NCBI GenBank assembly: GCA_038501195.1 | Contig: JBBPUQ010000009.1 | Span: 496,001 to 560,000, forward strand | Direction: 5' to 3' | DNA: 64,000 nt | From: Nemania diffusa | Taxonomy: Eukaryota > Ascomycota > Sordariomycetes > Xylariales > Xylariaceae | Part shown: positions 1 through 64,000 of the stretch, in pieces | How the letters are laid out: each line of letters begins with the position of its first letter | How positions within the stretch are numbered: position 1 is the first letter of the stretch | The notes under the pieces: model-generated | What the model was told of the DNA's origin: nothing | The model's database searches: none | The model's input: only the letters and a program-made list of their open reading frames with translations | Translations under genes and position numbers: made by a program

Positions 1-127
1 CTCAAACGCCCACTTCGATCTTCCAGACCTCTTTACAAGCCACCTATATCATAATTACTCACTTCAGCACGCGCAATACATCTCACGGCATGGGATCTCT
101 CCAGCCTGTCATAATCAATTGGGAAGT

Positions 128-2387
128 ATGCCTATCCTGAAGTCTTTACCTCCATGGCCTGATCCTCAGGAATCCATTGGGCGGCAGATATCATCTTCAA
201 GAGTCCGCAAGCGTACGGTGTGGTGGCCTCGAGGACCGGCGCTCGACACTTTCGAGAAACTTATTCAACCCCAAATCGAGATTAATCTCAAACGAGTAGA
301 CTTCGGCCACGCCGAACTCTTTATTAAACTGTATATGATAGGGAAAAAAACCGAAAGCGCAAATCCCATTGTCATGGTTTGCTGCACGGATAGCGAAGCC
401 CGAAACGCTGCTGAAGCTGCTATACGAGAAAGCGGCCTGTTAAATGGGCATGAAGGGTTCGGACTGGGGGCTATTTCTTTACCATTGGAGCATCCAACGC
501 CCGTTCGCCGTTTGTCTCCTAAGAATGAGGATTGCGATCTGTCAGCTGGGAGTAGTAAATCCGACACAACTAATCCACCCTCTGAGCTACTTTCATCGCT
601 CTCGGCAGATGGTTCATTTCATCCACCACTCGGGAATACACTGTTTCCACCTTCAACTCCCTCCGCTCTAAATGGGTCGCTACTACTCATTGTCGATACA
701 CTGCCAAGCCCCGATGAGCCCGGTATTTCCAATGCCGGCTTGGTGGTATTTGCATCGGTACTTGAGCCGCTCTTGGGGAGACGTATATGCACCTCTACCA
801 ATAGCAGCCAGGCTTTGACCCATCTCCAGTATGCTACCGCTGGAGTTGTCATTAAAGTGGGCAAAAATTATTATCAGCTGACCGCTGGGCATTTGTTTGA
901 GGTAGAGAGTGGGACTTCGGAATCAAAATCGGCACTTACTTCCTTGGATGATTGTCGTTTTGATGGGCAGAGCGATGACGATGAAAACGACTCTGACTAT
1001 AACTTGGAGATGACAGAGCGTGGCAGTAAAACACCAGAAGATGCTCAATCACCGAATGGGTCAGCGAGCGACTCTACAAGCGGAGAGACTATAGGAGATG
1101 GTATTACTTCCGTACCTGGAGTTTTATACTAAAGAAACTAACACTTATATAGAATCGCATGATGCACTATCCGCTCAGACAATACAAAACTCTGATGTAA
1201 CAAGTTTTGAAGATCCAGAAAACCCACCAAACACAGATTGCGTGGTTCCTATTGCCCATCTACCCCGAGGAAGATCATTTCGATGTCCGATAGACTACGC
1301 CATTATCGCTCTTCCAAACAGCTCTGTTGAGAACATGGGTCGGGAAATCAATACCCCCGGGGCCTACCCACGTGTTACGGACGTCGGCGAAGCTGGATAT
1401 GAAGAACGCGATATCATTGTCGTCACGCATTCTACTATTATCAAGGGCGTTTTGATCCCAGGCAAAGTGGCCTATAGGGGATATAAAACTCATCAATTCC
1501 AAAGCTTAATCCAGATCGAGCTTGAGAGCGCAGTTTTCGAGGGTGACTGTGGGTCGCCAGTACTCGACATGTCAACCGGGAGCCTTTATGGTCACATCAT
1601 TATGGGGGTACCGGGGACGAAGCTAGCATACATTGTCCAAGCACTTGATATTTTCCGGGATATCGAGACCAAGATTGGCAAGCCGCCTAGTATCGTTACC
1701 GTAGAGGATGCTAAGAAACCGGAAACCTCTACTAATCGATACCAACACGGCAACCACATACCTCATCCCTCGCGATGCTACAGTGTTTCTACGAGCTCCG
1801 GAGATAGCAGTAGAAGTTCAATTTTCTCTTCCTCTTCCAGCGGCTCAAATTCTACATTTGAATCTACATGGGCATCGATAATACCGACGAACAGTGGGCT
1901 TCCATGCGAATTCGCATCCTATGGTGCTTGTGATCAGGTATTTGGATTGGATGATTTTGATAATTGGATTGAACACATTATCACGGATCACCTTCAGGGA
2001 GTGTTGCCTAAAAAGGTCGTATGCTGGTTTTGCGATGACTTTGTTTTTGATTCCAAACACACTGCCGGTCGCCGCCAAAACTTCAGCAACCGAATGTGGC
2101 ATATCCGCGAACATGTTCTAATTGAAGGGTGTTCAGTTAAAGACATACGGCCAGACCATCACTTCAACACCCATCTTCGTGAGGCTGGGCTGATATCGGA
2201 ATCAACATATATCACCATACGAAGATACACTGAAGCCCCTCAAAGAAATTATATTCTCCCCGATAATGCTATATCGCCAGTGAGGGAGGCGAGACAGAGG
2301 AGACAGGCATATGAGTACCGTGACCCTCATGAAGAAGAAAGAGATTATCGAAGACATCGCCATAGAAGCAGAAGGTCGAGAAATTGA
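128..2387 (+). CDS. Trypsin-fold serine protease-like protein with C-terminal zinc-finger motifs
   Basis: Two exons, 128..1100 and 1153..2387, joined over a 52-nt intron (GTATTA donor, ACTAAC branch, ATAG acceptor) whose removal brings the two reading frames into phase and gives 735 aa. The start is the first in-frame ATG; the TTG at 119 is not used. A chymotrypsin-like triad can be seen: His255 in TAGHLF, Asp372 in DYAIIAL and Ser459 in GDCGSPV. A long acidic, Ser-rich insert lies between His and Asp. After a Ser-rich linker come two zinc-finger-like motifs: C576, C584, H599, H604 and then C615, C618, H641, H645. The tail (about 700-735) is rich in Arg and His. By family knowledge this resembles fungal trypsin-like modules that occur in NLR-type proteins, but no NACHT or NB-ARC is present here. 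The substrate is unknown. The intron and triad are well supported; the function is inference. Confidence 0.8.
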
Positions 2388-4926
2388 AGCTATAAAAAAG
2401 GACAAGCGAACCGTTATGGCGTTAGATAGGTCGCATACCCTTTCTGTACGACTTGTCTTCGTACATTTCCACTCAGCCGTTTGCTAGTGCCATTCCCTCC
2501 GTTGCTAGCTACCTACACTGCCTCCCTAGCCGCGTGAGCCGCGAAGATTAGCTCTAGACGACAGCATACCAGACCGGTCAATGCAGGGTATGTGATCCGG
2601 TCACTTTCAGGCGATGACTACTGCCCGCGCACCATCGGTCATAGTTTCAAAAGGATCACCGCGTAGACTAGTGGGTGCATGAATGCGCCTACATGTTGGG
2701 GCATCTCAGGAAGGGGTCGCCTCTTAGTGGTTTCTACACTTCGCTAATGTCACGAGGCGGAGGCTTACACGATCCTCAGGGTGTTCTCCAACTTCATCGT
2801 GAGGGTGTGTTGTGCTCACTTTTGTCCTGCCACTTGGCGGGCCGGCCCGTGGTCTATACTCTTCTTGTTGTAAGTTGGGCCAATCCCCCTTGATTCGTCT
2901 TACATGGCTGGCATGTCTGGTTCGCTTCGCCGCCTTTGAGACGTAGTCTAGACTGTTGCGATGAGTCGCATAAGGGTGGCTGGTGAACCTCTCGGCGTGC
3001 CCTAATTATGCATGATGCCCAGATAGCACGGAATCTTCCTAGTAGAGGACATGATTAGTACCTACAGTCTTACCTGCATACTAGTGGCTGGTCGGGTATC
3101 GCATCTTTTCCGCTCACCTAATTCTGTGTCTAAGTACACTTACTGGGCGATACCCGGACCCAACCTGTCTACAATCAAGGCTTTCGGAGAGGGCTATGCA
3201 GGGGTTTGTTCGGTGCAACCCCCCAAGGATAGGATACGTTCTGTAGGGCGGGGGATTTCAGTTGAAGACCGGTCTCCCGGCTACCACCCCCAAGGCAAGG
3301 TGGAGGAGAGGAGGCCTCCTTTACTGCTTTCGAGACACCTCGTCATAGCGCATATTTTAGCGCCTTCACAACGCAGTCATATTTAACCAGGTAGAGTCGG
3401 AACACCATTATTCAAGGAATCGTACCATACCACTAGCCTATAGGTACGTTAAGAACAATAATATCTACCTACCAGCCTTGATTTAAGGGCTTTTCTAATT
3501 GATCATAAAGCTCTGATATTACAGCATCAACATTAAAGGTAATAGCTATATAATGACGTAATATATATATTGACTATTTAGCTTCATAGGGCTGAACTGC
3601 CATGTGTACTATCTATCTATTTGTAGATATTCTCCTTGCCTTTCACACGCCTCGACGTTACATCCCGCACCTCTTAAATAATTCATTTGCCCCAAAGCCA
3701 ATTGCTGGAAAATCATGGAAATGGTTGTGAAACACTCTAGGAGCAAGGCCACAATATCTATAGAGGACATGAGAGGAGATCAGGCCATTATTAGGGAGTG
3801 TCGATAGAGATATGATTCAATACTACCGGTAGGTGATAGCTTGCTACCTTGTCGAAGAAGACCAGTGCATTAGCCCTTAGTTCTCTATGTCAATGGTGAT
3901 GCCTGCTGCAATAATAGAGTCGTATTAAGTTTCAACAAACAGTCCTCAATTGTCGGGATAAATAGGTACCAAACCCGGTATGGATGAGCTGTCACATTCA
4001 CAAGACACAGGTTTTTTCAAGTAAGATGGAGAATCACGCCTCAGCGTCGTAATATAAGTAGCCGAACCAGTGCTGATCGTCGCCCCGAACGTGATCTAGT
4101 CGGGGGCACTGTTGCCTACATTACATCCAATCGCCTGGTCTCTTATTCGCGCATTATTCATGTATTCAAGTTCCCACGCGGCGAGGCAACCTGCAAAGAG
4201 AGGGGGTAGCGATTATTATTAGCCAAACAAGAGTTTTCTCGACCCTCCTCTTCGGGTCCAAGTATGTAGGATAAGAGGTATGTCAATCACGAGATGCTGG
4301 TTGTGTTAAATATAACCACTGCGCCAAAAGATGAACTTAATATTACAATTTTTATTGTAATGTCTGTAACAGGTAGTAAGTTAGTAGCGTAGTTTGGTAT
4401 GCTTGAGCCGCTAGACCCCGCCAACCCCTACCTATCGTGGCATATTGCATATTGCTGCCTCTCACGCTTATAGTCCCCGCCACCTTTCATTACTAGACTC
4501 GATCCGACAGTACTCAAACAATACGCTATTCACCAAAATTAAGTACCAGATAGCTCGTAGGATGTAAATATAGGGATTATGATTAACATTAAATAGGTTA
4601 ATCGAAGCATAGGTAGAGAGGTGGTTGTGTCCAGCTATGAATGAAAGGTGGGCAGGTCTAGGTATGCGTATGAACCCGCAGCTGCCAAGTACTCCCCCCA
4701 TGGTGGCGCTTTAGTCTAATACCCTGTTTGTATGTGAACTAGACACCTAACCTAACCACATTAATATACATCTACAGCAACAGGCGCATTATTAAATATG
4801 ACCACAGTTTGCCGTGCATGATAGTACTCTAGAGTATACTATGTAGAGCCTACAACTGAAGTTCTATTAGCATAAAATAAAGGTCAAGGAAATCGTATTG
4901 TATACTGTTATTTCGTAATCGTCGCC
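2388..4926. other. Gene-free intergenic stretch
   Basis: No coding frame with recognisable protein features was found. The part at about 2400-3400 has ordinary base composition and one short hairpin (GGGTATCGC near 3094 against its complement near 3148); it could be an old repeat but shows no matching terminal repeats. The part at 3400-4900 is richer in A+T and featureless. Small open frames at 2675 and 3051 have no family features and are regarded as chance. Confidence 0.5.
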
Positions 4927-6582
4927 TTACCCACCGGGAACGAAAATATCCGGAATACGGCAAGGCGGCTCCACCTTCCTGATCAAGTAACCAGGATTCT
5001 CTTTAGCCTTTCGGACGATGTTTTCGAATTTTTTTTCGAGCTCTTCAGCTTCTGCACGTTCCCCGGGGTCAATCACAATAAGGTCGTTAGTAATCAGACT
5101 AACGAGTTCTGCCAGACCAGTACCTTTGCCACATCGCGGGTCAGTCCCGAGTGCTTCGAACGTGCGGCGCACAACCGGATGGACCTCTGTCGTACCCCCC
5201 GTAGATCTATAATAGGCTCCCTTCTGAGAAAATTGGTCATCCTCTCGTCTCCGAAGTGATCTGAACTCACTGATCGCTCTCTCGCCGTACAATAACCAGA
5301 TGACAAACTCCGTGAATACACACCCGACCGACCACATGTCGTATCTTCGCCGCCTCGGGGAGTGTTTATCGTATTCAGCTTCCGGAGCTTCATAACAGAG
5401 TGTTGTGGCATTCGTATTCGTTGGGTTGGATCGAAATTCCGTCGCTTGGCTATGGACTCTAGACACGCCAACATCCGCAACGACCAAAGCTCCGTATTGT
5501 TTATTTTCAATGGCTGGATCGCTTGATGTCTGAAAGTGTAGGATGTTCTCCGGTTTCAAATCCCCATGCCGGCAGTTGACGCCATGGAGAGCGGACAGAG
5601 CCTTAACGAGACCGTGCATCTGCTGCAGGGACCACATAAACACTGCGGGGTCTCGTGTCTGCAAAGCGTCAGGGTCTCGCTTCCAGAAATCTGAAAGGTT
5701 ACCTCCATCAGCCCAGGGAAATATGACATAGAAGCGGCTGCCTTGTTGAATAGTGGCGATGTGCCGGACCAGATGTGGGTGTTTAAGATCCTGGATCACC
5801 ACAAGATTATCCTTCTCTCGGGTGAAATCCTTCTCTTCAACATAGTCTTTAATAGCAATCTGGACGGGATCCTTGGTTGCGGGTATCTTGGCAACTAAGT
5901 TAGCTGAAATAAGTTCCTAGTTTACATAGAGACATATTTTACTCACCAAATGGGCTGCGTGAAGCAAGCCTTTATACACAGTGCTTCCATAATTGGGTGA
6001 TATCCTCTTAATGTCGTAGAACGGTAAAGGGGATTGCCGATCAACGCAGATATGCTCACCCTGCATGGTGAGCACCGGTGCGAGGACTAGCCATTGCTCT
6101 TGGAGGAAGTCGGTGATTTCCCTACTCTTCATAACTTTTGAAAACGCATTGAATTCCCTGCCTCGGGAAGAAACCAAAACTCTACAGCTGTCGGACTTCC
6201 AATCAGCTTGCTGTCTCACAAGTGGGAGATCCTCATCTACGAGACCCTCATCGAATAGATCCCATATGGCTGTTTCTTCCTCACAAAGCCCAAGTATCGC
6301 GAACACCTTCCTCGCTTGTTTTGCTACTTGAGAAGAGCGAAAAGATTTATAGATTGGGGTAAGTGAAGATATGGTTAAATTGACTCTGTCCTTTGTGATT
6401 TTATCATCTATAACATCCAAGGGTAGGAATGGAGGAAGGTAAAGACTTTGAGACCCCTCGTTATGATCAGAATTGATCACCATTGGCCTTAGTTGATGGT
6501 AAAGACTCTGGCCAATTGAGTCAGAGTCATAATAGCTAGACTCTGAAGTCTTAGGCGACAGCTGTTGAGATTGCGATAACAT
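4927..6582 (-). CDS. Fungal HGD-type protein kinase-like protein
   Basis: Exon 1 (6582 down to about 5943) carries a ~190-residue N-terminal region and then a glycine loop (SPNYGSTVYKG, about residues 195-205). Exon 2 carries the ATP lysine in QIAIKDY, the catalytic loop HGDLKPEN, DVG in place of DFG, YEAPEAE, and YDMWSVGC. The N-terminal region resembles that of the kinase encoded divergently at 7866 (an aromatic QW motif before the glycine loop), so the two are paralogues. The strong donor GTGAGT at 5946 does not restore frame with either acceptor, at 5904 or 5895. Donor GTAAAA at 5942 does, giving about 535 or 538 aa. The exact junction is therefore uncertain. The DVG variant keeps the metal-binding Asp, so activity is possible. 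The role is inferred to be signalling of the incompatibility type, from the neighbouring genes. Confidence 0.75.
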
Positions 6583-7865
6583 AATTTAGCTGGTGAGGCA
6601 GTCACTACGAATAAATGCTAACTTCATACGATATTAATAAGATATATTCTAGGCGGAGGCAGTCCTATAGCTCTTTTTGACTGGTATAATTTGGTATTAT
6701 GTTCCCTATACCAGACGGCCCCTTTGGCAGCAGAATGTGAGGGCGCGGACCGCCTGACACTAGCCCTTTTCTTCTCTAACAGAATTAATTGATGGCCTAC
6801 ATGATGGCTGCCTTAGACAGGCCTGCAGGTCAACTAGGCGACCATCAGAGCGCATCTTCAGCCGTCAGTCCCTCCATACCAAGACGGCTTAGCAGATGAC
6901 GTATCAGCCACGCCGGACCAATTCACGAATCACGACCTCTCGTGGTCGACCTATGCACACACACACTTGCAATGCAGCAGCTATAGTTAGCAGCCAATCT
7001 GGACGGGAATTCCTCTTCGGTAGGGTGGGTGGGACGTCTTTATACCTACGCTTCGATTTTCACTGGCTGTATTAGGATTTGTTATCTTACAAGGTGGGAA
7101 GGTGGGGTTGGTAGCCTGCTTGCTCCCAAGCAGGGGGGCACCTATGGAATGAAAAGAAAGGAAATAGAATAAGGCAATGGGCGGTAGGCATCTTCTAACG
7201 AAAGAATCTCCAACATTCCTGTCCAGCTACGCCGAACCGACGAACGGGGAATCCGACCCAAACAAAGTACTTGTGACGAACAGCTCAGCCCCCTGTTCCT
7301 GCACCACAGCTGCCCATTTACTCGGTGTGATCGTGGCCTATTACTTTTCTTGCATTTTGGTGACAGCCAACTCGGTAGATTTATTGGTGCTATTGCAACG
7401 AGCATGAACCCAGGGTTTGCTGCCTCCCAAAGGATCTAGATCCCCATATTTAACCCCCCAATCAGTTATGTATGATGACTTGCTTAATGCCAGAAATGGG
7501 TAGTCTACAATCCTGCATGCATAAGTACAGCTTACATACTGTAGATAGTAGGGTGCTGTCATCGCGTCATAGTCTGCCATAGCCCCAATAACTGAATTTC
7601 CTGCCTGGAGGTGTGGCTATAACCCACCATTAGGGTCGCCAGGAGATTTGGGGAGAGAGGGTATGCTTGGCATGGTTGCTTGTAAGCAGAGCCGCATCGA
7701 AAACGCCTGACCAGGAAGATAGACTAGTGATATGTGAGGTTGCTGGTACTATATGTTAATAGCCTTAATCCGCATTGACCATGATCATTATATTTGTGTA
7801 CATCAAGCTTCGGCATGTTCACAATCTTGAACTCCTTCGTCGGTTAAGCCACAATAACTCTACCA
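6583..7865. other. Divergent promoter region between two kinase genes
   Basis: This 1.28-kb gap lies between the start codons of two divergently transcribed paralogous kinases. A short CA repeat occurs near 6956. The open frames at 7142-7580 have no family features. No terminal repeats or RNA genes were recognised. Confidence 0.4.
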
Positions 7866-9898
7866 ATGATTGGTGTTCTAAACATATCAAAGCATTATCT
7901 GTTTCAAGAAATCATGTTACTATTCGGGTCGGGATGGTCTGATCTTGGCCAGAACAAGCAGAACCTACAAGATCCTCAATCATTAATCCGAGACAAACGA
8001 GTCGAAAATGGACACAGGACTATTTCACCAGAAGAAACCCAGAAGTGCCTGTTAGACCTTCACAAACGCATACAAGGCAATCAAGTCATAAACAACTGTG
8101 GTACACCCTTCTTGCCCGAAAGATCACTTCCGAGGCTGCTCAAAAGTATAGACTTTAACGTCTTGCTACCTAGCGCTTCTGAAGAACTAATTCAGTTCAT
8201 CCGCAAGCAGGCATGGAAGGTCTTTTTCGTCACGCTAATGACTCTTCATTGGCAAAGGTCTGATGTAATAGCAGAAGTACTCGAGTCATTTCGAAAACAT
8301 CACTTCACAGACAATATCCTCCCAATTGATTCAAATGATTATGCCTCAGACAATGCAAGTCATGATCAAAAAACAACCCTGCCACCATTTGATAATGATG
8401 ATCTGTGGGGTTCCTGGGGTATGCATCAGTTCTACCTGAACCAGTGGAAGGTCATTGTGCCTACGTTCAAGAAAAACAATTTCGAGCAATTCAAAAAAGA
8501 ACTCCCGAAAGGGACCATCCTACCCCTCATGCGAAAAGAAACGAAAGGATATAGTGGTCATTTTAGCCACGTCTATAAGGCCACCCTCCATGCGGATCAC
8601 CAAGATAAACTTGATTCGGTACATGATTGCAACAAAGCTATAATCTCCTATGCATTTATGCTGATATATCTATAGAATGGAAATCGCGAAGTACAAGTCG
8701 CTCTCAAGGAACTCAAGAATACAATTAATGGGGAAGAAGATCACGACGCGGAGAATTTATGGCGGCGCGAGGCAGAGACATGGAACAAGCTCGACGCTCT
8801 GAATCACCCTCATTTGATTCGTTATATTGCCGCGTTTAAGTGTGACGCGAGTGAGTATTACCTAAACAAATTTCATCTTATTCCGATGAATTGCGTCTAA
8901 CTCAAAATGCTGAAGCGCATTACATCATGTTCGAATGGGCAGATGGTGGCACACTCCGAGATTTCTGGCGCAAATCCCCCGAAGTACACCCTAGGCTTAC
9001 CGGTGCTCGAATTATGGAATTCTTGGCGCAGTTCCGTGGCTTAGCCGACGCCCTCCACAAGCTGCATAATCCAGGGTTATATGACAGGGCGAACAGCAGA
9101 AACCAGACTTCATCAGGCACGGCCAATGTGCCCCCAATTGTTGTCCAAAGTGAAGATAAGCACTGGCGCCATGGAGATGTCAAGCCCGAGAATATCTTGG
9201 TTTTCAAGGAAGAAAAATTGTGGCTCGGAATTTGGAAGATGGCAGACCTAGGTCTAGCTAAAGAGCATGACTTCGCTACAGCATGTCGAGCCGAATCAAC
9301 ATCTACGAAACACACAACCCTACACTACGAAGCACCAGAGGCTATTACTAATAAGTCACAACCAAGGTCCAGGGTCTATGATATATGGTCAATGGGCTGT
9401 ACCATGCTCGAATCCATTATCTGGCTTCTTTATGGCCGTCAGGGGCTAGATGCGTTTCATGATGGAAAAGAGAATTTAAACCTCCAAGAAGAAGGGACTC
9501 TCTACTTCACGATTACCACCGCTAGAGGTAGCCGCAATCCCATCGCTAAGGTGAGCGATAGAGCGGAAAAGTGGATGAGAGAGATAGTACGAGATCACCC
9601 AGAATTCAAGCAGCGCACTGCATTACGGGACTTATTGGAGTTAGTAAGAGACAACCTCCTTGTCTTAGAAGAAGTTCGCTCTAAGGCCTCGCATCTACAT
9701 AAACGACTGGTTGAGATAGAGAAGAATGCAAAAAGGGACGATAAATACCTACTCGTGAGCAAGGGACAGAAACCAGCTCAAATTCCCCCTTCCCTTCGCA
9801 CACGTAGCGGAAGTACCCGTCAATCGGATACCTTACAGCCGCACCGCCACATAGGAGGCACTCATTCACTCGCGAATGGTGGATTTCAACAAAACAAT
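7866..9898 (+). CDS. HGD-type protein kinase, probably the N-terminal part of a kinase-HET fusion
   Basis: Three exons: 7866..8618, 8676..8850 and 8916..9898. The introns have canonical signals (GTACAT/CTATAG with a CTGAT branch, and GTGAGT/GAAG with a CTAAC branch), and both joins keep frame, giving 637 aa up to Asn637. Motifs seen are a glycine loop near residues 225-236, VALKE with Lys262, HGDVKPEN with Asp397, DLG with Asp420, YEAPE at about 447-451, and YDIWSMGC. The ~220-aa N-terminal region is related to that of the kinase at 4927-6582. The kinase domain ends at a point similar to where the paralogue stops. Here a GTAAGT donor at 9899 opens a chain of introns leading in phase into the HET gene. 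If that first intron were retained, the frame would stop at 9952. Kinase activity is plausible because all core residues are present; the target is unknown. Confidence 0.8.
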
Positions 9899-10383
9899 GT
9901 AAGTTCTCATTATTTTGCTATCAGATGCTCGTTGGTGAGCATACTCGAATAACTAACCATATTCAATGCTACAAGAATGTACGCCAATAGTCGAATTTTG
10001 AGACGTGATTAACTGATTACTGACTAAGTAGCTCGGTCGGTATTGAAGACTGTGAGTGGACTTGTCTGAGGACTATACTGAGGTCAACAAGTTGACTGAG
10101 ACAATAGTATGTAAGTCATAGAGCAAATGCCTATTATGACACAGACGGGGATCAGTTACTAATCATTATTTTTTGTTCCTTCAATGTAGAAAGTAAGTTT
10201 CTTGAACTCAACAAGCCACCCTGAGTTACTGACATAAGATATATAGCACGTGAGTGAATTTAATACGTTAAACGGTGTTTTAGAGGCTAATGCTTAACTC
10301 AATTGATTTATTAGGCAGTAAGTTTGTTCTCTTCAATTAAGCTTGCATAACTAATTAAACATTGTGACTAACTACAACTATAG
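9899..10383 (+). other. Array of seven introns separated by six 3-nt exons
   Basis: Six trinucleotides each sit between a 3' splice site and a 5' splice site: AAT 9976-9978, ACT 10049-10051, TAT 10108-10110, AAA 10190-10192, CAC 10247-10249 and GCA 10315-10317. The intervening introns are 77, 70, 56, 79, 54, 65 and 66 nt. Six of the seven donors are GTAAGT or GTGAGT (the exception is GTACGC at 9979). The acceptors are AAG, AAG or TAG, and most introns show a CTAAC-like or CTGAC-like branch site near the acceptor. All exons are phase 0. The array joins Asn637 of the kinase to an exon beginning at 10384 that is in frame with the HET gene. It would add the residues N, T, Y, K, H and A. Splicing is inferred from sequence only. 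The array could instead lie in the 5' leader of a separate HET gene. Confidence 0.65.
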
Positions 10384-10434
10384 ATAAACGACACTTGGGA
10401 AATTGAATCGGATGATATCATTTCTGCGCAGTTG

Positions 10435-12455
10435 ATGGAAACTAGAGGACGAAATGCCTTGCGTATATTTCCAGTGGCCAAAGCATCATTATGTGGGCGC
10501 TGTCTCTCCCTAAACCTCAGCGTTCTAGGCTTCGTTACACGTGAAAAGTTCCCTTCCCTAAAATCAAGAGCAAAAACATGTACATTGTGCGACCTATTTC
10601 TTTGCATTTTCGCCACATCTAATAAGTTCCTCACCAACATTACGGATACCATGGAAATTTGGAGGGTCAAAGGGGGGTTGGCATTAAATAGCAGGGAGGC
10701 CCCAATTCTATCTCTCTATGGCACTATTTGTAAGCATACACAGAACAAGAAGGTTTTCAACCCATATGCTGACTATATTAATAGTCGAAAGCACTACTTC
10801 GAGCCCGCAAGTACAGGATATTCCGATAGGAATACCGAAACTTGCGGCTGTCGAAAGTCGAGAATATTTCGATATTCTCCGTCGATGGCTAGAGGACTGT
10901 GATAACAACCATGAGGGTTGCGAGCCGGAGGATACAGACTCTTCGTTCGCTACTTTACCAACTAGATTAATCAACGTCAGAGAGAAGAATCCGAAAATCG
11001 TGCGTCTTCTCGAGACTCAGCACAGCCATATAACTCCAGGCAGCAGATACATAGCCCTGTCCCATCCCTGGGGCGACAGATCCGAGCACAATCATTACTG
11101 CACTACAAAGCTGAATATCGCCAATCACAAAATAGGAATACCATTCAACGCTCTTCCGAATACTTTTCAAAATGCTATTGAAGTAACACGGCAGCTCGGG
11201 GTGCAATACCTCTGGATCGATTCACTTTGCATTGTGCAGGGAGAAGACGGCGACTTTGAAGATGAAGCAAAGCACATGGAAACGGTCTTTTCTTCGGCTT
11301 ATTGTGTAATTGCTGCAACCTGCGCAAAAGGGATGTCAAGCGGTTTTTTTAAAACTAGGCCAGTCAGAAAAATAGTTAGGTTCGAAAGACCCGGAGAACC
11401 TGCATTTTACGTCTGCGAGTCCATCGACAATTTCCAGAGAGATGTTATTGAGGGGACACTAAACACAAGAGGTTGGGTATTGCAAGAAAGGGCGTTAGCG
11501 CGACGAACAATCTACTTTGCAGAGAACCAGACTTATTGGGAGTGTGGAGAGGGTGTCCGCTGTGAAACAATGATAAGAATGAGAAAGTGAGTGATGAGAC
11601 ACAGGCCTCCGCAGGAGCCCATCATATCTTGAGAGACATCTATCTAATATATTATCTCACTAACGACTCCCTCATAGCAAGCAAGCTGAATTACTCGGCG
11701 ACCCCAGATTTCCTGGGGTAGCTACAAATTCGTCAAAAGGCGGACGTATCTATCTTTATGAGTTCCTATATAAACAATATTCGCGACTCAGATTTACAAG
11801 GATTTGCGATAGGCCTTTAGCAATTGCTGGAATAGAACAGCGACTGATCCGCGCGTTCAATAGCCAGGGCGGATACGGTGTATTCACTGATTTTTTCGGC
11901 CGAGGTCTTCTTTGGCAGCGTGATGTGAAACTACCGTCGCAAACGATGAAGCCAATTCAATTCCCCGAGTCTCAACAATATCAAGTACCTTCGTGGTCTT
12001 GGATGGCGTACGAAGGTGCTATCGATTTCATGGAGCTACCATTCGGAGGGATAGAATGGGAAAAAGAGGAGATTTGCTCGCCTTGGAGTCACTCAAGTCC
12101 AATCCTTCCCTCAGTGTCGCGCGAGAGCATTATATCCAACACCAGTTGGCATACTGCCGAGACGAATGGAAGGAATGATCTTAAGGCAGTTGCTAGGGAT
12201 TTCTCGGCCTTGGCGGATCCTGATATCGTGTACGACAAAGGGGAAAGGCCAGAAAATCGGATTGTGAAGTGCGTGATAGTTGGGAGAAAGAAGATGACAA
12301 CGGGGCTCAAGTCTGACAGGATTCATTACGTACTTGTCGTCTCTCAAAAACAGGAGGCTGCATCTCAGGCGACCTACGAAAGAGTCGGCGTTGGTGCGTT
12401 ACCTGAGAAATTAATCACCATAAGGGGACCTGGCCTACGGGTTCAAGTCATCTAG
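10435..12455 (+). CDS. HET-domain (heterokaryon incompatibility) protein
   Basis: Three exons: 10435..10729 (open in frame back to 10384), 10785..11586 and 11678..12455. The introns are 55 and 91 nt (GTAAGC/ATAG with a GCTGAC branch, and GTGAGT/CATAG with a CACTAAC branch), and both joins are in frame. From the ATG at 10435 the protein is 624 aa. The N-terminus has the paired-cysteine region usual in HET proteins (LCGRC, then CTLCDLFLC). The HET domain (PF06985) shows YIALSHPWG, then LWIDSLCIVQ and AYCVIAAT, and later RGWVLQERALARRTIYF followed by YWECG. HET proteins trigger cell death after fusion of unlike fungal cells. The preceding microexon chain suggests that it is the C-terminal half of a 1,284-aa kinase-HET protein, but an independent start at 10435 remains possible. 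Confidence 0.82.
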
Positions 12456-13002
12456 GATGAATATGGCCGCTTTCCTTGTGTAACATTTCCATACGGTATA
12501 TCTCTGAAGTGTATTTCCTCAATATTACAGTTTCATGCGGAACGCATTCCGAGTATGAATATCAGGCCGTGTGGTGATTTTACGTGGCTCGGATATGCCA
12601 TACCTAAGTAGGAGACAATGATGATATTACTACCGAGTATGAAACTACCTAAGTACCTACTCATAACGGATAGTTAAAACCTTCCGACATGGAGCCAGAG
12701 AGAGTAATCGCTAAGTGAAATGTTTTCATATTTGTCAAGGCAATCCTATCGATACAATGGGTGCACTTATCTAAATGTTACGGGAGTAGGAGGAAAGGAA
12801 CGTCACAACTAAGGTTGATGGAGCATAAATAATATAAAAGGAGTACTGAATCCTACCCTAATACATGAAGGTTTAGACAGGTGATCGTCAGAACATAGAT
12901 TCCGCTGCGCGCAGCCTATAGCATCCCAGTTATCTCCTACGTACCCTTCCTAGTATCTACTGTCCGTGATACAAGGCCTATGGTTCCAATAGGTTCGCCG
13001 CG
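12456..13002. other. Convergent 3' intergenic region
   Basis: This 547-bp stretch lies between the stop codons of the HET gene and the HNH gene, which converge. It presumably holds both 3' ends. No coding frame or repeat was recognised. Confidence 0.4.
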
Positions 13003-14478
13003 TTATGTCATTCGAAGTCGTTTGGGTGGCCGAGACGTAGACGTATCCGTCTGATCCCAATCAGTATCTATCTGCTGAAGGCTGATTTGATTGGCTGCGA
13101 ATTTTGCCTTGTCGTCATGGTCGATGCCGCTTTCTGATATTCGTTCAGCGCGTGACGTCTCTAAAGATGATATCGACAGCGTAGATGAAAAAGAGAGGCC
13201 GCCGGGGCTTTTAGAATCATCCGTTGGTTCCACGCATTGAGTGTCACCTTCACACCGCTGACCACTCCTATAGCGAGACTGATATTCATAGTACGCAGGG
13301 CTGCGCCGTCTGACACGTCCACGCGCCCGTTCTTTGCTGTCGCTTGGACATTCTACCGATGTTTCTTCATCGCAACTACTATCGTCCTCCTGATATATTT
13401 CGTCGGCCTGCTGGGTTACAGGAAAATTTTTGCGCTTCTTAGGGCTCACGCTCCTAGTGCGCCTCGCAGGCGGAAATATCTGACTCCGGTTGGCAATAGC
13501 ATCCCTATCAAGTTCGTCTATGTACGATTCCATTTTATTGTCATCCAAAAGACTGACAGCGTATGTATGAGTGCCACTGAGGAACCTATAATTCTCGTCG
13601 CATAGTATAGATAGGGCAAACCGGGTAAAGAGGTACTCGCGCCGAATCCCAGCAGTATGCGATTGCAAAGGTCGATTGTGGTAGTATTGGGAGATTTCGA
13701 GACTCCCTTTAGTCACAACGGCGTGGACAACGAGTGTTGGTACTGCTGCCGGCCCGCTATAGACATCGTCCTTTGGAATGAAGATAAACCGGTTTCGGTC
13801 ATAAAGGCCGTGGATATCCGCCCGAAGGAGTAAAAGATTCGTCTGGTCATCGATCGGGTTAACTAGGTCAGGGACGCGGCAGTACTTCGTCATCTGGTTA
13901 CTCTGGAACCATAGCTGATGGACGAAAGGCACTATATGGGCAACTTCATTGCCTTCGAAGTGGCCGGTGAGACAACAGCTTCCGTCACGGCTGCGGGCAG
14001 CACTGCGACTGTCCGTATCACCTGTCGAGGGAGCATAGCGCCCGTTGTTGGGAATAGACAGCTTTTCCCACAAGGGAGGAAGCGCACCGTGAGGGAATCG
14101 CCAATGATCGAAGCTTGGTACGACGGGATAGCGGTAGTCGGGTTTGTCGACTACGAAGTAATAGATAGTATCAGCATGGAGCACGCCGCACTCTGGTCGT
14201 TCAATCTTAGTCCATCGGATTTCGCCCTGCTCGTGGCTCTTGACAGCAAAGTATGCATCATCACCCCAGCGGTTACACGCGACAATGCCACAGGCGATTC
14301 TAGCCGTCTCAAAGTCAAGACCGATTCGGCCGTCGCCACAAACGTCGAAGGTTCGCAAGTCAAGGAGTGGAAAGACTAAGTCGGCGTAAGCTGGGTGGAA
14401 GAACGAGATTCTTGTGGCAGGTAAATGGTTGTCGGGATCGGAAAGAGGGGCGGAGAAGGGTTGTTGAATTCGAGACAT
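13003..14478 (-). CDS. HNH_2-type endonuclease-domain protein
   Basis: A single exon of 491 aa. The ATG at 14478 is chosen because the longer frame starts with TTG. The central region fits the fungal HNH_2 family (PF13391): Cys169 in CCLTG, AHIVPF with His181, then N-x-LLLR with Asn214, and DIHGLYD with His223, followed by a hydrophobic strand FIFIP. The N-terminal ~150 aa is a conserved-looking alpha/beta region seen in such fungal proteins. The C-terminal ~150 aa is low-complexity, charged and Ser-rich, with a basic RRTRSVSPKKRK-type stretch that could be a nuclear localisation signal, and ends PPKRLRMT. Family knowledge predicts a metal-dependent nuclease fold, but biological roles of these fungal proteins are poorly known. 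It points toward the HET gene. Confidence 0.78.
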   Translation of the reverse strand: MSRIQQPFSAPLSDPDNHLPATRISFFHPAYADLVFPLLDLRTFDVCGDGRIGLDFETARIACGIVACNRWGDDAYFAVKSHEQGEIRWTKIERPECGVLHADTIYYFVVDKPDYRYPVVPSFDHWRFPHGALPPLWEKLSIPNNGRYAPSTGDTDSRSAARSRDGSCCLTGHFEGNEVAHIVPFVHQLWFQSNQMTKYCRVPDLVNPIDDQTNLLLLRADIHGLYDRNRFIFIPKDDVYSGPAAVPTLVVHAVVTKGSLEISQYYHNRPLQSHTAGIRREYLFTRFALSILCDENYRFLSGTHTYAVSLLDDNKMESYIDELDRDAIANRSQIFPPARRTRSVSPKKRKNFPVTQQADEIYQEDDSSCDEETSVECPSDSKERARGRVRRRSPAYYEYQSRYRSGQRCEGDTQCVEPTDDSKSPGGLSFSSTLSISSLETSRAERISESGIDHDDKAKFAANQISLQQIDTDWDQTDTSTSRPPKRLRMT

Positions 14479-14846
14479 TGTAGAAGCGTATTGTATATAA
14501 TGACAGATCAAAAAAGAGCAATTGCTGTAAAGTTAATATGAATGGAGTGGCTAGTTCAATCAATCCTGATGCCTCTGGAAGTGTACAGCCATAGTTGTGG
14601 TGGTGTTGGCAAGCCAACCACACACTATTCTAAGTCAGGGATTTGCACCTAACGGGGACTTTGAGCGGGAACTAACCCTTGTGTAGCCCCTTAACCACCC
14701 CACTAAAGCTCTGACCTGCTCCGATCTACACCTATTTTTAGTGAGAACTGGAGCGTTGTGCAGCAAGTCCCCATATTTTCCAAAACCGAATTTAAACATA
14801 CAGTCAAAACAACCATTATTTAGAAACCGTCATTTAGGGTGGCCTA
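14479..14846. other. Intergenic stretch with a degraded repeat end
   Basis: The part at about 14690-14765 resembles the subterminal arms of the inverted-repeat element at 34903-35445: it shares GCTCTGACCTGCT and the following ATCTAYAC, and ends in TGGAGC. It is probably a fragment or diverged relative of that element. The remainder shows no gene. Confidence 0.4.
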
Positions 14847-15009
14847 TTCCTTTGAGTGCCGTTTTCGCACCGCGACTGGGTGGGCCGATTTTTTATTTAT
14901 ATACACCCAATAAACCTATTATCTGAGAATAATTTTACACACTCATGGTGTGTATATAGCTAAAACATCGGCCCATGCAGTCGCGGTGCGAAAACGGCAC
15001 TTAAAGGGA
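14847..15009. mobile_element. TA-flanked MITE (163 bp)
   Basis: Terminal inverted repeats of about 40 bp face each other: the left arm contains AGTGCCGTTTTCGCACCGCG and the right arm is its reverse complement, with few mismatches. TA dinucleotides flank both ends (14845-14846 and 15010-15011), as expected for Tc1/mariner-type target duplication. The spacer is A+T-rich and codes for nothing, so this is a non-autonomous element. Confidence 0.75.
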
Positions 15010-15132
15010 TAGTGGCTATAGGTATGTACATGTAGGTAGGACAGCTAATGTTTAGCTATGTTAGTGGTAGGTGCCACCTAAGCCACAGTCATAATGTATG
15101 ATTTGGTAGAAATGGTTTTGAGACCTGACCTA

Positions 15133-15315
15133 CCCCAAAGCTCGACCAACTGGGTTCGGCCCTAAATATTTCCCCAGATTCTTGGGACGTGCTGATTGGT
15201 AAGTTCAAGGTGGGGAGTCGATCATTGGCGATCATTTTTCAATTTTGCTATGTTTTTTTGGGCGCTAAGTACAGAAGCATCTTAAGGCCAAACCCAGTTG
15301 CTCGAGCTTTGGCGG
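15133..15315. mobile_element. Second TA-flanked MITE (183 bp), different family
   Basis: The inverted arms begin CCCCAAAGCTCGA on the left and CCGCCAAAGCTCGA on the reverse complement of the right, and both continue to an AACTGGGTTYGGCC stretch. TA lies at both ends (15131-15132 and 15316-15317). There is no coding capacity. The arms are unrelated to those of the MITE at 14847. Confidence 0.7.
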
Positions 15316-15491
15316 TACCTATGGGGGGAACCCAATTTTAGGACACGCTGGAACTTGCGTGTTTCCTACACACATGTACGTCGCTTCGTCGATTTTCTTT
15401 GTTACATGTATTGTGTAATACCTAGGTAGTATTATAGCACTTGCGTAACAATGTTTTATTGCTTAAACGAAACTACCTGTAGGTTTATAAA

Positions 15492-15835
15492 TGTCACGAT
15501 CGTGGAGAGCATGGAAGCTAGTTCATTGATTTTATTGACTGAAGATTCTAAGATGAAGAAAAAAGGAAGAAAAGGCTAAATGATATGTGTGTGCTGCGCG
15601 GGGTATATAAGTGTGTGAAACTGTGAGTAAGGTTGTAGATGAGGTTGTAAAGTTTAGCTGAAGTTTCTTTAGGGTAAGTTTTATAAAGTAAATCTTTTAG
15701 AATAAGTTATTTTAGAGATTATAGTTTTTATAAATTAGTAAAAATTATAAAGTTATGTTATAATAAAATATATAAATTTTAGTTTATAATTAATAAAATA
15801 AATATAAAAATTAATAGTTTATATAAATTATTATA
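15492..15835. repeat. Left LTR of the outer retrotransposon
   Basis: This aligns end to end with 34159..34510, differing mainly by C-to-T and G-to-A changes plus the length of an A tract. Its outer ~200 nt keep near-normal composition, while the inner half is converted to A+T. Confidence 0.85.
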
Positions 15836-16829
15836 TTATTTTTTTTAAAAATTAAAAATTTAATATAAATTAAATTAAAATTAACTAGATATAATATTTA
15901 AATTAAATATTTTATTATTATTTTTATAATTTTTTATAAATTTATTTATAACTATTATTTTTATTTAATTTTATAATTTAATTAATAGTTTTAATTTAAT
16001 TAATTTATTTAAATAATAATAATTTAATATAATAAATATATTTTTAAAGTTTTTTATAAAATATTAAATATTATTAAAGTTATAACTTTTTTATAAAATT
16101 TAATATTATAATTTTTTAGCTTTATTAAAAATTAAAAATTTTAATATTTAATTTATTTTAAATTTTAATTTATTATTAATTTTTTTAATTAATAATAAAA
16201 CTTATAACTATTATAATAATAATTTATTGTTTATTTTTTTTAATTTATTTATATAAAATAAGTTTTTTTTTTTATATAAATTTAATATATTTAATTTATA
16301 ATTATGTTTTTTTTATTTAAAAATTTTAAATAATTTAAAATATTATAAATTAAAATAAATTATTAAAATATATATTAAAAAACTTTTTTTATATAAAAAT
16401 ATTTTGTTATATTTAAAAAAATTAACAAGTTTTTATTTTTTATTAATTTAAGTTTTTTGTTTTTTTTATATAGTTTTAATAGTTTTATATATAAATTTTT
16501 AAATTTATTATATTTAATTAATTAATTTTTATGTTTATTTAGTTTATTTATTTATAAAAATTTTTTTTTTAAATATAAAAATTTAATAATTTTAAAGCTT
16601 AATTTTAAATGTTATTTTTAAAAATATTATATTAATTATTAAATATTATCAAAAATTATAAATAAAATTTAAAATTAATAAATATATATTTTAATTATTT
16701 TAATATTTGTTTATATAAAAATATAGTTTTTAATTTAAGTTATAATTTGTTTTTTTTATAATATTTTATATTTATAAATAATAAATATTGTTTTATTTAT
16801 ATTTAATATTTATTAATAAATTTAATATT

Positions 16830-17139
16830 TGTTATAAATTATATTTATATTTAAATAAATAAATTTTAAAAGTAATTAATATATATAATATAGCTAATAA
16901 ATAGCTAAAATAGCTAAATAGATTTTATTGTTTACTTAAAACAATAAACCTACTAAAAATTAAACAAAATAGTAAATATAAAAAAAAAGAAATAATAAAT
17001 AAAAAAATACTTATATAAATATATTGACTTAATTTAAAAAATTAGATTTGTTTTTTAGTTTTTTCAACTTTAGTTTTTTTTTAAAAATATATAATATTAT
17101 TTAGTTTTTAAATTTATTGTTAATATTATATTTATTATA
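16830..17139 (+). repeat. 5' LTR of the nested Gypsy element
   Basis: A direct repeat matching 23539..23848, also 310 bp. It keeps the TG start that has become TA in the 3' copy and has scattered G and C lost from the 3' copy, so it is slightly less mutated. Confidence 0.85.
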
Positions 17140-20100
17140 AAACTAAAGTTTATTTTAACTATTTAAAAAAACAATAAATTTTTAAAAACTTTTAAATAAA
17201 TTAATTAATTTTAATATATTAAAATAATATAATTAACTTTTAATAATAATATATTTATTATTAACTATAAAAAAGTTAAATAATAAATATAATTTATTAA
17301 AAATAAATTAGTAAAATTTGTTTTATAAATATAAATAAATTATAAACAAAATAAACTATATTAATAGTTTTAAAACTTTTAAAGTTTATTTAAAAATTAT
17401 ATAAAATATATTTATATAATAAAATATATTATAAATAATAACAATAAGTTTTATTATAATATTTTTAATAATAAAAGATTTTTTATTTTTAATATTTATA
17501 AAAAATTTAAGTTTATTTATAAAAACTTTAAAAAATATAATAAGTAATAACAATATATAGTTATTAATAAAACTATATATAATAATATAATCGAAAAAAT
17601 AATAATTAATATTAAATATTTTGCTATTTATAACAAAATCTTTTAAATAGTTTTTATTTTTTTTATTAAAAATAAAAAGAAAATATAGCTTAAATATAAT
17701 AAACTAATAATTTTTAAACAATTTTAAATAATAATAAATATTTATAAAAAAGCTATATATTAAAAGTTCAAATATTATATTTTATAATTAAACGTTGTTT
17801 AAAAAACTATAAAAAAGCTTAAAAATATAATAAAGTTTTTTAAATAAAATATTTATTTTTTATATATTTAAATAATTAAATTAAAAAAAAAAACTAAATA
17901 ATAAAAAATAAATATAATTTATTAAAAAACTAATTTTTAAAATATTATATTTTATAAAGCTATAAATATTTATAAAAAAAAAATTATAAATTTAAAAAGT
18001 TAAATCGAAATTTTTTAAAATTAAATTATAGCTATAGTAATTATAGCATTAAAGTTTATATTAATAATATTTATTAATAATTTAATTTTTATTGAAATAA
18101 CTTAGCAATAAAAATAAAAACAAAAAAATATTTTAAATTTTAAAATTATTAATAAAATTTTTATAATTATTAAAAAAAAAACTAAATTGTTAATTAAAAT
18201 AGCTAATTTATTAATATTTATTAATAATAAACTAATAAAAAATAAAACCAAAGTTTAATTTAAATATTAATTTATATTATTAAAAAATAAATTAATTAAA
18301 AATATTAATTATTATAACTAAGATTTAAAAAAAATCAATTATATTATTAATTAAATAAAAAGTTTTACTTTTAAAAATATTATAATATTTATTATAAATA
18401 ACTATAAAAAAAAGTTTATTTTAAAAATAAATATTAAAGTTTTAAATTATTTATTTATTTATTATTATAATTTTAATAAATATAAAAAAATATAAATTAA
18501 ATATTAAAACTTTAAAATATAAAATTTTAATAAATTTATATAATTTAATATAAAATTTACTAAATAAACTAAAGTTATTTAAATTAATTTAATAAATTTT
18601 AAAAAAAATTTATATAATAAATTATTAAAATAAATTAATAAGTTATATATTAAAAAGTTATATAATAATTAAATAATATTTATTAATTTTTATAATTATA
18701 TTTAAATATATAATTATTAATAGTATAAAGATTTTATTATTTAAAAAATATAATAAAAAAAGAACTTTTTAAAAATAACTAAATAAAAAAAAAACTTAAA
18801 ACTTAAAAAAAAAAAAAAACTTACAAAATTAAATTTATATTAAAAAAATAGCTTTAAATATTTAAATATTTTAATTTTAAATATAATTTTAAATAGTTAT
18901 TATATTTATATTAAAGCTTTATTTAATTAAAAAAAAGTTTTAATTTTATAAAAATAATATTTTATATATTATAATTAAAAATATAAAAATAATAATTATT
19001 TTTATAAGTTTAATTTTAAATAATTTAATATAATTTATATTAATATTATTTTTATTTAAAATATAAAATTTAAATAAATAAAAGCTATATTAAAAAAAAA
19101 ACTAAAAAATATTGTTTAAAATAACTAAACTTTTATTTTAAATAAATTTATATATTAATATTAAATATAAATAAATATAAAAAGATATTATTTGATTTTT
19201 TATAAAAACTATTAAAAAAAACCTTTTTTTTATAAATTATATAATAGCAAATAATAAATTTACTTTATTAATAAAAATATTAACTAATATAAAAACAAAT
19301 ATATATTTATTAATTAAATTAAATTTTATTATAAAAATTTTAAAATATTTAAAATTAAAAACAATTATTAAATTTATATTATTTTAAATAATAAATTATA
19401 ATAAAAAAGCTATATAAATTATTAATATTATTTTAAAAATATATTTTTATATATAAAACAAAATAATTTTAAATATATTTTTATTAATAATAAATATAAA
19501 ATATAATATTATTATAAAAAAAAATATTTAAATTATTATAATATATTAATAAATAGCAAAAAAAGAAAATTATTATTTTTTAATAATTAAAAATTAAAAT
19601 ATTAAACTTTTAAAATTTTAATAAATAATATAAAAAATTTATTGTTAATTTTAATTATTAATAAAATATAAATTATTAATAAAAGTTAATAAATATAAAA
19701 AATAAAAAAAAAATAAACAAATAAATAAACTAAATATATTAAAAGAAAAGAAAAAAACAAAAAAAATATAAAAACTAAACTTAAAAAAGTTTGTTTTTAT
19801 ATTAATAAATTTAAATATTAAAAAAAATAAATAAAAATTATATAAAAAAAATTATTAACTATTTTTTAATTGTTTATTTTAATTTTATGTTTTTTTTAAT
19901 ATAGTTTTAATATAAATAAAAACTATTTATAATAAAAAATATAATATATAAAATATATATTAAAAATTAAAATTTATAAAAATAATTTAAATTTATATAT
20001 TTTTTTTATAAAAAAAAATATAAAAACTATAAACTAAAAATAAAATATAACTAATATAGTTTATATTAATTATAAAAAAATATAATTAAATAATATAAAT

Positions 20101-23100
20101 ATTAATTAATTTAAATTAATATTATTAATATAATAAAATTTAATATAATAATAAAATAAAAAAATATTATTTTATATAATATAATTTTATTATATAAACT
20201 AAATAAAATAATTTTTTAAAAAAAGTATAAAAAATTAATAAAAAATAAAAAAAAATTAATAAAAACAATATTATATATAATTTTTAAAAAACATTATAAA
20301 TATTTTAATATATTTAATAAAATAGCTTTAAATAATTTTTTATTATATTATTTAAATATTAATTATTATATTATTATTAATAAACTTTTTAAAGCTTTTT
20401 TAAAATATAATATATTATATAAAATATTATTAAAAAAAATAAAAATATATTAAAAATATATTAATAATAATTTAATAAAAGATTTTATTAAATTAATAAT
20501 AATATTATAAACAATATTAATTTTATTTATTAAAAAAAAAAACAATTTTTTATAACTATATATAAATTATAAAAAATTAAATTTAATTTTTTAAAAAAAT
20601 AAATATTTTTTATTTTTAATTAATAAAATTTTAGTTAAAATATTTTAAATTAAAATTTATATAAAAATAAACATTTAATAAATTTTTTATTATATTTAAA
20701 TATTTAAAAAAAAAAAATTATTAATAGCTTTTTAAATAAAATATAAAATTTATTAATTTAAAATATTTTTATTTAAATTAATAAATAAACTAATAATATT
20801 TTAATATTATATAAATAATATATTAAAAAATTATTTAAATATTTTTTATATAATATATATTAATAATATATTAATTTATTTTAATAATAAATTAAAATAT
20901 AAATATTATATTAATAAAATATTAGTTTATTTAAAAAAAGTTAAATTATAAATTAATTTTAAAAAATATAAATTTTATATAATAAAAATTATATATTATT
21001 AAAATTTATTTTATAATAAAAAAAAAATATATATTTTAAAAAAATATAATTATTTTTAAATTTTTGCAACTTTTATAAAAAATTTATAAAAAAATATAAA
21101 TAAATTATAAAACTATTTATTAACTTTATATATATTAATATATTATTTTAATAAATTTAAAAATATTAAAAAATATTTAAAATTTTATAAATAGTTTTAA
21201 TAAATATATTTATTTTATAATATTTTTTTTATAATATTAAAACTATAATAAAAATTAATTTTTTTAATAATATAATATTAAATATATTATTTTAAAAAAA
21301 TAGTTTAAAAAATTTATAAAAACTAATTACTTTTTTTTCGAAAATATTTTATAATATAAAATTTAATTATAAAATATATAATAAAAAAATATTAATAATT
21401 ATAAAAAAGCTTTTATATTAAAAAGCAAAATTAATTAATATATAATATTTTTTTATAGTTTTAATAAATTATATAGCTTTAAAATCTTTTAATATAAAAA
21501 AAATATTAAATTTTTAATAAATAAAATAAATAAAATTTATAAACTATTATTATTTTATAATTATATATTATTTAAATTTAAAAAATATTATTATTAATAT
21601 TTTTTTAAAACTTTTAAAAAATATAAAAATATAAAAAAAAAAAAAATCAAATAAAAAACAATAGTTTTATTTAAATTAATCACTTTTTTTAATAAAACTT
21701 TATAAAAATTTATAATAATATATATATTAAAAAATAATGTTATATTTTTATTAATTTTTAAAATATTATTAATTAATTTAGTTTTAAAAACTAATAAAAT
21801 TAATAATAATTTAATTAAATATAAAAAAAAAACTTATATAAATTAAAATTTAATATTATATAAAAAATATTTAATAATATTAAATATTAATTATTTATAT
21901 ATTAAACTAATTAAAAAAATATATATTTAATTAGTTATAATATATTTCAAAAAAAATAAAATAAAAATTTTAATAACTTAAAAATATTAATAGTTTAAAA
22001 TTTATAAAAAAATAAACTAATATATAATAAATTATTTATATAAAATAATTAAAATTTTAAAAAATAAAATATTAAAAAAACTAAAACTTTTAAATATATT
22101 AAAATATATATATTAATATATAATAATAAATTTTAAATATTTTTTTTTAAATAATAATAAAAACAATATAATTTTTTATATAATTAATAAATTATTTAAA
22201 TTTATATAAACTATAATTTATAAAAATATAATAACTATAAAATAAATTATAAAAATATATTATAATAAATTATATTAAATATATAATTAATTAAAAAGTT
22301 TTATTAATAATTATAGTTTTTATTTTATAATTAAATTTATAAAATAAAACTAAACTTTTTTTTTATTAATTATAAATAAACTATTAAATAAATAAAAATT
22401 ATATATTAATAAATAAATTAAAAATTATAATTTTTTATTAATTATTTTTAAAAAAACTAGTTTAAAATATTATTAATATTAAATATAATATAAATATTAT
22501 TATTATATAAATTATTAAAAAGTTTATTTTTATATAAAATATTAATTAATTAAGTTATAAAAATAATATTTAATTAAAAAACTAAAATAAAAAAATTAAC
22601 ATTTAAATTAAAAAAAAAAAATTAAATTATAAAAAAATATAAAATTTTATAACTAAAATATATAAATATATAATTATAATAAAATAATAAATATTTTAAA
22701 TTTAATAAAAAATAATTAATTAAATTAATAAATATTATTAAAATTTTAATTTTTTAATAAAAAATTAAATATATATTTTATAAAAAAAAAAAAAATAAAT
22801 AAATTAATTTAATAATAAATTAAATTATTAAATTATAAAAATATATTATAAAATTATTAATAATAATAAAAAAAATATTTTTAAATTTTATTTATGAAAT
22901 TTTTAAAAAAGTTTTTAATAGTTTTAAATAAATTAATTTTATAAATATTTAAAAAATTTATTTTTAAAATAAAACTTTAAATATTTAAAAAAAAAAATTA
23001 TAAATTTTAAATATAACAAAAAAAAATAAAAAATTAAAAAAGTTTTATTATTATATATTAAAATAAATAAATTTTATTATAAAATAACTTAAAAAAATAA

Positions 23101-23538
23101 AATTATAATAATTAAAAATATTTAATAAATATTTTAAAAAATATATTTATATATATATAAAAATTTTATAATTAAAATTTTAATATAAAAAGTTTTTTTA
23201 TAAAGTTATTAAAATAAAAAAAAATAATATAAAAAAAAACATTTATAAAAAAATATTTTAATAATAATAAAATAAATATAATAAAAAAATATTATATATA
23301 TAAAAAATAAAAAAGTTTTTAAATATATATATAATATTATATAAATATTAATAATATTATTAAATTAATTATTAATATAATAAAAAAATAATAAAAATTT
23401 ATAATTTTTATATATAAATTAATTATATATAATTAAAAATATTTTTTTATTATTTAAAAATATTAATTTTAAAAATTTATAATTTAAATATTTAATATAA
23501 TAAAAATTTAAATTAAGTTTTTTATATATAAAAAAAAT

Positions 23539-23848
23539 TATTATAAATTATATTTATATTTAAATAAATAAATTTTAAAAATAATTAATATATATAATAT
23601 AATTAATAAATAATTAAAATAATTAAATAAATTTTATTGTTTATTTAAAATAATAAATTTATTAAAAATTAAATAAAATAATAAATATAAAAAACAAAAA
23701 ATAATAAAAAAAAAAAAATTTATATAAATATATTAATTTAATTTAAAAAGTTAGATTTATTTTTTAATTTTTTTAATTTTAGTTTTTTTTTAAAAATATA
23801 TAATATTATTTAATTTTTAAACTTATTGTTAATATTATATTTATTATA
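23539..23848 (+). repeat. 3' LTR of the nested Gypsy element
   Basis: Aligned with 16830..17139 over its whole length; the differences are nearly all transitions. An A-rich tract just upstream could be the polypurine tract. Confidence 0.85.
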
Positions 23849-25094
23849 ATATTTTTATAAATTTTAAAATAAATAATTTAATATTATTAAAAATATAATA
23901 TAATATATAGTAATATTTTAATATTAATTTTTTTATATTATTTATTTTTTAATTAAATAAAATAGTAATAATTTTATTAAATTTATTAATTAATATTTAA
24001 ATATAGTTATATTTTTATTATTTATTATTATATATTTTTAAATATTTTATAATATAAATATTAAATATAATAATTTAAAAAGTTTTTTTTTTATTTTTTT
24101 ATTATATTTATATTTATATTTATAATAATTATTAAAATATTAATATAAGTTTTTTTTAAAAAAAAACTAATAATAGTTTTATTTTAAAATTTATATTAAT
24201 TTGTTTTAATTTTAATAAACTATTAATATTAATTTATATATTTTTTATAATAAAACGGTTTAAAAAAAATTGTTTTATTTATAATAGTTTTTAATATTAT
24301 AATTTTTTTATTATAACTTTTTAAACTTTAAGTTATATTTTTTTTAAAAATTAAATTAATTAAATTTATATTTTTTATAATTAATATTTTAGTTTTAATA
24401 AATTAAAAAATAACTATAAAACTTTTAATTATATTTAATTTAATAAATATAAAAACTTTTATTTTTTATTTTTAAGTTTTAATTATTAATAAATTAGTTA
24501 TTTTTTAAAAAAATATATTAGTTATAATATTATTTTTTTTTTATTTATATTAAAAAGTAATATTAAAATTATTTAAAAAGTTTATTTATTTAATTTATTT
24601 TATTAAAAAAGCTTTTTTAATTAATTAATAAATTAATATTTAATAATTTAAAATAATAATATTTAAAAGTTTATATTATTATTAATATTTTTTAATTTTA
24701 AATTAAATAAATTTATTTATATAAAATTATAATTTTTAAAAAATAATTAATAAATTTTTATTTATTGTTTTTTTATTTTTATTAAATAATTTTTTTAATT
24801 ATATTTTAAAAAATATTTATTTTAATATATATTAAAGCTTTAAATTAAAAAAAAGCTAATATTAAAATTAATATAATTAATTTTTTTATTATTTAAAAAC
24901 TTTTTATTATTTTAATTTTAATTTTTATTTATAGTTTTTTTTTAATAATTATATAGATAATTTAAAAATATTATTAATATAATAAATAAATATTTTTATA
25001 AAATTATAAAATTTTAAAAATAATTAAATTAATATTATAGTTTTAAAGTTTTTAAATTTTTAATTTAAAATTATTTTGATTTTTTTTAAGTTTA

Positions 25095-25402
25095 TGTTAA
25101 CCTAATAACTTAATAAAATCTATATATATATATTAAATATATACAACTAAAACTTAAACTAGAATTTTTATTAAATAACTAAATAAATAAAAAATACAAA
25201 AACTTATTAAGATTTACAAAACTTACAAGTTTTACATATATATATATATAGATAATTTATATATAACTTTTTTAGTTATATTTTCTTTTGTAAAATATAT
25301 ATATAAATTAATATAAAACTTTAAAACTTAAAAATAAACTTTAAATTTTATAAATTATTTTAAATCTTTTTATATATATATATATAAAAAGTTTTATTAA
25401 TA
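25095..25402 (+). repeat. Left LTR of the second nested element
   Basis: Starts TGTTAACC; the matching right copy starts TATTAAAT. Contains two long TA runs conserved in both copies. Confidence 0.85.
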
Positions 25403-28400
25403 TTAATTAGTAATTATAAAATATAATTATAAATTAACAAAATAAAAAAGCAAAAACTAGTTATTGTTAAAAATAACTTTTATATTACATTTTTTTTTTT
25501 TTATATAAAAAATAAATTATTATTTTTATTAATTAACTAAAAACATATTAAATTAATTATTAAATAAATAAAGCTTAACTATTGTAAAATTGAAGTTTTT
25601 TTTACAATAGTTTAATTAATTTTTATATAAAAATTAATAAAACTATAAATTATTTTATATATTTATTTTTTCGATTATTTTATTTATTTTATAACTTTTA
25701 CTTTTTTACTTTTTATAATTATATTAATATTAATAATAAAAGTAATAGCAATAGTAGCAGCTGTAACAATTAAACAAGCTTAAAATAATAATTTAATAGC
25801 TTTATATAATAAAAATAACTTTATATATAAAAATATAGCTAAAAGTAACAGTATTTAAATAAAAATTAAAAAAAAAAAATAGATTTAAAATATTAAAATA
25901 TAACTATTAACTTTAATATTTTTTTAAAATTTATAAAATTAACAATATATTTTATACAATATTTATATAATTATATATAATTAAAAGTCGAAAATAAATA
26001 GTTTATATAAATATTTATAATAAACTTTTATAAATAAATAAAACTTATATTTATAAATATTAGTTATATATTTAAATAAAAATTTAATATTATAATTAAA
26101 TATAATTTAAATATTTAATTATATAATATAATATATAATAATAAATTTATTTATATTTTTAAAAAATATAAAAACAAAAATAATAACAAATTAAATAATA
26201 ATATATTTATATAAACAATATTAGTTTTAATATTTATATTAATAAATATATTAAAACTTTTTGTTATATAAATAAATCTTTTAATATTATAATTAGCTAT
26301 ATTAAAACTAATAATACTAATATATATTTTAATATTTAATATAAATAATTAAATAATTTTTTTTTTTATATAAATAAAAACTTAAAAATTTATATTTATT
26401 TTTAAAATTTTTACTATATATTTTATATTTTTATTTATATATAAAAATCAATTATATAAACTTTTTTTTATTTAGATTATTTATAATAATTTAATTAAAA
26501 CAATTTAATTTACTATATTTACTAAAATATAGCGATTTAATTAAAACTATAATAATAAACTATATAATATATTATATAATAAAACTTAAATTTTTATTTT
26601 AATATATTATTAATTTAAAATTATTAAAAAATAATACTATATAATATTTTTTTTTATATTAAAAAAAAAAACTAAATAGTACTATTTTAACTATATTAGT
26701 TTAATATATAAATAAAATAAAATTTATATAATATTTAATAATTATTTTAATATAATAATTAATTATAATTAATATTAAATCGATTAAACTATTATTATTT
26801 TTATATAAATAAAATAAAATAATTTAATAAAAATAATATTTAAAATATTAAAAACTATAATTAATAAGTTTTAATTTATATAATATGTTTTAAAATTTAG
26901 CTATTATAAAAAAATATTATTTTATATAATAGTTATATAAACATGTTTTAATATATTTAAGTTTAAATTTGTTTTAATTAATTAAAAATTTATATATAAA
27001 GTTTTATTTTTTAATTTATAAATAATATTATAAGTTTTTTTTAATTAAAAAATAAACTATTATTATATAATAAATATTTACTTTATTAATAAATAATATA
27101 ATATTAAATATTTAAAACAATTATATAATTATAACTTTAAAAAAAATTTTTATTAAAAATTACAACAATTATATAATAAAAATAATAAAAATAATAAAAA
27201 GTATTTTATTTATAAAAAGCTTAGTTATTAATTTATTAATTATAATTAATAAAAAAAATTAAAAACAATAAAGCAATATTTTGTTATATATAATATTTTA
27301 AAATAAAAAGCTTTATTATATAAAAAATATAAAATATTTATATTAAACTATAAAAATAATAAAGATTTTTTATATAATAATAAATTTAATAATAACTTAA
27401 ATTTTAAAATCGGAAATAAAACAGTTTAATTTTTAATAAATTTAATATATTTTTATTATATAACAAAAAAAATATATATATATTTAAAACTAAATATTAA
27501 TATTAAATAATTTTTACTTAAATAATTAATATAATATAAAATATTAAAATATTTTATAAAATATTAATATAATTAAAGTTTTAATTATTAAAAAAGTTTA
27601 AGCTAAAATTTTTATATAAAAAAACTTTTTTATATAAATAAATTAAATTTTAAATAATATAGCAATTTAATTTAATAATATTAAAAGTTTTAAAATTATA
27701 AATATTATAATTATTTTAATATTAATTAAATTAATCGAATTTTATATTTTAAATATATTAATTTTATTTTTACTGTTATTATAAAATATAAATTAACTAT
27801 ATATTTATTTTAATAATATATAAAATATAATTATATAACAAAATAATATAATAGTATTAATTATATAAAAATAAAAACACTTGTTTTTTAATATTAGCTA
27901 ATTAAAAACTACAAATTATTTTATAAAATAAAAGCTTTAAAAATTATATTATTAATTTAAATATTTTTATATAAAAAAACTTATAAAGTTATTATAAAAA
28001 ATTAAATATAATAATATTAATATTTTAATATTTTAAAAAATTAAAAAATTTTACTATTATTATTAATTATATAATTAAGTTTTAAAAGAATTTAAATTTT
28101 TATTAAAAAATAAATATAATTTTAATTATAAAATTATTATTAATATTATATAAATTAATAAATAATTAATTTTATATATAATTAATATAAATATTTTGTT
28201 TTAAATAGCTAAATTTTTAAAGTTTTTAAATATATATAATATTTAAAATATATTATATTAATGTTAAATTTTAATATATTAAAAACTATTTAATTATATT
28301 ATATATAATTTTAGTATAAATTTTTTATTTAAAAAATTTTATAATAATATATAACTAATTAAAATTTTATATAAAAAAATGTTTATTAAAATATATTAAA

Positions 28401-30701
28401 CTATTAAAAAAGTTAAATAAATATATATATTATTTTATTATATATTTGATATTTTATATAAAAAAATTAATTATTATATAAATACAAAAACAATATAATA
28501 AATAGTTATAAAAGCTTTAAATAATATAATTAAATTAAATAGTTTTATATTTATTTTATTAATTTTTAAAGTTTATTTTAAAATTAACAGCAATTTATTT
28601 TTTTTATTAAAAATTATTTAAAAAGTAAAAACTATATAAAAAACTATAAAAATATTAAAAAATATTTATATAAAAATTAATATTAATTAAACTATATAAA
28701 CTAAAAATAAACTAATATTATTATATAAAATATTTTTTTTATTTTTTTTAAAGTAAAATTATAATATAAAAAAAATAAAAAACTAAATAAAACTATATAA
28801 AATTTCTATAATTAAAAATTATAATATTATAATTAATATAACAAATAAATTAGCTAAGTTTTATTATATATAAATTAAATTATATTATTAATAAAAAGTT
28901 ATATTTAATTTATTATATAAAAAAAATAACTTTTTATATAATTTTTTTTAAATTGTTAAATAATTGTAATTTTAATATAAAAATAAACTAAAAAAATTAT
29001 TTATATTTATTAATAATTAATACTTTATATTAAAAAAAATTAACAATTATATTTTAATTATATAATTAAAATAAAATAATATAATTATTATATTTAAAAT
29101 ATTTTTTAAATAATTAAATATAATTAAAATAAATATATTAATAATTTAAAATATATTTTAGTTTATATAATATAATTTAAATTAATATAACTAAATAAAA
29201 ATTTTTTAAACTAAGTTTATATAAAAAATTAAAAATAAAATAATTAAACTATATAAAAAGTTTAAATTAATTATATAAAGTTATAAAAATAATAACAAAA
29301 TTTAAATTTTTATATAAATATTAATAATTTAATATATAAGTTAATAATTTATTATAATTTTAAAACTATTATTAATTTAAAACTATAATATATATATAAA
29401 ATTGCAAAATATTTTTTAAATATATATATAGTTATATAATAAATTAAACTAAAAAATTTATATTTATTTATTAAAAAAACTAAAAAACAAATATTTAATA
29501 AATATTATATTTTAAATTATATAACTATTATATAAACTAACTAAATTAAAATTATATTAATATAAAATTTATTATAAATATTATTATTAAAAATTAAATA
29601 TAAAAATATTTATATATAATTTATATTTATTATATATTAAAAAAAAAACTTAATAAATTTATAATTATAAAACTTTAAATAAATAATATTTTTAATATTA
29701 TATTTAAAAAGTTTTTATATGAAAAAAAAATTAAACTATTATTTTATATAAAATTAAAAGTAAAATTAATATTTAAATATTTTATTAAATTTAATAAAAA
29801 TAAAATTTAAATAAATAAATAAAATTTTATTTTTATTTAATAAAAACAAACTAAATAATTATATATTATTAATTTTTATATAAAAAATTATTTTTAATAA
29901 TATATTATTTAATAAATTTAAAATATATATATTATATTAATATATTAATTAAAAATATTATATAATTTATTAATTATTATATAAGTTTAAAAACTATTAA
30001 AAAATAATATTAAAATATTAAATATATAAATATAATAGTAAATTAATAATATATAATAAAAACTATATTATATATTTTTAAATTTTAATTATATAAAAAT
30101 ATTTATTTTTATTATTAAAATATTTATAAATAACAAAAATTTAAGTTTTTAAATTAAATTTATAGTTATATTAATTAATAAAAGCTATATAAAAAATACT
30201 TTTATAATTAAAAATAATATTGTTTATTAAAGTTTATTTAAATATAAACAAATTATATATAATATATTAATAAATAAATTATATAATATAATCAATAGAT
30301 TTAATTATATTATTATATTCAATATAATTTTTTAAAAAATTATTTATATCATAAAATTGTTAATTATATTATTAATTATATATATTAATTTTAAATCTTT
30401 ATATAAATGTTTAATTAAACTAAAAATTATATAAAAAAAACAACTTATAATTAATATTATATTATTTTAAAAAATATATAAAAATTATAAAATTATAAAA
30501 ATATATTAAATTAATAATAAAAACAACTTAATAAACATTTATATAAAAAAATACTTAATTAAATATTAAAAAAATTAATTAATATAAATAAACTAATTAT
30601 ATAAATAAAAGTATATATAAATTAATTATATAATAAAAAAAATAACAAAAAATTAATTAATATTAAAACTAAAATTACTATATAAAAAAAAGAATTTTTA
30701 A

Positions 30702-31009
30702 TATTAAATTAATAATTTAATAAAACTTATATATATATATTAAATATATATAATTAAAATTTAAACTAAAACTTTTATTAAATAATTAAATAAATAAAAA
30801 ATATAAAAACTTATTAAAATTTATAAAATTTACAAATTTTATATATATATATATATAAATAACTTATATATAACTTTTTAAATTATATTTTTTTTTATAA
30901 AATATATATATAAATTAATATAAAACTTTAAAACTTAAAAATAAACTTTAAACTTTATAAATTATTTTAAATCTTTTTATATATATATATATAAAAAGTT
31001 TTATTAATA
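30702..31009 (+). repeat. Right LTR of the second nested element
   Basis: Same length (308 bp) as the left copy and carrying more C-to-T and G-to-A changes. Confidence 0.85.
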
Positions 31010-34000
31010 GTTTATTTTAATATTTTAACTAGTTTTTAAAATTATATTTAAATAATTAATTATAATAATTTTAAAATAAAATTTATAAATATTTTTTTAA
31101 AAATTAATTTTATATAAATAATATATTATTTTTTTATATTGTTTTTAACATTTTAAAATTTTATTAAAATAAATTAAAATATTATTAATATATATATTAA
31201 TAAATTAATTAAATAAATTATAAAATTAAATATTAATAAAGTTTTATTATTATATAAATTTTATTTTTAAATTAAATAATAAAATTATTTAATAAAAACT
31301 TTTTAATTTAATTTAAAATATAATTAAAAAATAAAATTTAATTATTAATAATAATTAATTAAAAGTTTTAATAATATTAAATTTTAAATATATTTTTAAT
31401 TTATAATAATTAAATAATATATTTTTAAAGTTAAAAGTTTAAATAATTTAATTTTTTAAAAATTAATTTTTTTATTAAAAATTAATATAAAATTTTTTAT
31501 TAATTAAATAAAATTTAAATATAAATAAAATAAATATTATATTTAAGTTTATATTTAATTTAATAAATTTTAATTTTAATAGTTTTTTTTTTTTTTTTTT
31601 TAAAAAAAATATATTAAATTAATATATAATATTATAAAAAGCTATTATTTTTAAATTTATTATTAAGTTTTAAAACTATATTATAATTAAATTAAAACAA
31701 TAATATTTTAATCAATTAAATTTTAAAAAAAAAAATTTTTAAATAAATTAATTTTTTAAATATTAATTGTTTTATTAGTTTAATATATTTTAAGTTTTTA
31801 TTAAATAAAAATAATATTCATTTATTATTAAAAGTTTTTTATTATTTTTTATATAAAATATTAATATTAATTATTTAATTAATATTGAATATTTTTATAA
31901 TATATTAAATTAAAATCGATTTATTAAATATATTAAGTTTTTTTTAACAAGTTTAATTTAAATTATTTATATAATTTTATTTTAATTAAATAATAACTTT
32001 TATATTAATAGTTTAAGTTTTAAAGTTTTAAATTATATTATTAATTAATATATTATTTTATAATATTTTATAATAATATTTTAAATTATTTTTTTTTAAT
32101 TTAATTTTTATTTTTAAATTTATTTTATTTTATTATAAAATATAATATTATTTTTTTAATTGCTTTATTATATTAATTTATATTTTATTAAATTTTTAAA
32201 TTAATAGTTTTTTTAATTTTAATTTTTAATAAAATAATAATTATAAAAAAAAATTATATAAAAATAAAAATATTATTAAACTATATAAATTATTTATATT
32301 AATAATTTATTAAAATATTTTATTTTAATAGCTAATATAAATTAATTATTATTTAATAATTAATATTAATAACTTTAAACTTTTTATTAAAAAAATAAAA
32401 TTTGTTTATTTTTAAAATAGCTTTTAATATTTAGTTTATTTTATTAATTATTTTATTATAATAATTAATTAATAATATCGGTTTTTTTAATTTAATAACT
32501 TTAATTTTAAATTAATATTTAATTTTTTAAATTAATTATTAATTAATTAATAAATTAATTTAAGTTTTAATATTATATAATATAATAATTATAATATTAA
32601 TTTTATTAATTTATATTTATATAATTTAAAAAAAGTTTAATAAATTATTTAAGTTATTTAAATTAACTATAATAAATATTTAAATTAATATAAAAATTTT
32701 TATTAATTTTATTTATTTTTTAAATTTTTAAAACTAAAAAATTTATTAAATTTTAATTTATTATAATTTTTTATTTTTTAAACAACTAATATATTGTTTT
32801 TTTTTAAAATATTATTTAATTATATATATATTTTCTTTTATAACTAAAATAAATATTATTGTTTTAATATATTTTTTTTTAATTATTAATTAATTTTTTA
32901 TATTTATTATTTTAAAAAGATTTGATTTTTTTTTTAGTTTTGCTAAATTTATTATTAAAATAAAAGCTTTTTTTAAAATTAATTATATTTAAAGTTTAAT
33001 TTTTTTAATTTTATTTAAATAATTGTTAATAATTATAAATAGTTTTAATAACTTTATTATAAAACTTTTTATATATAAAGTTTAAATTAATGTTAGTTTT
33101 AAAGATTTTATTATTAAAATTAATATTTAAATATTTTTAAAAGAATTAAATTTATTTTAATTTAAATATTTTTGCTTTTTAAATAAAATTATTAAAATAT
33201 AAAATAAATTAATAAATATTTATTTATTTAAAAAATTTATAATAATATTTAATAAAAATTTATTAAATTATTATAGTTTAGTTTAAATTATAATAAATAA
33301 TAATTAATACTTAAATTATTTTAGCTATATTATTAAACAATTAAATATTAAATTAATAATAAATTTTTATTAATTATAAAATAAATTTTTTAAATTAAAA
33401 AAACAAATAATATATTTAATTTTTTTTATTATAAAAAATAGTTTTATTTTTTTTGAATTTATTAATAAGTTTATAAATTTAAATATTAAATTTGTTTTTA
33501 TTATTAATAAACTTTTTAAAATATTTAATTTTTGCTTTAATTTTATTTTAATAAATAATATATTAATTATTAAATTTAATTAAAAGTTTTTTAAATATAA
33601 ACTATATAGTTATATTATAAAATTAAAAAATAATATTTAAAACTGTTTTAAAAATATTATTTTTATAATTATATTTAAAAAATATAACTAAATTAAATTG
33701 TTTTTATAATATAATTATTTATTAATAAAAAAAATTAATTTAGATTTTTTATATAATAATTATATTTTATTTAATAATAAGTTTTTTTTATTATTTAAAA
33801 TTACTATTGTTATTTTAGTTTATTATTTTAAGTTATTAATATAAAATTAATTTATAAAATTTATTTTTATTATTAATAAGTTTTATAAATAATAAAATAA
33901 TAAATAAAATAATAATTAAAATAATAATTAAAATTATAATTAATTAATTAAATAAATTTAATTAACTTTTAAGTTTAACTTTAAATTTTTAAATAATAAT

Positions 34001-34158
34001 ATTTTTTTAACAATATAAATAATATATTATATTAATAATTTTATTTTAAATATATAATTAAAATAGTTTATTTATTATATATAAACTATATAAAATAAAT
34101 AATAATTATATATTTAAATTAAATATTTATTAATAAATCAAAAATAATTTTAAAATAG

Positions 34159-34212
34159 TGTTACAATTATAAAAAATATAAAAGCTAGTTTATTAATTTT
34201 ATTAACTAAAAA

Positions 34213-34253
<41 letters not shown>

Positions 34254-34510
34254 AATTATATATATATACTATGTAAAGTATATAGGTGTATAAAACTGCA
34301 AATAAAGTCACAGGTAAGGTTGTAAAGTTTAGCCGAAGTTCCTCTAGGGTAGGTCTTACAGGGTGGATCCTCTAGGGTAGGTCATCCCAGAGATCGTGGT
34401 TCCTACAGGTCAGTAGAAATCGCGGGGTCACATCGCAACAGGGTGCGTAGGTCTCGGTCCACGATCAATGGGATAGGCGTAGAGGTCAGTGGCCTGTGTA
34501 AATCGTCACA
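34159..34510. repeat. Right LTR of the outer retrotransposon
   Basis: This is the partner of the left LTR. Here the outer (3') ~200 nt are almost unmutated while the inner part is RIP-converted, including a run of 33 A residues at 34217-34249 where the left copy has a mixed A/G tract. Confidence 0.85.
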
Positions 34511-34770
34511 ATAAATACACCTGCTATATGTAAACATAATAATATCACGATTTTTTTATATTTATTATAACAGAGCTATAATATTCGTTTTAGTTACACC
34601 ATTATATATAATATACATCGTACGGCTTGAAAACGTTGGAACTGAAATGGTCTGGCTAACATACTGTTAAGTTAGCACTGCAGAAGGCGGGTAAAATACA
34701 GTACAGCTAACAGCGCTGTCAACAGCGTGTACTAAAAACGGGTTCCCCCCTTTAGGTAGACTTAGGAATA

Positions 34771-35145
34771 CCTTGGTTTTAGTGAAAAATACCAACAAAG
34801 TCTAGTACCTACAGATATACCTAATAGTGTCAGATTTAGTGCATGTGTTGTATTGGTGACTAGCTTTAATCTGAGGGAATTATCTGACAAGCTCTTTTTG
34901 GTGCGCTTTGGTTATTCGTAGTTCACTTTTCACTATCCGTAGTGCAGTCTAAACCCTTTCCGGAAAAGCCCCCTACAACGCCCATAGATTGCTCTGATCT
35001 ATACCCATTTTGTATAAAAATTGGAGCAGTGGCTAGAAATAGACGGCCGCTAGACATTTTCTTCTAAAAAACACAGTTAATTGAAATACTGTTAAAGTTA
35101 CTTATAGGTACAACGTTTTAGCAGTAGTTTTCACTAAAACCAAGG
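34771..35145. mobile_element. TA-flanked inverted-repeat element (375 bp)
   Basis: The arms CCTTGGTTTTAGTGAAAA (34771-34788) and its exact reverse complement (35128-35145) are flanked by TA at 34769-34770 and 35146-35147. It is non-coding. Its right end lies inside the element at 34903-35445, while that element's left end lies inside this one, so the two overlap rather than nest. Confidence 0.55.
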
Positions 35146-35445
35146 TATTTATAAGTTTAAGTTAAATCTTTTAGCGACATAGATCTTAAGTTAAATAACT
35201 GTGGCTGTGGTGGCTTGCGCAGGTACAGCTGTGGCTTATCTGTAGTATAAATCGCCTAGAAACCGACTGAGGTAAGTAGCTATTACTGCCGACCGTACCT
35301 ATATAAGTTCTGCTGGGGTCTGCTCCACTTCTCTCACAAAACAAGTATAGATTAAAGCAGGTCAGAGCTTGTGCGGGGCGATTACTGGAAAGGGTTTAGA
35401 CTGCACTACAGATAGTGAAAAGTGAACTACGAATAACCAAGGCGC
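34903..35445. mobile_element. Long-armed inverted-repeat element (543 bp)
   Basis: The arms start GCGCTTTGGTTATTCG and GCGCCTTGGTTATTCG and match closely for ~60 nt through TGCAGTCTAAACCCTTTCC, then more loosely for another ~60 nt. Direct repeat TTTTGGT flanks the two ends; GCGC may belong to the repeat as well, making it 11 bp. Long arms and a 7-11 bp duplication fit a MULE-like non-autonomous element. No ORF. Confidence 0.65.
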
Positions 35446-36754
35446 TTTTGGTGCGCTGCACGGACCACTCAATACTAGCCACACCGCTTATATAATCAAT
35501 ACGCGCCTCCCACGCACGGGCCTCAGGCTCGTTAGGAGAGGCTCAAATCCAACAAATAGTACTAGACCTGACCTGACTTGATTGTTATTTTCTCAAACGC
35601 CCTATCACTTCCGATCGATGATCCACTTCTCTATCAAAATAGGTGGGGATAGGAGCACTAAGAGGGGGCTTTGCCGAGCTAAGTTTAGAGTCCTCTCCAA
35701 ATACGGCAGGCGCCCCGTTTACTCTTTCAAGTGGACACTAAACCTAATATGGTAGTTACCCTACGTCTCAATTGTAGCTAGATTTGTAGCGAGACCACAA
35801 TGTGTATGCAAGTATTGAGACGGTGCGTGCAACACTGTTGCAGGGGGTCAAGTTGATTAGGTCATCAGGACCCTAGATTTTTCGTTTTTCTATTTATTAG
35901 CTAGCAAGGAGATAGTTCTCTATTAGGGAGACTCAGAGAGGCCATGGGAGGCCGATGCCTTTGGCATCGACCGATTATGTCGCTACGTAGCATTTATAGT
36001 AGTTTTGCTACACCAATATTACTTCGATTGCCTTACTAGACTACTGTTTTTCCTGCCTCAAATCTCTAGAAGTGATTAAGATGGCCGTGGCCAGTCCTCT
36101 AGAGTGCGTTGTGTGTATATTGCACGCCTCGTTTCAGTATTAACACGATCATTTAGGCCGCCTTAATCATAAATAATAGCATGCGTCAAGGCAGGATTTT
36201 ACGAGTTCTGCACACCGAATTCATCTCACTCAGAGTGCGACTCAGTCAGCCTAGGATCCTTATACTGCTATGTATAGCTACCCCCACGCTGTACGACTTT
36301 GCATTAGATTTTGCCTTCCAGCTAGGACGTTAACCTGGCTTGTAGAGTCATAAACATCTAAATAATCTATTTGCGGCGCCCGTAGCACTTTCCCATATTG
36401 TTAATGCCTCCGAAGGATGAGCGTGTGTTTCGAAAAGTGTTGTAGTACAGGATCTCGCGTCATCATTGTTCACAAAATAAGCTTCACTGAGTAATCTACA
36501 ACCATGTGATATAATATTACGGTTTCGCTGTGCTTGTTACGCAAATGGCGGAAATTTCTGATTATGGATAATTTTGGGGACTCGAAACCCTTATAAACGT
36601 GACGCCGCTCACTTTCAGACAGGAAGTAACTTTTGAGACCGCCTATTAACGAATAACCAGATTCAAACTACAGGATTCCTCGAGCCTTAGTCACTAGGAG
36701 GTTAGGGTTGTCGATTTGGCCAAATTAATTGTCATTGATATTCTCAGCCACGCC
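35446..36754. other. Intergenic region upstream of the GMC gene
   Basis: No gene or further repeat pair was recognised. Composition returns to normal after the transposon block. The last ~200 bp should hold the promoter of the GMC oxidoreductase gene. Confidence 0.4.
36591..36597 (+). promoter_or_regulatory. Possible TATA element of the GMC gene
   Basis: TTATAAA lies 158 nt upstream of the GMC start codon in an otherwise mixed-composition stretch. Position and match fit a TATA box with a leader of ~120 nt; this is inference only. Confidence 0.3.
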
Positions 36755-38721
36755 ATGAAGAGCCAGATCAGAGCTTTGTGTTTGGTAGCCGCATCAGTTG
36801 TAGGGGTGAACGCAATCAAGCCTCCTGGTGCATCGTTTGGTGTCCCAGGTAGTGATGCGGACTATGATTATGTCGTGGTAGGCGGTGGAACTGCTGGTTT
36901 AACTGTGGCGAGTCGGTTAGTAGAACAGGGGGCCGGCAGCGTTGCCGTCATTGAAGCGGGAACTTTCTATGAGACTACCACGGGAGACCTAATGGAAGTG
37001 CCCGCCAACACATTTACCTGGGCCGGGAAACTTTCCACGGATTGGCAGCCTTTAGCCGACTGGGGATACCAGACCGTCCCTCAAGCTGTGAGTTGGGGAT
37101 ACAGCTCCTTATATCCAAATAATAGATGACTAACGTCTAGTTTAGGGGGGAAACAATGCTAGAATGCGATATCCCCGGGGGAGAATGCTTGGGGGTTGTA
37201 GTGCTCGAAACTTTATGATTTATCACCGCGGCACAAACGGTTCATACCAAAAATGGGCCGACATGGTTGGCGATGACAGCTATACCTTTGAGAATCTACT
37301 CCCATATTTCGAGAAAAGCGTGCATTTATCCCCTCCGCGGAACGATCTTCGGCTGAAGAATGCGACCCCTGAGTATGATCCAAAAGTCTTTGGAAATGGA
37401 TCCCTCGGAGTTTCGTACCCAAACTGGGCCTACGCGTTCCCTTCCTGGGCAACAAAGGCTTTCTCGCAGATAGGTTTACCTATTAGACGCGAAGGGTTTA
37501 ACAGTGGCGGTCTTATCGGACAATCTTACGCTTCATTTACTATCGACGGCGAGACGATGATCCGATCGTCTTCCGAGACTGCATTCCTCCAAAACAGCTT
37601 AAATAGTCCTAACTATTTTGTTTACCCCTTGACGAACGCTAAGCAGGTGCTTTTTGACAACAAGAAAAGAGCGTCCGGGGTCCGCGTTGACACTGCTGGT
37701 AGACAGTATACACTCTCAGCCCGAAAAGAGGTGATAATGGCAGCAGGTGCCATTGGATCGCCTCAGTTGCTCCAAGTCTCTGGCATTGGCCCATCCAAGC
37801 TCTTGCAATCCCATAACATTAAAGTTATTGCCGACTTGCCAGGAGTTGGACAGAACATGCAAGATCATGTCATTTTCGGTGTTACCCAGGGTGTTAACCT
37901 CGTTACGGCCTCCAACCTGTTAGGGGATCCTGTCTTTGCTCAAGAACAGACCCAACTATATGACGAGAAGGCCGCCGGTCTGTTAACAAGTCCCGGCGTA
38001 GACTTCATTGCGTGGGAGAAACTTCCCAATAATACACGCAGGGGCCTAAGCAATAGTACGCGCGCTGTGCTTGATTCGGAGTACCCGGCGGACTGGCCTG
38101 AGCTCGAGTATCTTACCCTATCAGCGTGGTACGGCAACGCGAGCGTCCTAACATATGACCCGATGGACGGCGTAGCATACAGCACGATTGGTGTGGCGCT
38201 CATTACGCCGCGTTCGCGTGGATCCGTGAACATTGTGTCAGCTGACGCAGCCAATCCGCCGGCCATTGACCCGCGCTTTCTGACTGACCGTGCGGATATC
38301 GAGGTGGTTATCGCTGGTTTCAAGCGCGCGCGCGAGGTCTACAGCCAGTCCTCGTTAAAGGGGTTGCTCGTTGGCGACGAGGCATATCCTGGCAGTGGCG
38401 TGAAGACAGATGCGGAGATCGAGGCATTCATTCGCCGCGACTTCAATACCGTTTATCACGGCTCCTGCACCTGCTCTATGGGCCGCCGTGGCGACCCTCG
38501 AGCCGTTGTTGATACGCAGGGCAGAGTGTACGGCGTTCAGGGGTTAAGGGTCGTCGACGCCTCGGTGTTTCCATTCTTGCCTCCGGGGCATCCGCAAGCC
38601 ACAATCTGTAAGTACTAATCACCAACGTGTCTAAATTATTGTGAGTAACTAAGCTAACAAACATCAAATAGATGCTCTAGCTGAGAAGTTCGCCTGCGAT
38701 ATCTCTGGAAACTGTTCTTGA
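36755..38721 (+). CDS. Secreted GMC-family FAD oxidoreductase
   Basis: Three exons: 36755..37087, 37146..38607 and 38672..38721. The introns are 58 nt (GTGAGT, GACTAAC, TTTAG) and 64 nt (GTAAGT, GCTAAC, ATAG). Both joins keep frame and give 614 aa, the usual length of secreted fungal GMC enzymes. The upstream TTG frame start is rejected in favour of ATG 36755, which opens a signal peptide of ~20 aa. Features: dinucleotide-binding VVGGGTAG at about 41-48, the GMC signature YPRGRMLGGCSARN after the first intron, and the catalytic pair His549 (VYHGSC) and His593 (PPGHPQ). The last exon codes for ALAEKFACDISGNCS. Such enzymes oxidise alcohols, sugars or secondary-metabolite intermediates with FAD; the substrate cannot be told from sequence. 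Confidence 0.88.
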
Positions 38722-39476
38722 CGGTGGCTACGATTCTAATATTTTCATGGAAGGCCTAGGATAGGAAATCGACACATAGATCAAAATTGTAACTCTAACT
38801 ATAGAATAGAATAATGAGGGCAACCTACCAACCAATCTATTATAGTCTTTTCTTTTCCAAAATTACCTATCTTATCTGCGTAACGTACTACAGGGGTACG
38901 ATACTGGCTTGATCTGTAAGTACCATTCCCACCACACTTGGGGGAATCCTAGACCTCTAAGAACGCGGTGTATCTAATGCATATTCGTGTAACAACGGCT
39001 TTGATGCCTAAAGCGTGAGGCTTGAGATTGCGGCTGAAAATAAAATAAATCCACACTACATTGATTTTTCACAGCCGATGGGCCACGGGCGTCTCGACTG
39101 AGTCTCCTCTTATTAGAATATTTAGAAGTTAGATCGCTTATAGGATGACGGGGAGATTGTCAAGGGGGAAGGAACAGGCAGGCGTGATTAAAGATGAGTA
39201 ATTTGGTTTTATTCACTCAATATTGGACAATTTCGATTGGATTGATCTTATGGGTTATTTAAGTTATTGTAGTATTAAACTAAGACAAATATATCGCTCT
39301 CTCTCATATGCATGGTCGAACATCTTCCTAAAGGAACCTGTAAACGGACGTAAGAAATCTCAAACTCATATCAAACTCATAAGACGACAGATTAGTAATC
39401 GTAGAAAATTGTGTCGGTAAGGACAGAATTTAAATAGCCCAGAAATCCCAATCCAGTCACATATTCAGTTTCTTCG
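38722..39476. other. Convergent intergenic region
   Basis: Between the stop codons of the GMC and PhyH genes. A small open frame at 39223-39420 has no family features. No repeat or RNA gene was recognised. Confidence 0.4.
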
Positions 39477-40520
39477 TCAATAAGCCATTACACCAGCCAG
39501 CTTCAACAGACGGTCAGAATGCTCCGCCGGCTCCAAAGGGCCGTCTCGATTGCGAGGGTCAAGGGACCCGTCAGGTAAATGAGCTTGCAGGTCTCTCAAT
39601 CGGATATTATCATGCGGCCAATGCGTAGTAGCACCATTAGCCTTAAACACACGCTGTTTCTCTTCAATTGCCTCTTTGGTGGCTAGCTTCGCTGGTGCGT
39701 ACGCAGCATAAATGACGGTTCGAGGAACGGTGCTCTTCTCGGTCGGTTCACCACCCCAGTGAATGGTCCGAGAATCCCACAGAATCAAGTCTCCGGGCTC
39801 TGCAAGCACCTTCAGTGGTTTCAAGCCCCGACTCTCGAAGAACTCCATATCTTTCTTGTCGAAGTATCGGCTGTCGCGCCATTCCCAGTCAGAGGGGTTT
39901 GTTTTCTCGTCGAAGAATTGCTCGACTAGTGCGTGCGACCCGGGAATGACGACCAGAGAGCCATCCTCGGGGCCGGCGTGACTTAGGTTGATGATCCCCT
40001 GAATGCAATGCAGCCCACGCTTTCTTGGCGCTTGGTCGATGTGTGGCCATGGCGCACGAGCTGGCTTTAGGTTGGGGAGTGTGACATTGAGAGAGTCGAA
40101 CGAGACGAGAAGCTCGTTCGTACCCCAGACTTTCTCAAAAGCATCCAAGACTCCTGGTTCCTGGCGAGCTTCCCACATAAAGCGTTCATGGACTACACCG
40201 TAGTGCACATATGTGTTTATAACCATCTGAACAGGGAGATTCTCTACTTTGTAAGTAGACGGGTCGTTCGGATCGAGGTTCGGATCGAATGAGTTCAGCC
40301 ATTCGAAAGCTTTTTGTTGATAATATCGAGCTTTCTCGGGCGCGACAGCTCCTTTTACAACAGCATACCCCTGAGCTTCCAGATCATCCCTCCAGTCACC
40401 ATAACCGGTGGGAAGTCTATGATTGTTAACAAGAGAAGTATCGGCCAAGGGTAGAACTACCACTTACTGGAACGGGCTCTGGACTTTCACTGCTGCTGGG
40501 GGAATGATATCAGTTGCCAT
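39477..40520 (-). CDS. Phytanoyl-CoA dioxygenase (PhyH)-family Fe(II)/2-oxoglutarate oxygenase
   Basis: Two exons, 40520..40468 and 40416..39477, with a 51-nt intron (GTAAGT donor, GTTAAC branch, CATAG acceptor). The long frame's GTG start at 40463 lies inside the intron. The upstream exon supplies an ATG and reads MATDIIPPAAVKVQSPFQ before joining LPTGYGDW in frame, for 330 aa. The double-stranded beta-helix ligands are His143 and Asp145 (PHIDQAP) and the distal His237 (SRTIHWGG); Arg250 (PRTVIY) should bind 2-oxoglutarate. GSLVVIPGSH is typical of the family. It hydroxylates a small organic substrate that is unknown here. It is divergently placed to the interrupted dehydrogenase gene, with ~525 bp between starts, which suggests shared control. 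The fold is confident; the substrate is not. Confidence 0.87.
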
Positions 40521-41045
40521 ATTAACAAGAATCTGCAGTTCTCTACATGCGAGAACACTACGGCTCAGGTTGTCCCGGCTCCTGCTTTTGAAGAGAGAAT
40601 CTCTACTACAACACCGTTTTAGTCAATCAATTTGTCTAGATAATCGCCACCAACTTCGCCGACACGTAATCCGGAAGACCATTGCACCGGAGATTCTCGC
40701 ATGACCGCGACGGCATATTGTTGCCCCGCCAGTGACCCAATGGTGCGGAGTAGATTCTACATGTTTGGATCTCCCCTAGCGACTTCGCGCCGCAACTAAT
40801 ACGGCGATTGGGGAAGCCCCAACGCTGTACGTATGCCAAGTTCGGAAATCAATTCCCTAAGGCCGGTAAACGATGCCGGCAAGGAGCTCAGGGGTTGTAA
40901 GCCTTCAGGTAAGTAAGTACCTAAAGTAGTGTGCTAAAATGGTTAACACTAAGCTTAGACATCCCAAAGACTTGCTCCTAGGCAATTCAATATCACCGAT
41001 AGTCTGAACCTGATTTGACATATTCATTTAATAGTAAATTTAATA
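40521..41045. other. Divergent promoter region
   Basis: This 525-bp gap lies between the start codons of the PhyH oxygenase and the interrupted dehydrogenase, and presumably holds both promoters. Open frames here overlap exon 1 of the oxygenase or are short and featureless. Confidence 0.4.
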
Positions 41046-44000
41046 ATGCGTATTCTCATCACAGGTGGTGCTGGTTTCATCGGGCAGATCGTCTCCAAAG
41101 AGCTATTAGCGGATGATTCCAATGAGCTCATACTAGTAGACATCATCGAGCCACCGGTGCCCCCGGGCAGCAAATACCCCCAAAATGTCAAAACTATCAA
41201 GGCAGATTTGGTCGAATCCGCGGCGAGCATAGTAGAGAAAGGACTCGATGCTGCCATCCTACTCCACGGGATCATGTCGTCGGGCGCAGAAGCCAATTTT
41301 GAGCTAGGATATCGTGTCAACTTCGATGCGACACGGTCTCTACTTGATGCCCTGGCGGTTATATGTCCAGGAATCCGCGTTTTATATGCATCCAGTGAGG
41401 CAGTGTACGCAGCGCTACCCACAGGTAAAGTAATACTTTGACTAATTGTTAATTAATTGACCCAATCCAGTCAAAATAATCGGTTTAAAATTAATTGCAA
41501 GTAAAATAATAATTTTTTACTTAACTTATTATTTGTTAATTACTTCCAATTAATTTTTTTATTTTTTTAAATATTTTTTTTGTTTTTTTTTGATCAAAAT
41601 AAAGCTGTATAATAAATATAATGCTTTTTTACTTAAATAATTAAATAGCAGTTTGTTTTAAAACTTACATTAATTAATCAATAAGATCTTTTTTTTATTA
41701 ATTTATTTATTTATTAATTTAGTTTATTTAGTTAATACTAATTTAATTATAGCTTTTAAATTAACTATTTTTTTTTTTGTTAAACAATTTTAACAATTTT
41801 TAATTTTTGATCATTTATAATATTATATATTTTAAATATAACGTTAATTTATTATTAAATTTATATTTAGTACAACTAGAGCTATTTAATTATACTATTT
41901 TTGTAATAGCGCTGCTTTTTTTGTAAGCAATACAGCTAAAAATAAGTTAAATTTTTTTAGTATTTTTTTTAATACTTTATTACTTTTTTTTGCTTTTTTT
42001 TGCTTTTAATACTATATATAATACAATTTAAATTATAAAAACAAAATATTTAAACTTAATATATTTTTAGTTTAATAATTATTTATTTTTTATATAAGTT
42101 TTTTTGTTAAACTAATTTTAGTTAATAAATAAATTAATAAATAATTTTTATAGTTTTTAACTTTTTAACTATTTACTTTTATAACTTTTATATATTTGCT
42201 TTTTTTTATTAAAAATATTATTTATTTTATAATTTTTATTAAATAATTAATCTATTTAAAATTAATATATTTTTAACTATTAATTTATATTAATTTTATA
42301 TAAATTTTAATAGATTTATTAATTTATTAATTTATTTTAATTAATATTACTTTTTTGTTTTTTTTTTTTTTTTATTTTATTTTTTTTTTTTATTATATTT
42401 TTTATTTTTATTACTACAAATATTACAGTTATTACTAAAAAAACAAAATATTTTAAATCAATATATTTTAAAGCTTATAAAAATAAGTTTTTTAGTTTTT
42501 TTTTTTTTTTAAAGTTAATTTTATTATTATTAAATCATTTTTAACAATTTAATTAAATAATATATTAGTAACAATATTATTACATAGCTTTTAATAGTAC
42601 TTTTTTAAAATATAAAATATTATTATTTATAAATAAATAGTATTGTTTTATATATATATACTAAAACTAAAAATTTAATTAATAACAAAATATAATTTAT
42701 AAATTAAAATATTATACAATATTTTTTTTTAAATTAAAAGCTTTTTAAGCTTTTAAAAACGATTTATTTATAACTAAGTTATTGCTTAAATTTTTAAGTT
42801 AGTTATTAATTTAATTTAACAAAACTTTTTTTATATAAAAATTAATAATAAAAACTATATATTTTATTATTAGTTTATTTTTTATATATTTTTATTTATT
42901 TTTAAATATAGTATATATTTTATTTCTGTTATTTTTAGCGATTTAGTTATTTTAGTTAAAAAAAAAAAAGTCTAGTTATGTTATATTTGCGATAGTAACA
43001 ATTATATTAAAATATATAGTATAAAAGCTACAAATTTAATAAAATATTACTTTTTTAAAAAATATAACATTAACTTATATCAATTTATTAATTTATTATT
43101 TTTTACTATTATTATTTTTTAACAATTTTAAATTATAGCTATATTATTATATATTATTAAATTAAATAATAATAAATAAAAATAGCTAATAACTAAATTT
43201 TATATTATATTTAGTATATTATTTAGTTTATTTGATTGTTATAAATTTTTTAAAATTATTAAATTTTTAAATTTTAAACTATTATTAAAGCTAGCAACAA
43301 GCTGTTTTATTATTACTTACTAAATTTACGTTTTTTTTAAATTAACTTATAAAGCTATTATAGCTAAAATATCTTTTGCTAAGTTTAAAATTTACTTATT
43401 TTTTAATTTTTAAAAGTTATTTTTTAAAAAAGCTATTATTAATATTATTACTTATTATATTAACTAATATTAAAAGCTATATATTAAATTTTTAAGCTTT
43501 AAATATATTACTAGCTTATATTTTAATAAAAATATTAAATTCTATATTTATAAAATTATTAATTAATATAACTTATAATTTAAGCTAAAATTTTTTATTT
43601 TTAATAATGTTTAAATTAATAATAAAGCTTTAGCAGTTTTTTTATAATGTTTTTTATTTAATTTTAACTTTTTTTATAACTTATAAAAAAAAAAAGTTAA
43701 AGCTATTATATAATAGTATAAAACTTACTATTAAAACTATATTATTAATATTATTGTATAATTTATTATTTTTAACAAATATAATAGTAAATTTTTTAAA
43801 TTTATTGCTTTTTTTGCAGTTAAAAAAAACTATTTATTTAATATATAAATTAAAACTAGTTTTTAATACTGCAATATTTTTTGCAATAAAATTAAACAAT
43901 TTATAAATATTAAATTAATATTATTTAGTAAAATTAACGATTTTATTAATAACAATAATAATATTACTATTATAAACTTAAATATATTTAAATTTATTAA

Positions 44001-46000
44001 TAATTTTATAAATATTAAATATATTTTTTATTAAAGTTTTATAGTTAAAATAAAAAATTAAATCTATTAGAACTTTTTTTTAATTAAAATTTATAGCTTT
44101 GTTATTTTTAAAAACTTTTTTAATACTTTATATATTTTTTTATATAACAATTTTAATTTTAATAAATATATCTTTTTTTTTTATAGCTTTAAAGCAAAAA
44201 ATTAAAAAGTTTATTATAAAATTAACAATATTTTAAACTTTTTTATTTAGTTTATTTTATAATATAAAAATAACAAAATTAGTTTATTTAATATTATAAC
44301 TTTTTTTAAAAACTTTAAAAATTATTTATATATTTATTTAGTTTATTTTTTACTAATTAAAAAAAAAAAGTTTAAACTAAAAAATTTATTTTTTTATTTA
44401 TTTTTATATTTTCAACAGTTTTTATTTATATAGCTTTATATATTTAGTTAACATTTTTTATACTAGCGATTTATTTTTATTTAATAAAGTTTAAAAGCTA
44501 TATTATTTTTTTATATATAAAAATAATATTACTTTTTTATAAATTATTAAACTAATATATATATTTTAAATGTTATTAATATTAACAAAATCTATATTAG
44601 CTTTAAACAAGTTTATAAAAAGTTATAAAAATATAAAATATTATTTAAAAAAATGTTTATTTATTAAATAACTGTTATTTTTTATTTAAATATATAGTTA
44701 AAAAACTTTCGAAAAAAAAATCTTATAAAAGCTAAAAAAATCTATTAATAAATTAAAACTTACTAAAAAAACTATTATATTAATACTATTGTTTCTAAAA
44801 TTACTATTACTATTTTATTTGTTTTTATATTTATTATTAAAAAGCTATTAGTTAAAGCTTATAATAGTTTTAATTTAAACAACAATTTATTATTTAATAA
44901 AAATAAATTAAATTGTTATTTAAAAATAAATCGTATAAGTTATATAAAAAACAATAAAAACTTTCTATTATAGTAAAAGTTTTACTAAAAATAATTTTTT
45001 ATATTTAGCTAATTTGCTATTAATATATTGTTTATACTAGCAATATTAATTAAATATAAAAAAATATTTAATTAATATAAATTTACAATAACTTTATAAT
45101 ATTTATTTATAAATATAAATACTTTAAAAATTATTTAATACTTTTAGTACTAGTTAAAAAATAATTCGGAAAGTTTATAAGCAGCAATAAATAAAATTTA
45201 AAGCTTTAGTTTTACTTAAACGATTATTTAAATTATTTGTTTAAATAACTTGATCAATCTAATCAATAGATTTAAACAAGTTAATCAAACAAGCCTTTTT
45301 TTACTATCAATCAAAATAAAACACGTCAAAAGCCGTTTATTTGACTGACTTTACCTGTGGGTAGCGCTGAGTGTACGATAGCCCCGTCCCGAAAAAGGGA
45401 GTGACTGAGGCGGACATACCCACCCCCGAGTTATCATACGGCTGTCAAAAGATATTATGCGAGACATTCATCAACGACTATACCCGTCGAGGTCTGATAA
45501 ACGGGTTTTCACTGCGGTTCCCTACAATATCTATCCGCCCAGGGAAGCCGAGCGCTGCTGTAACTTCCTTCCTGTCCGGTATTATCCGAGAACCCCTGAA
45601 TGGAGAAGTGTGCACACTTCCCCTGAAAGATCGCGCTTGGCGCCATTGGATGTGCTCACCGAAAACGTTGGTCTATAATGTCCTGATCGCCCTTAAGCTC
45701 CCCCGTGATGCGCTTGCGCCACATCGGAGAGCGATCAATATGCCAGGTTTCGCGGTGACTGTGCAAGACATGATAGATGCTTTGGAAGAAGTCGGGGGGA
45801 AGGATAAGCTAGCGTTTGTCCATGAGGAGGAAGACCCTGAGCTACGGCATGTTCTATACTCTTGGGCGGACGATTTCGATAACAGTCTGGGTTTATCACT
45901 AGGAATGAAGCAAGACACTGCTTTCAAGAACTCAGTGCGGGATTACATGGAAACACTAGCTGAGTGCAATGTACAGAATTCACTAGAGGATTGGAGATGA
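41046..46000 (+). pseudogene. NAD-dependent epimerase/dehydratase family dehydrogenase (DenD-like), split by a transposon
   Basis: The 5' part, 41046..41409, encodes a Rossmann N-terminus with GGAGFIG at residues 7-13, VNFDATRSLLDA, and YASSEAVY up to residue 121. The 3' part, from 45378 (after one 8-bp target copy), resumes in the same frame with DSPVPKKGVTE and the YxxxK motif Tyr142/Lys146, then the sugar-binding region, to a stop at 46000. Together they equal a 328-aa protein of the short-chain dehydrogenase superfamily. The layout resembles D-erythronate dehydrogenases (DenD) and related nucleoside-sugar-type epimerases. The insert of 3,960 bp separates the coding halves, so the gene should be inactive unless the insert is removed or the transcript is rescued. 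No other stop or frameshift was seen in either half, which suggests a recent or polymorphic insertion. The substrate assignment is inference. Confidence 0.85.
41410..45369. mobile_element. RIP-mutated hAT-type DNA transposon (3,960 bp)
   Basis: The terminal inverted repeats start CAGCGCTACCCACAGG and continue to TAAAG, identical in both ends (21 bp). They are flanked by an exact 8-bp target duplication, AGTGTACG (41402-41409 and 45370-45377). An 8-bp duplication and ends beginning CAG are typical of the hAT superfamily. The interior is A+T-rich with no ORF of useful length, so no transposase is encoded now. Composition changes within a few dozen bases of each end, and the gene on either side looks unmutated. 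Confidence 0.88.
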
Positions 46001-46112
46001 TTCGCGCTTGAATTGACGATAATATAACTCGATAAGCTTTATATCATGTCTCGAAACTAAATCTCATCCAACCTAGATAGCAGTGGATGCCGTATACGCA
46101 GACTGAAGAGTC

Positions 46113-47103
46113 TTATTCAGCCATCTTCGAACATGTGGCCTTGCCTGTAGACATGATCCAATCCATATTCTGCTCTATAACCTTCTGCATAGCTTTAGTT
46201 TGCTCCTCGACCACAGTAGTCAATGGAACCTTGCCAGTCAACTCAGCCCCGACCCTCGTATAAGCCGCATTAACAGGGCCGTTGATGTTGACTTTAGACA
46301 TTCCCGCCGCAATGCATTTCCGCAGAAGCTGTTCCTGAAAGTAATCTTCATGCGCACCATGCAAAACTAGCCGTACTCTGTCTCCAATTGCCGCATGAAT
46401 GCGTTCCAGTCTCGGGAAGTCCAGCTGAGGGCCTTTCGATCCATAGGCGCCATGGACGTTTCCAAAAGCTGGTGCGAGCCAGTCAATTCCCAAAGCCACA
46501 AACTCCTCTGCCTGCTCTGGAGTTGTCAATATCTCCTCCATTCCCTCTGTGTCCGCAATGCCATCTTCGACGCCGTTGATACGTCCTGGTTCGCATTCCG
46601 TGATAATGCCCTTGGAATTGCATAACTCGACAAGCTCCTTACTAAGCCTCATATTTTCTTCCTTCTCGTAGTGACTCATGTCAACCATGATACCGTCAAA
46701 CCCACCGAGTACAACTGACTTTCTGATGATCTATATCTCTCTTAGTTAATATTGGCCTCTCTTTAGCATATTGTTGAGCAGGGTCAAAGAACCGGGGAAG
46801 ATTTCTTACATCTGGGCTCTGTGCGTGGTCCATGTGTACACCTATCGGAACACTGGCTTTATCCGCGGCCTCAGCAGCGGCATGCAACAAGAGGCCATCT
46901 GCATACTCAATTGACCAAGGGAATAACTGAATGAGAGCCGGTGATTTTTTCGCTTCTGCAGCGCGTACGGTCGCTATGATTCCTTCCAAGTTGTAACAAC
47001 AAACACCCGCGATCATGTACTTCCCAGCATATGCAGCGTCGACAATCGCCTTAGCTCTGTTGGCCTTGAGCTTCTCGGCGATTCCGTTCGTATCCATTGC
47101 CAT
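46113..47103 (-). CDS. Class II fructose-bisphosphate aldolase-family (ketose-bisphosphate aldolase-like) protein
   Basis: Two exons, 47103..46810 and 46730..46113, over a 79-nt intron (GTAAGA donor, TTAACTAAG branch, ATATAG acceptor). The phase-0 join gives 303 aa, close to the family length. The first ATG of the frame is used rather than the upstream GTG at 47118; ATG 47097 is an alternative. Family landmarks: HMDHAQ (the catalytic Asp and zinc-ligand region), GFDGIMVDMSHY after the junction, APAFGNVHGAYG and VLHGAHED (two zinc-ligand His regions), and KVNINGP near the phosphate site. GGSG of bacterial enzymes is replaced by GAHE, so the substrate may not be a bisphosphate. It converges on the interrupted dehydrogenase, with 112 bp between the stops. 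A retro-aldol step in sugar-acid breakdown is inferred. Confidence 0.85.
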
Positions 47104-47783
47104 AGAATGACACTTCACTTAGATAACTCTAGATTTAAAGAAGTTCGGCCAACGGTTGAGAGTGACTTATAAGACGTCTAGTGCGATAATTTAAATGGCG
47201 GTTAACGTAAAGAGATGATCAGCTATAAGTTCCGTGTAAACTCCAATTTCTAGACTCCTTCCCATGCAAGGTATCTCGGGTTAGTTTACCCCCCTTCAAG
47301 CCCTGGCGGGTTTTTCTACGCCGAGGTTGTATCCTAGACATTATCACTGCTTACCTTCTATACGATCATGCCATCTAATGACGAAATTTATATATAAGTT
47401 ATCGCATTGTCTTATTTACGACCTCGTGCATTTCATATCTACGTAAAAAAGGCATAAAAAGGGGTAGCGGTATAGTGCAGGCGGTCAAGCCACTTTAAGC
47501 CACAGGCTTGTGGCTGTGTAACCAGCTACAGAATCGCCCCAACTTTGCAGAACACTTAATATTTTCACGCACGGGGTGTTTATTTACAGTTTTGAGTATA
47601 ATTCAGTATGTTTCTTAGGTTTATATTCCTTCCCGTAGGATATAGATGCCCCGTGGTGCATGCCTGTATGTTATACGGCCTATTTTAGCAGTGATGTTAT
47701 GGAGTATCCCCTATTGGTGTGAAATTAGACGTCTACTTCCAAGATCTAGGAACTCTAGAAAAGATGTTGTCAATGTTCTAATG
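47104..47783. other. Intergenic stretch
   Basis: 680 bp between the start of the aldolase gene and the stop of the transporter gene, both on the minus strand; probably holds the aldolase promoter. A short hairpin-like stretch (AAGCCACAGGCTTGTGGCT) lies near 47500. No coding frame. Confidence 0.4.
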
Positions 47784-49860
47784 CTATTCAACATGTGAAC
47801 TGGTAGCCTTCGCGTCAAATACATCCCCTTCTACGGCAATATCGTGCTCATCAACTTCAACAACACGATCACCAAACGCAGCTGCGATCTCCTCGAGACT
47901 CTTCTGCATGGTCTCACTGGAAAAGATTAGTACATATTCTGGAAGCAGATCTAAAATTCGATCATATACTTACGGAAAATATAGATAAATTAAAACAAGA
48001 TAGATCGAGCAAATGGAAACGAAAACGTAGTAGTAGTTTTCTCCAATATTCGCGAAGGCAGTTGGCCCTGCTTCGGTGACTAGTGAACAACACTATTATC
48101 AGCAACAAATTCTGAGAAGTGTAGAGTAAGAGTCATACATGCTACATTGATTGTATAGTGAGCTACAGCTGATGCGCCGACTATTTTACTCCGGATAAAG
48201 TAAGGTACGATCTCAGAACCATATAGCCACGTAACCGAGTTGATGAGCCCGTCTGCATAGAATATGGTTAGTTGTAGAACAATGTAGCAGTAGCGGAACT
48301 TAAGACGAACAGTAACAGACGGCAAAGATGTAAATGCCTAAAATAGCGAAGCCTTTGCCGATTCGATTATTTGTATGTTGAAACTCTCTCTGTAGGACCG
48401 CAGAATATATTTCGGTGATAATTACGCAAGTGACGCCAGCGAGGAGCATCCTGCATTTCTATCAGCTCGCAATATGCACGATGTACGATGGTCATATCTC
48501 ACCTTCTTCGACCCCATTTATCTGGTAAGATTAGGACGGCAATCACATTGGCAACAAACGCAGTTGTCCCCCAAATCGCAGCCAGCGCCAGTATCGTCTT
48601 CGCATCTATACCCAGAGATTTATACAGATTTGCTGTTGGTTGTTTAGAACGAACATCCCGTCAGGAAATCAGCTGTTTACCTACTTTGATAGTACTATGT
48701 AGAAAACATTAGTGCTGTGATTCTGTTTTTTATTTTGTGAAGTTCGTTTACCTGTATGACATTGACACCAGTCACGGTAGTCAAGACCTGCACCGCGATA
48801 CACCTGCATCCTATAAGCATTCTAGTTTCTGCAATGTGTGATATAGACTTACACCAAAACTCGATGACGATAGACTTTGAAGATCTCGCGATACCCCGAA
48901 AGAGCTCGATCTTTCTCATACGCGATCTGTGCTTTCATGAGAGCAAACTCTTCGTGGACTTCGTAAGGAGGGATGTCGTTTCTAATCTTTGCGAATTCTC
49001 TCCGTGCTTCCTCTATGCGACCCTTCTGTATGAGTTCACGAGGACTCTTCGGCATATACGTAGCCAAACAGACGAAGAGGATAATACCCCAGGGAGCTTG
49101 GAGTGCAAGTGGCAGACGCCATTGCAAGGCGCCATATGGTGCGTAACTACCCGCGAATCCGACCCAATTGGCTGTCAATGCCCCAGCAGAGATCCCAACG
49201 CCGGAAATGCCACCGATCAGCCCGCGGGTCTTTGGGGCGCTGATTTCCGAGAGGTAGATGGGAACAGTGGCACTCAAGGCGCTGTAAACTTACATTGGTT
49301 AGAGCACTCAGTTGGTATGATACAACTTGATAGAATCTAGAAGATACGCACCCAACTGCTATCCCTGCTAGTACACGGCCTGCAAGAAACGTTCCAATAT
49401 TCATTGATGCTGTTTGGATGATGACACCAATGGTAACGAGGACACAGGCAAACTGCATAAACCGAGTTCTGCCGAGCTTGTCTGCAATTAGAATCTGTAG
49501 CAGAGCACCCACTGCTTCTCCTGCGATATATACAGCCACCACCTACATATCACGAGTTAAGAGAGAAAATGGCACACGGACGTAGATTGACTTACCGCAC
49601 CCGTGACAGCTTTCGAAGGATCGTGCATGTAATCGATCCAGCTTTGGTGAGCGATTGCTAAAGCATCGTGTTAGGTTCCTGTACGGATGTGATGAGATGA
49701 CATGTACTAACTCGTCGTAATAATTCCCGTATCAAATCCCTATACAGCAGAAGATATCAGAAGCTATGATATATCGTGCAGACAGGTAAAAACTTGCAAA
49801 TAGATACGTGCCCAGCGAAGCAGAAAGGGCAATGCCCACGTTGTATGAACTAGGTCCCAT
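47784..49860 (-). CDS. MFS sugar transporter (sugar porter family), 12 exons
   Basis: Exons on the minus strand: 49860-49798, 49739-49712, 49657-49596, 49542-49352, 49281-~48850, ~48820-48752, 48694-48685 (only 10 nt), 48632-48503, 48450-48311, 48252-48139, 48079-47974 and 47916-47784. The first intron starts GC (GCAAGT). Every joint except exon 5/6 was checked for frame. Landmarks in order: GFDTGIITT (helix 1), DKLGRTRFMQF, GRVLAGIAVG, PIYLSEISAPKTRG, QWRLPLALQ, PKSPREL, TGVNVIQYY, DKWGRRK, WLYGSEIVPYFIRSK, ANIGENYYYVF and FPET followed by KSLEEIAAAFGD. These are sugar-porter signatures, so a plasma-membrane proton-coupled sugar or sugar-acid uptake system is likely. Exon 5 to 6 (48820-48860) has no clean splice pair in frame. 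Confidence 0.83.
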
Positions 49861-50556
49861 ATTGCATTTCCTGTTACGCAGAGTTCTCGACGCTGATAAT
49901 GTTAACTGGATATCTAGTGCGCCTGTCGCAAATACCACCCGAAATAATGAAACGGTGAGCAGAATGAGCGCGAAGGTGAGTAGAGAGTTCAGATTGCAAA
50001 TTGCCCATAGGAACTTCAAGCTCCCGATTAAGAATGTATAAAAAGCATAATGTTGATTCTGCACGTGGTAGCCAATGCACTATAACGACCCCTCTTTGTG
50101 GGTAGCGGCCTCTATCAGCAAAGAATAATATGCCGGTGATGGCGGTTTGGGGAAACCTGGGGAAACCTGGGGAAGCATGGGGTTCGAATTACCCGGCCGA
50201 AAGATGCACCGGAAGTGGCTTGGGGATCTCTAAACTGCCTAACCGTCGCTAAAACGCAATAGGCATGGCTCTGTCTCTCATTATTGAGCTCTACACAGGC
50301 TGCTCTACATAAGTGTACCGACGCTATGTTCACGAAGATCTTGTCGATCTTGTCGATCTTCCTTGGCAGAGATAAGCTATATTAGATCAGGCAAAGAACA
50401 TAGTCGAATAACATAAGTGAGAATAATTAACAGAGCTTTTTTCCGGTTATTCTGCTAGCTACACAGCATAGACCCCAGCCAAACCTATATAAATCACCAG
50501 AGCAGATGGTCGTTTTTAAGAAAATACCAAGAGTACCCGTAACCATATTCCTAAAT
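49861..50556. other. Intergenic stretch with short tandem repeats
   Basis: Between the start of the transporter and the stop of the NACHT-ankyrin gene. It contains two to three copies of GGGGAAACCT at 50151-50175 and a repeated TCTTGTCGA near 50338-50360. No gene was seen. Confidence 0.45.
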
Positions 50557-53500
50557 TTAACTATCCTTCTCAGCTACTCCCTCCAAATATTCTATCACTT
50601 CTCCCCCATTTTCAATTGTTCTCGCCAGGTCTAACGCAGTATTCCCCCATTCGTCTTGAATCCTCACATCCGCGCGATGACCAATGAGAGCCATGATAAC
50701 ACTTAAATGCCCCCCTAATGTGGCTATGTGCAATGGAGTTCTCTCATTCAAGTCGACAACATTTGGATCGGCACCTTTCTCAAGTAGCAGCTCCACTACC
50801 TTGGTGTGAGCGACACTCAGGTGGAGGGGCGACCGCCTGGCCTCGTTCCGACTATTTACTTCTGCTCCTTGAGTGATTAGGTAGGAGGCAATTTCAACGT
50901 ATCCTTCAGAAGCAGCGCAATGGAGCGGAGAAGATGTTCCGGTTCGAGTATTGAGATCGAATCCCGCTTCACACAACTCATGAACAACAAACAAGTAGCC
51001 CCGAGATGCAGCTTCCAGGAGTGGGGAATCCAGTATCGTTTGATCCCTCGTTTGCGCAGTCTTCAACTTTAAGGATAGTAAACACTTGACCATTAGCAAA
51101 TGGCCACCCTTTGCAGCATAAGTAACCGACAAATCATCCTGGCGGGTCTCGGGGTCTTCTTGTAGAGCTATATAAGCTTGAATATGACCTCCTCGCGCGG
51201 CGAGGTGGCAAGGCATAGCTCCATGATCGTCACATGCGTTCCTATCGGCTCCTTTTTGGAGTAACAGCTGGACCACATCTTCATGCCCTTGTTTTGAGGC
51301 CTTGTGTAGGGGTGTTTGGTTGACACTACTGTCTCTGCAATCGGTGTCCACTCCATATTCGAGGAGCTTCTTGACAACAGCCAAACATCCTCCCTCGGAA
51401 GCTAAGCGTAATGCCCTAGAGCACCTGAGTATGCAACCCTGAGACTTAAACGCCTCGGCTAAAAGTCCAACTGTATATTAATTCTGTTACTTCGTAGCAT
51501 TCTCCAAAGCTAACTCGGTTGCCTCAACTCCTGCGCGGAGAAGTATGGATACAATCTCAGTGTGACCCTGTGCAGCTGCTGTTTCCAACGCTGACTTACA
51601 CTTATCGAAAAGAGGCCTTGAAAAAAGATTTGCCCGCTCCGAACCACCGACATTAGTCAGACTCGCGAAATCATCAAGATTTTCCGTGCTTCTACGAGCA
51701 TGCAGTAATAGTAGGAAAGAGACTATTGAGGCGTGGCCATAGATGACCGCCATCTCGAAAGCTGAACTCTTAATTTGATCCAGTTTATCCAGATCCGTAC
51801 AATAATCGCAAAGTTTGATCATAGCCTCGAGGCGCCCGTGGATAGCAGCAGCGATGATTGCTTTCTCGAAAGAGCTAGTTTCTTCGAGTTTGGGCTCATG
51901 CTCAAGCATCTGGTCTACCACGCTTATCATGTTTCTCTCCACGGCTAAGTCTAGCGCGAGTTCACTTCGGGCCCCAGCGTGAAGTAGAATATGGACAATG
52001 GCCGACTGGTAATTTTTAATTGCAGTATTTAGTGACCGTTCCAGTAGTGCGTTGTCTAGCCCGTGGCTTGTCTTCTCGCCTAGCATAAGAGAGACGACTC
52101 TTACTTGACCGAGCCCACACGCAACTTCTAACGCACCAATTTCGGCGGGGTTCGCAGAGATCAACCTTGACGCCGTTGTTTGGTACTTCTTGAACCAGGG
52201 CATCCGCGTTTCGCGACAAGAAAGAAATTCAAAAACTTGCTGGTCAATATTTGTCTGGTTGACCTGGTTGTCCTCTAATGCAAGTTGGTAATGCCGGGGC
52301 CAGTATTCTGCACTATATGCTATAAATTCATATTCTGGGTGTTCTTCCATAGTAGAATTGTCGTAAGTAGCCATAAAACTCTTTAGATATCGGAGGCAGA
52401 GTATAACAATATCGCCATGTCTTGCGAGTCCCAAGCCTCCCTTCGTGTTTCTATAGCAGCGGATAAACTCCTTCGCAGTATCATGGACTACTGCAGGCCG
52501 CAGCTTGTCCACTTTCACAAATAGCCCAAGGTGTCTATGTAAATCATCCCACATGTTGACGGATATGTGATTTCTGACCTCTTCTCTCGACATGCCGGAT
52601 CCAATCTGATGTAATGCAACGGCCACGGATAATTCTTGTATCGTCAGGGGGTGGAGGGTCTGTACGAGCCAGGAAAGTGAGCTCCAACACCATTGAAGAA
52701 TATTATGATCCTTTTCTGCTAACAGTTCCATCTCAGCCTGATATATATCATCTCTCCTATGCGGAATTTTTGGCAACACCTTACGGAGAGTAGAAAGGGT
52801 AGTAACTTTGGTTAGGCGAGAAACTTTCTTCAAGTATAGGTAAGTTGTAAGACAGCTTTCTGAGATGCCCTGCAGTTCACAATCAACGGCCTCTTTAATC
52901 GACTCGTTCACTAGTTGACTGCGGTTCTCTTTCTTCAAGATTTGGGTAACCTCCTTGTGCGTCGCTTCCTCTGCCATATTCATACTCAGAGTCGGCCCCG
53001 TTGTTATGCCAGGTATGTCAACTGTGGCTGTGTATATAATAAGTAGTTCGGATGGGCTCGACTGTATCAAATTCTTGAGGTCTCCTAGAAGTTTCGTGAA
53101 AGACAACTTCCAGTCATTTATGTCGTCAATAAGGAGAACAATCTTATATCCTCGGGAATCATGTAGTAGCTTGGATATTAACGACCACAATAACTTCTCT
53201 GACCATACATCTAGGTCTTTAAGAGACTCATAGTACTGGCTGATGCGAGAAAATACTGATGGAGCATGGCGGAGAATTTGATGAGAAATCGACTTTAGGA
53301 TATTCACGATCGATGGGTCGGTGGCAAGGAACTCCTGTTTCTCGAATGAAACGACAATTATATCCCTATAACCCTCGACGCCAAGAGCAAAACTTCGGAG
53401 AAATGATGTCTTTCCTGAGCCCGATGGACCAAACAGACACACCGATGTCGGGTAGTTTCCGCTCTCATGTTCTTGAAGCTTTAACTCCGATAAAATCTTC

Positions 53501-53631
53501 TCTTTCAATACTGTGTTCGCGAAGACTTGGTCGCTAAGTAACGGATTGTCGGTTATTAGGCGCCATGACCAAGACAGTCGCTCGAGACAATCAAGATAAT
53601 GGGAGACTTCAAAAACAGCATCTACGTCCAA
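50557..53631 (-). CDS. NACHT-ankyrin protein (fungal NLR-like), 5' end incomplete
   Basis: Two exons, up to 53631..51491 and 51424..50557, over a 66-nt intron (GTAACA donor, CTCAG acceptor) that keeps frame; about 1,002 aa in all. The frame opens with TTG and has no ATG before the NTPase, so the 5' coordinate is only the limit of the open frame. Features, numbered from that TTG: Walker A GPSGSGKTS at about 68-76, Walker B IVLLIDDIND at about 164-173, and a winged-helix-like region with LSWLVQTLHPLTIQELSVAVAL near 350, then an irregular alpha region. From about 500 to the end come ankyrin repeats, regular in the last ~270 aa (TPLHKASKQGHEDVVQLLL, SPLHCAASEGYVEIASYLI, TPLHIATLGGHLSVI). Such proteins are fungal STAND receptors that usually carry an N-terminal effector domain. 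None is visible here, and a transposon begins 125 bp upstream. Confidence 0.82.
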
Positions 53632-53755
53632 TAAGCTTTCCCTTCGTCAACTTGATAAATAGACAATATACCTTGCTTTAGAAGAGACACCGGAGCCAAG
53701 CAATTATAAAGACAGATGAGATTGCGCATGTTGCTATATATAATATTAGCGCTTA

Positions 53756-54756
53756 AGATAACCACCCCCCTCGCGGGCCACAACCTCGCGGGCCACCTAT
53801 ACTGTGCGATTTTACATACAAACTAAAATATACGCTAGTAGGCCTATAAAAGCGGCTAAAATTCGGAAAATTAAGCGACTAGTGTCAGAAATTATAAAGA
53901 AATCTAAATAATAATAAGAAATTTTTGTTTATTTTTGTACTAGCTTAATTAATTTTTAAAGATTTATATTTAATTTTCAAAAATAGCCGATAACATTATT
54001 ATATATAAATTATTAGTAAAACTGTTAACACTGTGCTAAAAACGAGAAGCTTACTAAGTTGATCGATTTTTAAAAGTAAATATAAGTAAAGTAATAAAGT
54101 TGAAAAAAATATTAATATTTCAAAAATTATGTAATATTTTATAAACTAGTAACTGTTTATTTTTAGTATTTTTATTTAAATTATTACTAATTAAAAGCTT
54201 TATAATTTTTAAATAAATTTATATAAAATTTTACATACAAAATATACAGTCTATAGTTATACGGTATAGTTTTGGTGTAAAATTTTATATAAATTTATTT
54301 AAAAATTATAAAGCTTTTAATTAGTAAAAATTCGAATAAAAATACTAAAAATAAACAGTTACTAGTTTATAAAATATTACGTAATTTTTAAAATATTAAT
54401 ATTTTTTTCAATTTTATTACCCCACTTATACCCACTTTTAAAAATCGATCAACTTGGTAGGCTTCTCGTTTTTAGCACAGTGTTAACAGTTTTACTAGTA
54501 ATTTATATATAATAATATTATCGGCTATTTTTAAAAATTAAATATAAATCTTTAAAAATTAATTAAGCTAGTACGAAAATAGACAAAAATTTCTTATTAT
54601 TATTTAGATTTTTTTATAATTTTTGGCGCTAGTGAATTAATTCTCCGATTTTTCCCCGATTTTTAAACCCTACTAGCGTATATTTTAGTTTGTATGTAAA
54701 ACCCGTACAGTACAGGTGGCCCGCGAGGGTGTGGCCCGCGAGGGGGGTGGTTATCT
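53756..54756. mobile_element. 1-kb foldback (near-palindromic) element
   Basis: The two ~500-bp halves are reverse complements nearly throughout. The ends read AGATAACCACCCCCCTCGCG and its complement, each holding two copies of CCTCGCGGGCCAC. TA flanks both sides (53754-53755 and 54757-54758). The centre near 54250 has almost no unpaired spacer. The inner parts are A+T-rich and non-coding. This is a non-autonomous TA-targeting element of unusually long arms. Confidence 0.85.
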
Positions 54757-57252
54757 TAGGTCACTTGTTAGTTCGATTATCCTCTCATTCTTATCATCCA
54801 GAGGATAGATGTTAGGTTGAACGTCCTATATTATTCCGTACACAAGGTGTTAGCGCGTTGACCGTAGCCGGAAAGTTGTTCCAAAAGTTCACATACACCG
54901 TCCTCTACTGCGATAAGATTCGTTACATAATATTTTCTATAGGTGGTCAGTTCCCTCGGCCGCGGTTTTGGTGGGATAGTGGTGTTTGTGGACAGCTTTT
55001 GAACGATGTTTTCATAGGGTTTAGACTGGGCGGGGTTTAGAAATACCCGAGATAAACGTAACGAAGTTAGAAGGGTATAAAGTGGCTAAGGAGGCCTGAA
55101 CGAACCAGGTTTGAAATTACGATGGCAAGTTCCTGGTACTTTGGTGTTTTGTTGGCAATTATTAGCGCCTATAAACGAGGTAAGCGATGCCTTCTGTGGC
55201 TAACTATCGCTGGGTGCCTTACTTGCTGGACGAAATCCTCGCCAAACTTAGAGCTCATGATGATTAGGCGTTTCATATCGCACTAAACTATATTAGTTAG
55301 AATATTACGAACATCTTGTGACTATATAAAAAGGGTTTCTGGAACTCTCAATTCTTACTTTCTTATCGGTATAGAATCTACCGAGTTCATCTAGGAATTG
55401 AGAGCAAGCCGTGTCCATCTCGTGGAGTGAGAAACCGGAGGAAGGGTAGATAAACGTCTCAGCAGTGGGAAACAATTTCAAAATCAATTGGTTCATCTCA
55501 TTGTCTAGCCCGACGAGACATATCCTAAATTAAATATGAATTAGAGTTGGCAGTAATAGCGCTGGTAAAGTTACCAAATCATACCCGTATGGTCGGTTGG
55601 CCGTTTGGAGCAAATCATTATAAGTCTCCACACTATCAGAGTCGGAAATATCGTCGCCAGGCATGTTCAGTAATCGTTAACCTTCGCCTTATGAAGTGGT
55701 GGATGAGGATGATACGACTAGATGAGCGTGGGCGTTCAATGCGTAGAGGGATCTTAACAGTATTGTTTTCCAAAGTTCAATACTGAGGGGACCTAAGAAA
55801 CTCGCAAATTGCTCTCAGAAAGGGGGATGGGACAACTAAAGGGGATGGAATCAGTCAGGCGGGTGCCTACGTCAGGGGCTAACAGGTAGCTAGGTACCCC
55901 TAGTTTTAAATGCACCCCTATTCCCACGTACATGGTGATTCATTACATCAGATGTGCTACTACCACATCAACAGCTACGTCATCAAGTTGACTTCTCGTG
56001 TATGACCATTTAGTTCCATTTTTACTACTCGTGGTAAAGTATTTAAATTACTTACTGCAACTGCTTAGAAATTTAAGCTGCGCTACTAAGTGAGGATCTC
56101 ATATATGATATAACAATCTTACAGTCGAGGATAGGTCACATTAGGTCAGTTTTGCTTTGAAGCGGTTTGGGCAGGGCTTGAGGAATTACCCCAAAGGTAA
56201 ATACGACATGTATGTAATTGTGTCGTTAGAGTGCACCTATGGGTCTATTTAAGTTACATGGCATAACTCCTTACACGTTTCTTCTCTATGGTGTGACAGT
56301 GCGGGTGAACAGGCTTTCAAGGTTAGGGATAAATTGATGATTAGTCTTATTCTGGCGGATCTGTGCTGAACTCTTCCTATATATTTCTTACAGTACTCGA
56401 GACCAAAATGCCACCTGTTGTTATAAATGAAGCCTCCACGATTCCCGCATGTGCTGCAGTCAAGTTCAAGAATGCCATTGGGCCGCGAAAAGATGATCGC
56501 TGTTAGTCCTGCAAAGGCTCTACGACACATTAATGCTCTATTTCCTCCTCGCTCCGCGAGATTGAGGACGCTCTAGTGATAGAAAAGCTCTACCTCGTTC
56601 AAAACTAGCTCAGCTACCCGTTATAGAAACCTCGCTAACTCATTTTCAGATGACTCCAAAGTGCCGAGTTTATCCAATCTGGCCAGGAGGTTCTACTACG
56701 AACGGGTGACGATGCGAACGATATTTATAGCAGTTCCGTTGCTTCGCTAATCCTTTTCTGTGCTAGTCTATCTAGTTGATGATGGCGACGGGCATGCGAA
56801 AACTCAGCAGTTCCAGAACTTGTGCGCGGTCTTCAAGAACATGAGCCGCGACAGCAATGGTGTTAAATATCCCGAAGTGTCAAAATACTTCGAGATGCCT
56901 AGAAGACGTGACCCTAGCACCTCACCAAAACCATCAACTGTATATCGAATCCTTCCCTTCCGCCCCGCCTTTCGCTCGCGGGCTGAATCCGGGTTTAACG
57001 ATTACGGTATAGAGTATAGATATACACGTAAAGCAATAGAGCTAACGAAATGTCGGGGATAGCTGGTAAAGTCTCTCCGTCAAAGACACGGGCTCGAATT
57101 ATCGGAGCTAAACGGAGATAGATTGCACCCTACATCCGAAGTTACTACTTATGAGAAGACAGACAAAGCTTGATTTTTATTTGTATTGATAATTGTTTAT
57201 AGACCTTCGGTAAACGGCCAAGCTGTAGCTCGCAGGAACATATATCATCACA
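54757..57252. other. Gene-poor stretch with possible coding remnants
   Basis: No gene could be supported. The minus frame at 55305-55496, open upstream past its ATG and ending near a GTAAGA, reads like a piece of a real protein (PTAETFIYPSSGFSLHEMD) but was not matched to a family. The minus frame at 56249-56530 has a CSTCGN pair. Either could be a gene relic. The rest shows no repeats or RNA genes. Confidence 0.4.
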
Positions 57253-58293
57253 ATGTCAGCCCCAACAGTGTCGTCAGCTCCCTCAAAGGATCCCTCTTCC
57301 CGACCAATAATAACCCTCGAAGAACACTTCATCTCCCGCGCCGCCATCGAGGGGCAGCCAAACGCTCACAATGAGAGCTTCAAGGCCATGCCAGATCTGT
57401 TTAGCAAACTCGCCGAGCTAGGTCCTCAGCGCATTGCAGATATGGACGCCGGCCAGGTCACGCTGCAGGTCATCTCCCATGCGCCCGGCGACTTGTCTGC
57501 TGCCCTGTGCAGACAGTGCAACGATCAGCTCGCAGAGGCCGTGCGATCTAATCCCGGCAGGTTCGCGGGGTTCGCCGAGTTGCCCATGCATGAGCCCCAA
57601 GAGGCTGCGAGAGAGCTCCGTCGGACGTGTTCCGGGGAGATGAACGGGGTGAAGTTCGTTGGCGCATTAGTCGACAGTCACACTGAAGATGGGCTATACT
57701 ACGATGGCCCGGAATTCGACGTGCTCTGGGAGGAGGCGACCCAGTTAGATGTCCCGGTCTATCTCCATCCGACGTGGCCGTCCGAACAGCTCTCCGCCGC
57801 ATACCAATCGCCCCATCTCTCGAAGACTGTGAATATGTCTATTCTTGCGTTTGGTTTCGGCTGGCACAGCGACATCGCGACTCACATATTGCGGCTATAC
57901 GCCGGGGGAGTCTTTGACCGATTTCCCAAGCTGAAGATCATCATCGGTCACATGGGCGAGATGATCCCGTACATGCTGCAGAGGATAGAGAGGGTTTCTT
58001 CGCAGTGGGGGAAGCAGAGGTCGTTTCGAGAGGTGTGGGATAACAACCTGTGGTTGACGACGAGCGGCAATTGGGCTTTGGATCCTTTGGCTTGTATTTT
58101 GCGGAATACCAAGCACGACAGGATTATGTATAGCGTGGACTATCCATTCGCGAAGAGCCCTAACGGATTAAAGTGGCTAGTAGAGTTAGAGGAGAGTGGG
58201 ATGGTGAGCGAAGAGGAATTAGAGGGCATTCGCTGGAAAAATGCGGCTTCATTGCTAGGACTGAATATTAGCCCAGCGCCACATGTTGCTTGA
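57253..58293 (+). CDS. Amidohydrolase-family decarboxylase-like protein (ACMSD / gamma-resorcylate decarboxylase type)
   Basis: A single exon of 346 aa starting at the first ATG. Motifs of the amidohydrolase 2 family (PF04909): LEEHF near residues 22-26, where Glu23 and His25 take the place of the usual HxH; VYLHPTWP (metal His); IIIGHMGE (second His); and SVDYPF (metal Asp). The LEEHF variant and the final SVDYPFxxSxxG pattern are those of non-oxidative aromatic acid decarboxylases such as gamma-resorcylate and 2,3-dihydroxybenzoate decarboxylases. It probably acts in the cytosol on hydroxybenzoate-like acids. There are no introns and higher G+C than its surroundings. It converges on the GH3 gene, with ~494 bp between stops. 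The family is secure; the exact substrate is inference. Confidence 0.88.
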   Translation: MSAPTVSSAPSKDPSSRPIITLEEHFISRAAIEGQPNAHNESFKAMPDLFSKLAELGPQRIADMDAGQVTLQVISHAPGDLSAALCRQCNDQLAEAVRSNPGRFAGFAELPMHEPQEAARELRRTCSGEMNGVKFVGALVDSHTEDGLYYDGPEFDVLWEEATQLDVPVYLHPTWPSEQLSAAYQSPHLSKTVNMSILAFGFGWHSDIATHILRLYAGGVFDRFPKLKIIIGHMGEMIPYMLQRIERVSSQWGKQRSFREVWDNNLWLTTSGNWALDPLACILRNTKHDRIMYSVDYPFAKSPNGLKWLVELEESGMVSEEELEGIRWKNAASLLGLNISPAPHVA

Positions 58294-58787
58294 GCAAAAT
58301 TTCGCTCATCGCTGTATAAAAATATCAATTAACCCACTCTTTTCTTCAGAGACATATCAATAAACAGTTATACACAGTATGCTTCAATTATGGCGGTCGG
58401 CAGTGAACCAGGTTGTGTAAGTATCTAGTCAACCAGCAACTACTTCACAAGCGTTTCATAGGATAGCATGGGGAAACATATCATTGTCATCTCACGGTCC
58501 ATATAGATTAGACACACAGATACGTCCAAATATTTTTACATAACCCATTGACTGATACTTGGTCGTACTACCCATTGCGCAAGCGTATGCCAAGCTCTCT
58601 CTTATGCCAAGCCTCATAGTCTCGACCTTGGCAATGCTAATAACAACGGCTTCCCTAAGTCTACCTTTATCAAAGTGCGACGCCATTAAACAACACAGGC
58701 TCCAGGTAGTATTGCCTCATACTCATTTTACTGCCATGTCATGTATGGGGAGGCTCGAAGCCAATGTAGTCCCGGCACATAGACCAT
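58294..58787. other. Convergent intergenic region
   Basis: Between the stop codons of the decarboxylase and xylosidase genes. Open frames here are short and lack family features. Confidence 0.4.
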
Positions 58788-61172
58788 TCAGAGCTTTTCG
58801 TGCCCATTCCCCGCCCCAAGATCCGCAGGCGGCTGCGGAAACTCAATGAGTACTTTCGGTTCGCCCGTCAATTCGAACGCGATCTGATCCTGCGTAGGAA
58901 CGTCGAGCAAGACCTGGTACGTCCCGGGATACAGAACCGTATTTCCATTCTCGTCAACACGAGCCAGCTCGCCTAGCTTGATCGTCAACTTCGCCTCGCT
59001 CGTCTTTCCTGCGTCGACTTTCTTGAATCGCGTGTATGCAGCGAGTTCCTTAATCGGATGCGGCGCTGGACCATACTGCCCAGACAGGAACGCTAGTGCG
59101 ATGAAGTCGGATGTCACGTTGCCGGTGTTCTGTATCGAGATATCGATGGGATCAAAGTCGCATAAGTCTAAGTATCGTAGTTCGCAGGTCTTGATAATAT
59201 CGTCAATGACGTATTGCTTGTTCGCCACACCGCCTTCTTTGAACGTCGCATTGAAAGTAGTGTAGTGAAGGCCGAATCCGAAAGGTAGGACGGAGTCGTT
59301 GTACCACTTATACGTTCTCCCAGGGTTAGAACTGCTTGGTCTCAAGGTCATGTCTGTTAGCGGCACTTGATTGACATAGTCAGCTGGGTATACTGTTGTT
59401 GGCAATCTTCCCGCGGGGGCAGATTTGCCGGTCAGGATGTCAAACACAGCAGTTCCTCCATCTTGTCCGGGGAAGCCTGCCCATACAATAGCAGAGATGT
59501 TGCTATTCGCGAGCAGCGGCGTGTCGTCGTTCTGATCTCCTAACTCGACGACGATGACGGGTTTCCCGAGTGCAGACAACTTCTCGATGAGAGTTAATTG
59601 CGCCGCTGGCCAAGCTATCGCGTCACGGTCGAGGTCCTCTGACTCGATGCTCATGTCATTACCACCGAAGTAGACGACAATGTCCGATTTCCCCGCGGCG
59701 TCCAATGCCGCGGCAGTCCATGTGTCGTTAACAGATGCCGACTCGCCGCGCGGCCCTGTTGAAGTCACAGTATTGAATCCCAGCTTTTGCGCAGCGTTAG
59801 TTGGCGTGTGGTAATATGAGGGCACTCCGGCATATCCTCCGAGCATGGCGAAATTCCCCGCCGGTGGGCCTGCCCAGAAACCTATCAAAGCCAACGATGC
59901 ATTGGTGCTCTGAAGTGGAAGCAGGCCGCTGTTCTTCTTCAGCACAATTCCGTCGACTGCCGACCGAAGCGCTAATTCCTGAGCTGATGTGGTATTGACG
60001 TCCTTCCATGCCAGAGATCGGTAGGGTGTTCCCTCGGGGCCATCGAAGTATCCCGCTCTTATCAAGCCTTCGTATAACCTACGTAGGGCTCGGTCAACAA
60101 CGGTCTCATCTAAGAAAGTTGAATTCCAGGCCCCCGCGACGTCAGTATTCGACCCAACTTGGCAGATCGTGTCGGTTCCAGCAGTTAACGCGATCCCCGC
60201 TGACTCCGCTGCCGTCTTAGTGTAGTTGTGATCTTCATGAAAGTTCAGAATGGCGTTACAGTCACTGGTAATGTATTGATTTTCGTCATTCCATTCCCAA
60301 AAGTCTCTCAAGACCGTCTCCATGAGATACGTTGAGGCGCATGCCGGGGTCCCATTGACCGAATTGTAAGAGCACATGATCGACTTCACCTTCGAGTCAC
60401 GGGCACACTGTTGGAATGGCGGCAGGTAATACTCAACAAGATCCTGCATCGTGACAATAGCATCGAATTCGTAACGCGTGATGCCATGCCAACGCTCCAG
60501 GTCGTACGCCGCATAATGCTTGCAGGTAGCGACCACCTTAGTAGTATTCTCCGATCCTTGAAGACCTTCGATCAAAGCCTTCACGTACTCCTTGATGCGG
60601 AACGGATCTTCACCCGGCGTTTCTGAGCCCCTTCCCCATCGCGGGTCCTTATATGGATTGATGTTCGGAGTCCAGTAGTCCAAACCAGCGCGCCCGGCAT
60701 TGCTGAACGCCCGCGCTTCGGTACTGACGACATCCGCAACGGCGTGGATGAGTTCGTCGTCAAACGCCGCCGACATCAATATGGGGCTAGCGAACGAAGT
60801 GGCCCCTGAGTACTCTCCTAACGCGCTGAACGCGACACCAGGAGAGCCTGCGACACCATGCAACGCTTCACTCCACCATTCGTAGGGCGCCAAGCCTAGT
60901 CGTGGAGCACCAGGGCTGGTACTATTCCATTGTTAGCCATAAATCAAGCTATCGGTATCTGCTACTTACTTGACTAAGTTCGTGATCTTCTCCCCAGTAT
61001 TCCAAGCTTTTATCAATGCGGCTGCCCTCTCGGCAGGAGGAGCTGTGCTGTCACAGACGAGATTTGACGTCAAGAGTTCGGGGCCATTAACGCAATCGGG
61101 GAAGACGAGTGTTGCCGATGTTATGGCATTGTAGAGCGCTGGGAGCGCAACAACCCGGTTCAGACTCTTCAT
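58788..61172 (-). CDS. Secreted GH3 beta-xylosidase
   Basis: Two exons, 61172..60970 and 60921..58788, over a 48-nt intron (GTAAGT donor, GCTAAC branch, AATAG acceptor). The spliced protein is 778 aa, the normal size for fungal GH3 xylan 1,4-beta-xylosidases. ATG 61172 gives a signal-peptide-like MKSLNRVVALPALY; an ATG at 61196 would add eight residues. Motifs: APYEWWSEALHGVAG, NINPYKDPRWGRGSETPGEDP, ATCKHYAAYD (Lys202/His203), and ITSDCNAI with the predicted nucleophile Asp288. These are followed by the GH3 C-terminal domain (ELGDQNDDTP, WAGFPGQDGG, GRLPTTVYP) and a fibronectin-III-like end (LPFGFGLHYTTF). It should release xylose from xylo-oligosaccharides outside the cell. Several N-x-T/S sites fit a secreted glycoprotein. 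Confidence 0.92.
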
Positions 61173-61196
61173 GTTGAACGTCTCAGCGTAATGCAT

Positions 61197-62039
61197 AACA
61201 TAAAGGGGAGTACACCACGGGCATTCAATACGATATCCTAAACTTCCGCGACTATCTTAGTGTACCCTTCTCTCTTTATACCGCCTAGCAAGGAAGGGCT
61301 CCCTCATACGACAACGACGGGGAATAAAGTGTAGAGAACTGCTTAAAGCCATCGAGAGACCCTTGAGATCTCATTACGTCAGTTACATTAGGCACGAAAA
61401 TTGTTGCATTCGTCAACTTTCTGCCCCGCGCGATCTACGGAGTTTCTTGGAGACGGGTGAGGCCTTGCCGCCTTCCCCAATCCCATATCGATGGTTATTC
61501 ATGGATTTTCACCGGTAAAATTTATCCGGTTTGTCAATTCACGTAGGTACGACATATGATCGGTTATATAGTCTCCCCATCCCAGTAGGTTCTAAGCCGT
61601 GCGCGCTACTTCTCCGGCTCGAGACGACTTGGCGTTTTCCTTCCAGACCTCAATGCCTACAGCAGTCGAAAGGGGCATTTTACCATCGTGACTACAAAAT
61701 GCTTGACTCGTGTACTAACAAGAATCACTTGAGTAGGTATGAGACCAGACCACATGAGGATATACAAGACCCAGGGGCAATTAAGACAGCCTATGATCCC
61801 CAGAACGACGAGGTTGCACTCATCCATATAACAAGCGGGGAAGGGCAATATGGGAAGATCTCTGCTCCGCATCGCCCGGTACATCAAGACGCACGAGCAT
61901 AATGCGCCTGCATTGACCTCTATATGTACCTGATGCCCAGACCTCGCCAAAGCACGGCGCGCGACGGATACGTTCATCCTGCGTCCTCAACCCCCACCGC
62001 CTCCCTTACCGGTCGCCCTCGCATTAGCTCCCAGCGACA
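61197..62039. other. Divergent promoter region
   Basis: 843 bp between the starts of the GH3 gene and the DUF8021 gene. The open frames at 61531-61977 on both strands have no family features. Holds both promoters by position. Confidence 0.4.
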
Positions 62040-62831
62040 ATGCTTTCACGCCTCGTATTCGGCCTCGGCGCCGTCCTGACCGGCCTCGTTCCCCCCGCCC
62101 ATGCAGAATGTACGCGCGAGGGCCTCCTCGCCGCAGCCAGCAGCTACATCGCCGCGCAGACGAGCGGCAAGACCGCCGACCTGCCGCTCTCGGCGACAAA
62201 CTTCACATACCAGGAGAACAACAAAAAGGCCGACATCGCAACCGGCGTGCTCACGCAGGCATTAAAGATCGACCTGAACCGCACAGCCGCGGACACCGTA
62301 GAGTGCGCGAGCTACACCCTCCTCATCTCGTCAACCGGGCCCAAGCCCTACGTGATCGCCACGCAAATCCGGCACCCCAGCGCCGACGCGAGCACGATCA
62401 CCGCAATCGACAGCATCGTCGCCACGACGGGCGCTTTATTCTTCAACGCGGCACAGACGCTAAAGTACGTGCAGGCGGAAGACTGGGGCGCGCAGGCGGA
62501 GGGGCAGCGCGCGAACCGCACGGAGCTGCGGCGCGTGGGCGACGCGTACCTCGACATGTGGACCGACGCCAAGGCCGCCGACTCGATACCCTGGGGCACG
62601 GACTGCGAGCGCGTCGAGGGGTCGGCGCTGACGCGGCCGTGCGGCGCGTCGCTGCCGCGCGGGGGCAGCGCGAGGAATAACGGGAATAGGAGGTATGTGA
62701 TTGATGAGACGGCCGGGTCGGTGGACGTGCTCTGCTCGTTTGATGCGTTGGGGAGCTTGCCGGATTCGCATGAGATTAGGCTTGAGGGGGGGAAGGTGAA
62801 GTATGTGCATACCGTTACTGTTATGAGTTAG
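62040..62831 (+). CDS. Secreted DUF8021-type protein
   Basis: A single exon of 263 aa. An N-terminal signal peptide of ~22 aa (MLSRLVFGLGAVLTGLVPPAHA) precedes ECTREGLLAAASSYIAAQTSG, the typical opening of the fungal secreted DUF8021 family. Further family-like patches are FTYQENNKKADIATGVL, ECASYTLLI and PYVIATQIRH. Four mature cysteines are spread so that disulfides are possible, and there are N-x-T sites. No enzymatic motif is known for the family. The first two-thirds of the gene is very rich in G and C at third positions, unlike its neighbours, which also produces long false frames on other strands (for example 62108-62680). Confidence 0.8.
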   Translation: MLSRLVFGLGAVLTGLVPPAHAECTREGLLAAASSYIAAQTSGKTADLPLSATNFTYQENNKKADIATGVLTQALKIDLNRTAADTVECASYTLLISSTGPKPYVIATQIRHPSADASTITAIDSIVATTGALFFNAAQTLKYVQAEDWGAQAEGQRANRTELRRVGDAYLDMWTDAKAADSIPWGTDCERVEGSALTRPCGASLPRGGSARNNGNRRYVIDETAGSVDVLCSFDALGSLPDSHEIRLEGGKVKYVHTVTVMS

Positions 62832-63649
62832 GCGAGATAGTGTAGTAGAGACCTCGAGGTGTCTTGCGAATCTGAAGGATGATTGAGTTGTTCTGGAGTA
62901 TTAGTTGCCTTGCGTTAAGTCTAAGCAGATTATAATCTTAGAGCTCGAACGAGCTAGCAAATAGCACTTTAGTAAGTTGTCCTCAGCATGTTTGATTACT
63001 AGTCCTAGTGAGCGGAAGTCATAGACCCCTTGCCGTCTCACGAGCTAATGGGAAACTATCGAGTGAGCTGGGTATCGGTTCGATCAAGGGGAACAGAGGC
63101 CTCAGGTAGTACGTTGACATGTTAAAATTATGATCCCACAGAATATGCGCGCTATTCTTCTATTGAATGCCAATATCTCTAGCACGGTGACGATCACGGC
63201 TCAGGAACAAGCAGTGTTGGGGGGAGTCAGTCGGGGGATATCCACGAAGGTGTACAACTCCGGAAGCTTTCAATATCATGGGAACAGCGTACACTATATA
63301 TTCAATTACCCTGGAATTTTATGATCATAGAACCCTCAACGATAGAAATCTAGTTAGGTTGAGCTACGAGGATCAGGCTCCCTCTTGGACGTAGGGGGGA
63401 AGTGTCTAGTAATTCAAGAATGACACAGGACGCAAAGGAGTGATGTTAGTATCTACATTACAGATGGCACACATAAAATAGGTGGCCATAAGAATTCATT
63501 CGGTAGATCTAACGAAACGAAGTTGAAAAATCAATTCTTTTAAGATATCCTTACCCATACCATACCAGGCTCAACTGCAAATTGCCACTACCCAATAACC
63601 CAATAATCATCATTACACACCCGAAGTTATACATATAAAACGCTAAATC
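62832..63649. other. Intergenic stretch
   Basis: 818 bp with no supported gene. A 64-aa plus frame at 63130 has no recognisable features. Confidence 0.4.
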
Positions 63650-63865
63650 ATGGACTCTTCTTCTGCCCTATCCGTCCCCGAGATTGATTCTGAACAAGGC
63701 GCTGCAGATGCAACAGCTGCCTGTTCTGGAGTGACCTTGCGCGCATCTGCCGAGCAAAGACAACCAGCGAAAAGATGGTGGCGCTTAGGCACAGTCAGTC
63801 GGCAGTCTGCGACAGCATCTTCGACTTCCGCCGCACGGTATGTCGCTGTTGCACAATGGGACTAG
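63650..63865 (+). CDS. Possible first exon of a gene cut by the window end
   Basis: ATG at 63650 opens a 71-aa frame rich in Ser and Ala (MDSSSALSVPEIDSEQG). A GTATGT donor-like site in the CACGGTATGTCG context near 63837 could end an exon there, with coding sequence beyond. No family could be assigned and no downstream exon was confirmed before the window ends. Confidence 0.3.
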   Translation: MDSSSALSVPEIDSEQGAADATAACSGVTLRASAEQRQPAKRWWRLGTVSRQSATASSTSAARYVAVAQWD

Positions 63866-64000
63866 TCAGGCCCCTCTGCATGGCCCTCTGGTTCCGTCTT
63901 AGGGGCTGCGCTTCGTCCTCGGCCTGTCGGACTTGCGAATCTAGGAGCATGAAGCCTTGCTTCAGAACGTCCGCGCCATATGAGAACCCGGGCCAGATCA

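Follow-up and report, generated by a model that had tools for sequence, protein, structure and literature searches.

The window, a stretch of 64,000 nucleotides from Nemania diffusa (contig JBBPUQ010000009.1, positions 496,001 to 560,000), carries a divergent gene pair, a protein kinase gene on the minus strand (4927-6585) and a kinase-HET gene on the plus strand (7848-12455). We found that within the kinase-HET gene a protein-kinase exon is joined to a HET-side exon by a chain of seven GT-AG introns of 54-79 nt (9899-10383, plus strand). The introns are separated by six phase-0 exons of 3 nt, which spell N-T-Y-K-H-A, and the frames on both sides of the chain are open. The features of the locus are as follows.

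4927..6585, minus strand: divergent partner kinase gene (PF00069, E 3.3e-22 in ORF 4927-5916; ORF 5917-6585 is the predicted 5' part)
8916..9898, plus strand: kinase exon upstream of the array (Pfam Pkinase / PK_Tyr_Ser-Thr; PF00069, E 2.1e-16 on ORF 8855-9898)
9899..9975, plus strand: array intron 1, 77 nt, GTAAGT..AAG, from splice signals
9976..9978, plus strand: one-codon exon 1, AAT (Asn); paralogue B also has AAT
9979..10048, plus strand: array intron 2, 70 nt, GTACGC..AAG; among the introns of paralogue B it is closest to intron 2 (z 3.0)
10049..10051, plus strand: one-codon exon 2, ACT (Thr); B has the synonymous ACA
10052..10107, plus strand: array intron 3, 56 nt, GTGAGT..TAG; z 4.8 against B intron 3
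10108..10110, plus strand: one-codon exon 3, TAT (Tyr), the invariant codon, Tyr in eight of eight arrays
10111..10189, plus strand: array intron 4, 79 nt, GTAAGT..TAG, from splice signals
10190..10192, plus strand: one-codon exon 4, AAA (Lys); B and E have AGA (Arg), C and D have Ala
10193..10246, plus strand: array intron 5, 54 nt, GTAAGT..TAG; z 2.9 against B intron 5
10247..10249, plus strand: one-codon exon 5, CAC (His); B and C have CAT, D and E have Phe
10250..10314, plus strand: array intron 6, 65 nt, GTGAGT..TAG, from splice signals
10315..10317, plus strand: one-codon exon 6, GCA (Ala); GTG (Val) in B
10318..10383, plus strand: array intron 7, 66 nt, GTAAGT..TAG; here B, C, D and E carry one extra codon exon and intron
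10384..10729, plus strand: exon 3' of the array, starting I-N-D-T-W, with a CxxC...CxxC block; 3' end predicted from the GTAAGC donor at 10730
11048..11488, plus strand: HET domain (PF06985, E 1.9e-29)

A preliminary description of this DNA had reported the seven introns, the six in-frame phase-0 exons and the open flanking frames, and our analysis confirmed these base for base. It had also pointed to strong donors and to branch-like sites upstream of the acceptors, and both hold. GTAAGT or GTGAGT follows five of the six 3-nt exons and GTACGC the remaining one, the first donor (9899) is GTAAGT, and a YTRAY site is present in all seven introns. Over the whole window the pattern AG-NNN-GTRAGT occurs seven times on the plus strand, five of them inside the array, and once on the minus strand. 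The 5' acceptor of the upstream kinase exon is predicted to end at 8915. The exon that follows the array has, together with its paralogues, an L/I-x-x-x-W type start, and the W, a D and four Cys are invariant in eight sequences. No Pfam family scored over the cut-off in the four sequences of this exon that were tested.

Seven more kinase-HET paralogues in the same genome carry such an array, with 4-8 introns, at the same place between kinase and HET. Briefly, the last acceptor of each array was set by hand, guided by the L-x-D-x-W type start that is conserved in the following exon, and the chain was then found by a script in which small exons were restricted to 3-12 nt in multiples of 3 and the splice-site scores were hand-set rather than trained on Nemania diffusa. 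All comparisons are between paralogues within this one genome. The eight arrays together comprise 52 introns (46-93 nt) and 44 small exons, of which 42 measure 3 nt and the other two 6 nt.

Array A (window), 9899-10383, plus strand: N T Y K H A, 7 introns
Array B, C7:1.526 Mb (L003/L033): N T Y R H V N, 8 introns
Array C, C11:2.224 Mb (L036): L D Y A H R P, 8 introns
Array D, C3:3.154 Mb: H E Y A F T A, 8 introns
Array E, C2:0.412 Mb: RN D YT R F T P (RN and YT are 6-nt exons), 8 introns
Array G, C9:3.659 Mb: Y N V F, 5 introns
Array H, C8:1.271 Mb: Y N P, 4 introns
Array J, C1:0.826 Mb: Y N R, 4 introns

These genes were collected by genome searches in which the kinase exon gave 37 matches and the HET-side exon six; two paralogous HET-side exons used as queries returned 9 and 7 places and no further gene. 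A Pfam kinase family was found in all eight array genes (in J, Pkinase lies below the cut-off and PK_Tyr_Ser-Thr above it). The HET domain (PF06985) is over the cut-off in nine family members, the eight array genes and a paralogue without an array, F. The kinases of the array paralogues are 28-42% identical to the array kinase of the window, with B at 48% over a shorter match. A further kinase locus, copy I (C1:6.235-6.241 Mb; L019, L040), has Y, N and F codon exons and a second kinase fragment about 3 kb downstream. It looks broken, with a stop just before the array and a HET-side frame that is not open, and this gene (C1:6.237 Mb) was excluded from the array counts for that reason.

The chain in the window is not a product of chance. 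In 60 dinucleotide-preserving shuffles of each of the eight array genes the longest chain had three introns, compared to the 4-8 observed; for the window gene (6-kb region) a three-intron chain, the maximum, arose in 2 of 60 shuffles, compared to seven observed. The antisense strands of the array genes gave chains of at most two introns. Both tests allowed 3-nt exons only, a rule under which D counts seven introns and E five. We then considered 35 control sequences, 33 loci plus the rest of the window in two parts, and found no chain of at least four introns on either strand of these 173,077 bases (about 7 kb of overlap included). Chains of three were present in the controls, one with 3-nt exons and ten with 3-12 nt exons. 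Among these controls are 15 of the 54 NACHT places in the genome, with flanks of about 1.5 kb, and none has a chain of four or more. Likewise no such chain was found upstream of eight other HET genes (20,008 bases); there, chains reached two introns at most when exons were held to 3 nt, and two chains of three appeared when 3-12 nt was allowed. Across loci L001-L037, runs of at least four introns were seen only at kinase-HET loci and in the broken copy I. Within the sequence examined, the array loci and about 193 kb of controls, the chains are restricted to the kinase-HET family.

The 3-nt spacing was also seen when, unlike in the chain script, no multiple-of-3 limit was placed on it. When the gap from HAG to GTRAG[TC] was counted inside the arrays, 27 cases fell at 3 nt and none at 0, 1, 2, 4 or 5 nt; outside the arrays, the remaining 37,644 bases of these gene stretches contained two cases at 3 nt. 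Recursive splicing at a zero-length exon, in which AG is directly followed by GT, was considered and set aside, with no gap-0 case inside the arrays. The idea that the trinucleotides are intermediates of stepwise splicing, raised in the preliminary description, found no support in this count (0 at gap 0, 27 at gap 3). A likeness to stwintrons had been proposed as well; it fails at the junctions, where excision would create a new GT at none of seven positions in the window and at 4 of 52 over all arrays.

The codons of the chain keep their places. Tyr (TAT or TAC) is present in eight of eight arrays (in E inside a 6-nt exon) and also in the broken copy I and in paralogue F. When codon order was shuffled 20,000 times the codon-column score of arrays A-E was never reached; the score of A-D was reached by three shuffles, as was that of A-E without the Tyr column. 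For gene E one residue of each 6-nt exon entered this test (N of RN, Y of YT), and results without E are given alongside. Smaller subsets gave a weaker signal, the score being reached by 197 of 20,000 shuffles for B, C and D and by 951 for C versus D; with the Tyr column removed, it was reached by 37 shuffles for B-E and by 4,180 for B, C and D. Between A and B the six codons differ 0, 2 and 4 times at positions 1, 2 and 3, and the Thr, Tyr and His codons change only synonymously, while the intron bodies of the two arrays are 57% identical (215/376 aligned). When all pairs of A-E are pooled, the differences are spread about evenly over codon positions 1, 2 and 3 (37, 34 and 36 of 66), thus the third-position signal rests on the close pair A/B. 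Our comparisons suggest that the amino acids of the chain are conserved in order and under selection across duplications.

We found little likeness among the introns themselves. The preliminary description had called for a pairwise comparison of the seven window introns and had suggested that the array grew by repeated insertion next to one splice site. The comparison gave a mean z of 0.2 over 21 pairs (top 2.3) and no group likeness. Recent growth of this kind is disfavored, since the window introns are barely more alike than shuffled sequence and chains are also present in paralogues with 28-42% kinase identity. Over the arrays the within-array mean z ranges from -0.42 to 0.38, and the highest of 155 pairs is 3.9 (introns 1 and 5 of C). 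A search for tandem repeats returned a single 22-bp tandem repeat, and neither such repeats nor intron self-similarity left a convincing trace of duplication. Introner-type multiplication, which calls for mutually similar introns, was likewise set aside, as the introns within arrays lack that similarity. An origin by intron multiplication may be old enough to have lost it. Between arrays, the introns of A and B are alike in order (z reaches 4.8 and is at least 1.9 for five of seven), and the other eight array pairs compared had no in-order similarity. The highest value between arrays is a z of 5.1 for B intron 8 and C intron 5, which may reflect intron copying or may have arisen by chance, given the many comparisons made.

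Paralogue F (C3:5.79 Mb) has the codons without the chain. In F they are fused, and a single open exon reads N-T-D-Y-R-L-P-S-L-D-Q-W. The distance from the Tyr to the Leu of the next exon is the same as in B, C and D, and E is one residue longer through its 6-nt exon. From splice signals and frame, F appears to keep one intron just upstream and two downstream of the fused codons. The kinase stretch of F changes frame, with matches in two frames, and contains a stop that only the predicted upstream intron would remove. In a kinase tree F pairs with the eight-intron gene C (support 90/90). A tree of the HET-side tail places F with A-E against G, H and J (94/92) and leaves the pairing of F with C open.

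Local intron loss in F, as by recombination with a cDNA, is the simpler reading because F pairs with the eight-intron gene C in the kinase tree. If F lost its introns so, the loss would be a fossil of the fully spliced message. The reverse order, with F ancestral and introns inserted later codon by codon, would account for the neighboring introns that F appears to keep, which oblige any loss to have been local. We consider that order unlikely given the same F and C pairing, bearing in mind that the deeper branching and the root of the kinase tree are unsure and that the tail tree does not settle F and C. Judged from these sequence comparisons, the chain is old in the kinase-HET family and has been kept with its codon order.

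Taken together, we have high confidence in reading 9899-10383 as the part of a single kinase-HET gene that encodes the linker in successive one-codon exons, whose introns would be removed singly and whose codons would remain in the message; that the codons belong to the message of one kinase-HET gene is very probable. Every short intron comes with a donor and an acceptor of its own and nearly always with a branch-like site (YTRAY 7-60 nt from the 3' end in 48 of 52 array introns), and is probably removed as a unit by ordinary intron definition. In keeping with this, 29 of 52 array donors read GTAAGT or GTGAGT, although just 11 of 52 are preceded by a G. We infer that the introns are excised one at a time, simultaneous excision being unlikely because neighboring sites are only 3 nt apart. 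The spliced codons would then join a message that encodes kinase-(N-T-Y-K-H-A)-HET. Retention of one intron gives a frame shift or an in-frame stop in 51 of 52 cases, so almost any single retained intron would truncate or scramble the protein downstream of the kinase, and the HET domain would depend on complete processing of the chain.

Two readings would keep the codons out of the message or divide the locus, and we regard both as highly improbable. A single long intron from 9899 to 10383 would keep the frame. It would leave unexplained seven complete donor-acceptor sets, codons conserved by position and matching codons fused in F, and it is at odds with control regions that have no such chains. 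That a kinase gene ends before 10384 and a HET gene starts after it would fit the many HET proteins in which, according to the available part of a review, HET is the sole known domain. However, kinase and HET flank the chain in phase in eight of eight array genes, and in F the codons run uninterrupted into the HET-side exon. The array paralogues and the fused F therefore argue against two genes and also against one 485-nt intron that discards the codons.

Other readings accept the linker and concern its use. That the cell exploits incomplete splicing to make a kinase-only protein, and arms HET by complete splicing, is in our view unlikely. The effect of retention in 51 of 52 introns and the position of the chain between kinase and HET in eight of eight array genes would suit such a use, and Xlr2 of Trichoderma virens offers, in the excerpts of PMC11121469, a fungal microexon switch of 20 nt. 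On the other hand, truncation upon retention is expected of most introns and paralogue F manages without the chain. The fuller version, a conserved gate in which obligatory serial splicing decides between a kinase-only and a kinase-HET death protein and which was kept through repeated duplication, we hold to be a shade more doubtful than that. Still less likely is that codon exons are skipped in varying combinations, diversifying the linker as described for the truffle NACHT-ANK genes in the excerpts available. Skipping codon exons would keep the frame, so that some of them may be skipped even under our main reading. Each of the 44 small exons has a length divisible by 3 (the only lengths that the chain model allowed), and the gap count, which had no such limit, also peaks at 3. 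Against it, the codons are conserved in identity by position, which suggests steady inclusion.

The truffle genes are the nearest precedent. According to Iotti et al. 2012, as cited in parts of PMC10197012, PMC4986451, PMC3689799 and PMC9815663, the NACHT-ANK (nank) genes of Tuber melanosporum hold dozens of 3-bp mini-exons that are alternatively spliced. The remark in the preliminary description that tandem one-codon exons are very rare has to be qualified in view of these genes. Here too tandem 3-nt in-frame exons lie between short spliceosomal introns (42 of 44 small exons at 3 nt), and both cases concern fungal genes linked to non-self recognition. They differ in that, as far as those excerpts describe, alternative splicing in truffle diversifies a NACHT-ANK recognition domain, whereas here the exons lie in a kinase-HET linker and their codons are conserved by position. 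Arrays of codon-sized exons therefore have a precedent in truffle, and what is new here is the gene class, kinase-HET, and the conservation at the protein level. Term searches of the open-licence PMC literature brought up no description of chains like these in kinase-HET genes.

Other known systems are further removed. Stwintrons share the packing of several spliceosomal introns in fungal genes, but as described in the available text one intron splits the donor of another, whereas here each intron is complete and is followed by a codon; a term search of the stwintron paper PMC9024468 for microexons and related words found none. The microexons of plant APC11 and VPS55 are, in the excerpts of PMC8831610, old and one to a few nt long, with GTRAGT donors conserved at VPS55. 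They are single tiny exons or an adjacent pair, in contrast to the chains of six or seven seen here. The same excerpts report APC11 copies with the tiny exon merged in one exon, ascribed to reverse-transcription-mediated intron loss, a published parallel to the local intron loss proposed for F. Xlr2 (PMC11121469) is, in the part available, a functional microexon in a filamentous fungus, regulated by glucose, and differs in being a single exon of 20 nt.

Our data suggest that seven or eight introns set only 3 nt apart can be processed by a spliceosome that works on short introns, and that a chain of this kind can persist across gene duplications while selection acts on the amino acids it encodes. 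Gene-finding programs would probably overlook the chain and split the gene in two, which would hide the kinase-HET family. Together with the truffle genes this raises the question of why chains of codon-sized exons occur in fungal genes of the non-self and cell-death type.

The surroundings of the array recur at several loci. Where the two window kinases align, the partner kinase shares 38% identity with that of the array gene. Six array genes (A, B, D, G, H and J) each have such a second kinase match, divergently oriented on the other strand at a distance of about 3-6 kb. The kinase tree sorts the partner kinases into two groups (98/98 each), one with the partners of A, B and D and the other with those of G, H, J and C; at C the partner is placed convergently. 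This suggests that kinase and kinase-HET are an old gene pair, and it is possible that the divergent pair is a two-gene immune or allorecognition locus. Elsewhere in the window, 16001-34000 and 42001-45000 are AT islands with 2-10% G+C per kb, between stretches of mostly 40-53%, and look like extreme RIP-type decay of repeats.
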